The position numbers and the translations under genes are program-made. Under the pieces are notes generated by a model. It saw only the letters and a program-made list of their open reading frames with translations, was not told the origin of the DNA and did not search any database. A stretch of DNA of 64,000 nucleotides from Patiria pectinifera (Eukaryota > Echinodermata > Asteroidea > Valvatida > Asterinidae): positions 14,036,699-14,100,698 of the forward strand of contig CM057133.1 in NCBI GenBank assembly GCA_029964075.1. The letters run 5' to 3'. Positions 1 through 64,000 of the stretch are shown piece by piece (positions within the stretch are counted from its first letter, which is position 1; each line of letters begins with the position of its first letter).

Positions 1-457
1 ATGCCAGTTCTCAGGCAGACATGCATTTTAATCTTGTGGTCTTTTCCTGGCCAAGCAGGCTTAATTCCGTTGGAGATTTTAGGTGGCAGTGTACATTGTG
101 TCCATATTATTGCCTTCTTTAATGAGTGGCAATGATTGTGAATCGAATGACTGCACTGTCGTTTTTCAATAATAAATCCTAACAAATGTGTGCTGTTATG
201 ATCAACAAAATTGTGTGTGCAGTTTCTGTGAAGAAATCTTTATGAAGTGTGTTATTGTGTTCGGGTAATGATTGTCAACAATGCAAATAGGTCACAAATA
301 AAGTAAATCTGTTAACTTTGGTTGCCTTTTACAAGATTGAAATTTCCATAAATTTCAATGAAAACTGATATTATCTAGAAATGTTAGGTTTAGCACCACA
401 TTTCTGCCGAGAGAACAAGTTTCTGCTGATACAAACCTTGTCCATTTCACTGAGACT

Positions 458-745
458 GTAATAATAATTGTGCTTATATAGCGCTTTCCATCGTATCAAC
501 AATCTCAAAGCGCTTTTACAATTATTACCCCGTTCGTCAGGCCATGGGACCACGCAGCAGCCGATATCAGCGCTCAATCGGTCCTCGACCCTCACAGGTA
601 CTTATTTATACACCTGGGTGGAGAGAGGCAATTGTAGTTGAGTGTCTTGCCCAAGGGCACAAACACCATGTTCCTGGCAGGGTTTGAACCCACGCACCTT
701 CATACACGAGTCAAACACCGTAACCACTGGACCATGGCGTTCTAC
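458..745. mobile_element. SINE-like dispersed repeat with tRNA-like segment
   Basis: Contains GTGCTTATATAGCGCTTTCC and CAAAGCGCTTTTACAATTAT, then TCTTGCCCAAGGGCACAA and GGGTTTGAACCCACGCACC (a box-B-like site on the minus strand). I recall this arrangement from dispersed short elements of several invertebrate and fish genomes. A relative of the second half lies at about 52075-52200. No target duplication identified. Confidence 0.6.
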
Positions 746-1494
746 TGTAAGCATGAGGCACATTTAATAGTACACTAACTGCAGAACCAGGTTTCTCCAT
801 AACTTTGCACAACTTTTCTAATTACCATTAAGCAGTTACGCTTTATATATGGGCTACTTTACAAGTCATAAAACATTTATGAAAAAAGACACAAAACAGG
901 CGTTTCTCATATATTCAGAAAAGGTGTTAATGCATACAATGCATAGTTTCCTCTGACATGTCTAAGTTAGTCTCGGGCAAAGGAACATCACACATGTCAC
1001 AAAACATTTAACGTGTTGTTAAACAACAGTGTAAACAATACATGATTCATTGCTTTTTTTTATCCATTTTGTGTTGAAGTATGATTTTAAAAAAGACTAT
1101 TCTTAAGCATTATAACTAAACTGAAAGAACTGATCTAAAATCAGCAGAAGAAATTAAAAAGCCCACCATTCACCAAATTGTCCAGAACATAATTCGTATC
1201 TAATCCTAAACTGAACACTTTTGAAAATATTCGTACAAAATATAGTATATCCCATCACAACTTATAATGTTCAGCAATTTTGGAATTTCACATAATTGAC
1301 TTATATGATCGCATATTAAAGAAAAGTTGACATTGGCCTAAACAAAAGTAAGTGTGAGCAGTTTCATTCCCAGAATTTTTTTGTCTCAGAAGTTTGTTGT
1401 ATACTGTACAACACTCGAAACATAATACCCTGAGATGTGTGAAAAATTGTAACCTAAACCTGTTCATTCCAACAGGATCCATCTATTTTTACTT
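746..1494. other. Non-coding stretch, nothing recognised
   Basis: AT-rich, with only short frames and no similarity to a protein family I know. The same holds for 1-457 and 1876-2349, the latter being the probable 3' flank of AKR copy 1. Confidence 0.6.
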
Positions 1495-1670
1495 TTCTGT
1501 TGGATCTTGATGGATTAAGCAGTAAACATCTTGTACATATTCCTGTTGAAATCTGTTAGATTCAGCAGGCAAGCGACAACACCCATAGTCAGATTCTGTT
1601 GGGTTCTGGTAAATAAAGCCAAGTTGGACTCTGTTGGATCCAGCAGCTAACAGAAAAGTAAGGCACTTTT

Positions 1671-1750
1671 GGATTCTGTTGGATTCTGTTGGATTCTGTT
1701 GGATTCTGTTGGATTCTGTTGGATTCTGTTGGATTCTGTTGGATTCTGTT
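1671..1750. repeat. Decanucleotide minisatellite, 8 exact units of GGATTCTGTT
   Basis: Eight consecutive perfect copies, set in a wider diverged region (about 1495-1875) with GTTGGATT variants. A minus-strand frame through it reads as repeating NPTESNRIQQ, which is a by-product of the repeat and not a gene. Confidence 0.9.
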
Positions 1751-2419
1751 TGATTGAGCTTGCCAGTCATTTTATATGTTAGGTACCCAACAACTTGGCA
1801 TGTTGGGTTGTGTGGGACTGTGTTGGATTGAGCAGGAAACTCATATGGGTAACCGTCGGACTCTGTTGAATTTAGCAGGGATTTAGCAGAGAACTATTTG
1901 GGGGTGAGGGTTTCAAAATTGGAGGAATCGGGACTGTCAGTGTTAATGTCGTGTAAAAAACCTGAAGTTCATATTTGGACATAATACTTTCATCCTATTT
2001 CCACACTGTACAAGTCATGAATAGTTCAGGAGTTTGATGTATAGCCTAAATTTATATAAATACGCCGCCGATCTAAGCAAACCAACCCATTTTAATGGAC
2101 ATTGAACTGTATAAGAAATTGTGTATACAAAACAAAATGAGGGTACTCTTTATTCAACGGAATATAAACAAACGATATTTGTAATTGATGCAATAGTGTT
2201 GGAGGGCACAGCAAGTTGTGGCTAATAATGTTCACAATCCCAAGTTTCGTTTATTGAAATAATAAAAATTACTGCTACGTATATGATTGATACAATTTTT
2301 GGGAAATTAAACTAAAATCTGCGTATGATAGAGCTTTGTTGATCACAGTAGAAAAAAAAAATTGAAGTTTTCGAGATTCCTATATCTCAGCTGTGATGTG
2401 TTCCTTCTATTGTCTTCAT

Positions 2420-5400
2420 TTACGAGGCAATTGGGGTGAAGGGGTGATGGCGATGTTTGATCCTGTGAAACACAAAAGGGGGTGAATAAAAATTCCCTCA
2501 AAATTAATTTTGCAGAAGTATGTAACTGGTCATTACCGGCTCTGATTATGGACTTTACAAAAGTACGCCCAAAGTGGTAAAACTACACATTTTATTTCAG
2601 GGCCAACGTCACACTATAAATCCTTACATCTGACATCTATGATTTTATTATTCTAGACATGCAGTGGTCCTCCAAGAAAGATTATGAATAGCAAATTATC
2701 AAACAAATATTGTTTGAGGTCATTCTTATACTCACATGGCAAACTACAAGGTTTAGAGGTAACGAGGCCGGGGGGGGGGGGGGTCACAACTTGGACACTA
2801 AATTTTACACAGGGCATCTCCAAAATACCCAAACCTTTAAAGCGCCCTATTTTTCACAGCTTTTATAAAAATCGCAAATATCTACCCATATTTTGTTACA
2901 GAGCATCATCCATTAGCTTTTCAACAACGAAAAACTCTTACCAATCAGGTAAATATTTATTGAGTTATGGGCAATTGTAAACAAGTGCCGCCTTTTCAGT
3001 TTGTCCACGGCGACTGATATTTTGACTGCTGCAATAAGAACACAGGCTGAAACTTGCATCCTTGAAAAAATGTTACCAAGCAGAGGGCAGAGACACAGCA
3101 GCACAGTAAACATCCAGGAAGTTAACCAAACAGTCTTTTTCTGGCCAGCGGGGCTACTTAAGGAATAGTTTGACTAGCCCACTACTGTTTTAACTAGCAT
3201 TTGGCTAGCGGGCTACTGCTAAAGTCGAACCCTGGTTCAAGTAAAATCCTGTTATCACTGAAATGAAATTTGTAGGATTCATGACGAGTTCGACTTTATC
3301 CAGTAAAAGAAATTGATTTGACATCAAATTAATGATCGCCTTTGTATTTTAATTTCAAATATTTGGGTAAAACTCCATTTACATGTTAGAAGCCTAATGT
3401 CTTACCATTCTAGCGCACAGCCTCTATAGTCCTTGTTGAGGGCCATCAGATCTTTCATATCAGTGGCACTCAGCTCAAAATCTAGAGCCTGAGGAGAGAC
3501 AATAAGGGCACATTTTATCAAAGTCAACAAAATATGAAGACTTGTTTCCAAAATGTTATAAATGCCACTTTGTTACCTTTTAAAATTCCGCCTTCTCCTG
3601 GTCGCCCAAAGTCAATTTTGATGGCTGTTATAGACAGCTGTTATAAAAGGTGCACTTTTGTATATGTGCAAGTTGTGGTTCACACTCAACTTGCACGTAT
3701 ACAAAAGTCCATTATTTTTCCGGTATCGTTTGTCATAAATTGCATAATTTTGTACACATTGTCACTGTTTTGGGCCAAATAAAGAGTATGGCTGGATTGC
3801 TAAGGAATTTTTGTGCTAATTAGTTCTTTGAGCGAGATGTGCGCAGTACTTTTTGAGTTAGACAACAAAGTATTAGGGGGAACTTTCTTTTTTTGGTTGA
3901 GTGTAGTTTAACACAATTTAAGAATACAATAAAGCAAAAAAAACGTAGTCTAGGAACAGCTGTTGTACTGTGTATGTTCTGTAAGTTTTCATATCTGTGC
4001 AATACTTTTTTTGTGCTCCATCCTCAACTAAGTTCTTGGAAGTACAGTTGCAGTTCTCCTGCGCCCAAGCCCTTCATTGTGTAAATTACATATGACATCG
4101 TGTAACACTGTTATGAAAATTATTCAATGAAACTTCATTTTTTTCGGAGTTGTAGGACAAACAAAGTAGAAAAAAAGTAGGAAAAAGGAGGAATTTCAAG
4201 AAAAAAAGTAGGACAAGTAAGAGCAAGGTAAAAAAAAAAATCGGAAAAAATAGGAAAAGTAGGAATACTTGGAAGCCTATATTGTGCTCCAGAGATCGCA
4301 GATTCAAATCGCGTTCCCGTCACGTTCACTTAAACATCCTAGACTAGTAAATGAACTACTTAGAAGAAATTAGTCACTTGTAACAGAAGGATGGGTTAAA
4401 AATGAAGAGCCTGATCACCTCAAAGTTATCCTTGATCCTGGACGGTGTGACACTCTTGGGGATGCAGATGATGCCTCGCTGGAGAGCGAAGCGGATCAAG
4501 ACCTGAGCTGGGCTCTTCCCCTTGGCCTCGGCGATTCGCATCACCTCTGGGTCAGCCATCAGATTAGGGTCGGTGTCTTTCACCCTGCAGGAAACACACA
4601 AGTGTTCAACATAACACCCCTTAGCAGATCATAACTCTGATTTGTTGAAATTTGGTTGGGGAGGGGGGGGGGGTGTTTCATGATCAGTTTGAAGGGACAC
4701 CTCCTGAGATTATGACGAGTCCTCAAACACAACTCATCGACTCAATAAGTAGGGTGTATACTGCAGCAAGCTAAAAGAATGTTTGTCCACCGTGAACCCC
4801 AAACTGTCAGAAGTTAGAAATTGCTAAGCTGGAGTGCTAAGGATATAACGTCTGACATTTCATTCATTGCAAGTCTAAAATTTTCAACCATTTTGCGTAC
4901 TTCTGCCATTCTGTCCCCTCCTTACATTTTTTTTCCCCTCAAAAATCCATCACAGATAAAAAGACTATACATGCTTCAGTTTTTCACTTAGATAGTCAGA
5001 GAACAGCCGGTACATTGTCGTCCTCATGACCTCTGACCCAGACATACTTTAACTGATTTAAATACGACATGCACAATGGCACCGTGTTCCACATGTACAT
5101 GTACTTGAGAACTTAACAAAACTAGAAGGCATGTCAAGTACACAAAGCTACTACTACTACCTCAGAAGTTGTGTGGGCATTGTCTATCTTTTTATACATG
5201 TACGAGGTGCGGGGTGTGGTATATGAGGAACTCACGAACCCAAATGCAAGTCTTACCATGGACGATCCGGTGAGCCGAGGGGGCTGTATGCCGTGACAGA
5301 GATGTTGTTATCCTGGCAGTATCGAACAAGCTCTTCCTGGGTCAACCAAGGATGAAGCTCAATCTGCAAAGAACACATACCATTGAACGAAAGGGAAAAC

Positions 5401-8400
5401 ATGTCTCATCGGATCTCACACTATTGCATAACTACACACATAGTGCTAATAATACCAAGTTAAAAAGATAGCACCGTATCCCACATCTCAGCAGTCAACA
5501 CTTGTTTTGTTATATCGTGCCAATACGTCAAAAAAGTTCAAGGCTTGTAGCTTACTATGCAAGAAATAAATTCATTCAGTGTTATCTTTGATAACTGCGA
5601 GCTTTTCTGTTGGACATGAGACTGAGCGGTTGCAATTCCCAGTCAAGAGAATAGGCGCGCCGACAGGCCCTACACGCGCAGGCAACGCAGAGGTAATTTT
5701 TTTTTCTTTCTATGTTTTATTGATTTGCAAATGCAATATACATTGGAAAATAAAAACAGGAATCACAAAAAATGAAGGTTATTGAAGAACAATATACTAA
5801 AATAAGGAGAAATACTTAAAAATAACACTTATTTTGAGAGAGAAACCAAGAAGAGGAGTTAATTAAAGTGGCAAGCAAGTGTTATAATTACACAACTAGA
5901 AATGTGTTTGTGGACAAACACAAGCTGTTTCGGATATTTGAAATACTCTGAGCACAGGATGAACAATCAGTGACGTCACTATAAATGTCATCTACATAAA
6001 CAGCACATTATAATATGTACATGTCAAGTGTAACCAAATCGAACATTTTAGTTATGTAGATATAGACCTATAAAAGAATAAAATGCCCCTTTAAGGGACT
6101 TCACATGACATTTGATGATGATGTCACTTCAATTTCCATCTATAACACACCCATGTGAATTTGCATATCAAGTTTTAACCCCATCAGACTTGTGCTTCCG
6201 AAGTTCAGTTTGAAGAAAAACGTGTACAAAACCAATAGGGAAACAATGCATCTTTAATGTGATGTAACCTGACACCTCATGACTCCACGATGATGAATTT
6301 CTTCTAAGTCCATCTATGGGTAGTGGTCTAAGTGTGTACCAAGTATTAAGTCGATCACATTTATGAAAGAGCCAAAGTGGAGCGTTTTAAAATGTGTACA
6401 AAACCTATGAGAAAAATGTGCATCTTTAATGTGAAGTAACGTAACACCTGATGACGTCACGATCACGAATTTCTTCAAGGACCATCTGTGGGTGGTGGTC
6501 TAAATGTGTACCAAGTGTAACGTCGATCGGATTTACGAAAGTGCCGAAATGGAGCGTTTTAAAACGTGTACAAACCCTATGGGGAAAAATGCATCTTTAA
6601 TGTGACGTAACCTGACTCTTGATGACGTCACAATCACAAATTTCATCTAGGACCATCTGTGGGTGGTGGTCTAAGTATGAATTAAGTTTAGAGTCGATCG
6701 AATTTACGAAGATGCCAAACTGGAGTGTTTTAAAACGTGTACAAAACATATGGGCAAAAATACATCTTTAATGTGACGTAACCTGACACCTGATGACGTC
6801 ACGATCACGAATTTCGTCTAGGACCATCTGTGGGTGGTGGTCTAAGTATGAATTAAGTTTAAAGTCGATCGGATTTACGAAGATGCCAAACTGGAGTGTT
6901 TTAAAACGTGTACAAAACATATGGGCAAAAATACATCTTTAATGTGACGTAATCTGGCACCTGATGACGTCACGATCACAAATTTCTTCTAGGACCATCT
7001 GTGGGTGGAGGTCTAAGTATGTACCAAGTCTGAAATCAATCGGATTTGAAAAAGTGGCAAAGTGGATTGGTGGAAGAAACGTGTGTTAAACCTATGGAGA
7101 AAAAGTCTGAAAAAGGAGAAGAAAAACTAGAAATGTGTTTGTGGACAAACACAAGCTGTTTCGGATATTTGAAATACTGATGAACACTTGATGAAGTCAC
7201 TTCGAATGTCATCTGCCAAGTGAAAAGTCAATCAGACATATAGTGCCAAAGTATGATTTGAAGAAAAACGTGTACAAAACCTATGGGGAAAAATACATCT
7301 TTAATGTGAAGTAACCTTACACTTGATGATGTCACGATCACGAATTTCTTCTAGGGCCATCTGTGGGTGGTAGTCTAAGTGTGTACCAAGTCTAACGTCG
7401 ATCGGATTTACAAAAGTGCCAAAGTAGAATGTTTTAAAACGTGTACAAACCCTATGGGGAAAAATGCATCTTTAATGTGACGTAACCCAACACCTGATGA
7501 CGTCACGATCACAAATTTCTTCTAGGACCATCTGTGGGTGATGGTCTAAGTGTGTGCCAAGTCTAAAGTACATCGAATTTACTAAAGTGCCAAAGTGGAG
7601 TGTTTTAAAACGTGTACAAACCCTATGGGGAAAATGCATGTTTAATGAGACGTAACCCGACACCTGATAACGTCACGGTCACGAATTTCTTCTAGGACCA
7701 TCTGTGGGTGGTGGTCTAAGTATGTATCAAGTCTGAGGTCGATCGGATTTACGAAGAGGCCAAAGTGGAGTGTTTTAAAACGTGTACAAAACATATGGGG
7801 AAAAATACATCTTTAATGTGACGTAACCTGACACCTGATGACGTCACGGTCACGAATTTCTTCTAGGACCATCTGTGGGTGGTGGTCCAAGTATGTACCA
7901 AGTCTGAAATCAATCGGATTTGAAAAAGTGGCAAAGTGGACTGGTGGAAGAAACGTGTGTTAAACCTATGGAGAAAAAGTCTGAAAAAGGAGAAAAAAAA
8001 AAAAAACTAGAAATGTGTTTGTGGACAAACACAAGCTGTTTCGGATATTTGAAATACTCTGTGCACGTGATGAACACTTGATGAAGTCACTTCGAATGTC
8101 ATCTGCCAAGTGAAAAGTCAATCAGACATATAGTATAAGTATGATTTCAAGAAAAACGTGTACAAACCCTAAGGGGAAAAATGCATCTTTAATGTGAAGT
8201 AACCTTACACCTGATGATGTCATGATCACGATTTTTTTCTAGGACCATCTGTAGGTGGTAGTCTAAGTGTGTACCAAGTCTAACGTCGATCGGATTTACG
8301 AAAGTGCCAAAGTAGAATGTTTTAAAACGTGTACAAACCCAATGGGGAAAAATGCATCTTTAATGTGACGTAACCCAACACCTGATGACGTCATGATCAC

Positions 8401-11400
8401 AAATTTCTTCTAGGACCATCTGTGGGTGGTAGTCTAGGTGTGTATCAAGTCTGAGGTCGATCGGATTTATGAAGAGGCCAATGTGGAGTGTTTTAAAACG
8501 TGTACAAAACATATGGGGAAAAATGCATCTTTAATGTGACGTAACCCAACACCTGATGACGTCACGATCACAAATTTCTTCTAGGACCATCTGTGGGTGG
8601 TAGTCTAAGTGTGTACCAGGTCTGACGTCGATCGGATTTACAAAAGTGCCAAAGTGGAGTGTTTTATAACGTGTACAAACCCTATGGGGAAAAATGCATC
8701 TTTAATGTGACGTAACCCAATACCAGATGACGTCACGATCTCAAATTTCTTTTAGAACCATCTGTGGGTGGTGGTCTAATTAGGTATCAAGTCTGAGGTC
8801 GATCGGATTTACGAAGAGGCCAATGTTGAGTGTTTTAAAACGTGTACAAAACATATGGGGAAAAATGCATCTTTAATGTGACGTAACCCGACACCTGATG
8901 ACGTCACGGTCACAAATTTCTTCTAGGACCATCTGTGGGTGGTGGTCTAAGTATGTATCAAGTCTGAAATCAATCGGATTTGAAAAAGTGGCAAAGTGGA
9001 CTGGTGGAAGAAACGTGTGTTAAACCTATGGAGAAAAAGTCTGAAAAAGGAGAAGAAAAAAAACTAGAGGTATGCGTTTGTGGACAAACGCAAGCTGTTT
9101 CGGCTGTGAGGTGTGTTGATGACATGACGACATCACCTCAAATTTCATAGATATTTGATACGTACATTAGTTACATGCATTTGGAATCTCTAGTTATACA
9201 AATACCGTACAATATAGGCCCTGACAATTATCCCTTTAATGGCGGCACATAACGTGATAATGTTTGAAGCAAATCCAAGTTCGAAGCCAATGGAACTAGC
9301 ACTTTCAGAGATAAATGTTCTGAAATATAATAAATACTATAACTTGAATGTTTGGTCACATGGTATGCGATGACGTCATGAAGACGTCATCATGGTGTGA
9401 TCATGACGTATAATGTGGTTTTGTACTCATAACACACCCTGGAATACTTGCGTACCAGCTTTGAACCCAATCGCACTGGTACGTCCTAGAGATAGAGAAT
9501 CTTGAATACTATAGCCGTCAGGTGATATTGTACAATGGTACGTACGTCATGGTGACGGAAATTGTTTTTGAGCCATCAGTGTGTGGTATTGTAAAATCTG
9601 ATGTCGATCAGCTTTAGCAAATTGCCAAAATATAATTATTAGCTGAAGAAAACATGTAATCCTGTTTGTATCTAGCCCCCTAAAAGCCATGGCTAACCTC
9701 CAACACGGAGTGGCCTAGTCATGAAATTTGGCCTGCGTGTCATTTTGCTTGTGTCGATCTGTGATTTTGGCCTTACATGTATTGTCCTGGCTATGGCCAT
9801 GAGTGCCGGACCAATACAGTTGCACGTCACGTACATTTTTGGACGTTTCATCACAGGAAACACTAGAGGGCAGCAAACAACTTTAACAGTAACATGATTT
9901 GTGTTGGGAGTCAAAATACCAATAGTACTGAGCAGACGAGAAGGGAATTAAATTTAATGACGTCTTGGAAAGAATTCCATATACGGACTCCAGTTATTTT
10001 CCTAGATATGACTTGAAAAGCACCAAAAGTTGTAAATCTGACGAAGAAACGGAAATTTAGGAGGGGAAAAAATCAAGATTTTCTTTAAAAATACTTTGAC
10101 GTTTCCTGTCACAGCCCATAGAGGTGGAGGCTTAAATGGAATTCTTTCCAGTGTTCCTAACGTGGCGCACTTGAACAAATCCAAAAATCCCACATTAACA
10201 TTGAAGAAATTCTTTAAAGTTGTTAACTTCTAATAAATCATGATTATCCCAACTCACAATCCCAACTCACATACCCAACTACAAGTTTGTCACATTACGT
10301 AAGCCGCATGAATCTGTGGCATCATGACTGTACCGCGTAGAGTGCGCGGGGACCTGGCCAGCTGTAAGGCGGCAAGGCATGCACACGCACGCTGTCAAAA
10401 TGTCAAGTTGGATAACGGTTGAGTTGTCCGACCCCATGGGTACAAAGCCTATGGAGAAAACAACGTGCACAATGTCTATGGAGAAAAGAACGTGTACAAA
10501 CCCTATGGAGAAAAGAACGTGTATAAACCCTATGGAGAAAAAAACGTGTACAAAACCTATGGAGAAAAGAACGTGTACAAACCCTATGGAGAAAAGAACG
10601 TGTACAAACCCTATGGGGCAAAATGCATCTTTGATGTGACGTAACTTGACTCTTGATGACGTCACGATCACGAATTTCGTCTAGGACCATCTGTGGGTGG
10701 TGGTCTAAGTATGAATTAAGTTTAAAGTCGATCGGATTTACGAAGATGCCAAACTGGAGTGTTTTAAAACGTGTACAAAACATATGGGCAAAAATACATC
10801 TTTAATGTGACGTAACCTGACACCTGATGACGTCACGATCACAAATTTCTTCTAGGACCATCTGTGGGTGGTGGTCTAAGTATGTACCAAGTCTGAAATC
10901 AATCGGATTTAAAAAAGTGGCAAAGTGGATTGGTGGAAGAAACGTGTGTTAAAGCTATGGAGAAAAAGTCTGAAAAAGGAGAAGAAAAAAAAGAAAAAAA
11001 AAAATCTTAACGAAAACAAGAGCTGTTTCGGTGTGTCACCGAAACAGCTAAAAAAAAAGAAAAAAAAAAATCTTAACGAAAACAAGAGCTGTTTCGGTGT
11101 GTCACCGAAACAGCTAAAAAGAAAAAAAAAGAAAAAAAAAATCTTAACGAAAACAAGAGCTGTTTCGGTGTGTCACCGAAACAGCTAAAAAGAAAAAACT
11201 AGAAATGTGTTTGTGTACAAACACAAGCTGTTTCGGATATTTGAAATACTGATGAACACTTGATGAAGTCACTTCGAATGTCATCTGCCAAGTGAAAAGT
11301 TAATCAGACATATAGTGCCAAAGTATGATTTGAAGAAAAACGTGTACAAAACCTATGGGGAAAAATACATCTTTAATGTGAAGTAACCTTACACTTGATG

Positions 11401-14400
11401 ATGTCACGATCACGAATTTCTTCTAGGACCATCTGTGGGTGGTAGTCTAAGTGTGTACCAAGTCTAACGTCGATCGGATTTACGAAAGTGCCAAAGTAGA
11501 ATGTTTTAAAACGTGTACAAACCCTATGGGGAAAAATGCATCTTTAATGAGACGTAACCCGACACCTGATAACGTCACGGTCACGAAATTTCTTCTAGGA
11601 CCATCTGTGGGTGGTGGTCTGAGTATGTATCAAGTCTGAGGTCGATCGGATTTACGAAGAGGCCAAAGTGGAGTGTTTTAAAACGTGTACAAAACATATG
11701 GGGAAAAATACATCTTTAATGTGACGTAACCTGACACCTGATGACGTCACGGTCACGAATTTCTTCTAGGACCATCTGTGGGTGGTGGTTCAAGTATGTA
11801 CCAAGTCTGAAATCAATCGGATTTAAAAAAGTGGCAAAGTGGACTGGTGGAAGAAACGTGTGTTAAACCTATGGAGAAAAAGTCTGAAAAAGGAGAAAAA
11901 AAAAAACTAGAAATGTGTTTGTGGACAAACACAAGCTGTTTCGGATATTTGAAATACTCTGTGCACGTGATGAACACTTGATGAAGTCACTTCGAATGTC
12001 ATCTGCCAAGTGAAAAGTCAATCAGACATATAGTATAAGTATGATTTCAAGAAAAACGTGTACAAACCCTAAGGGGAAAAATGCATCTTTAATGTGAAGT
12101 AACCTTACACCTGATGATGTCATGATCACGATTTTTTTCTAGGACCATCTGTAGGTGGTAGTCTAAGTGTGTACCAAGTCTAACGTCGATCGGATTTACG
12201 AAAGTGCCAAAGTAGAATGTTTTAAAACGTGTACAAACCCAATGGGGAAAAATGCATCTTTAATGTGACGTAACCCAACACCTGATGACGTCATGATCAC
12301 AAATTTCTTCTAGGACCATCTGTGGGTGGTAGTCTAGGTGTGTATCAAGTCTGAGGTCGATCGGATTTATGAAGAGGCCAATGTGGAGTGTTTTAAAACG
12401 TGTACAAAACATATGGGGAAAAATGCATCTTTAATGTGACGTAACCCAACACCTGATGACGTCACGATCACAAATTTCTTCTAGGACCATCTGTGGGTGG
12501 TAGTCTAAGTGTGTACCAGGTCTGACGTCGATCGGATTTACAAAAGTGCCAAAGTGGAGTGTTTTATAACGTGTACAAACCCTATGGGGAAAAATGCATC
12601 TTTAATGTGACGTAACCCAATACCAGATGACGTCACGATCTCAAATTTCTTTTAGAACCATCTGTGGGTGGTGGTCTAATTAGGTATCAAGTCTGAGGTC
12701 GATCGGATTTACGAAGAGGCCAATGTTGAGTGTTTTAAAACGTGTACAAAACATATGGGGAAAAATGCATCTTTAATGTGACGTAACCCGACACCTGATG
12801 ACGTCACGGTCACAAATTTCTTCTAGGACCATCTGTGGGTGGTGGTCTAAGTATGTATCAAGTCTGAAATCAATCGGATTTGAAAAAGTGGCAAAGTGGA
12901 CTGGTGGAAGAAACGTGTGTTAAACCTATGGAGAAAAAGTCTGAAAAAGGAGAAGAAAAAAAACTAGAGGTATGCGTTTGTGGACAAACGCAAGCTGTTT
13001 CGGCTGTGAGGTGTGTTGATGACATGACGACATCACCTCAAATTTCATAGATATTTGATACGTACATTAGTTACATGCATTTGGAATCTCTAGTTATACA
13101 AATACCGCACAATATAGGCCCTGACAATTATCCCTTTAATGGCGGCACATAACGTGATAATGTTTGAAGCAAATCCAAGTTCAAGCCAATGGAACTAGCA
13201 CTTTCAGAGATAAATGTTCTGAAATATAATAAATACTATAACTTGAATGTTTGGTCACATGGTATGCGATGACGTCATGAAGACGTCATCATGGTGTGAT
13301 CATGACGTATAATGTGGTTTTGTACTCATAACACACCCTGGAATACTTGCGTACCAGCTTTGAACCCAATCGCACTGGTACGTCCTAGAGATAGAGAATC
13401 TTGAATACTATAGCCGTCAGGTGATATTGTACAATGGTACGTACGTCATGGTGACGGAAATTGTTTTTGAGCCATCAGTGTGTGGTATTGTAAAATCTGA
13501 TGTCGATCAGCTTTAGCAAATTGCCAAAATATAATTATTAGCTGAAGAAAACATGTAATCCTGTTTGTATCTAGCCCCCTAAAAGCCATGGCTAACCTCC
13601 AACACGGAGTGGCCTAGTCATGAAATTTGGCCTGCGTGTCATTTTGCTTGTGTCGATCTGTGATTTTGGCCTTACATGTATTGTCCTGGCTATGGCCATG
13701 AGTGCCGGACCAATACAGTTGCACGTCACGTACATTTTTGGACGTTTCATCACAGGAAACACTAGAGGGCAGCAAACAACTTTAACAGTAACATGATTTG
13801 TGTTGGGAGTCAAAATACCAATAGTACTGAGCAGACGAGAAGGGAATTAAATTTAATGACGTCTTGGAAAGAATTCCATATACGGACTCCAGTTATTTTC
13901 CTAGATATGACTTGAAAAGCACCAAAAGTTGTAAATCTGACGAAGAAACGGAAATTTAGGAGGGGAAAAATCAAGATTTTCTTTAAAAATACTTTGACGT
14001 TTCCTGTCACAGCCCATAGAGGTGGAGGCTTAAATGGAATTCTTTCCAGTGTTCCTAACGTGGCGCACTTGAACAAATCCAAAAATCCCACATTAACATT
14101 GAAGAAATTCTTTAAAGTTGTTAACTTCTAATAAATCATGATTATCCCAACTCACAATCCCAACTCACATACCCAACTACAAGTTTGTCACATTACGTAA
14201 GCCGCATGAATCTGTGGCATCATGACTGTACCGCGTAGAGTGCGCGGGGACCTGGCCAGCTGTAAGGCGGCAAGGCATGCACACGCACGCTGTCAAAATG
14301 TCAAGTTGGATAACGGTTGAGTTGTCCGACCCCATGGGTACAAAGCCTATGGAGAAAACAACGTGCACAATGTCTATGGAGAAAAGAACGTGTACAAACC

Positions 14401-17400
14401 CTATGGAGAAAAGAACGTGTATAAACCCTATGGAGAAAAAAACGTGTACAAAACCTATGGAGAAAAGAACGTGTACAAACCCTATGGAGAAAAGAACGTG
14501 TACAAACCCTATGGGGCAAAATGCATCTTTGATGTGACGTAACTTGACTCTTGATGACGTCACGATCACGAATTTCGTCTAGGACCATCTGTGGGTGGTG
14601 GTCTAAGTATGAATTAAGTTTAAAGTCGATCGGATTTACGAAGATGCCAAACTGGAGTGTTTTAAAACGTGTACAAAACATATGGGCAAAAATACATCTT
14701 TAATGTGACGTAACCTGACACCTGATGACGTCACGATCACAAATTTCTTCTAGGACCATCTGTGGGTGGTGGTCTAAGTATGTACCAAGTCTGAAATCAA
14801 TCGGATTTAAAAAAGTGGCAAAGTGGATTGGTGGAAGAAACGTGTGTTAAAGCTATGGAGAAAAAGTCTGAAAAAGGAGAAGAAAAAAAAACTAGAAATG
14901 TGTTTGTGGACAAACACAAGCTGTTTCGGATATTTGAAATACTCTGTGCACGTGATGAACACTTGATGAAGTCACTTCGAATGTCATCTGCCAAGTGAAA
15001 AGGCAATCAGACATACATTTATAGTGCCAAAGTATGATTTGAAGAAACACGTGTACAAAACCTATGGGAAAATGCATCTTTAATGTGAAGTAACCTTACA
15101 CCTAATGATGTCACGATCACGAATTTCTTCTAGGACCATCTGTGGGTGGTAGTCTAAGGGTGTACCAAGTCTAACGTCAATCGGATTTACGAAAGTGCCA
15201 AAGTAGAATGTTTAAAACGTGTACAAACCCTATGGTGAAATATGCATCTTTAATGTGATGTAACCCAACATCTGATGACGTCACGATCACAAATTTCTTC
15301 TAGGACCATCTGTGGGTGATGGTCTAAGTGTGTGCCAAGTCTAAAGTCCATCGGATTTACGAATGTGCCAAAGTGGAGTGTTTTAAAACGTGTACAAAAC
15401 ATATGGGGAAAACTGCATCTTTAATGCGACGTAACCCGACACCTGATGACGTCACGGTCACAAATTTCTTCTAGAACCATTTGTGGGTGGTGGTCTAAGT
15501 ATGTATCAAGTCTGAGGTCGATCGGATTTACAAAAGTGCCAAACTTGAGTGTTTTATAACGTGTACAAACCATATGGGGAAAAATGCATCTTTAATGTGA
15601 CGTAACCCGACACCTGATGAAGTTACGGTCACGAATTTCTTCTAGGACCATCTGTGGGTGGTGGTCTAAGTATGTATCAAGTCTGAAATCAATCGGATTT
15701 GAAAAAGTGGCAAAGTGGACTGGTGGAAGAAACGTGTGTTAAACCTATGGAGAAAAAGTCTGAAAAAGGAGAAAAAAAAAAAATAAAAGATGCAAAGTTA
15801 GGGCGCCCTCACATGACGACCACAGAAGTGATACTGTCGCCACCGATATTTTCACATTAACACTTCCCAATATGAGGGCATTCAAAGTTTCAACGCAACG
15901 GGACGCATGCTTACAAAGATAAAGGGCTGCAAATGATGCTATGTTAGGGCGCCCTCACATGACGACCGATGACGTCACCTTGACTTAACCTATATTCTGG
16001 TGTATAACAGTTTCAAGTTTGTGTGAATGCAAAGCTTCAACCAAATCGGATGCATACTCGTGGGGATATGGAAATTATGCAAAGTTAGGGCGCCCTCACA
16101 TGACAGCTAATGACGTCGCGATGACGTCACCTATATTGCCGCACGAAACACACCCCAATGTGAGCGCATGCAAAGTTTCAACACAATCGGACCCATACTT
16201 GCAAAGTTACAGGGCTGCAACAAATGCAAAGTTAGGGCGCCCTCACATGACACCTGATGACGTCACCATGACGACAACCTTACAGGACCATCTGTGGGTG
16301 GTGGTCTAAGTATGTATCAGGTCTGAGGTCGATCGGATTTACGAAGAGGCCAAAGTGGAGTGTTTTAAAACGTGTACAAAACATATGGGGAAAAATGCAT
16401 CTTTAATGTGACGTAACCCGACACCTGATGACGTCACGGTCACGAATTTCTTCTAGGACCATCTGTGGGTGGTAGTCTAAATATGTATCAAGTCTGAAAT
16501 CAATCGGATTTGAAAAAGTGGCAAAGTGGACTGGTGGAAGAAACGTGTGTTAAACCTATGGAGAGAAAGTCTGAAAAAGGAGAAAAAAAAAAAGAAAAAA
16601 AAGAAAAAAAAAGAAAAAAAAAAATCTTAACGAAAACAAGAGCTGTTTCGGTGTGTCACCGAAACAGCTAAAAAAAAAGAAAAAAAAAAATCTTAACGAA
16701 AACAAGAGCTGTTTCGGTGTGTCACCGAAACAGCTAACTAGAAATGTGTTTGTGGACAAACACAAGCTGTTTCGGATATTTTAAATACTCTGTGCACGTG
16801 ATGAACACTTGATGAAGTCACTTCGAATGTCATCTGCCAAGTGAAAAGTCAATCAGACATACAGGTGTATAGTGCCAAAGTATTATTTGAAGAAAAACTT
16901 GTACAAAACCTATGGGGAAAAATGCATCTTTAATGTAAAGTAACCTTACACCTGATGATGTCACGATCACGAATTTCTTCTAGGACCATCTGTTGGTGTT
17001 GGTCTAAGTATGTACCAAGTCTGAGGTTGATCGGATTTACAAAGAGTCGAAAGTGGAGTGTTTTAAAACGTGTACAAAACATATGGAGAAAAATGAATCT
17101 TTAATGTGACGTAACCCGACACCTGATGACGTCACGGTCACGAATTTCTTCTAGGACCATCTGTGGGTGATGGTCTATGTGTGTACCAAGTGTAACGTCA
17201 ATCAGATTTACGAAAGTGCCGAAATGGAGCGTTTTAAAACGTGTACAAACCCTATGGGGCAAAATGCATCTTTATTGTGACGTAACCTGACTCTTGATTA
17301 CGTCACGATCACGAATTTCGTCTAGGACCATCTGTGGGTGGTGGTCTAAGTATAAATTCAGTTTAAAGTCGATTGGATTTACGAAGATGCCAAACTAGAG

Positions 17401-20400
17401 TGTTTTAAAACGTGTACAAAACATATGGGCGAAAATACATCTTTAATGTGACGTAACCTGACACCTGATGACGTCACGATCACAAATTTCTTCTAGGACC
17501 ATCTGTGGGTGGTGGTCTAAGTATGTACCAAGTCTGAAATCAATCGGATTTTAAAAAGTGGCAAAGTGGATTGGTGGAAGAAACGTGTGTTAAACCTATG
17601 GAGAAAAAGTCTGAAAAAGGAGAAGAAAAAAAAAACTAGAAATGTGTTTGTGGACAAACACAAGCTGTTTCGGATATTTGAAATACTCTGTGCACGTGAT
17701 GAACACTTGATGAAGTCACTTCGAATGTCATCTGCCAAGTGAAAAGTCAATCAGACATATAGTATAAGTATGATTTCAAGAAAAACGTGTACAAACCCTA
17801 AGGGGAAAAATGCATCTTTAATGTGAAGTAACCTTACACCTGATGATGTCATGATCACGATTTTTTTCTAGGACCATCTGTAGGTGGTAGTCTAAGTGTG
17901 TACCAAGTCTAACGTCGATCGGATTTACGAAAGTGCCAAAGTAGAATGTTTTAAAACGTGTACAAACCCAATGGGGAAAAATGCATCTTTAATGTGACGT
18001 AACCCAACACCTGATGACGTCATGATCACAAATTTCTTCTAGGACCATCTGTGGGTGGTAGTCTAGGTGTGTATCAAGTCTGAGGTCGATCGGATTTATG
18101 AAGAGGCCAATGTGGAGTGTTTTAAAACGTGTACAAAACATATGGGGAAAAATGCATCTTTAATGTGACGTAACCCAACACCTGATGACGTCACGATCAC
18201 AAATTTCTTCTAGGACCATCTGTGGGTGGTAGTCTAAGTGTGTACCAGGTCTGACGTCGATCGGATTTACAAAAGTGCCAAAGTGGAGTGTTTTATAACG
18301 TGTACAAACCCTATGGGGAAAATGCATCTTTAATGTGACGTAACCCAATACCAGATGACGTCACGATCTCAAATTTCTTTTAGAACCATCTGTGGGTGGT
18401 GGTCTAATTAGGTATCAAGTCTGAGGTCGATCGGATTTACGAAGAGGCCAATGTTGAGTGTTTTAAAACGTGTACAAAACATATGGGGAAAAATGCATCT
18501 TTAATGTGACGTAACCCGACACCTGATGACGTCACGGTCACAAATTTCTTCTAGGACCATCTGTGGGTGGTGGTCTAAGTATGTATCAAGTCTGAAATCA
18601 ATCGGATTTGAAAAAGTGGCAAAGTGGACTGGTGGAAGAAACGTGTGTTAAACCTATGGAGAAAAAGTCTGAAAAAGGAGAAGAAAAAAGAAAAAAAAAA
18701 ATCTTAACGAAAACAAGAGCTGTTTCGGTGTGTCACCGAAACAGCTAAAAAAAAGAAAAAGAAAAAAAAAAATCTTAACGAAAACAAGAGCTGTTTCGGT
18801 GTGTCACCGAAACAGCTAAAAAGAAAAAAGAAAAAAAAAATCTTAACGAAAACAAGAGCTGTTTCGGTGTGTCACCGAAACAGCTAAAAAAAAAAAAAAA
18901 AGAAAAAAAAGAAAAAAGAACTAGAAATGTGTTTGTGGACAAACACAAGCTGTTTCGGATATTTGAAATACTCTGAGCACGGGATGAACAATCAGTGACG
19001 TCACTATAAATGTCATCTACATAAACAGCACATTATAATATGTACATGTCAAGTTACAACCAAATCGAACATTTTAGTTATGTAGATATAGACCTATAAA
19101 AGAATAAAATGCCCCTTTAAGGGACTTCACATGACATTTGATGATGATGTCACTTCAATTTCCATCTATAACACACCCATGTGAATTTGCATATCAAGTT
19201 TTAACCCCATCAGACTTGTGCTTCCGAAGTTCAGTTTGAAGAAAAACGTGTACAAAACCAATAGGGAAACAATGCATCTTTAATGTGATGTAACCTGACA
19301 CCTCATGACTCCACGATGATGAATTTCATCTAGGTCCATCTATGGGTAGTGGTCTAAGTGTGTACCAAGTATCAAGTCGATCACATTTATGAAAGTGCCA
19401 AAGTGGAGCGTTTTAAAATGTGTTCAAAACCTATGAGAAAAATGTGCATCTTTAATGTGAAGTAACGTAACACCTGATGACGTCACGATCACGAATTTCT
19501 TCAAGGACCATCTGTGGGTGGTGGTCTAAGTGTGTACCAAGTATAACGTCGATCGGATTTACGAAAGTGCCGAAATGGAGCGTTTTAAAACGTGTACAAA
19601 CCCTATGGGGCAAAATGCATCTTTAATGTGACGTAACCTGACTCTTGATGACGTCACAATCACGAATTTCATCTAGGACCATCTGTGGGTGGTGGTCTAA
19701 GTATGAATTAAGTTTAGAGTCGATCGGATTTACGAAGATGCCAAACTGGAGTGTTTTAAAACGTGTACAAAACATATGGGCAAAAATACATCTTTAATGT
19801 GACGTAACCTGACACCTGATGACGTCATGATCACAAATTTCTTCTAGGACCATCTGTGGGTGGAGGTCTAAGTATGTACCAAGTCTGAAATCAATCGGAT
19901 TTAAAAAAGTGGCAAAGTGGATTGGTGGAAGAAACGTGTGTTAAACCTATGGAGAAAAAGTCTGAAAAAGGAGAAGAAAAAAAAGAAACTAGACGGACGT
20001 TGTGTTTGTAGGTAAACAAACACCGAGCTGTTTCGGTGTTTTTTTTCTGTCTTTGAATGAAAAAGATTGACGTGGCCATCGGTGGCTATCGAACCCAGAA
20101 CCTTTGTGTGGGGATTCCAAGTTTTTGCCGTGTGTGCCAAGTGTGTGAAGTCGATTTATGTCAGACGTCCTAAATCCACGTGGTTCAATGTGTGCGCAGT
20201 CCTCTTTTCTTTGCGTTTGGGAACGGGTGCGCGTGCAAAGCGTACATGTACCTGTGCGCAGATGATGATAGCGGGTCGAGGATAGATTTAGGAAAGTGTG
20301 AAAGTGTACCTGTATTTAGCAACTTATTTCTGGTGTCTATATTTGAAGTAGGAAAGACGAAATGTGTTCAACTATGTTGGGAGTGAAAATACCAATAGTA

Positions 20401-23400
20401 CTGAGCAGACGAAAAGGGAATTAAATTTAATGACGTCTTGGAAAGAATTCCATATACGGACTCCAGTTATTTTCCTAGATATGACTTGAAAAGTACCAAA
20501 AGTTGTAAATCTGACGAAGAAACGGAAATTTAGGAGGGGAAAAAATCAAGATTTTCTTTAAAAATACTTTGACGTTTCCTGTCATGGCCCATAGAGGTGG
20601 AGGCTTATATGGAATTCTTTCCAGTGTTCCTAACGTGGCGCACTTGAACAAATCCCCAAAAATCCCACATTAACATTTAAGAAATTCTTTAAAGTTGTTA
20701 ACTTCTGATAAATCATGATTATTCCAACTCACATACCCAACTACAAGTTTGTCACATTTACGTAAGCCGCATAAATCTGTGGCATCATGACTGTACCGCG
20801 TAGAGTGCGCGGGGACCTGGCCAGCTGTAGGGCGGCAAGGCATGCACGCGCACGCTGTTAAAATGTCAAGTTGGATAACGGTCGAGTTGTCTGACCCTGG
20901 CCCCATGGGTACAAAGCCTATGGAGAAAACAACGTGCACAATGCCTATGGAGAAAAGAACGTGTACAAACCCTATGGAGAAAAGAACGTGTACAAACCCT
21001 ATGGAGAAAAGAACGTGTACAAACCCTATGGAGAAAAGAACGTGTACAAAACCTATGGAGAAAAGAACGTGTACAAACCCTATGGAGAAAAGAACGTGTA
21101 CAAACCCTATGGACAAAAATTGCAACTTTAATGTTACGTAACTTGACACTTGATGACGTCATGATTACGAATTTCTTTTAGGACCATCTATGGATGATGT
21201 TCTAAGTGTGTGCCAAGTCTGAGGTTGATGCAATTTAAGAAAGTGCCAAAGTGCCCTTGCAGAAGAAAAAACGTGTACAAAACCTATGGAGAAGAGTCTG
21301 AAAGAGAAAAAGAAAAAAAAACTAGACGGACGTTGTGTTTGTAGGTAAACAAACACCGAGCTGTTTCGGTGTTTTTTTTCTGTCTTTGAATGAAAAAGAT
21401 TGACGTGGCCATCGGTGGCTATCGAACCCAGAACCTTTGTGTGGGGATTCCAAGTTTTTGCCGTGTGTGCCAAGTGTGTGAAGTCGATTTATGTCAGACG
21501 TCCTAAATCCACGTGGTTCAATGTGTGCGCAGTCCTCTTTTCTTTGCGTTTGGGAACGGGTGCGCGTGCAAAGCGTACATGTACCTGTGCGCAGATGATG
21601 ATAGCGGGTCGAGGATAGATTTAGGAAAGTGTGAAAGTGTACCTGTATTTAGCAACTTATTTCTGGTGTCTATATTTGAAGTAGGAAAGACGAAATGTGT
21701 TCAACTATGTTGGGAGTGAAAATACCAATAGTACTGAGCAGACGAAAAGGGAATTAAATTTAATGACGTCTTGGAAAGAATTCCATATACGGACTCCAGT
21801 TATTTTCCTAGATATGACTTGAAAAGTACCAAAAGTTGTAAATCTGACGAAGAAACGGAAATTTAGGAGGGGAAAAAATCAAGATTTTCTTTAAAAATAC
21901 TTTGACGTTTCCTGTCATGGCCCATAGAGGTGGAGGCTTATATGGAATTCTTTCCAGTGTTCCTAACGTGGCGCACTTGAACAAATCCCCAAAATCCCAC
22001 ATTAACATTTAAGAAATTCTTTAAAGTTGTTAACTTCTGATAAATCATGATTATTCCAACTCACATACCCAACTACAAGTTTGTCACATTTACGTAAGCC
22101 GCATAAATCTGTGGCATCATGACTGTACCGCGTAGAGTGCGCGGGGACCTGGCCAGCTGTAGGGCGGCAAGGCATGCACGCGCACGCTGTTAAAATGTCA
22201 AGTTGGATAACGGTCGAGTTGTCTGACCCTGGCCCCATGGGTACAAAGCCTATGGAGAAAACAACGTGCACAATGCCTATGGAGAAAAGAACGTGTACAA
22301 ACCCTATGGAGAAAAGAACGTGTACAAACCCTATGGAGAAAAGAACGTGTACAAACCCTATGGAGAAAAGAACGTGTACAAAACCTATGGAGAAAAGAAC
22401 GTGTACAAACCCTATGGAGAAAAGAACGTGTACAAACCCTATGGACAAAAATTGCAACTTTAATGTTACGTAACTTGACACTTGATGACGTCATGATTAC
22501 GAATTTCTTTTAGGACCATCTATGGATGATGTTCTAAGTGTGTGCCAAGTCTGAGGTTGATGCAATTTAAGAAAGTGCCAAAGTGCCCTTGCAGAAGAAA
22601 AAACGTGTACAAAACCTATGGAGAAGAGTCTGAAAGAGAAAAAGAAAAAAAAAAAAAAAGAAAAAAAAAAACTTTAACGAAAACAAGAGCTGTTTCGGTT
22701 GTAACCGAAACAGCTAAAAAAAAGAAAAAAAAAAACTTTAACGAAAACAAGAGCTGTTTCGGTTGTAACCGAAACAGCTAAAAACTAGAAATGTGTTTGT
22801 GGACAAACACAAGCTGTTTCGGATATTTGAAATACTCTGTGCACGTGATGAACACTTAATGAAGTCACTTCGAATGTCATCTGTCAAGTGTAAAGTCAAT
22901 CAGCATACAGGTGTATAGTGCCAAAGTATTATTTGAAGAAAAACCTGTACAAAACCTATGGGGAAAAATGCATCTTTAATGTGAAGTAACCTTACACCTG
23001 ATGATGTCACGTTCACAAATTTCTTCCAGGACCATCTGTGGGTGGTAGTCTAAGTGTGTACCAAGTCTAACGTCGATCAGATGTATGAAAGTGCCAAAGT
23101 AGAGTGTTTTAAAAAGTGTACAAAACCTATGGGGAAAAATCATCTTTAATGTGACATAACCCAACACCTGATGACGTCATGATCACAAATTTCTTCTAGG
23201 ACCATCTGTGGGTGGTGGTCTAACTATTTTCCAAGTCTGAAATCGATCGGATTTAAAAAAGTGGCAAAGTGGATTGGTAGAAGAAACATGTGTTAAACCT
23301 ATGGAGAAAAAGTCTGAAAAAGGAGAAGAAAAAACTAGAGGTCTATGTCTGTTTGCAACAGAGCATAGGGCTTTTCCGCATTATTTTTTTTTAATTGGGG

Positions 23401-26400
23401 TCATGTTTTTGGTTTGGTGCAAAACTGTGTGCATTTATGTTTTGTCTAACAAACCTCATTCAAAGGGAAATTTGATTTTGGCATATTGCATTTGTGAGAT
23501 ACGGCAAAAGTCTTATATATAAAAAATATATATATAATCACAAGATGACGTCATTATGACGTCAGTTCAATATTTATTTGTAACACATCCCGGCCTACCC
23601 CCAAACCAAGTTTCAACCCAATCTGATGTACTGTTCGTGAGATATAGGGGCTTAAAATGTACAAGTTAACGATGATGTCACAAGTGTAATGATGACGTCA
23701 TCGTAACAATACTTGGCAGTGCTCAATTTTTTATTGTGGTTTTAGTCTGTACCAAGTTTGAAAACAATCGGATTAATAAAAGTGTTAAATTTTGTAAGCA
23801 GAATAAAATAAGCAATATTAAAAAAATCTTTAAAAATCGACCGATGACGTCATCGTGACGTCATTCAAGATTTTGTGTACTAGTGTCATTATCTACCCAC
23901 CCACCAAGTTTCATGATGATCGGACGTTGCCTTATATGTGTTTCAAAATCGCATTTTTGCTGACGTCATCATGACGTCACGCATTTTTCCAATTTTTGTG
24001 CATATATCTATTGCCCAGCGAACCTAATACAAAAAGAATTTCGAGTTTATCATATTGCGTTAGTGAGATATGGCAAAAGTCTTCAAAAATTCAAAATTAA
24101 ATATAAAATCACATGATGACGTCATGATGACGTCATCTCAAATTTTATCTATAACACTTCCCGGTCTAACCACATGCTGAGTTTCAAGCCATTCGGACAT
24201 ACCGTTCTGTAGATATAGGGCTTTGAAATATGCAACGTTGCGATGACGTCACATGACCAATGAAAAAGTCATCATTGCGTCTATCTTCGCGAACGACCTT
24301 TGCTATATGTTCTATGACTATGTTAAGTTTTGTTGTCATATGACTTTGTTTTATGCCAAAAGTGTTTGCTAGAAAAAACGTGCACAAAGTCTATGGCATT
24401 TTGGTTGGAAGTCCCAAGAGGAAAAAAAAAAAAAAAAAAAAAAGAAAAAAGAAAAAAAATTCGTAGAGAAACAAAGGCTTTTCCGCAACTTTGCGGAAAA
24501 GCCAAAAAAGATATATAGTGCCAAACTATATAGAAAAACGTGTACAAAACCTATGGGGCAATATGCATCTTTAATGTGAAGTAACCTTACGCCTGATGAT
24601 GTCACAATCACCAATTTCTTCTAGGACCATCTGTGGGTGGTAGTCTAAGTGTTTACCAAGTCGAACGTCGATCATATTTACAAAAGTGCCAAAGTAGAAT
24701 GTTTTAAAACGTGTACAAATCCTATGGGGAAAAATGCATCTTTAAAGTGACGTAACCCAACACCTGATGACGTCACGATCGCGAATTTCTTCTAGGACCA
24801 TCTGTGGGTGGTGGTGCAACTATGTATCAAGTCTGAGGTCGATCGGATTTACGAAGAGGCCAAAGTGGAGTGTTTTAAAACGTGTACAAAACATATGGGG
24901 AAAAATGCATCTTTAATGTGACGTAACCCAACACCTGATGACGTCATGGTCACGAATTTCTTCTAGGACCATCTGTGGGTGGTGGTATAAGTATGTATAA
25001 AGTCTGAGGTCGATCGGATTTACGAAGAGGCCAAAGTGGAGTGTTTTAAAACGTGTACAAAACATATGGGGAAAATGCATCTTTAATGTGACGTAACCCG
25101 ACACCCGATGACGTCACGGTCACGAATTTCTTCTAGGACCATCTGTGGGTGGCGGTCTAAGTATGTACCAAGTCTGAAATCGATCGGATTTAAAAAAGTG
25201 GCAAAGTGGACTGGTGGAAGAAACGTGTGTTAAACCTATGGAGAAAAAGTCTGAAAAAGGAGAAGAAAAAAAAACTAGAAATGTGTTTGTGGACAAACAC
25301 AAGCTGTTTCGGATATTTGAAATACTCTGTGCACGTGATGAACACTTGATGAAGTCACTTCGAATGTCATCTGGCAAGTGAAAAGTCAATCAGACATATA
25401 GTGCCAAAGTATGATTTGAAGAAAAACGTGTACAAACCCTATGGGGGAAAAATGCATCTTTAATGTGAAGTAACCTTACACCTGATGATGTCACGATCAC
25501 AAATTTCTGCTAGGACCATCTGTAGGTGGTAGTCTAAGTGTGTACCAAGTCTAACGTCGATCGGATTTACGAAAGTGCCAAAGTAGAATGTTTTAAAACG
25601 TGTACAAACCCTATGGGGAAAATTGCATCTTTAATGTGACGTAACCCAACACCTGATGACGTCACGATCACAAATTTCTTCTAGGACCATCTGTGGGTGG
25701 TAGTCTAAGTGTGTACTAATTCTGATGTCGATCGGATTTACAAAAGTGCCAAAGTGGAGTGTTTTATAACGTGTACGAACCCTAGGGGAAAAATGCATCT
25801 TTAATGTGACGTAACCCAGCACCAGATGACGTCAGGATCACAAATTTCTTCTAGAACCATCTGTGGGTGGTGGTCTAAGTATGTATTAAGTCTGAGGTCG
25901 ATCAGATTTACGAAGAGGCCAAAGTGGAGTGTTTAAAAACGTGTACAAAACATATGGGGGAAAATGCATCTTTAATGTGACGTAACCCGACACCTGATGA
26001 CGTCACGGTCACGAATTTCTTCGAGGACCATCTGTGGGTGGTGGTCTAAGTGTGTACCAAGTGTAACGTCGATCGGATTTACGAAAGTGCCAAAATGGAG
26101 CGTTTTAAAACGTGTACAAAACATATAAGGAAAAATGCATCTTTAATGTGACGTAACCCGACACCTGATGACGTCACGGTCACGAATTTCTTCAAGGACC
26201 ATCTGTGGGTGGTAGTCTAAGTGTGTACTAATTCTGACGTCGATCGGATTTACAAAAGTGCCAAAATGGAGCGTTTTAAAACGTGTACAAACCCTATGGG
26301 GCAAAATGCATCTTTGATGTGACGTAACTTGACTCTTGATGACGTCACGATCACGAATTTCGTCTAGGACCATCTGTGGGTGGTGGTCTAAGTATGAATT

Positions 26401-29400
26401 AAGTTTAAAGTCAATCGGATATACGAAGATGCCAAACTGGAGTGTTTTAAAACGTGTACAAAACATATGGGCAAAAATACATCTTTAATGTGACGTAACC
26501 TGACACCTGATGACGTCACGATCACAAATTTCTTCTAGGACCATCTGTGGGTGGTGGTCTAAGTATGTACCAAGTCTGAAATCAATCGGATTTAAAAAAG
26601 TGGCAAAGTCGATTGGTGGAAGAAACGTGTGTTAAACCTATGGAGAAAAAGTCTGAAAAAGGAGAAGAAAAAAAAAAAAGAAAAAAAAAAATCTTAACGA
26701 AAACAAGAGCTGTTTCGGTGTGTCACCGAAACAGCTAAAAAAAAGAAAACTAGAAATGTGTTTGTGGACAAACACAAGCTGTTTCGGATATTTGAAATAC
26801 TCTGTGCACGTGATGAACACTTGATGAAGGAAGTCACTTCGAATGTCATCTGCCAAGTGAAAAGTCAATCAGACATATAGTATAAGTATGATTTCAAGAA
26901 AAACGTGTACAAACCCTAAGGGGAAAAATGCATCTTTAATGTGAAGTAACCTTACACCTGATGATGTCATGATCACGATTTTTTTCTAGGACCATCTGTA
27001 GGTGGTAGTCTAAGTGTGTACCAAGTCTAACGTCGATCGGATTTACGAAAGTGCCAAAGTAGAATGTTTTAAAACGTGTACAAACCCAATGGGGAAAAAT
27101 GCATCTTTAATGTGACGTAACCCAACACCTGATGACGTCATGATCACAAATTTCTTCTAGGACCATCTGTGGGTGGTAGTCTAGGTGTGTATCAAGTCTG
27201 AGGTCGATCGGATTTATGAAGAGGCCAATGTGGAGTGTTTTAAAACGTGTACAAAACATATGGGGAAAAATGCATCTTTAATGTGACGTAACCCAACACC
27301 TGATGACGTCACGATCACAAATTTCTTCTAGGACCATCTGTGGGTGGTAGTCTAAGTGTGTACCAGGTCTGACGTCGATCGGATTTACAAAAGTGCCAAA
27401 GTGGAGTGTTTTATAACGTGTACAAACCCTATGGGGAAAAATGCATCTTTAATGTGACGTAACCCAATACCAGATGACGTCACGATCTCAAATTTCTTTT
27501 AGAACCATCTGTGGGTGGTGGTCTAATTAGGTATCAAGTCTGAGGTCGATCGGATTTACGAAGAGGCCAATGTTGAGTGTTTTAAAACGTGTACAAAACA
27601 TATGGGGAAAAATGCATCTTTAATGTGACGTAACCCGACACCTGATGACGTCACGGTCACAAATTTCTTCTAGGACCATCTGTGGGTGGTGGTCTAAGTA
27701 TGTATCAAGTCTGAAATCAATCGGATTTGAAAAAGTGGCAAAGTGGACTGGTGGAAGAAACGTGTGTTAAACCTATGGAGAAAAAGTCTGAAAAAGGAGA
27801 AGAAAAAAAAAAAAAAAGAAAAAAAAAAATCTTAACGAAAACAAGAGCTGTTTCGGTGTGTCACCGAAACAGCTAAAAAAAAATCTTAACGAAAACAAGA
27901 GCTGTTTCGGTGTGTCACCGAAACAGCTAAAAAAAGAAAAAAAAAAAAAAAAAGAAAAAAGAAAAAAAAAAATCTTAACGAAAACAAGAGCTGTTTCGGT
28001 GTGTACACCGAAACAGCTAAAAAAAAAAATCTTAACAAAAACAAGAGCTGTTTCGGTGTGTACACCGAAACAGCTAATTAATATTGATACACCGCAGTGT
28101 ATATGAGGTAATTTATACGCAACACAGTGTATATGAGGTAATTTACATGGAACGCAGTGTATATGAAGTGAACGATTTGGGTTACTTTTTTTACAGATTG
28201 GACAAGTGGCTGTTCTGGACCAATGAAATCGCAGAATCCAAGACACGATGTAGCAAATTCTATGCTCACCTGGTGGTTGGCTATCGGGACCTTGTTGATA
28301 GCCTGAATCTCCTTGATCATCTTCAGGTTGAAGTTGGACACGCCGATGGCCTTGCACATGCCTTTTTCCACAAGCTGCTCCATCGCCTTGAAACGGAAGG
28401 ACACAAACCAGATTGTAGTCGGACATCGGATATTTACCAACCATAAACCCATGTTTATAAATAAAATAGACCTCTGTGGTAATGAAGTCACGTTTTGTTT
28501 ACAAGTGCGCTTTCCTACGGGAGCCAGGTGAGACGAGAGTCACCAAGCTCCTTCAGAAAGGGCACATCTAAAAAAAAAAAGAAAAAAAGTGTGGCATCAT
28601 TATAAGGGCGTCCAACACCGTATGGGGAACTGCACACACATATTTCTGACTTTGATTCTGGAGGTGTGCCAACGCAATGTAAAAGACCGTCAGTTAAGGG
28701 GTACTGTACCCATCCTGACAGATTCTGACAAAACATGCTGTTGGGGTTTGATGGGTTGAGTTCTGTTAGGGTTAATACATTTTTTGTTTGTTAGTGGGGG
28801 TTCCAGATACGGTCGGCAGAAACATTAATGTTTTCCCTGTGTCGGGAGCCCAATATAGTGTCGGTCGGAAACAAAAACCAACGAATAAGGAAGGGTTGCC
28901 CTAATTCAGGTCAGTTGATTTGTGTCGGTTAGGGTACATGGTAAACTTACGAGCCAGGTGTCAGTGTACTCAATGTCATCCACCTGCGTCTCACCGTTTT
29001 CATCCTCGGGAAAGAGTACATCCCCCCTCTGGAAAGAAAAATAAGCATGATTAAGTTCACTCTCAATGTTCAGCACAGGCTAAGAAACACAATTCCCCCC
29101 GCCTTTTGATTTGTAGCGTGCATTGTGTGTCCATTCGCTAACAGGTTTCAGAAGCGTGCCTACGAGAAGACATTTTTGTGGCGAAGATTCAGTCCTTCTG
29201 TTTTGAGGCGTGCGATCACACCCCCACGCCATCACACGCCTAAAAGCTTCCCGAGAAGTGCGAAAAAATCGCACGCCTGAATCACTCAGTACAGCACACC
29301 TCGGCATACATTTACGGCAAAATTATACTTCATAATTTGTGAAATATAAAGTACACGCATGTCGGTGAAGAGAAAACGGCTTCATTGTAAACCAAGATGA

Positions 29401-32400
29401 ATACCGATATTATGAAATAATACCAGATTGTTCAGTCCCAGCTTGGACCACAGAATCACACTCCTAGAAAAATCACACGTTTTCAGGTAATTGCAAACAT
29501 TCCTGCGTGCCTTTCAATTATCCTATTTTATATGCCTGTGCTAATAGTCCATACCTTGTAAGCCATCGGCCAGTGAATTAGATAAAGGTCCAAGTAGGTC
29601 ACTCCGAGTTGATCCAGAGTCATTTGGCAGGCCTTTGCCACATCGTCGGGGTGGTGCATCGTATTCCACAGCTGCAGACAAAAAAATCTATTAATTAATT
29701 TAATCTTCCTATGCAAACATATAAAATGCAAAAATGCATTCTGTGCGAAGTTGTCCTTTCAATCCAAATCAGTCAAGTGACTGTTTTTAACAGTTAAGAG
29801 CTCCCAGCCTACATAAAGCAGGATTGACTGGCCGTGACTGTTTATGTAGCTTGATACAACTATGCTTTGACTGTAGGTGATTGATAAGCCATCTGAGCCT
29901 ACCACTTGCCTGCCTTTGTCTGACTGAATTTGACTAGTCACAGTGCTCGCTTGAAATTGGACCTGAGGACAAGTAAGTAGTTAGTCGTGTTTTGTCCGTC
30001 TTGGGCCCCCGATGTCTATTAGTACCGTGCTATCGTGTTAACATTAATTCCTGGTTTCTACATGTCTAACGACTTTACTATGAATTTGAGCAGTGCAAAA
30101 GTATTTCAAATATAATCTAGGCCTAAATTATGGCGGAGCATAAACAACACAAGGTCTGACCCAAGACCTTGACACAGTGCATCCTCTAAAATCAGCCGCA
30201 CATTTTTGCGATGTATACATGTAGCCTCAATCCTGCAGAATCCTCCATTTTGCAAAGAGGATATTGGAGGTTTTGGGATGGTTGGGGTTAAAATACAGAT
30301 AACACAATACAGATATATACATACAAATACATGTTTCATTTTTAGCATATGGATTTTAAAAAAAAATTCATGAGGTTTGGTTTTTCTGAAATTTTGACAT
30401 TTGAGGTTCATAACTCCGTAGAACTGCCCAGGTGTATCAAGCAAATTCTCAGCTATACCTTCCTCAATCCTGCCCAGTCCTTCCCCCCCCCCCCAAAAAA
30501 AAACACCGGTGATACCTAGTCCGAAAATTTGGGACTCTCAATACTGTGTATGAGAGTCCCAAAACTTAAGGTATCCATATCGTGCAAAACTTTGTGCTGC
30601 ATGATAAAACCAGTGTGAATCAAATTTGCAAGCTTCTTACTCACTACAGTTTCTTCAATAATCCCCGAAACTTCTGCCAAGCAAAGTTGCTGTTGTGAGC
30701 ATTGCATCACCAAAAATTCAGCTTTTAATTCTAATTTTGCAGAGAGTTATCAAAATCCATACGTGAGACATCACGTTGATGTGTACTGCAATGCATTGTG
30801 CAAAAAGACTCCTCAGCTATAACATTTGCATCGTGTAGATAAAACAGCGCCCTCTTGTTGATCTGAGTGAATGCAAAATGTTTCATTTTTTAGCAGAGGG
30901 CGCTATGTTCATTTGGCTATCAAATAAAAAACAAGTAAGCTGCAAGGTTCTTCCTACACCTACCCAGAATACATTGGGAATCACACACATATTTCCAGAG
31001 CATGGAGAATGACGTGGGAGGTTTTTGAACTGCCAAAACCTTGCCTTAAAATTGGATTTAAGGTCTCAAATTTTGCAGGTGACATGCTTGCAACTTAAGC
31101 ATTTTGATGTATGTGTTGTGTGGGCATTAATTAGCCAAATGGTGAGTAAAAAAACGTCAGTAGTAATTTTGCACGTTTTTATGCACTCATGGTCCCAGTC
31201 TGGGTGATACCTTGCTGGTGATGAATACATCCTCTCGTTTGACTGTGCCGTCATCGATCTTGGCCTTCAAGCCGGCACCCACTTCCCCTTCATTGGAGTA
31301 CGCCATGGCACAGTCCAGATGACGGTAGCCAACCTCCAGCGCAGCCTTGACAGCATTGGTCACTTCACCAGGCTTGGACTGGAGTAAATTAAGAAAAAAA
31401 ACCAACGAATTAGAACCAAGGCCTTCATAAAAATATATATCTTTACTTAATATTGGATGGCTTTGAGGGGGATACAAGAATTATATTGCACAAGCAACAA
31501 AAATATTGCCGAGTGCAATATTTAGCGAGTTAAAAAAAAGCCATCTAACATTATTATTTAAAGTAGGCTGACTAGCTTGATCCGCAAGAAATACATTTCA
31601 GGACACTGCCTTTATTTCTCAAATTTCGTCAATTATCACGCCGCTCGAAGCTGCCATTGTGGCTGCTGACAACAGTCAACACTGCGTCCACGTGCCGCAA
31701 GCTACGCTGTGTTGGCTTGGTTGACTGTGACTTTCTACACTCTAGATTGTGCAGGAACCAGCGAAAATGCTCGGATGACTGCAATTAGTGCAATATCAAT
31801 AATATTGCAGTCATCATTTTTACGAAAGCATACAATAAGCTGATTTATTTTTACCACTGGAAGCCTGATATAAATAACAATAATGTATATTTAAGGAATT
31901 AAGGCTCCAAAGTTAGGAGTAATTGCGAATATCCCGCCAATCGAAGATCAACCCCTTAAATTCAATGGCAATGCGGTGGAAGAAGCTAAAAAAAGAATCC
32001 CAGTCCAAAGTAATTTTGTTTTGAAATACTTTGAAAATGCACTCAACTCTCCACGGACTTAATTTGTACAAAACCGCTAAAAAAAACGTAAAGTGGGCAT
32101 GGCATCTAAACTTTTCCACCCTTTAATATCCACCTTGCTAACTTTTTAACCCTCCTATGACTCTTGTAGACTTGAATAGGGTTTTATCCCGGTTCATTAT
32201 TGAACACCCCCCCCCCCAATACATAACACTGTATAACGTGTTGCATATCATTTATCATGCAAGTTTCCGTACCGGACGAGCACGAGCACGTGATACCATG
32301 GAGGAATCCTCCATGGTGATACGAACTACATTACATTGTACGTGCCCAAATCAATTGTCTTCTGCGCCGCGGCCTTGCGTATACGCGTATTGTGGAACAC

Positions 32401-32507
32401 TCTATAAAAGGAAAATCACTGATAAGCTGCCTTACCTTCCAAGTACCCAACCCCAAAATTGGCATTTTCACTTTGTTGGGCAACTCGATGTACTTTTGGA
32501 AAGCCAT
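2420..32507 (-). CDS. Aldo-keto reductase, AKR1 type (copy 1), 9 exons, 316 aa
   Basis: Cytosolic NADPH-dependent reductase of aldehydes and ketones (family knowledge). Exons in transcript order: 32436-32507, 31211-31378, 29555-29671, 28951-29028, 28270-28386, 5257-5363, 4419-4584, 3406-3488, 2420-2462. All junctions are GT-AG and lengths sum to 316 codons plus stop, the usual AKR1 size. The N-terminus has PILGLGTW. The catalytic tetrad is present: Asp46 and Tyr51 (LDCAMAY), Lys80 (FITSK) and His113 (LIHWP). [10 protein letters not shown] (261-270) is the NADP-binding signature and Trp220 (DRPW) the pocket tryptophan. The tiny last exon was found because it is conserved in copy 2 with mostly silent changes; reading past exon 8 instead would stop one codon later and truncate the protein. 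Intron 5 is 22.9 kb and filled by a repeat array. An AATAAA on the minus strand lies at 2250-2255. The exact substrate is unknown. Confidence 0.92.
5903..5922. repeat. Cassette 5' hairpin (first example)
   Basis: TGTGTTTGTGGACAAACACA has 9-bp perfect arms and a GG loop. It is followed at once by AGCTGTTTCGG. The same position in other cassettes reads TGCGTTTGTGGACAAACGCA (9073-9092 and its duplicate near 12973), a paired change that keeps the stem, or TGTGTTTGTGTACAAACACA near 11206, fully palindromic. Confidence 0.85.
6552..6893. repeat. Two adjacent 171-bp monomers (type example)
   Basis: The GAG(T/C)GTTTTAAAACGTG landmark occurs at 6552, 6723 and 6894, giving exactly 171 bp twice. Within a monomer the order is ACGTGTACAAA, CCTATGGGG, ATGCATCTTTAATGTGACGT, TGATGACGTCAC, AGGACCATCTGTGGGTGG, AAGT-TGA, GATCGGATTTACGAA. 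Later spacings (7427, 7598, 7768) are 171 and 170 bp. Monomers of this type make up most of 6400-28000, interrupted by cassette ends and other modules. Confidence 0.9.
9967..10149. mobile_element. 183-bp inverted-repeat element inside a cassette
   Basis: Ends are GGAAAGAATTCCATATA and, inverted, GGAAAGAATTCCATTTA. Further copies occur at 13866-14048, 20440-20622 and 21773-21955, all carried along by cassette duplication. A relative with GGAAAGATTTCCATATACGA ends occurs outside the array at 43306-43522 and 47058-47263. No coding capacity. Confidence 0.65.
10438..10620. repeat. 27-bp minisatellite, about 7 units (array 1)
   Basis: The unit starts CCTATGGAGAAAAGAACG and ends TGTACAAAC; 27 bp is nine codons, so open frames run through on both strands and mimic repetitive proteins. 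The unit equals the ACGTGTACAAA/CCTATGG section of the 171-bp monomer, so it is an internal expansion of that section. Copied at 14336-14518. Confidence 0.9.
11199..14891. repeat. Higher-order repeat block A, second copy (about 3.69 kb)
   Basis: Near-identical duplicate of 7127-11198, with single-base indels (for example one A fewer in the A-run near 13970) and one monomer deleted. Such similarity in neutral intronic DNA implies recent tandem duplication or gene conversion. Confidence 0.88.
14336..14518. repeat. 27-bp minisatellite, about 7 units (array 2)
   Basis: Duplicate of the minisatellite at 10438-10620, offset by 3898 bp, with the same order of unit variants. It arose by block duplication and not by an independent expansion. 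Confidence 0.9.
15783..16285. repeat. Second monomer family, period about 145 bp, marked by AGGGCGCCCT
   Basis: The palindrome AGGGCGCCCT occurs at 15800, 15946, 16087 and 16234, spaced 146, 141 and 147 bp. Each is followed by CACATGAC, usually a GACGTCAC site, and then AAGTTTCAA with an AATCGGA-like motif, the same motif order as the 171-bp monomer although the sequence differs. It interrupts the cassette starting at 14892 and lacks its own CTAG start. Confidence 0.75.
16622..16737. repeat. Tandem tail hairpins
   Basis: Two copies of TCTTAACGAAAACAAG followed by AGCTGTTTCGGTG-TGT-CACCGAAACAGCT arms (13-bp perfect stem), separated by an A-rich tract and followed at once by the next CTAG at 16738. 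Similar runs of one to four hairpins end the cassettes near 18700-18890, 22670-22782, 26690-26736 and 27829-28075. Confidence 0.85.
18921..19988. repeat. Cassette duplicated from, or to, 5896-7126
   Basis: Shares with the first cassette an unusual leader (ACTCTGAGCACxGGATGAAC, then CATCTACATAAACAGCACAT) found in no other cassette. It has one fewer monomer and differs at scattered bases. The 5896 copy is the leftmost cassette of the array, so its partner lying in the interior shows exchange across about 13 kb. Confidence 0.8.
19989..21321. repeat. 1.33-kb cassette, first of a tandem pair
   Basis: Begins CTAGACGGACG with a hairpin GTGTTTGT-AGGTAA-ACAAACAC, then GAGCTGTTTCGGTG. It holds a unique 400-bp leader, the 183-bp inverted-repeat element, a 27-bp minisatellite of about 8 units (about 20907-21119) and one diverged monomer. 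Repeated immediately at 21322 with offset 1333, then 1332 after a one-base indel near 20655. Confidence 0.9.
21322..22784. repeat. 1.33-kb cassette, second of the tandem pair, plus two tail hairpins
   Basis: Almost identical to 19989-21321. It continues into an A-rich tract and two hairpins at 22688-22715 and 22752-22779 whose stems read AGCTGTTTCGGTT-GT-AACCGAAACAGCT, a compensated variant of the hairpin elsewhere. The 27-bp minisatellite is at about 22239-22451. Confidence 0.9.
23335..24505. mobile_element. Divergent cassette subfamily with matched GGCTTTTCCGC ends
   Basis: Starts CTAGAG with a hairpin CTATG-TCTGTT-TGC-AACAGA-G-CATAG (one bulge), then GGCTTTTCCGCA. Its core holds several TGACGTCA-containing monomers of about 140-150 bp whose sequence differs from the 171-bp type. 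It ends in an A-rich tract and a hairpin at 24476-24503, GGCTTTTCCGCAA-CTT-TGCGGAAAAGCC. The two ends therefore match each other and not the common subfamily. Normal 171-bp monomers resume afterwards. Confidence 0.8.
28387..31210. other. Introns 4, 3 and 2 of AKR copy 1 with dispersed repeats
   Basis: Between exons lie a repeat at about 29763-29965 (also at 41263-41465 and, diverged, in an iPGM intron at 52908-53115; marked by AGCAGGATTGACTG and TTTGACTAG) and a degraded member of the TCCTGCAAAATCCTCC family near 30115-30290. The rest, including about 30500-31200, shows no recognisable gene. Confidence 0.65.
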
Positions 32508-32598
32508 GGCTTAGAATCTAGTCACACTTGAAGTGAGAAAGCCCGCCGAATCACCCGCAACTAGACTTCAAGCTTCAGACTCCACCCACCGGTTAGCT

Positions 32599-33496
32599 GA
32601 ATGTCGGACACTTCGCCCCATTTCCACGTCGCCCCATGTCACTTCGCCCCTAACCACTTCGCCCCATCCCCACTTCGCCCCATTCCCACTTCGCCCCATC
32701 CCCACTTCGCCCCATCCCCACTTCGCCCCAGCCGTTACATGTAAAAAAAATCTCATCTATTTTATTGGCTTAAAAAACAATTTCAACAGATTCACTAATT
32801 GCTAACCAACGGAAAGAATTAGCCCATCACCAAATGAACAATTCATAACCAACCTCTCGAGCTAGGCTCTCCCCTACCGACAAAAAAGCTTTAAGTAAAA
32901 GATCCAACTTTGTTCCCAACCCGGCTATACCAACCCGTCTCCCACTTATCTGAGAACGACAATACCTTTGACATCCTAATTTCACTCTTGGAGGAACCAA
33001 TCTCATCTAAATGAAGTTGTAAGTGTCACATATCAGACAAATTTTGACGAAACATTTTCCTCAAGGCAGTGAGTTCCTTTTAACTCACTGACCCATACCT
33101 ACGGATTCTTTTGAATCCAGCGGCTGATGATTTTAATCACAAGCCAATAGGAGAGGCGTCTCTGAATGGGATAGAGCCATCATTTCTCTCATCTGTGTCT
33201 CGAGCACCTCATCAGAGAGTGTGTATTTTTCCTAAGTTTCTAGAATTGGGAGCATTTTATTATCTGGGGTCTTTGGCAGTTTATTTGGTCTGCACCCCTT
33301 CACCTTTTTCATACTACATGGGGCGAAGTGGGGATGGGGCGAAGTGGGGATGGGGCGAAGCGGGGATGGGGCGAAGTGGGGATGGGGCGAAGCGGAGATG
33401 GGGCGATGTGGGGATGGGGCGAAGTGGGGATGGGGCGAAGTGGTTAGGGGCGAAGTGACATGGGGCGACGTGGAAATGGGGCGAAGCGTCCGATAC
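32599..33496. mobile_element. Mutator-like foldback element, 898 bp, perfect 10-bp target duplication
   Basis: Flanked by CCGGTTAGCT at 32589-32598 and 33497-33506. Ends are GAATGTCGGACACTTCGCC and, inverted, GTATCGGACGCTTCGCC. Both termini are long inverted arms (about 32605-32735 and 33317-33490) built from a CCCCACTTCGCCCCAT minisatellite. The middle has no transposase-like frame. A 9-10-bp duplication and long tandem-rich arms fit Mutator-like foldback elements. It lies 91 bp upstream of the AKR copy 1 start codon. Confidence 0.85.
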
Positions 33497-33506
33497 CCGG
33501 TTAGCT

Positions 33507-34323
33507 AACTATCGGCTGGGGAATAGGCTGGTGCTTTTTTACTTCTGACATACAAAAAGTGGTTTGCCCGAAGTCGAGTCAGGCTTTCAGACAAGGAAAT
33601 TAAAGCAAGTAGCTCACTAGTCCGACGGCTGTTTTCTGTGTCGCTGGCTGGTATCGCGGCCACAGTACTCACAGCGCCCTCTAGAAAAAAAATTGGAGAT
33701 TTTAATAATTTCGTTGAACTTTTTTTTTTGGAATTTCAGAAAAAATGTGGTATTGAACAATGAACACTATCCAGAGTTGCGAAAATTAAAAAAGTTGAGA
33801 CAATTATTGTGCGCATTTATATTACGAGATGTATGCTATTTTGGAAGCGTATGGGCCAAGTTAAGGCCCCCCAAAAATGTTGATCCCCTGCCGCCCGGCC
33901 GCGGCATAATATGCATAATAAGACTCGCTGGTGGCATGATATAAACATTTTTAATTTGTTTAATGTTTGAGGCCCATTTTTCTCTCACTCACAAAAAGCC
34001 TTACACTTTCCACAGCTTCCCTGCGTACCATTTTGTTTTCTGAGGTTGTTTTTCTGAGTCAGCAGTCATACAACAGGAAATAATTAGATCGTGTTCCTTA
34101 TTCTATTTTATAAAATTATTGTAAACTCAGTTTGAGCATGGAGAAATAAAACACATTGTTCAAGACAACTGTACGTTTTTGTAAGAAGTTCTTTTCTTTT
34201 TTTTATTTGAAAAAGGAGACCAAGCAATTCCTTAACCATTGCACATCACAGCAAACATGCGATACAAGGCAATAATTACCTTAATATGCAAGTCCCTGAA
34301 ATTGAAAGCCATCAACCCTAAAG
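33507..34323. other. Upstream flank of AKR copy 1
   Basis: Aligns with about 44470-46110 upstream of copy 2, for example TTACACTTTCC near 34002 and 44790. The site GCAATTCCTTAACCATTGCA near 34226 is the empty counterpart of the snapback element at 45065-46050. No gene recognised. Confidence 0.7.
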
Positions 34324-34335
34324 CTTTAGTTTATG

Positions 34336-34595
34336 TCAAATTAGGTTTTGCCCTTCACCGACGTTTTTAAACACTGTATACTCAGTGTGCTACCTCCCGA
34401 GTGAAAGATGGAAAAAATCACTCGGGTGGGACTCGAACCCACGACCTCCTGCTTTCTAGTGCAGATGTCTTACCACTCGACCACCGAGCTAACGGGATCG
34501 GTTGGCCGGTTCGAATCTGATGTACAAAACGTCGGTGAAGGGCAAAACCTAATTTGATTTATATCACCCCGACGCAAAAATTCCATCTTATAATA
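34336..34595 (-). mobile_element. tRNA-bearing SINE-like element with 12-bp target duplication
   Basis: Flanked by CTTTAGTTTATG at 34324-34335 and 34596-34607; the paralogous site near 46130 is empty. The minus strand contains a tRNA-like segment with box A TGGTCGAGTGG and box B GGTTCGAGTCC (about 34420-34492). The segment CAAATTAGGTTTTGCCCTTC occurs at the left end and inverted near the right end. RNA polymerase III origin and LINE-driven insertion are inferred. Confidence 0.75.
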
Positions 34596-34607
34596 CTTTA
34601 GTTTATG

Positions 34608-35830
34608 GTATACAAAGTTGTTCTGATCAATTTTGGTTCCAATTATGACCTCCAAATAGCTAGGCCCGTTTAAATGCAACTCTACCATGATTCAACATGA
34701 AGAACAACCCACAGTGTTTTCTAAACCACTAGAGCTTATATTGTCACTTCCTTAAGTTTAAAAATGCACATCAGAAAGTTTTAATCATTGATTGATTGAT
34801 TGCTTACGGAGTTTTTAAATTTAAGTCCATGGTTCATGACTGTAATGAGGAACATTCATGTACATGCACATGCGCAACATAGGCTGCATGCCTATAAAAT
34901 TGTGTACAACCATGGAGGTACTAGCTCTACCTCCATGGTACATGTACAACAGACTACATGTATAGGGTATCCAAGGCCAAAAAAAATGGTCGGTATCTGG
35001 TCAGACCGAAGTTCCGGAATTGATGCGGCGACGCGTTTTTTTTTGGTTTTTTTGGTGGCTTTTTTTTTTTCAAGCTTGTATTGTACAGATCAGACAAGGT
35101 GGGTACTATTTTGCTTTATTGTGTCCTCATTATACATTGGTGTCCTCCATAATTTGCCTTGGTGCCCTTTATCATTTGCCTTGGTGCAATTTCCCCATTC
35201 CTTGGTGCTCCTTGGTACAAAAATTTGAGGAGGCGCGGCCTTTTTTTTTGGGCCCAATCTATGAGGCATCGGCTTCAAGTAGATCACCTCGGGTAGGGAG
35301 TTTTACCCATCTACTCGAAGTAGTCAAAATTTGTATACAATGCATGCAGCAGAACTCAAGACCATCACTGTTCTACACTTGATTATTTATGTCATTTTTA
35401 ATGAGGGTAAACTCCAATCAGTGCACAGCACTGCTTTCCATGGCGGCCCTCAGTACAATATTATTATATAACAATTAAAACGATAAACGTACATCTAATA
35501 TATCAATTAAGAATTATGAAATTATATCACCAAAAATAAAACAAGTAAGAAATTAAAACAAAAACAAAATACATAAAAATCAACAATAAGAAATTAAATC
35601 CAATTCAAAATTCATCAAAATTAACACCAAATTTACCATAAAAGGAGCTTATTGTATATTTCAGATTATTTGAATTTAAACTGTGCTGCTTGACATGCTT
35701 TTTAAAACTCATGATAGTTGGCAAGCTTTTAATGGAAGTTACTTTTGAAGAATATAGCCTCTATACCCATCGAGTTGGGCAAATTTTAAACAATCCACCT
35801 AAAAAAGTCAGCAAAAAAACCCAAAAGAAG
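34608..35830. other. Intergenic DNA, far upstream flank of AKR copy 1
   Basis: Partly aligns with 46130-46310. It includes a possible relic element at about 34975-35255 bounded by AAGGCCAAAAAAAATGG and GGCCTTTTTTTTTGGG, and otherwise AT-rich sequence without coding signal. Confidence 0.6.
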
Positions 35831-35877
35831 TCACAACAAAGAAGAAACAACATTTCTAACTCAAGTTATCATCCGGA

Positions 35878-36155
35878 AACTAAGCTGCCCGGACGTCCGG
35901 ATGGACGTTCTGACCATACCCCACTTGTGGGGTGATGTTTCTTTCAGGACACATCACCCCACTTTTTTCACAATAGAAAAACATCACCCCAGAAGAGAAT
36001 CTTTAGAAAAAGGGATAATGGGAACACAATGCTATCACCCCACAATTCCGTCTGGCTGGAATATCCGGACGGACGCCCGCACTCCCTGACGGACGGATGG
36101 ATGGACGGACGCTGTAGGCGATGACAATACCCCTCGAGCCTCTCGGCTGAGGGGT
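35878..36155 (+). mobile_element. Helentron/HINE-like element with ACGG microsatellite and 3' hairpin
   Basis: Contains several ACATCACCCCA copies, an ACGG-type tetranucleotide tract (about 36058-36117), GATGACAATACC and a terminal hairpin at 36130-36154 (CCCCTCGAGCC-TCTC-GGCTGAGGGG, one bulge), after which duplication unit 2 begins at once. A tetranucleotide tract followed by a terminal hairpin is typical of HINE/DINE-like elements. The left edge is approximate. Confidence 0.65.
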
Positions 36156-36218
36156 AAAAATTGAAGTTTTTGAGACTTCGATATCTCAGCTGTGATGTGT
36201 TCCTTCTATTGTCTTCAT

Positions 36219-39200
36219 TTACGAGGCAAGTGGGGTGAAGGGGTGATGACGATGCTTGATCCTATGAAACACAAAAGGGGGGAGGAATAAAAATTCTCTC
36301 AAAATTTATTTTGCAGAAGTATGTAATTGGTCATTACCGGCTCTGATTATGGACTTAACAGAAGTACGCCCAAAGTGGTAAAACTACACATTTTATTTTA
36401 GGGTCAACGTTATACTATAATCTCGTCCCTGTTACAATCTGACATCTATTGATTTTATCATTCTAGACATGCAGTTGTCCTTGAAGAGTGATTATGAATA
36501 GCAAATTATCTAACAAAAAAAAACTAATTGTTTGAGGTCATTCTTATACTCACCGTGGCAAACTACAAGGTTTAGAGGTAACGAGGACAGTGGGCAAGAA
36601 GGTCACACCTTGGACACTAAATTTTATAGAGGGCATCTCCAAAAAACCCAAACCTTTAAAGCGCCCTATTTTTCACAGCTTTACAGAAAAACTGTTACCT
36701 ATCGGGTAAATATTTATGGAGTTATGGGCAATTGTATACAAGCGCCGCTTTTTCATTGTGTCCACTGCAACTGATATTTTGACTACCGCAGTAAGAGCGG
36801 GGGCCAAAACTTGCATCCATAAAAAAAGGCTACCAAGTAGAGGGCAGAGGCAGAGAACCAAACAGTCCTTTTCTGGACTACCATTACTTCCAAAAGGATA
36901 AATGACCATTGTTGCCCAAAAAATAAGAAATAAAACATAACCAAATAAAGAAAGAGTAAGACATTAACGAAAGCAAAACTGCCCTCACCCCAAATCCATT
37001 ATGATTGAGACCGTGGACAGATTGAAAAATCGGCACTTATTTTGAACTGTCTCAATAAATATTTACCCGATTGGAAATAATTTTTTGTTCAGAAGGTATT
37101 TTTTTGGTAACCCTGGTTCAAGTAAAATACTGTTATCACTAAAATGAAATTTGCAGGACTCATGACGAGTTAGACTTTATCCAGTAAACTAAGTTGTAGA
37201 TTTTACATTAAAGTAACGATCGCCTTTGTAGTTTTACTTTCAATATTTTGGGTAAAATTCCAACTACATGTTGGAAGCCTGATATGTCTTACCATTCTAC
37301 CGCGCAGACTCTATAGTTCTTGTTGAGGGCCATCAGGTCTTTCATATCAGTGGCACTCAGCTCAAAATCTAGAGCCTGAGGAGAGGGAAAAAAGGGCACA
37401 TTTTATCAAAGTCAACAAAATATGAAGAGTTTTGTTTCCCCAAAAAACCGTGATAAATGCCACTTTGTTGCAGTTTAGATTCCTGCCCTCCCCCGAAGTC
37501 CATTTCAATGGCTGTTCTTTTGTCAAACACAATTTAAGAATGCAATCAAGGAAAGAAAGAAAATTTTGTTTGGAAACAGCTGTCATGCTGTACATGTTCT
37601 TTAACCCTAACATACCTGAATTCATCAAAATCCACACCCCTGTTTTGGAGGATTTCGGCGGAATCAGGATACCTCCATATTGAACAAGGTGGGGGATTTT
37701 GATGGATTTAGGACAGTAAGCCTTGCAGTACTGCAGGATTTCGATGGATTCAGGATACCTCCATATTGAGCAGTTGGAGGACTTTGATGGATTCAGGATC
37801 TCAACAGATTTACTCCCAGCTAACTGGTGGATTCTGATGGACTCACTGGCCACCAACATTTTTTGCATGGCAAAATTGATGGATTTTGGCGGATTCAGGA
37901 TACTTTCTAGTAAAAATACCCAAGGGGTTAGGGTTAAGATTTCACAACTGTGCAATATTTTTCACTTTTTTTTCAAATTAATATATTACGCTCTTTGGAA
38001 AAATACTCTTCAGATGTAACAAAATAAGTTGTGTAACTTTTCTTCCTAGAGCACACCTTCGGAGTACATGGAGAGTCTCTAGAGTTGTCATATTCCTGTT
38101 CCTTTGACAATGTGCCCTTTGGAAGAGTACGGCAAAATACTGCCAGGCTTTCAAGCAGACCCAGGTGAAAAAGTAGCAGAACAGTAGGATCAAAATTTTC
38201 AACCAAAAAAACTCAAAACAGGACTTGAAAAGGACTTTGGAGAACAAAATCAGGATATCAGTATGGCTTTTGTGGGCTTTCAGGACTGGTTTTAGTTGCT
38301 ATTCACCCATGTCCACAGCATCCTAAGCCTCATTTAGCATGTTCTGTACTCATAACACTTGTGCTCCATCCTCCTCCATTTTTCCCCCTTGGAAACACAG
38401 ATGCAGTACTCCTGTGCCCAAGCCTTTCATTGTGTGAATTACACATAACAGCGTGTAACACTGTCATAAAAATTGTTCAATGAGATTTCATTTTTCGGAG
38501 TTGTGACCAAATTTTTTTTTTTTTAAGGAATTTCAAGAAAAAAGAAGGGAAAGTAGTCCGAGCAAAGTAAAAAAAATTGGAAAAAGTAGGAAAAAAGTAG
38601 TAGTACTTGAAATCCTATACTGCGTCCAGAGATCACAGGTTGAAGTTCTGTTTCCTGCTCAATTAACTGACCCTTAGAAGGAATTAGTCAGAACAGAAGG
38701 AAGGATTAAAAACGAAAGGCCTGATCACCTCAAAGTTATCCTTGATCCTGGACGGTGTGACACTCTTGGGGATGCAGATGATGCCTCGCTGGAGAGCGAA
38801 GCGGATCAAGACCTGAGCAGGGCTCTTCCCCTTGGCCTCGGCGATTCGCATCACCTCAGGGTCAGCCATCAGATTAGGGTCGGTGTCTTTCACCCTGTAG
38901 GAAACACAAGCGTTCAACAGAACACCCCTTACCAGATCATAATTCTGATTTGATGAAATTTTGTTTGGGGGGGGGGGGTTTCATGATCAGTTTGAAGGGA
39001 CACTTCCTGGGATTATGACAAGTCCTTTAACCCTAACCACCCCAACTCAAATCAAAATCCTCCCCCAAATGCAAGTCTTACCCTGGACGATCCGGTGAGC
39101 CGAGGGGGCTGTATGCCGTGACGGAGATGTTGTTATCCTGGCAGTATTGTACAAGCTCTTCCTGGGTCAGCCAAGGATGAAGCTCAATCTGCAAAGCACA

Positions 39201-42200
39201 CATACCATTGAACGAAAGGGAAAACATGTCTCATCGGATCTCACAACTACACCCGGGCATGCAACTGGGAATTTAGAAAAAATGAGGAGACTCCAAATAC
39301 CAAGACTTTGTTCAGTGTTTTTCAATTTGCAATGGCATTCATGAGAAGTAAAATGAGGAAATCAGGAACTCGTTTTGGCGATCATAACCAAGAATTGGTT
39401 CGGTGGTTTCTTGTCGGTGAATTTCTTCGGCAATTTTAATTGGGTTAGAATTACACATGATCATCCCCAAAACAATTAACCAAAGAGAACCCTCCGAACC
39501 AATTCTTGGTTACGACCGCCAAAACGCACCCCAGCGGATCCGAGGAGAAGTTGCATGCCTGTACACTCAAAGTGCTAATATTATAGAAAGCACCATATCC
39601 CACATCACAGCAGTCAACACCTGTTTTGTTATACCGTGCCAATACGTCAAAAACGTCAAGGCTTGTAACTGACTATGCAAGAAATAAATTCAATCAGTGT
39701 TATCTTTGATAACTGCAAGCTTAATTTTCTGCTGGACATGAGAGAAAGACCAAGAAGAGAGAAACCAAGAAGAAGAGTCAAGTAAAGTGGCAAGCAAGTG
39801 TTGTAATTACACAATTAATATTGATACACCGCAGTGTATAAGAGGTAATTTACTTGCAACGCAGTGTATATGAGGCAATTTACATGGAATGCAGTAAATT
39901 GCAGAAGAGAGATATGCCAAAGTTTTAACTCATATTCTGAATTTATTGCATGTTACAACTCTACAGAGATGTATCGAGCACTGTGAATTGTGATAGAAGA
40001 CGATTTCATTGGAATGCAGTATATATATATATGAAGTGAATGATTTTGGTTATTTTTTTACAGATTGGACACGTGACTGTTCTAGACCAATGAAATCGCA
40101 GAATCCAAGACACGATGTAGCAAATTCTATGCTCACCTGGAGGTTGGCTATTGGGACCTTGTTGATAGCCTGAATCTCCTTGATCATCTTCAGGTTGAAG
40201 TTGGACACGCCGATGGCCTTGCACATGCCTTTTCCCACAAGCTGCTCCATCGCCTTGAAACGGAAGGACACATTTACGACCATAAACCCATTGTAGTTTC
40301 CAAGATCTCTTCCTTATATGTTAAAAATGTTTACTCACCTTTGACCTCTGTGCACTGCGCGCATTCAGTGACCCTGCCTTATTTGCATGCGAAGCGTGGG
40401 CGTGCAAGGTATTACGGGGCGATTTTTTGAAACGTGCTTGTAGTGTTTAGCCGGTGGAGTTGTGTTGGTTATGGTATATGGTCAACTTACGAGCCAGGTG
40501 TCAGTGTACTCAATGTCATCCACCTGCAACACACCGTTTTCATCCTTGGGAAAGAGTATATCCCCTCTCTGGAAAGAAAAAAAGAGATCTTTTAAATAAG
40601 AATGTTTAAGTTCACTTTCAATGTACATGTGTACAGCACTGGCTAAGAAACACAATTGTGTGTCCATCTGCCAACAGGTTTCAGAAGCGTGCCTACTAGA
40701 AGATATTTCTCTGGCGAAGATTGGTTGGCTCTGACTGTAGATCAATAGCAGTGTTCCCTAACGTGGGTGCACCCCGACTTTCCACATATGCAGTGTTGCC
40801 GAACTTCTTCGTTGACAAAATTCAAATTCGTTCAGTTAAATAATGGTACTATTTACCTTAATAACGCTTGCTTTTGAACCAGTTTAAACAATATAGTGTC
40901 ATGAAATTTAGTCCAAAATTCCAAAAAAGTGACATCCGAAAATTGGGTACAAAATCGGCATAAGAGTGTTCCCTAACGTGGCGCACTTGATCAAATCTCA
41001 GAAAATCCCAAGTTATTCCTGCGTGCCTTTACGATGACACAATTTTATATGCCTGTGCTAGTACATACCTTGAAAGCCATCGGCCAGTGAATTAGATATA
41101 GGTCTAGGTAGGTCACCCCAAGTTGATCCAGAGTCATTTGGCAGGCCTTTGCCACATCGTCGGGGTGGTGCATCGTACTCCACAGCTGCAAAATCAATTA
41201 ATTTAATCCTCCTATGCAAACATTGAAATGCAAATGTACATTTTGTGCGAAGTTGTCCAAGTCTAAATCAATCAAGTGACTGTTTTTAACAGTTAAGAGC
41301 TCCCAGCCTACATAAAGCAGGATTGACTGGCCGTGACTGTTTATGTAGCTTGATACAGCTATGCTTTGGCTGTAGGTGATTGATAAGCCAGCTGTGCCTA
41401 CCACTTGTGTGCTTTTGTCTGACTGAATTTGACTAGTCATAGTGTTTGCTTGAAATTAAAACTTGAGGACAAGTAGTTAGACAGTCGCATTGTGTCTGTC
41501 TGGGTCCCGATATTTACTAGTACGGTGCCCGTTACGACTTGTGTAATGACTTGACTAATATGAACTGGAGCAGTGCGGAAGATATCGAGTATAATCTAGG
41601 CCGAAGTTTATGCATGGCAGAGCATAAACAACACAAGGTCTGGCCCCAAAGTCAGCCGCACATTTTTACCATACAGTCTCAATCCTGCAAAATCCTCCAT
41701 TTTGCAAAGAGGTTTTGGGATGGTTGGGTAGATAACACAATACAGATATATAAATACAGATAATTTATACATGTTTCATTTGTAGCATTTGGATTTAAAA
41801 AAAAATCATGAGGTTTGGATTTTCTTAAATTTTGACATTGAGGTTCATAACTCTGTAGAACTGCCCAGGGGTATCCAGCCAATCCTGAGCTATACCTTCC
41901 TCAACCCTACCGAGCCCCCCCCCCCCCAAAAAAAACCACCGGTGATACCTTGCTGGTGATGAATACATCCTCTCTTTTCACCGTGCCGTCATCGATCTTG
42001 GCCTTCAAGCCAGCACCCACTTCCGCTTCGTTCTGGTATATCATGGCACAGTCCAGATGACGGTAGCCAACCTCCAGCGCAGCCTTGACTGCATTGGTCA
42101 CTTCACCAGGCTTGGACTGGAGTAAATTAAAAAACAAAAACAAAACCAATCCGAACCAAGACCTTCATAAAAATATGTATCTTTAAATAATATTGGATGG

Positions 42201-44140
42201 CTTTGAGGGGAATACAAGAATTATATTGCCGAGTGCAATATTTAGCGAGTAAAAAAAAGCCATCTAACATTAACCTAACCCACCTCACTCCTCCAAAAAT
42301 CCTCCTGGCGGTTTTGGAGGATTCTAGAGGATTGAGGATGAATGGTGGTTGAATCAAATGAGGATTCTGGAGGATTGAGGATGAATGGTGATTGAAGCAC
42401 ATGAGGATTTTGGAGGATTGAGGATGAATGGTGAATGAAGCACAAGAGGATTTTGGAGGATTGAGGATGAATGCATTTTGAGGCAGGACTGTCTGATGAT
42501 TTTGAAGGATTTGGCGTTGGTTATCCTTCATTTAAACACGAGTGCAAAGTTTTGGGATGAGGAGGATTTTGGAGGATTGAGGATGAATGCATTTTGAGGC
42601 AGAACTGTCTGACAATTTTGAAAAATTTAGGCGGAGTTGAAAAATTTGGAGGATTTTGGAGGATTGAGGATGGTTGTAAGCAACAAGGGCCTAGGGGGTT
42701 AGTGTTAATATTACTCCTAACTTTGGAGCCTTAAATATACGTTGTTATTTATATCAGGCTTCCAGTGGCAAAAATAAATCAGCGTTATTTAAAGTAGGCT
42801 GGTATCCGCGTAGCCGGCTACGATGTGGGATAGATGAGTGGTGGGGTATTCTGCAGTTGTGCCCAAAGTAAACCATACCTGTAAAATGATTACACTAGAA
42901 ATGTCTCAGTGGAGAAAAAAAATGGTTTGAAAAATGACAAATACACTGTAACTAACCAAGTAAAGCAACAAAAATCCTAATTTTTTTAAAGTCTTTTTTT
43001 GTACAATATTTAAATTTCTGTGTAAGATATTTGAACTAAAACTATCAATCAACCAAAATAAAACAAAATGAAAAAAATCAAAATTTTTAGCAAATTTTCA
43101 CTGTTTCCATTTAAAAATGGCAAAAGCTTGAATTCAAATTATGCGACATTAGACTCAATTTTTGCAGAGCAGGTCAAATTGAGACTGTCTCAAACGGGGA
43201 AAAATTCCATACTGGACCGGGCCACCACTCAGAGCTCCTGCACAAAGTCTATGGGCCATGACAGAACATTTTAAAGTATTATCATCAAAGAAAAAAAGTG
43301 TTTCAGAAAGATTTCCATATACGAAGTTCACTCAACACCCTGTGTACGGTGAATCCTGTGTACAAACCCCATGAGATTGGACTGAAAAATTCTAAGTGTT
43401 TTCTAAGGAAATGCTTGTATTTTCTCACTGCTCAAATTGACTTTGATGACATGAAATTGCTATCTGGGGGCTTGTTAGTCAACAGAGGAAAATGAGTGAA
43501 CTTCGTATATGGAAATCTTTCCAGTGTTTCTTCATCAGATTTTTGGTACTTTACAGGTCATATTATTATAATACATGTATGAGTGGTGGCTCCGTATGGA
43601 ACTTTTATCCTCAATCGAGGTCACTCACTGCCAAAATTTGAAAAGACGTGAATCTGTGGCCAATTTACTGGACTACCTCCGTTTATTTACAGCGGTAGTC
43701 CAGTTAATACATGTAGGCTTAGGCCACATTTATGGGGCTAAGAAGTAAGATTGTGATACAAGCATTTCCAATTTTGTTTTGAAATACTTTAAAAACAGCT
43801 GTACAAAACCGCTAAAGACAAAGTGGCGTCTAAACTTTTTCACCCTTTATCCACCTTGCGAACTTCTTGTAGACTTGAATAGGGTTTTATCCCTGTTCAT
43901 TATTGAACATGTTACGCCCCAACTATCGCATCGGTCCCAACAAACACACCCCCCATAGTGGCCATACATAAACGCATACCGGAACGGACGAGCACGCTTG
44001 TCTTCTGCGCCGCGGCCTTGTGACGCGTATTATTGAGTAAAAGCTAAATCACTGATAAACTGCCTTACCTGCCAAGTACCCAACCCCAAAATTGGCATTT
44101 TCGCTTTGTTGGGCAACTCGATGTACTTTTGGAAAGCCAT
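36219..44140 (-). CDS. Aldo-keto reductase, AKR1 type (copy 2), 9 exons, 316 aa
   Basis: Tandem paralogue of the gene at 2420-32507, with the same role and the same intron phases. Exons in transcript order: 44069-44140, 41949-42116, 41069-41185, 40491-40568, 40137-40253, 39082-39188, 38729-38894, 37293-37375, 36219-36261. The tetrad Asp46, Tyr51 ([10 protein letters not shown]), Lys80 and His113 is intact, and this copy has the more typical YQNE. Residue 220 is Gly (DRPG) where copy 1 and most AKR1 enzymes have Trp; the codon is split by intron 6 and differs by one base. Other differences from copy 1 include Q24/K24, V135-L136 in the exon-4 loop, L183/H183 and several in exon 8, while exon 7 is identical. 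Intron 5 is only 948 bp. Start chosen at the ATG of [12 protein letters not shown]; no in-frame alternative is plausible. Confidence 0.93.
37611..37937. mobile_element. TTAA-bounded element with telomere-like ends, AKR copy 2 intron 7
   Basis: Begins TTAACCCTAAC and ends GTTAGGGTTAA. The interior is tandem GGATTTxGATGGATTCAGGA units. The paralogous sequence near 3978 has GTAA in place of an insert, so this is an insertion at a TTAA-like site, fitting piggyBac-type non-autonomous elements. Confidence 0.7.
42270..42708. mobile_element. TTAA-bounded element with GGATTTTGGAGGATTGAGG minisatellite, AKR copy 2 intron 1
   Basis: Left end TTAACCTAACCC, right end GGGGGTTAGTGTTAA, both slightly decayed. 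The interior is a minisatellite of about 46 bp period (GGATTTTGGAGGATTGAGG, then ATGAATG). No such element is seen in intron 1 of copy 1. Confidence 0.65.
43306..43522. mobile_element. 217-bp MITE with GAAAGATTTCCATATACGA inverted ends
   Basis: Inverted arms of about 28 bp (AAGATTTCCATATACGAAG, then TTCACTCA). The interior is shared with 47058-47263. No target duplication identified. Lies in intron 1 of AKR copy 2. Confidence 0.75.
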
Positions 44141-45064
44141 GGCTTTAGAATCTAGTCACACTTGACGTGAGAAAGCCCGTCGTCCCGTCGAATCAACTGC
44201 AACTCCGGACTCCACCACCGGCTATAGCTAGCTAGCTACACGTTCAGCTGATATGATCCTTCGCTCCACTTTAATATAGCCTAGTTTGTCTATTGTGCCC
44301 AGGTATCACTTGACGCCATCAGCATGATCAGCCTTTGTCCCAAAGATCCTATATCTTTGCTTTGTCCCTCAATAAATGCATCAAGGCCAAGTTCGTGCAA
44401 GGACTATGGTTGACCCCATGGCCGGAATGGAATGGTTGACCAATGGTTAACTAATTAGTGTGCCCGAAACTAGTCCGACGGCTGTTTTCTCTGTCTCCGG
44501 CTGGTACCGCGTGGCCACGCGCTATCGGCCAGTACCCACAGCGCCCTCTATAAAGAATAATGGAGTTTCAAACCGCAGCTTCATAATATCCGATCTAAAC
44601 TTGAAGAGCCTGTTGTCCCCGGTCACATAACTATTTCGGAAGCGTATATATGGGCCATGTTGAGGCCCCAAACAATGTTGAACCACTCCCCCCCCCCGCG
44701 GCATATTAGATTCGATGGTGGCATGCTATACAAATTTGGAATTTGTTTTAATGTTTTAGGCCCATTTTTGTCTCACACACAAATAGCCTTACACTTTCCC
44801 CAGTTTCACTGCGTACCATTTGCGTACCATTTCTGAGTCAGCATCATCAACAGGAACAATTAGATCGTATTCCTGAGTCTATTTTATAAAAAATATTGTA
44901 AACTTTTGAGTTGGATGGTGCCATGATTGGAGTGCATTCCAAGCCTCTTTTTTATAGCAGAGAAACTAGATGTTCAGCAAGGATTTTTAAAGACAACTGT
45001 ACGTTTTTTTGCAATAATTTTTCTTTTCTTTTTTTTTATTTGAAAAAGAAGACCAATCGATTCC
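44141..45064. other. 5' flank of AKR copy 2
   Basis: Probable promoter region of AKR copy 2, homologous to the flank of copy 1 but without the foldback element. No core promoter motif can be assigned with confidence. Confidence 0.55.
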
Positions 45065-46050
45065 TTAAAGGGAATGTACATCATTTGCTTTTGCTGTAAT
45101 TTTCAGAAATGGATGGAATTGGGGGGTGGGAAATATAAAGCAAATATAGTTACACTGACTTTTTGGAGGTTTTGGGTTCGAAAATGCTATAAAAACCAAG
45201 AAAAACGATCATTTTCCTGTAGTCTGGTTCCCTGACTCCATCTAAGAAGAAACAGAGCAGTTTATATACATTGGGGAATTGTAAGGTCAGGGAACCAGTC
45301 TAGCTGGCTCGTACCCGTTCATAGGTGTGTAGTCGATTGCAAACAAGTGCAATGGTCAATTGGGGCCAGTATTTGAAAAAAAGCCAGTTGTTTCCAACGC
45401 TGATCGGCCGATCAGCGTTGGAAATTGATACAAAAATATAACTTTTTTTGAAAATGACTTCACACCAGGTGCCATAATTTTACAGGATGCTTTAGACTGT
45501 CATTTACCAACATCCTATTAAGGTATTTCGCAAAAACTTGGTAAACAACATTTGCACACATCAAAAAATAAAACTACCAAATTATTTTGAAATACCTTGC
45601 TGGACTGTTAGTGAATGACAGTCACTGAAGCATCCTGTAAAATCATGGCACCTGGTATACTGTCATTTTCAAGAAAATTGGTATAAGTTGGCCGACCAGC
45701 GTTGGAAAAAAAACTTTTTTTCAAATACTGGCTCACATTATTGACCATATTTAGTTATTCCGCATTTGTTGCAATCGATTACACACATATGAACGGGTAT
45801 TAAGCCAGTTAGACTGGTTCCCTGGCCTTACAATTTCCAATGTCTATAAATTGCTCCAAATAGAGCCAGGGAACCAGACCGTACAGGAAAATGGTTGTTT
45901 TTCTTCGTTTTTATAGCATCTACAAACCCAAAACATCAAAAAAAGTCAGTGTAACAACATTTGCTATAGGCCTATATTACCAACCCCCCCCTCCAATCCA
46001 TTCATTTCTGAAAATTACAGCATATTAGCAAATGATGTATATTCCTTTAA
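45065..46050. mobile_element. Snapback (giant inverted-repeat) element, about 986 bp
   Basis: Left end TTAAAGGGAATGTACATCA and inverted right end TTAAAGGAATATACATCA. The arms pair almost throughout: CTGGTTCCCTGAC near 45224 with its complement near 45865, and CAGGTGCCATAATTTTACAG near 45466 with its complement near 45645, leaving a loop of only about 50 bp near 45540-45590. The empty site in unit 1 (CTTAACC near 34232) proves insertion; the target duplication is ambiguous (TAA or TTAA). Confidence 0.85.
45391..45424. repeat. Perfect 34-bp palindrome
   Basis: Two 17-base arms with no loop, centred on CGGCCG between 45407 and 45408, reading TTTCCAACGCTGATCGG on each strand. It sits within the left arm of the snapback element; the right arm near 45690 keeps only half of it (GCCGACCAGCGTTGGAAA). 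Confidence 0.95.
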
Positions 46051-46310
46051 TAACCATTGCATATCACAGCAAAAATATGATACAGAGCAATTACCTTAAT
46101 CCCTGAAATCCATCAGCCCTGAAGTTTATGGTACAAGTTGTTCGGATCAATTTTGGTTCCAATAATATGACCTTCAAATAACTAAGCCATTTAAATGCAA
46201 CTCTACCATATACAGCGAACACCATCGAGTTGGGCAAATTTTAAAAATGAAAAACAAAATAACAACATATCCACCTAAAAAAGTCGGCACCGACAAAACC
46301 AAAGAAGGTA

Positions 46311-46903
46311 CGCATGTACTGCGACAAACGACACAGTTTTGAAAATTGGTGATCTAAGGTTTGCCTGGAACACGTCTTGTAATCTTCTGGCGCAACTACC
46401 ACCATGGACCATCACCAACACGTGTGCGAACTTTCCATTCAAAAAAGTGCCTCCGCTCGAATGTGCATACCCAGCTGGCCGTCCACGCGACAAGAGGGCG
46501 CTCAATTCCAAAGGCATACCAAACAAATCGTCATTTTATTTTCTTCTCGAAAATACATATCTGTTATGAGCTGGAAAAAAACACACACGTGCTGATGTAT
46601 AGTCTTCATAGTCTAGAATGTGTGGCTATCACATAGAGTTATATTAAATTTAATTTAATATAGCTCTATGGGCTATCATTATGGGGTTTTTTCTTTTGAA
46701 AAACATACGAAAAACCGGTCCGACCGACGAACTCAACTCGGGGAGTGCGACTAACGGCTGTAGACAGAGACTAGCGATGGCAGCATGACCCCTGACACTA
46801 GTGTGGGACGTACGTGCGATGAGCATGCATTGCAGCGCTTGCTAGCTACCGGAACCAACCTACCGGCGTTTTTGCTCAGATGATCTGCTTGAGTTAACTG
46901 AAG
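46311..46903. other. 5' flank of iPGM
   Basis: Holds an AT-rich near-palindrome at about 46634-46671 (arms ATAGAG/CTCTAT). GC content rises near 46700-46900, where the iPGM promoter and leader probably lie. No defined promoter motif is visible. Confidence 0.5.
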
Positions 46904-49900
46904 ATGAATGTCTGTCTGATTGTGATCGATGGCTGGGGTATTTCAGACGAAAAGCATGGTGAGGGTTTCATTTCATTTCATTTAAAATATATCTGAAGAC
47001 TAAAAATGCTGGACATATAACGTTATAGGCATGCAACTCGAACATTGATGATCGAAGGGAAAGATTTCCATACGAAGTTCACTCAACACCCTGTGTACAA
47101 ACCCTATGAGATTGGACTGAAAAATTCGAAGTGTTTTCTAAGAAAATGCTTGTATTTTCTCACTGCTCAAATTGACTTTGATGACATGAAATTGCTATCT
47201 TGGGGCTTGTTAGTCAATACAGAGGAAAATTAGTGAACTTCGTATATATATGGAAATCTTTCCGACATATTTAAAGTATCCATCATGTCCATTGAAATAA
47301 GACTGATGAATATTAAATAAACTAAATATTCATGAGAAATAAAATATTCATAATGACGTATTTGAGTCCCACCTGACTGATTTTTCCAACTTTCACTCGG
47401 AAGGTAACACACTGAGTTTACTTCGGTGAAGGGCAAAACCTAGTTTGATTGACATAGTAACTCACCGCAGCGACTAACTATCTCCCCGCGGCGAGTTACT
47501 ATGTGGGAAAAATTTATGAATAAGCATATTACATTTGTACATTCACCAGAACATAGATCCCAAAATGTCCCATTCGTTTGTGTGCTGCATTGACAAACAT
47601 CACAACTCAGAGAGTGAAAACGAATTTGGGCCTACCTATGACCTCAAGAAAATCTTGCAATCTTTGTAGTCCTTTCAATTTGATGTCACAAGGACATAAT
47701 GCATGGAGGTCACAAATAGTCAGGTCGCAAGTAGACGAGTAGGCCTACTAATTGGATAGTGTCTGATTTGATTTTCTTCCTTATTTTGTGAGTAGGCAAT
47801 GCCATCGCTAATGCTGATACCCCGGTCATGGACGACCTGTGCAAAGATCCTAACTGGGTGACGTTGGATGCGTCTGGATTGTCGGTGGGTTTGCCCAAGG
47901 GCCTGATGGGTAATAGCGAGGTCGGCCACCTGAGCATAGGGGCCGGGCGCGTCTTGTATCAGGTATGCTGACGTTTCAATACAAATAAAACTTGGTTTAA
48001 TGGAACATGAGATCATTTGCATTTGTCGTAATTTCATGAAATGGACCGATTTAAGGGCTTTTAATTTATAGCTGATATCGTTCAACTGAGCTTTTCAATG
48101 CTTTGTGTCCATTGGTGCTGGAAAAACAAGGAAGAAATGCTATTTTCATTTTTAAGCGTCGAAGTGCAGCTCGCGCAATCTGTCGTACCTGAGCGCACAC
48201 ATGAAGTCAACAGCTGGCTGACGGCCATTTAACGGATGTATTATTTGAGAAAACTGGGGTTTTTTTGCAGCAATGATTAGGACCTAAAACAAGGAGGCGG
48301 CCTGGGACGAGAAACTGATTTATTATAAGATGGAATTTTGCGTCGGGGTGATATCAATCAAACTAGGTTTTTGCCCTAGTAACACACTGAGTATACAGTG
48401 TTTAAACGTCGGTGATGGGCAAAAACGTAGTTTGATTAAACTGAATTATTTTTTTACTTGGCGTTATCAGTTATATCAGTCATTAGAGTGAGTGTTTGGG
48501 GATCAAGTGAATTGCTGTGAATGTATCCGTGAAATTTTAAATCTGAATATTTTGTAAAAAAAAATTTCTTGATATGCTGTGATTTTTAAAAATGTTTTTA
48601 CCATAGAGTATTGTTATGATCGACTTGGCCTTTGAGGACCGATCTATCATGACCAAGCCGGCATTTGTGGAGGCGTTCACCAGGGCCAAGAGTGGCAACG
48701 GCAGGCTTCACCTTCTGGGCTTGGTGAGTGTGTCACTGCAGAAATGGGATTCAAAATACTGCCACTGAGCGTACGATTTCATGTGAACCTGTAGGCTTGG
48801 TCAAGGCGTTTGTCGATAGTGTCTGTGATGGTTTGTAAATTTTCAAAACTTTTCTATTGAAAGAAATTTACTAAAATTTTGCCAAAAATTTTCAAAAAAT
48901 AACCAAAAGTTACATATTTTAAACATTTTGTTTTAGCCTACCCCTTTTATTTTTGCATCAGAACCCTGTATAGGCAGAAGTGATTAATTTTTTTAACCTT
49001 AGCAGTCCAACTTACACTGGGTGATCCAGCACAGAACTTTATCAGCCGATGACATCATTATACACCAAGATAGTGTATCTTTTAGAAATGGGTAATTCCA
49101 ACGTTTTGAAAGGTAATTTAACCCTAACCCCTTAGGCCTTTTTGCTAGGATATAGCCTCAATCCTGCAAAATCCTCCAATTGGCCTCATGAGTATGGTCC
49201 ATGGACAGGTGACCACTGCCTGAATCCTGCAAAATCCGGCAGCAGTGACTGTCAATGTGCTGAGGCTTGGCCAGTGACATCCTGGAGCAGTACGGAGGAT
49301 TTCAAGCATAATCCAGGCCTATCTAATCCATGCATGGCTGAGCAAAGACTACACAAGGTCCAAGCCCACGACCTTGACAAAGTGCATCCTACGAAATCAG
49401 TGTCGTACTTTTGCCATGTAACCTCAATCCTCCAAATTCCTCCGCTTTGGCAAAGAGGATTTTGAAGGATTCAGGGCGGTTAGGGTTAATGTCTGTGACA
49501 GAGCCAATGATCCCAAACTCCTAGTCTGTAATCTCCTTGACCATTACCAGATGATGGATGTATAAGATTTGAACAATACTTTTTCATATTTATTCACTGA
49601 GCTCTTAAACGCCTGTCATGGACATTATAGTGCTAGAATTGCCCAAATGTTAACATCAGTGGTTTTGTTTAATGGATTTTGAGAAAAGTGCTGTGAACAA
49701 TTTTTCCCCCCTTACCTTCAGGTCAGCGACGGGGGCGTGCATTCCCACATCAACCACCTGAAGGGCTTGCTGGACGGACTCAAGGAAAAGGGCGTGCCAA
49801 AGACTTTCATCCAGTTCTTCTCAGACGGCCGCGATACAAGCCCCGTCAGTGGAGGTAATTTAACATGTTCACTCCAGACAAGACGATTTGAAAAGGCTCA

Positions 49901-52900
49901 TGAAATATATCCTCTCCTAGCTTGAATTCTTGAAATGTAAATTTATTTCAGTTTTCCTGTACCTGTAATATTTAAATTAGTTACTCTTTGAAAGGTTTTT
50001 ATTATTATGCTAATGCAAGTTTCAATATTCATGAGCAAATCAGTGATCTTTTTTTTACAGAAGCTTAATACCCACAAAGTTGTCCGTATTTATTGATCTA
50101 ATTCATGACAGATATTCCATTTTGCATAAATTGCAAATAGATTGCTGTAAATTGAATCATGCTTCTATTGTTTACCGTAAATTTCAGTGAAGTATATTCA
50201 AGAGGTGCTGGATCACACTAAAAACACTGGGTACGGGTCTCTGGCTACCGTTGTTGGCCGGTACTACGCCATGGACAGGGACAAGCGCTTCGAGCGCAAC
50301 AAGATTGCCTACGAGGGTCTGGTGCAAGGAATTGGGGAAAAGGCGACCGCTGACACTATCATCCAGGTGGGTATCGCTGGAATATCGTGTAACATAGGAT
50401 TCAAACAGACGGCTGGATTGGATGCCCAGGATTTACCTTCAATTTGGGCGATTCACAATGCAGTGCGCCACCAAGAGTTTGCCATGGAGAGTCAATTTTT
50501 CAAGTTTACGGTCGACAAAATATGGCCCATTTGAATAAGTGTCAGTAGACACTTGAACTACTTTGTTATAGATTGGGGCATAGCGTTCTGCCGCCGTACC
50601 AAAAATCACCATATTATTACAAAGAAAAGGGCAAATATATACTTGAATCATTCGCTTACGAAACCACTGAGCGGAAAAAGGAAGAATTTCAAATGTCCCG
50701 CGCTGCGAATTTGTCGACTATCTCCCACAATGCACTGGGAAAAATGAACTCTCCGTGGCAAACTATTGGTGGCGCTCTGCATTGTGAATCGCCCGAATTG
50801 ATCACCATTATAAGTAATTGAGAAAAAAGTATAAGTATCAGGGTTCCCAGCCACTCTGGAAATCAGGGAAACCTTGAAAATTATTTTGCTTTTTTGTAAG
50901 GAATTTTTTTGGGGGGACCCCCAAATCAGGGAAAAGTCGAGGAATTTTACAGTGACTCAGAAGGGAAAGGTTTTCGCCAGTTTGACGTATGTGCGTCTCT
51001 GTTGCATACGCTGAGGAAAGGATGGCTGTAAGGGGAGAAGGGAGGCCATCGCTCGTCAACACGTTGGCAGTATCTTAGATGCTTCGCTGCAACCACCTCT
51101 TGACTTCCCAGCAACCTCGTTAAAGTGAAATATCTCTCATGGAATTTTGGAAATTTCTTAGTGAAATATCAGGGAAATCTGTTGGGAACCCTGAATTAAC
51201 CTTCCTTTTCTTCATTCCTTTTGATTAATCATTACACCTCTAATAATCAGCAATAGCAATGATGTCACAGCAGGATGAGCCCCAGTTTTGCCAAATGTGC
51301 TCTTCAGAAATACACATCACTGTTTGATATTTTTATCAAATTAGGTTTTTGCCCTTCACCGACGTATAAACACTGTATACTCAGTGTGTTACCTCCGGAG
51401 TGAAAGTTGGCAAAAATCACTCGGGTGGGACTTGAACCCACCACCTCCTGCATTCTAGTGCAGATGTCTTACCACTCGACCACCGAGCTAACAGGATCGG
51501 TTGGCTGGTTTGAATCTGATGTACACAGCAGCGGGTACTGCATAAGCTATTATAAGATGGAATTTTTGCGTCGGGGTGATATAAATCAAATTAGGTTTTT
51601 GCAGTTCACCGATGATATTTTTATGTTTGTGATATTTTCCTAGGTTGTTCAGAGTCACTACGACGCTCCTGAGGAAGAGAGAGTCACAGACGAGTTTCTC
51701 AAGCCCATCATCGTGGACCCCGAGGGGCGGATCAGGGACGGCGACACGCTGATCTTCTTTGACTTCCGCGCCGACCGCATGCGACAAATCGTGGAAGCCG
51801 TCGGCATCAAGCCTCAATTTGAGACGGCGAAAATCCCCAAAGACCTGGTGAGGTTGTAAAGGCTGCAGCCAATGTAACGAAAACTTTGCATAATAATGTG
51901 ACTCAGCTTTAAAGTAAAAGGTAAAGGGGACGAACCTGTGTTCACAGGAACGGAGTGCCCATCTCTCTTTTGAAACGATTTGGCCAGACTCATTTCATGA
52001 AATGCTGCTGTTGGGGGATCCTCCACAGCGAGTCTGTTACCTTCCCAGCATTAAATAATGCCGGTACCCATTTAACACCTGGGTTGAGAGGAGTAATTGA
52101 GATAAAACACCTTACTCAAGGGCACAACACGCATGGCCACGGCAGGGCTCAAACACACAACCTCACGATCATGAATCCTATGCTCCTCTGTTTGACCACA
52201 TGTTCGACCACTTTAAGCCTCAAGAAAATATTGGCATTACCTATGCAGTCATTATAGATTTCGTAAGCTTTCGTAGATTGTGTGTACCGCATACACACCA
52301 GTAATGGACGATTTTACTAACTAACTGTGATTGCAGTGGAGTAAGCTTCTGCCCAACTTAACAAGATTGATATGAGAAATTTACAGCTTTGTTTTTGAGT
52401 AATGAAATACGTGTTTACCTCTGAGGGAATTTTGAGAGTTGTTGCTTGATTCGGAAAGAAAGTAAAACAATCTTTTTTGCCTCTGAAGAAATCTTGGCTA
52501 AAGATGAAATATATCAGGCCTCTCTAACTTTTTGGTTTTGGTCAAAGTTGTGGAAAGAGCTAGTTCAAAGACCTTTTTTCAGACCCATATTAAATTGTGT
52601 GTATATAAAAGTGTGCTGCCTTGGTTAATTTATAGTACATGATATAGTACATGATTCTTATCACTGATTCTCATCGGCGATATTCTCACGGATTCTCATC
52701 ATCATAGGGTGTGTTCTGCATGACGGAGTACAAAGCAGATTTTCCGTTCCACGTCATCTTCCCACCGGAGGAGCCGGTCAATGTCTTGGCTGAGTGGTTG
52801 GCCGGCCGCAAGATTCCTCAGTATCACTGTGCAGGTAAAACAATCAAGTGAAGGGCAAAGCCTAATTTGATTTACATCACCCCGACACGAAAAACTCCAT

Positions 52901-55900
52901 CTTATGAACAATCAAGTGACTGTTTTCAACCAGTAAGAATTCTCAGCCCACATATAAAAGCAGGATTGACTGCCTTGGACTGATTAAACAACTTGATGCA
53001 GCTATGCTTTGACTCCGGGTGAGTGATAAAGCAGCTGTGACCACAACTTGCCTGCTTTGTCTGTTGACCAAGTTTGACTAGACACAGTGCTTGCTTGACA
53101 TATGATCTGACTGCTGGTGACTAGCCTTTGTCAAAAGTATAGCCAGGGAAGTGGAAGTGAATTTTGACTGTCCGAGACTGCTTAAAATAGCGGGAGGCTT
53201 AAACTGAAAATGGAATTTTGTGTCAGGATGATGTATTGACTCTGTCGCCTTTAGTATTACTATTTTATGTAAAAAGGAACAAGTGATTTTCTTCGACAGA
53301 AACAGAAAAGTACGCACACGTGACGTTCTTCTTCAACGGAGGCCGAGAGAAGCAGTTTGAGGGTGAAGAGCGTTGCTTGGTGCCCTCACCAAAGGTCGCG
53401 ACCTATGACCTCCAGCCCGAGATGAGCTGCCAGGGAGTGGCCGATAAGGTACGATGACAAAACCGCTGTTCTGCCATTTAAGGATTTGAGGATTTTGTTT
53501 TGGCCTTCAATCTGATTTTAATAATAAGCCGACTGTCCGTGGAAAGCTGTTTGGTTGAGACATCTATACTAGACTGAGAAGGAGATCAAGGTTTAAACCT
53601 TCTGGCTAAAGTTATGACTGAGATCGCAACTCCCCTTTCAAAACAAAACAAAAACAACGAAAAACCTTTTCTTACTTTTTTAACGAAGGCTAATACTGTA
53701 TCACAAAAATACATTTGGCTTTTTCTTATTCAGATGGTGGAGACGATCAAGTCCAAGAAGTACCCGTTTGTGATGTGTAACTTTGCGCCGCCTGACATGG
53801 TTGGCCACACTGGCGTCTATGAGGCTGCCGTCAAAGCTTGCACAGCTACTGGTGAGTTGAAAATTAATTTGGCAGGTTCATACATGACATGTACACCAAT
53901 ACAAAGTAAATATGACGCCACAAAAATTGTGTTAAAAGTGTACCCCTCTTTGTATTTAGTTCTAAACTGGTCTTTGAATTATCACTCCAAATTGACTTCT
54001 GCAACCTCAAGTAAGCATCCTTTCCCAATTGTTTTTAAGTTTTAAATAGTAATTTGACCCAAAGTTTTTCTCACCCTTGTTTGGTGTGGATGCCGCCTGA
54101 ATCAACACAGTTTTGTGCATTAACTATGCATTGTGTATAGTGAATCGTCATCATATTTATGTAAATTCACTACCCTGCCCTGTTTCCATGACATTCCTGT
54201 TGCTTTTCAACATCACCAGCTATTTTGATGAGTCCAAGAACACAATAAGTGGATTTGGTTGTCTTAATATAAAAAGTGTCCCAAAGTACATTTTGACCAA
54301 AATATTTGTGATGAAATTCATCTGAATTGAAATGTGTTTTTGCAAATTTGCAGCGCAGTTACTTGCCAATTGTTTTTGTAGAAACCGTAGTAAAATTTTG
54401 TCTTCTTTAACCCTAACCCTACCAGAGGCAACACAGCGCATCTAGTGTAAAAGTCTCTGGGACCTTGCTGCATTGAGCTATCGACACCAGTTTATAAACG
54501 GCCAATTACAAGCCTACTCAGCATTCCCTTAGTGTTTGCAGAGTCCGTAGTAAAATTTGTCTTCTGTAAAGAGCTTTAACAACACCGCCATACTTCCTCA
54601 AGGAGCAAATATTCTTTAGAAGCTTTGGCATTTTTCAGTCCACTTTAATAAACGAATTTTTATGCTTCCCATGTCTGTGTTCAGACAAAGCTATCGGGGA
54701 CATGAAGAAAGCTTGCGAGGAAAACAACTACGTCTTACTGGTCACGGCAGACCACGGCAATGCAGAGATCATGATCGATAGTCAGGGGGATCCAGTCACT
54801 AAACACACCACCAAGAGAGGTAAGTAAAAAGCAATGTTAGGGAACTGGTCAGCAAGTGGACTTGCTAAGCCTTTAGGCCAAAAAAAAAAGTCTCCGGTTT
54901 CTGGTATGGAGCTTGCCCAAAAAGTGGTGCGGCGATGCGGCTTTTTTTTTTTTTTTTACCTGACTTTTTTGCTTCAAATGTCGGCCGATGACTGCAAATG
55001 GTGCCCGACTAAACTTAGTGCAAATATATGGGAGTCCAGAGAGGCTACATAAAGCTTATTCTCGACCATAACCCAATCTAAAAACACGTTAAAATTGTGC
55101 AGCAGCAGGATTCCAGTCAAACCAGTGAGTTTGGCGGTTTTGAGACATCATCTTTCATTGAAAAAAAACCTTTTTCATTTTGCCGACGCGCATGGCTACG
55201 GCGACGCGCGTGCATACCAGAAACCGGAGACTTTTTTTTTTGGCCTTATGCGATACAACGCAGAGAAACTTGAGGAAGAATGACAATACATCGAGAATTT
55301 TGCCTTTTTTTTTTTTATTTTGTACTCTAGCAGTAAGTACAGCAAAAAGTAGAAACAAAAGGTAAGTAAAAAGAGACAGGAAAAAACGTACACAGTAGTG
55401 AAAGAAATATAGAGACCTGTTAATGTCTTTAGCAAAGGCACTTCCGTTTGGTCTTTTCATTCCTGTAGATAACTCATAAATTCAATTTTATCCCAAATGA
55501 CTCAGTTTTCCACAATGTCACACATATGGACTTGCTCCCCGTAATACCAAACGCCACCAAAACTGAGGAACATCTTTATATCTGCAGGAAAACAAAACAA
55601 AATATTGTCCTGTTTTGAAAGTATTTTTGCAAGCCTTTTGACCATATCACAGGTAGCTCTTTTACAAATCTATTTTAGAACTATACTGAAGAATGTCTTT
55701 TCCTGTACCATTTTAAGCAGCAGTTTTTTCAAGTAATTTTTTTGTGTGTGTGGTCATCCAGTTCCTTTCTGCATGCACGGCGGAACCCGCAAGTTCAAGA
55801 AGAATATCACCCACAATGCTGCGCTCCCCGACGTGGCGCCGACCGTGCTGGAGCTGATGGGGCAACCAATCCCACCGGAAATGAAGGGGAAATCCCTCTT

Positions 55901-55907
55901 AGAATGA
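46904..55907 (+). CDS. iPGM: 2,3-bisphosphoglycerate-independent phosphoglycerate mutase (iPGM), 11 exons, 509 aa
   Basis: Interconverts 3- and 2-phosphoglycerate in glycolysis and gluconeogenesis through a phosphoserine intermediate at a two-metal site; unrelated to the cofactor-dependent enzyme of vertebrates. Exons: 46904-46958, 47796-47962, 48607-48723, 49722-49854, 50188-50366, 51644-51847, 52708-52834, 53300-53448, 53734-53851, 54685-54819, 55762-55907. All are GT-AG and sum to 509 codons plus stop, the usual length. Family active-site residues are present: Asp9 (IDGWG), Ser59 (GNSEVGH), His120 (GGVHSH), Asp148-Arg150-Asp151 (DGRD), Arg182/Arg188, Arg259/Arg262 (FRADR), Lys331, Asp398/His402 (PDMVGHTG), Asp439/His440 (ADHGN) and His457. 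The start ATG follows an upstream ATG that stops after five codons. Animal-type introns argue against bacterial contamination. A possible poly(A) signal is near 56532, another near 58043. Confidence 0.97.
47058..47263. mobile_element. 206-bp MITE, second copy, in iPGM intron 1
   Basis: Same family as 43306-43522 with ends GGAAAGATTTCCATACGAAG. Differs by a short internal deletion and a TATATA expansion in the right arm. Confidence 0.75.
48328..48443. mobile_element. Partial copy of the tRNA-bearing element without its tRNA part
   Basis: Carries TAAGATGGAATTTTGCGTCG, AACTAGGTTTTTGCCCT, ACACTGAGTATACAGTG and CGTCGGTGATGGGCAAAAAC, but the tRNA-like middle is missing. Lies in iPGM intron 2. Shorter fragments lie at 47380-47456 and 52847-52907. 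Confidence 0.6.
49118..49489. mobile_element. TTAA-bounded element with telomere-like ends, iPGM intron 3
   Basis: Starts TTAACCCTAACCCCTTAGGC and ends GGCGGTTAGGGTTAA. The interior carries AATCCTGCAAAATCCTCC motifs. Close relative of 61494-61905, in the same orientation. Confidence 0.8.
51337..51613 (-). mobile_element. tRNA-bearing SINE-like element with 11-bp target duplication, iPGM intron 5
   Basis: Flanked by GATATTTTTAT at 51326-51336 and 51614-51624. The left half matches the element at 34336-34595 including the tRNA-like part (here GGTTCAAGTCC), but the right module (AAGATGGAATTTTTGCGTCG and following) is in the opposite orientation to that copy. Confidence 0.75.
54876..55245. mobile_element. 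PIF/Harbinger-like MITE, 370 bp, iPGM intron 10
   Basis: Inverted ends GGCCAAAAAAAAAAGTCTCC, continuing to TGGTAT on both sides (about 30 bp), flanked by TTA at 54873-54875 and 55246-55248. A 3-bp TTA duplication and short terminal repeats fit PIF/Harbinger-derived MITEs. No coding capacity. Confidence 0.75.
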
Positions 55908-56025
55908 TGAACAAATGCAGTGGCAATATTAATGGTCAACATAAGTTGCAAAGTTTAGAGTACTGGTGGATATGATCAATAGGAGCGATTCGCAAAGCAG
56001 TGTGCCAGCGAGCGTTTGAATCTTA

Positions 56026-56276
56026 GGCCAAAAAAAAAAAGTCTCCGGTTTCTGGTATGGAGCTTGCCCCAAAGTGGTAATGGTGCCCGACTAAACTTAG
56101 TGCAAATATATGGAAATCCAGAGAGGCCACATAAATCTTATTCTCGATCATAACTCCATCTAAAAACACGTTAAAATTGTGCAGCAGCAGAATTCCAGTC
56201 AAACCAGTGAGTTTGGCGGTTTTGAAACATCATCTTGTATTGAAAAAAAAACTTTTTCATTTTGCCGTTTTTGGCC
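56026..56276. mobile_element. PIF/Harbinger-like MITE, 251-bp deletion derivative
   Basis: Same family as 54876-55245, flanked by TTA at 56023-56025 and 56277-56279. Left end intact; the right end is shortened to TTTTTGGCC and the interior partly deleted. Lies 119 bp after the iPGM stop codon, so probably inside the transcribed 3' region. Confidence 0.75.
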
Positions 56277-59200
56277 TTATCACCTGGTTCAAAATCAATT
56301 TATTATCACTGCCACCGTAGTCGACTTATTCTGTATTGCGAATTGCTCATTTTGAAAACTAGTTGTGTGGTTGTGAAATAACTGACTGCCAAGGTTGCAG
56401 AGATTTAAACTGTTTGGTTTTTCCTGCATGTGTTTTGATCAACCACCCACTCCTGAAGCAATACCAATATGAAAATGCGTCAAGTTTTAATCAGCATGCA
56501 AGACAATTTTTCATTTGTTTTTCACTGTTAGAATAAAGTATGTTCAGGCACAGCGAAGCCTTTTGAATTCCAACAGGTCAAACAAAAAAACCTGACTTTA
56601 GTCAAAAAGGAATAAGGTTTTGATTTACGGCAGTTAAAAAGAGTGTAAAGATTAGGAATGTTATCGGCAAAATGTTGTGACTTCTGAGAGCTCCAGAAAA
56701 GCACAATTTACCTTAATGACACAGAAAGTTAGTTCTTAAGAAACCTAGTGTACTGTAATATTTTAATTAAGCCTATTATTGTGATATACAAAGTATTTGT
56801 AGAGTAAAATCAAAAAGTTTATGCAAGTACACAAGTGATTAGGGTTATTGAATATCGGTCTTTTTTTATGGATAGCCGCTCGACTGCGATGCCCAGTGAA
56901 GGTATACGTTGCGCTGTATTGTGGGATACTTGGCAGTGCAAGAAATCATTCTTAGAGCCGACTGTCCAGTAACGTGATGCAGTGCAGTCTAAAGTATAAT
57001 CCAGCGAACAATATTAGCAGCCACTTTTTGAGGTGGTGCCACGCTCGCTGGCTTTAAAGACAAGCCGCGCATGTATTTTGGTAACACTATGGGTCGAAGG
57101 AACCCAAAGTGCGTGCGTACTACCTAAAGCAGGACTCACTAGAGCCGGGTGCCACTGCAGTACCGCCTCAGAAAGTGGCTGTCGGCCTGTCGCTGAATTA
57201 GTCTATGCCTTCACTGCACACTTCTGATTTATCTGTAAAAGGATTTGTGTGTTTAGGTGTTGTGATTGTTCTGATCAAAGTAGCTTTCCCCTTGCTGTGG
57301 ACTTCCAGTATAACTATGCCCAGAGTGGTAAAAAGTGAAACAATACCGTTTGAAGAGGAGACATGATCATGCACCCATGGTGAGCTGCATTCCTCTGGGC
57401 TCTCACACAGCGCAGTGGCTTGTGTTAAAAAAATTGGTCAACTGCACATCATACAAACGCCTTAAAAAAAACCCCATGTTTTAGGACTTGTGTATGCCAA
57501 ATCTTATGAATACATGTAGCTACAGTAAACTCCGGCTATTTTTAATTAAACACCTAATGAAGATACTGAAAACAAAAAGTATGACCTATTCAGAAAAAAA
57601 AAATATGTGTGCTTTCCCTGGGAAACTCTATGTTCAAGTGTAACGATTGTCCACGGAGCTGCTTATACCAGTTTGCCAAAAAGTTGCACTAACTTCATCA
57701 GTACTTGGCTGCACTTGCTGTTGCTTCATTGTTTTAAGCAAATTCTTCCTCAGATGAAGATGGTGAGCATCGTGCTTACACTTTCTGTAAAATGAATGCA
57801 TCCATCAGCAGACACGTTTTGGGTGCTAAGCAGCCCCATGGAAATTGGGGGGGGGGGGGTTATACACTCATGTTTTTAGATGTACCATAGAAGTTATAGA
57901 CTTTTAAAAATTAATCTCAAAAATGTCAAGTGTTTACCTATTTTAAACAAAAGTTGAAACTGGCCAATCTATAATTCAATTCTATTGACAATCTTAGTGG
58001 CCATTATTGTAAAGTGGCACACTTTATGTCAAGTATTGTGTGAATAAAAATATTTGTGAAAAGGAAATGTTACTAATAATAGGCAATGTTTCAATTTATC
58101 TGCTAAAGATTAAATTAAACAAATGAAATGACTTACTTTTGTAAAAGAGTTTTGGACAACACCTGAGTGAACAGTAAAACATTAAATTTTAGATGGATTG
58201 TTCAGAAGAGAATCCCTTAGCTTCTTGTTTTGTTATTTTCTGATGGCAGTATTTAAAAAATAAATGGACAAAAAGAATAATTCAGTTTTTCACAGCACAT
58301 ATTATTCACTTCTGTCACGCAAAACAATGACAAAATGTAGAGATTGCTTGATATACACGCATGGAAGATACAACGTTAATATATTTTGATGTCAAAACCC
58401 CCAACATATACATCAACAAATTACTAATGACTTCAACATTATTTTGAACGAATTCAGTCCTTTGGTCTGGCTTTAGTACTTTTAACATATTTCACATCTA
58501 ATGCATCCACATAGTTTTATAGTATAGCATGCACAGAGAAATAAATTTAGCACAAACTGCATAACACAATATTTAGAAATGGCCATTCGTGAATAAATTG
58601 GACACATTAGGCAGATTGACTTACTTTGTGTACAGACATGCTATATTTCTGCAAAGAAGAAAATCTACAAGGTATTTCTATGAATTCAATCGGCAACCCA
58701 AGTAAATTTGTTTGGTAAAAAATATTTACTGTAATTTAAGAAGGGGCTATTTAAATAAGATGAAAAATTTTGAATTGTCAAAACAACCGATGAAATATAC
58801 CTAAATGGAAGTAAAGAAAAGAAATCATGAAAACTTAAGTTTAAACTTGACACAGAGTCCAAGAGCCGACAAGAAATTTGAAAAGGAAAAAAACCTAAGG
58901 AAAGGAAAGCATAATAGTCAAAGTCTTGAAGAATCTCATGATTTTATTTTCATAAGGTAGGAATTTCAAACACTGGCAGAAAGCAAAAACTAGCAGAAAG
59001 CAAAAACTAGAAGAAAGAAAAATCTGGCAGAAAGCAAAAAGAATATCAGAAGAATTGGAAATCGGACAAAAGACGAAAGTGCAATTACCTTCGGCGAATA
59101 ATCAGTGTTTCTAAAGAGCAAAGTTTACCCTGAGACCAAGCATCCAATGTTACTTCTCTAATATTTTGACTCAAAAAGAAAGATATTCAAACTTAAACAC

Positions 59201-59289
59201 AATCTGCACTTCAATTTCTTGTAAAGACTTTCCAATTTCAGGAATAAAACCACGCAAAACATAACTGTCAAATCTAATATTGGGTTTTA

Positions 59290-59465
59290 CCCTTTGCCCG
59301 CAAAACTTTACAAGTCCTGTTAACTCAGTACTGTTTGGAAGATAGGGAGATGAAAATCACAAGCTCGCCCAGGTGAGATTCGAACCCATAACCTCACGCT
59401 TACTGGTGCAGACTTCCTAACCATGACTGATCACTGAGCTTATCATGGTTCGCTGACCCAAAAGC
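59290..59465 (-). mobile_element. tRNA-derived SINE-like fragment
   Basis: The minus strand has box B GGTTCGAATCT near 59380 and a tRNA-like middle (CTGCACCAGTAAGCGTGAGG). It is related in layout to, but diverged from, the element at 34336-34595. Confidence 0.55.
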
Positions 59466-60246
59466 CACAATTTTTTTTAATGCACCACGACCACAATTTG
59501 GCAGACAACTCAACTTTCATGAACAATACACATTAAGTTATTCAACTGTATTACAAATCTTCTTAGAAATTTCAATTTATTACATCACAAATTTACAAAT
59601 ACATTTAAATAAGTCCACATTTCAGGCAATGGGCCCTTTGCAGTCGTGTTGAAAAAGATGCTTCGCTAGCGAGCTTTTGTACATTTAAATGGGTTTGTAC
59701 ACAACGATTAAAAAAAATGTGCGTAGTTAAGATGAGAAAGGGTCTTTTGTTCTGCACGTCAAGGCTAAAATTTGTTCTAATATAACGATTCCATGCAAAG
59801 AGCAAATCACACGCATTCCTACGTTTAGTTATAATCTGACTTAAGTCTGGCGAAAAGACAATATAAAGCTGATTTGCGGAAGGCTACAATAAGATTATTT
59901 GCTGCATGTTTATCAATAAATTGTACCCAAAAAGTACATGTATGGGCGTCGCCAGGAATTTTTTTTTGGGGGGGGGGCAGGGACAAAGCACATTTTTTCC
60001 CATTTGGCTGATGGCCTAACCACTTATAAAATCTCAAATCTTACTTCAAATGCTTTTCAAGCATAGCAATGGATCAAATCAATCCAGCACCATTTCTCTT
60101 CGTTTAGTTTTTTTTCCAAACACATAGCACACCCAACAAAATTCATACAAACAAATAACTGAAAAAGACAATAAGGCATGTTACAATTAAAATATTTTAA
60201 TTTATAAAATGGAGTTCTAGAGATTTAGGGTTTGGGTGATTGTATG

Positions 60247-63200
60247 CTATACGATGCGGTTACTGCACAGCGTGTACCTGTCGATCTCAGACAACGTCCG
60301 TTTCCGGTCTGGCTTATGCTTCAAAATATCTTCTTTACTCAGGGACTGGCTGACCTCTAGCGGCGACAGGGGCCCCACGTCGGGCCCGGCCCCCATCAGG
60401 TTCACGCTGCTGTCTGTGGTCAAGAGCGTGTGGGAGCTGATGGGCGGGGGCGCTGTCTTGGCCCTCATTGTTTCCCTTGAGGGCACTGTTGACGAGGACG
60501 ACGATGTGGGAGGAGGTGGAGGCTGCCTGGGCTGTGAAGCCGGGACGTCCAGGTTGGCTTCCTTGACGTACTGGCAAGCTTTGCCGAGAAGGAGGATGCT
60601 GTTTAAGACTTTGAAGGCCGTCAGACTGTCACAAGACAAAGACACACAAAACAAAACAACTCATGAAACAGTTCAAAGCCTGATTCAAGGCAAAGGACAC
60701 CATTTGAAGAATTCGAGGAACAACAATTTGAAGCAGGTTATTAAAAAAAACTAGCCTGTCGACATTTCAGCTCAGTAGATATATTTTTGGAGTAAAATTT
60801 GAAAATGCTTCTTTACTGTTCCTGACAAGGTTTCTGTTGAAAGCCCTCTCTTCCAAAATGCTCATTAACAAATTTTCAGAATCGTTTCGCTTGCAGTAAC
60901 ACCATGTGGTAATAACTACTGTCGCTCATTAGATATTTTGTTCTGATAAGAACTTGTCCTGCTTTTTATCAACTTGCGCTAATTAGTTTTTAGTTCTGAT
61001 AAGAACAGTCCTGCTTAGTTCTAAAAGAACTAGTCTTTGGTTTCTATACATTTTCATTGCACCCTCTTTGTGATACGATCCCCAGTTTGTCATTCTAGAA
61101 AATAATTCTCATTCTCTTAACCGATTGAAAACTAAACTAAATTCGGTCAAATTGGGGCAGTATAAAAGCTTGGTCAGTCAGTCAGTGGATTAGTCAGTTA
61201 GTGACTCAGTCAGAGGACAGTGGACTGGTCATTCAGGTCCAGCAAAAACTACTAAAGAAAATCCTGAAAGCTTCAGTGTCTTTCAATGAGCTCACCACAA
61301 GTACAGAAGAAAGATGAGGACTATTCCCGTTGTGCCGTGTATCTTGAACGACTGGCCGACGATGCGATAGACAAGGCAGGCTAGAGGAAGGGGGATAAAA
61401 CCCATCCTCCGAGCAACGACGTCGGAGTGGTCGGAGAAAGCCTGAAACAAAGGACACCGAGTCACTTTATCCATCACTTAATTAACACTCTCATTAACCC
61501 TAACTCCCTAGGCCTTTTTGATAGGATGTAGCCTCAATCCTGCAAAATCCTCCAATTGGCTTCATGGAAAAATAGCATAAAGCCTCAATCCTGCAAATTC
61601 CTCCATTATTTCTTGAATATAATCTGTGGAGGGGTTACCACTGCCTGAATCCTGCAAAATCCTGCTGCAGTGACTGTCAATATGTTGAGGCTTGGCCAGT
61701 GACATCCTGGAGCAGTGCGGAGGATTTCAAACATAATCCAGGCCTATATTTATGCATGGCTGAGCAAAAAGAACACAAGGTCCAGCCCAAGACCTGGACA
61801 AAGTGCATCCTACAAAATCAGCACTTTTGCCATGTAACCTCAATCCTCCAAATTCCTCCACTTTAGCAAAGAGGATTTTGAAGGATTCAGGGCGGTTAGG
61901 GTTAAGACTCCCCGTACATGTATACACAAGTCTGTGTACTGTACATACTGATTCAAGATCATGAGGTAAAAATGTCAACTGTGTAAAAATCCCTGTTGCT
62001 CTATCAAGATTAACAAAAAAAATAAAAGAAACACAGTTCATCAATATTTTACTTTCCATTTATGTAAACTCACATTTCTCTTGCGGCTTGTCACCATATC
62101 AAAAGCTAAGCTGGCTCTGTATTCGGTGTAGACCTGGAAAATATTTTAAAATGTGAAAAATCAAAACCAATGTTCATATTTGCTATAAATGCCGTAAATC
62201 ATGTCCTGCAATGCCACACTGCACGGACACCCCATTAAAATAGGAAAATTATCATGCCTGATGCAAGGTGCAAGAAATGAACAACCTACCTCAGCAGGAA
62301 TTGAGTTGAATTTTGTGATGAATGCGTGCTTGACCCAGTCCACAAGGATCTCGGCGACGAGTACTGATATCAGGTCGGGTATTAACTCCCAAAAATGATC
62401 TACAGAACAGAATTGATGGAAATAAACAAAAAATTAAAGGTCATTTGAAGAAAATGATCGGATTTGAACAGTGCCCCCATTGGAAGATGGTATTCCCCTT
62501 CACACCCTCCCCCCACACTTTTGTAGTTTACGGAGGCCAAGTGTCCAAAGAAAAAAAACCTGTCTACATTTCAGCACTGATTTGCTGATAAAAAAAAATC
62601 TGAAGGGCCTGCCCCTCCCCCTGCAAAAATTCCTGGATCCGCCCCTGTGCAGGTTTTGGCTTCACTTAATTCTATTAAAACAACATTCTATGAAAGGACG
62701 AACTCACCAATATTCCAGTTAAACTCGGTCATGTTGCGAAGTACAACGCAGAAGAGCAGGATCATGTAATGGTATCGCTCCCTGACATCTGTCAATAAAC
62801 AGTACACTAGCTCTGATTATTTCAAGTTCGCTCTGGGACAAGATCAGATTAATCAACTCTACCGTTTTCACTGACAATTTTTTTGCTATCTTCTTAAGGC
62901 CCAAAAAAAAGAGTCTCCGATTTTAGTCTGCACACACATTGCCGTAGCCATGTGCGTCAGCAAATTAAAAAGTTTTTTTTCCAAGAAAGATGATGTCTCA
63001 AAACTGCCAAACTCACTGGTTTGACTGGAATCCTGCTGCTGCACAACTGAGCGAGCGATGGTCATGGTATCTGGAACCTGTAAATGCTTTTTCATTAGCG
63101 CAATATGTAAGGCAGCAGACTAATGACCAGCCTGGCAGCACATGCACGGTGTCGATGTCGCTGTATGGTCTGACGTTACTGTTTTCACTGATTTTTGTCT

Positions 63201-63577
63201 TGACCATCCAAATTTCCCGAAGAATGTTTGTGTCAGACCAGAGCCTTATGGCCTTACTGAGGTCACCTCAAGCTCCACCCTGAAGGATATTTTTGAGAGT
63301 TTTAAGGGGATCGAAGTGTCATAAGCAACATCATCCGACATTTGAAGAAAAAAAAAGTAGGGGAAAAAAAAAACTCTTTTGGGGCAAGCTTCATACCAGA
63401 AACCGAATTTTTTTTTTTGGCCGAACATTATCTTTTTTTGGCGCCATTCCAGATCTTCATGCAAAGATTTACTACTAACAGTTCCCTATAAAGAGGAAGT
63501 AACTTACCACTGCAGGACATCTGGTACAGATTGTACTTTTCAAATTTCTTGAAGACACTTCCCTTCAGCTCGACAAA
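60247..63577 (-). CDS. TAPT1: TAPT1-family transmembrane protein, 3' part (last 6 exons, 281 aa)
   Basis: TAPT1 (Emp65-like) is a multi-pass membrane protein linked in vertebrates to cilia and skeletal patterning; its biochemical role is unsettled. Exons in transcript order: 63508-63577, 62708-62788, 62290-62399, 62074-62133, 61296-61441, 60247-60625, all GT-AG with matching phases. Recognisable family segments are FVELKGSVFKKFEKYNLYQM, KHAFITKFN, YRASLAFDMV and RRMGFIPLPLAC, with hydrophobic stretches after RERYHY and around GIVLIFLLYL. The last exon adds a low-complexity tail rich in Pro, Ser and Thr (PRQPPPPPTSSSSS) ending DRYTLCSNRIV. The 5' half is not in the window: nothing matching the preceding exon occurs at 63578-64000. 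The gene converges on iPGM, with a 4.3-kb gap between the stop codons. Confidence 0.92.
61494..61905. mobile_element. TTAA-bounded element with telomere-like ends, TAPT1 intron
   Basis: Starts TTAACCCTAACTCCCTAGGC and ends GGCGGTTAGGGTTAA; about 412 bp and closely similar to 49118-49489. Lies between the exons at 61296-61441 and 62074-62133. Confidence 0.8.
62898..63422. mobile_element. Longer, reversed relative of the GGCC MITE, TAPT1 intron
   Basis: Ends GGCCCAAAAAAAAGAGTCTCC and, inverted, GGCCAAAAAAAAAAATTCGG. The segment TGGTTTGACTGGAATCCTGC matches the reverse complement of the MITEs near 55120 and 56200. An extra internal stretch (about 63060-63290) is not in them. The flanks do not match, so the target duplication is lost or one edge is truncated. 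Confidence 0.6.
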
Positions 63578-64000
63578 CTATCAACAATTAGAAGAGTAAA
63601 GTAGGATATTTGAGATTTGCTGCTTTTCCGTCAAAGACAAAAAGCAACATCATCGGGCTGGAATTATAGCCTCTAAAGTCGCAATGAGATCAATAAATAC
63701 TTATGTTTAGACTTCAAATAAAGTTGGTATTGGAGTCCACTTAATCTTTTCCACTGTCCGGCCGCCATATTTGTCCATTTCTTGAAATGAGCAACACATG
63801 CGTGTGACGCATTTCCACCACTGACTCCGCTCCACAAGCAGTGTCTGTGGTGGCTGACCCAGGTGAGCCCCGAGAATGACGTCAGAGCTAATCGAACGGC
63901 ACAGGGCTAACCCAAGTCGAGTTAATCCAACGCATCTGTAATGTGTACCAATCGAAGCAATTTGAAAGGAACAAGAACACTCCCGTTTTTTGAGAGCTCT
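63578..64000. other. TAPT1 intron sequence to window end
   Basis: No further TAPT1 exon could be recognised here. The stretch 63830-63930 is comparatively GC-rich, with no supported feature. Confidence 0.5.

Follow-up and report, generated by a model that had tools for sequence, protein, structure and literature searches.

A 64,000-nucleotide stretch of Patiria pectinifera DNA (the window) carries an array of about 22 kb, and the question is which element built it and why all copies point the same way. We consider it very probable that the array consists of small rolling-circle-type elements, namely non-autonomous Helentron-type transposons (HINEs), nested one in another mainly by self-insertion into their own T-rich leader. 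A sequence-only reading had placed about 17 head-to-tail cassettes at 5896..28075. Indeed, 17 ends composed of CTAG, stem and box are found there (from 5896 to 26750), and the head-to-tail order is borne out by all 17 lying in one orientation. The bodies, however, number 19, since the CTAG end is lost in two (near 15783 and near 24508), and the outer boundary is at 28077. Loose scanning of the opposite strand gave a single match, which amounts to no more than the CTAG at 18921 with the next hairpin after it.

The minus strand is the sense strand of the elements, because the 5'/3' asymmetry of HINEs fits this strand; the plus strand was considered and rejected. Read 5' to 3' on the minus strand, an element consists of TT, a palindromic subterminal inverted repeat (subTIR, TTAGCTGTTTCGG...CCGAAACAGCT), a T-rich leader, the body, a second subTIR, a stem-loop and CTAG followed by T. 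The hairpins are the ends of the element. Individual features are listed below.

5896..28077 (-) whole insertion, read as nested HINEs, between host ...TTACACAA and TTAATATTG...; delimited by a paralogous empty site
5896..7126 (-) L-type founder: 3' end (CTAG, stem-loop, subTIR), body, leader tail
7127..8006 (-) unit x, 3' end and body
8007..9063 (-) unit T, 3' end and body; 0 mismatches over 1,047 bp against the copy at 11907
9064..11020 (-) subfamily 2 unit, own leader present
11021..11186 (-) three 5' subTIR hairpins (11021-11049, 11087-11115, 11158-11186) and leader pieces
11199..11906 (-) unit x, copy 2
11907..12963 (-) unit T, copy 2
12964..14891 (-) subfamily 2 unit, copy 2
14892..15782 (-) unit y, 5' hairpin lost
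15783..16640 (-) unit with 3' end lost and a different internal repeat
16641..16735 (-) two 5' subTIR hairpins (16641-16669, 16707-16735)
16738..17635 (-) unit z
17636..18717 (-) unit T, copy 3
18718..18885 (-) three 5' subTIR hairpins (18718-18746, 18789-18817, 18857-18885)
18921..19988 (-) L-type element, copy 2
19989..21321 (-) subfamily 3 outer element, 3' end and body
21322..22687 (-) subfamily 3 inner element, own leader present
22688..22779 (-) two subfamily 3 5' hairpins (22688-22715, 22752-22779)
22785..23334 (-) short unit w
23335..24503 (-) subfamily 4 element, complete, subTIR GGCTTTTCCGC, without 171-bp repeats
24476..24503 (-) subfamily 4 5' hairpin
24508..25274 (-) unit with 3' end lost
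25275..26736 (-) unit v, complete, 5' hairpin present
26708..26736 (-) 5' subTIR hairpin of unit v
26750..27874 (-) unit T, complete, leader intact
27846..28075 (-) four 5' subTIR hairpins: 27846-27874 and 27900-27928 (type a), 27989-28018 and 28046-28075 (type b)
28046..28075 (-) last type b hairpin, the founder's 5' end
39775..39895 (.) paralogous empty site, insertion point 39814/39815, flanks identical in large part to those of the array

Both outer ends are set by the paralogous empty site, which lies within the window and shares 37 of 40 and 74 of 81 bases with the flanks of the array; target duplication is absent. Together with TT at the ends, this corresponds to the insertion of Helentrons and HINEs into TT or T-rich sites without target duplication. 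TT lies downstream of all 17 3' ends and upstream of all 16 5' ends in the window. In 20 other stretches of the host genome the same is true for 58 of 63 3' ends (five lack a following TT) and 75 of 76 5' ends. Further, 12 of the 16 inner 3' ends abut plus-strand A/G tracts of at least six letters, such tracts making up 3.1% of the array.

Other characters of Helentrons and HINEs are found as well. These elements have subTIRs of 11-15 bp, the 5' copy being 2-4 nt from the end; here, TT is followed by AGCT or GGCT, and the 5' subTIR is a palindrome of 11-13 bp, 2 nt from the 5' end, matched by the 3' copy. The 3' subTIR, expected about 38-60 bp from the 3' end, starts 38, 40, 48 and 45 nt from it in the four subfamilies. 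The stem-loop, expected 8-35 bp from the end, lies at the near edge of this range: its stem stops 3-9 nt short of CTAG, which places it 7-13 nt from the terminus. HINEs are non-coding and often contain central tandem repeats, and bodies of most units are indeed made of repeats of about 171 bp. Among the units with CTAG, stem and box, one deviates: unit 23335-24503 has GGCTTTTCCGC in place of GCTGTTTCGG.

When folded as single-stranded DNA, four variants of the tail hairpin reach z of -5.46 to -8.11, and four of the CTAG-side stem reach -1.55 to -3.48. The subTIR varies between families, yet the variation is joint: each arm of the 5' hairpin changes along with the other and with the 3' copy (CCGAAACAGCT versus GCGGAAAAGCC). 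Paired stem changes, proposed by the sequence-only reading, are confirmed for the tail hairpin: two-sided changes occur at 5 of 13 pairs and at none in six slid registers, with 100% of cells paired, the comparison comprising four distinct sequences and all five changes coming from the divergent 24476 hairpin. Out of 500 shuffles, 1 matched this score and 9 matched the count of pair types. The proposed change of CGGTG/CACCG to CGGTT/AACCG, also in the tail hairpin, is seen by eye, falls in an alignment gap and was left uncounted; in the CTAG-side stem a T-A to C-G change is likewise visible in the alignment, outside the covariation score.

The likeness to HINEs and Helentrons suspected at the outset is therefore upheld by subTIRs, stem-loop and TT insertion, all of which match published HINEs. 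Three features had been set apart as not matching a nameable family, and each of them fits once the minus strand is read. The CTAG start is a 3' terminus, as described for proto-Helentron-Pi and Hel-2; the A-rich junctions are T-rich target and leader; and the head-to-tail order follows from insertion into a strand-specific T tract. Canonical Helitrons (Helitron1) agree less well. They begin with TC, where TT is found here, and they lack subTIRs, their hairpin being placed about 11 bp from the 3' end; here subTIRs are present, the hairpin distance alone being borderline. Their 3' CTRR and A/T insertion do agree with CTAG and with the host site AA/TT, which suits both A/T and TT. Helitron2 has palindromes at either end and terminal inverted repeats that are asymmetric, and the elements here show both. 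The ends thus appear to fit both Helitron2 and Helentron, and end structure alone does not separate the two; Helitron2 would differ by Rep/Hel without an endonuclease.

Comparison with described systems, as far as the published excerpts considered here go, points in the same direction. HINEs and Helentrons of mites, Culex and Drosophila (DINE-1) share subTIRs, a 3' stem-loop and T-rich or TT insertion without target duplication, as well as tandem repeats in some copies and a variable number of T at the ends; in mites and Culex the 5' subTIR is palindromic, as here (PMC4067079). The present elements differ from them by the fixed CTAG 3' terminus and by nesting in their own leader. Proto-Helentron-Pi of Phytophthora infestans has 5' TT, 3' CTAG and no target duplication, but it is coding, about 14 kb long and structurally more Helitron-like, whereas the elements here are short with Helentron-type subTIRs (PMC4067079). 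Non-autonomous Hel-2 Helitrons of Lepidoptera have 3' CTAG with a stem-loop, a 5' inverted repeat, subterminal inverted repeats and internal tandem repeats; unlike here, they start with TC and contain a (CTGT)n microsatellite, and the portion of that report considered describes no self-nested arrays (PMC4344730). Cg_HINE of the Pacific oyster, likened by its description, combines subTIR, IR, microsatellite-like leader, satellite-like central repeats, T-rich targets and a short 3' module with a palindrome; the word "nested" is absent from the main text of that paper (PMC7492417). FoHeli of Fusarium (Helitron2) has asymmetric terminal inverted repeats, with a hairpin at one end or at both, and its multiple 5' ends are attributed to self-insertion (PMC5148889). 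In contrast to the elements here, FoHeli is fungal and ends with ATTTT or CTCCTGT, and the passages considered give one nested example along with several elements with multiple 5' ends.

No transposase was found among 10 window ORFs scanned with Pfam, out of 29 of at least 110 aa; the scan detected an aldo-keto reductase exon and two phosphoglycerate-mutase-type exons, with seven ORFs lacking a match. The longest ORFs wholly within the block are two of 162 aa, and the one included in the scan (20670-21158) has no Pfam match. Rfam (gathering threshold) and ARAGORN gave two tRNA-like matches, both beyond the array. Exact end patterns had 0 matches in viral and prokaryotic contig collections, from which, given the nature of this DNA, little follows. 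As to the 32 loci fetched from the host genome, they contain 22 open frames of at least 170 aa, some running through masked N; the two longest are in L014, outside its nest.

How would such an array arise? These HINEs insert at TT without target duplication, and every element would offer a preferred target of its own in the T-rich leader that separates its 5' hairpin from its body. Later copies would therefore land inside earlier ones. Because the T tract is found on one strand only, and each end of an element adjoins T on that strand, a child would keep the orientation of its parent, hence the head-to-tail array. Nested insertion would also pile 5' hairpins at the outer 5' side and leave hairpin-less bodies trailing CTAG ends. 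Copying would be of the rolling-circle type, with an autonomous Helentron presumably acting in trans; such an element would share the ends and encode Rep, helicase and endonuclease. In at least one case, that of subfamily 2 nested in unit T, the pair was probably re-mobilised as a composite, its inner CTAG being passed over: the 2,964 bases aligned within it contain 1 mismatch, whereas the flanking unit has 7 in 697 and a 171-column gap (p=6e-5). The distribution of the 16 "tail hairpins" (from 11021 to 28075) is of this kind: only 7 of 19 bodies adjoin one, 11 begin directly behind the CTAG of another unit and one behind a truncated unit. The earlier idea that tail hairpins close every cassette is thus not tenable.

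Excision of the child restores the parent's leader to identity with that of an intact sister in all three cases tested. Leaders of the two L elements, scattered across the array in 4 and 3 pieces, reassemble into 75 letters each, at an edit distance of 2; equally good results were given by 151 of 20,000 random deals, and the L pairing depends on one presumed lost 5' end. Likewise, joining hairpin 16735 to unit T at 11907 presupposes one lost 5' end. The T copy at 17636 has a shorter leader (T6 versus T15). Only 2 of 19 units have their closest counterpart next to them (one unit has no similar counterpart at all), which argues against local tandem duplication. The array lacks three hairpins and two 3' ends, so that deletions have to be assumed. 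Bracket balance leaves 1 of 33 ends unmatched. Random orders do equally well in 22,140 of 200,000 draws, and shuffles that keep run sizes in 66,774 of 200,000; being non-significant, bracket balance was dropped as sole proof, and leader reconstruction and independent loci were used instead.

Among the 20 other stretches there are a solitary copy (L019) and five multi-element nests (L014, L015, L017, L024 and L032). As predicted beforehand for solitary copies, L019 starts at the hairpin and ends at CTAG, and array sequence is absent from its fetched flanks. Numbers of 5' and 3' ends are equal in all six of these complete loci, the downstream flank being short in L015 (114 bp) and L032 (109 bp). 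An old array-like fragment (133 bp, 81%) lies beside the 5' end of L014. Under nested pairing, L ends are joined to b hairpins in a ratio of 13:4, as against 9:21 for the remaining hairpins (p=0.0026; 47 of 61 3' ends paired, 14 having no hairpin left in the stretch, and pairs within one locus not being independent). Nearest-hairpin and in-order pairing give p=0.34 and p=0.37, respectively. Nine of the 22 paired L ends have non-b hairpins, and subfamily 3/4 pairs comprise 4 matches and 2 mismatches.

A rolling-circle concatemer, in which a missed 3' terminator or a repeatedly copied circular intermediate yields the array in a single insertion event, is proposed for Helitron arrays of bats, silkworm and plant centromeres in the literature as excerpted here, and it would suit the uniform orientation and the two nearly identical adjacent subfamily 3 units. 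It would, however, place a 5' hairpin between successive bodies, whereas most bodies here directly follow a CTAG with the hairpins stacked elsewhere; moreover, the subfamily 3 pair has both hairpins on one side, its split leader rebuilds exactly, and neighbours are seldom most similar. We regard this origin as very improbable.

Growth of the array from a few inserted elements through unequal crossing-over or block duplication, with hairpin runs produced by slippage, seems just as hard to uphold. A block of about 3.9 kb is in fact repeated (7127-11198 and 11199-14891), and periods of the hairpin runs are 54-89 bp. Yet hairpin spacing is variable, since T tracts were cut at different points, other loci show hairpins and 3' ends agreeing in type when paired as nested, and identity jumps at the CTAG of the composite, as given above. 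Alternatively, composite elements might have arrived ready-made, each already bearing several 5' ends but a single 3' end, so that hairpin runs record no separate insertions; this is published for FoHeli, at least in the sections considered (PMC5148889), and many consecutive hairpins occur at some loci (L013, L028). The balance of 5' and 3' ends in complete loci, nearly attained in the window (16 to 17), makes it unlikely, and nested self-insertion is the reading we retain.

HINEs, their central repeats and Helitron self-insertion are already on record in the literature considered. The parts of it dealing with such elements contained no account of HINEs that nest in their own leader, which is not proof of absence; the new part is the demonstration of an element's own leader as landing site. 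Several routes from transposon to satellite array are under discussion, among them, in the excerpted literature, rolling-circle read-through, recombination and insertion-site preference. Here an array can be dissected insertion by insertion, with sites restored to the letter in three cases, and the same end grammar is visible at other loci of the host genome. Nested-bracket pairing of 5' and 3' ends, followed by type agreement, can be applied to any Helentron-rich genome. We see an even chance that the leader acts as a homing site: the family would nest in itself with locked orientation, inner and composite copies would stay mobile by read-through of inner 3' ends, and dispersed elements would turn into growing satellite-like arrays whose ends form a bracket-ordered record of insertion.

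The array occupies a single block (5896-28077) of what are very probably nested HINEs, non-autonomous Helentron-type rolling-circle transposons, with 17 CTAG ends and 16 palindromic hairpins in one orientation throughout. About 17 cassettes had been proposed from the sequence alone; this number holds for CTAG ends, whereas 19 body starts are present, the CTAG end being lost in two bodies (near 15783 and near 24508). Units named below, all on the minus strand, are:

8007, 11907, 17636 and 26750, minus strand: T units
7127 and 11199, minus strand: x units
5896 and 18921, minus strand: L-type units

Taken on the minus strand, units begin with TT and a hairpin, AGCTGTTTCGG-loop-CCGAAACAGCT, formed by the subterminal inverted repeat (subTIR). 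Downstream of 15 of the 16 hairpins, subfamily 4 being the exception, CTTGTTTT[C/T]GTTAA and a T-rich leader are found. The body follows, composed of ~171-bp repeats in most units, and then CCGAAACAGCT, a stem-loop and CTAG. CTAG thus lies at the 3' end and is not the cassette start, as the sequence-only reading had it; end and start could be swapped because CTAG is its own reverse complement. The suspected likeness to HINEs is confirmed, since the same order of parts is given for them in those parts of Thomas et al. 2014 (PMC4067079) considered here.

Several peculiarities within the array were observed. At 15783-16260 a truncated unit carries an internal repeat (GATGCAAAGTTAGGGCGCCCTCACATGAC...) that differs from the 171-bp monomers. 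The palindrome TGACGTCA, the CRE/ATF site, was counted 64 times in the array against one occurrence elsewhere in the window (shuffled expectation for the array ~0.3). Subfamily 2 and 3 bodies (~10150-10192 and counterparts) have a 46-column stretch in common (89-91%) with DNA at 40965-41010 in the right-hand duplicated locus, possibly captured host sequence.

Seven of 19 bodies are preceded by their own hairpin, 11 by the CTAG of another unit and one by a truncated unit, and hairpins are grouped in runs of up to four. Such body order and hairpin runs are predicted by nested insertion into the leader. When the inner subfamily 3 element is removed from the outer one, the restored leader has 48 letters and matches that of the inner element exactly. 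Removal of subfamily 2 from T at 8007 and 11907 leaves, in both cases, a leader of 45 letters with no difference from intact T at 26750; for T at 11907, the hairpin at 16735 was picked because its leader piece fits. The third T (17636) has a shorter T tract. Leaders of the two L elements, found in four and three pieces, reassemble into 75 letters each (tract of 54 T and 5 C, edit distance 2), a fit that includes one inferred lost 5' end and was equalled in 151 of 20,000 trials with randomly dealt pieces. Rebuilt leaders of the two x elements are similar, not equal (47 and 53 letters), and open with T10, while others having a full first run open with T11. Bracket notation gives 16 openings against 17 closings, with one unmatched. 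This balance is weak evidence on its own, being equalled by 22,140 random orders and by 66,774 run-size shuffles out of 200,000 each; with family types included, it was equalled in 23 of 200,000, a figure favoured by neighbouring ends of one type.

Both copies of the block have subfamily 2 at an identical position in the leader of T. The composite of T and subfamily 2 differs at 1 of 2,964 aligned bases, compared with 7 of 697 plus a 171-column gap in flanking x units (p=6e-5 versus composite); forced alignment of the x half adjoining the composite gives 23 of 575. The sequences suggest that T with subfamily 2 inside moved as one unit, reading through the inner CTAG. Alternatively, the two composite copies could reflect block duplication followed by gene conversion.

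An empty paralogous copy of the flanking region is present in the same window, its 39775-39814 matching the left flank of the array at 37 of 40 bases and its 39815-39895 the right flank at 74 of 81. The insertion point falls between AA and TT, and the target is not duplicated. TT follows the 3' end in 17/17 cases and precedes the 5' end in 16/16 within the window; corresponding values in 20 host-genome stretches, located with an L query, are 58/63 and 75/76. A/G tracts of at least 6 (plus strand), which make up 3.1% of the block, adjoin 12 of 16 inner 3' ends, and shorter tracts adjoin the remaining four. Other features around the array are:

2357-5621 with 28078-34688, and 36156-46209: tandem segmental duplication of ~10 kb, about 73-97% identical in pieces, with an aldo-keto reductase exon (Pfam match 28078-28539); the array is in the left copy
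34330-34526 and 51330-51525: ~197-bp sequence in two copies, 92% identical, resembling a tRNA-derived SINE; the minus strand of each includes a tRNA-like segment (Rfam tRNA at 34418-34490 and 51417-51489)
50181-50534 and 53578-54045: exons resembling cofactor-independent phosphoglycerate mutase (Pfam matches to iPGM_N and Metalloenzyme)
45065-46050: large degenerate palindrome, ~1 kb, 74% match to its own reverse complement
32604-32733 and 33318-33493: 16-bp minisatellite (ATGGGGCGAAGTGGGG), opposite orientations, 95% alike

The host genome (613.5 Mb) contains at least 110 matches, at least 41 of them of 92% or more over at least 603 of 605 query bases (two inside the window), these counts being lower bounds from the 40 of 1,777 candidates scored. 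The anticipated solitary copy exists: stretch L019 holds one element with both predicted ends and flanks without array sequence. Five further stretches (L014, L015, L017, L024, L032) each include a multi-element nest with both outer ends inside; the other 14 are cut by the stretch edge or incomplete. Numbers of 5' and 3' ends are equal in all six complete loci, one diverged 3' end of L014 being located by hand only. Their flanks (downstream just 114 bp in L015 and 109 bp in L032) contain no array sequence, with L014 as the exception: there a 133-bp array-like fragment (81%) is found next to the 5' end. Outermost end types agree in all six: hairpin type b, the subTIR variant at the 5' end of the L-type founder of the array, with L five times, and type a with type 1 once.

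Nested pairing in the 20 stretches finds a partner for 47 of 61 3' ends (b-L 13, b-other 4, non-b-L 9, neither 21; p=0.0026), where pairs within one locus are non-independent and L ends are over-represented because an L query was used to find the loci. Nearest-hairpin (53 pairs) and in-order pairing (49 pairs) give p=0.34 and p=0.37, respectively. Subfamily 3/4 ends match/mismatch 4/2 when nested, 5/7 by nearest hairpin and 2/3 in order. L021, another nest in this genome, has a further subTIR variant starting AGCTGTTCCCAATT interspersed among its elements (near 1606-6212, element strand).

Folded as single-stranded DNA, four 5' hairpin variants reach -13.5 to -15 kcal/mol, with z from -5.46 to -8.11. 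The values for four 3' stems are -6.2 to -7.8 kcal/mol, with z from -1.55 to -3.48. Compensatory stem changes, as proposed from the sequence alone, are seen in the 5' hairpin: of its 13 pairs, 5 are altered in both partners and none is broken, as in 1 of 500 shuffles, in four distinct sequences of which subfamily 4 supplies all five changes. Slid registers of this hairpin show no two-sided pair changes. In subfamily 4 the 3' subTIR is altered in step with the 5' hairpin arms, therefore three copies of one box covary. Their joint variation points to both ends being recognised by one protein or one pairing step.

Sections of the literature considered here describe HINEs with central repeats (PMC7492417), 3' CTAG termini accompanied by subterminal repeats (PMC4344730), proto-Helentrons with 5' TT and 3' CTAG and tandem Helitron clusters put down to missed termination (both PMC4067079), several 5' ends arising from self-insertion (PMC5148889) and dimers attributed to target-site preference (PMC12628747). 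Both the element type and self-insertion are therefore already known. The elements may be of either the Helentron or the Helitron2 class. The addition made here is the site of self-insertion, the leader, demonstrated base by base and put to the test at further loci.
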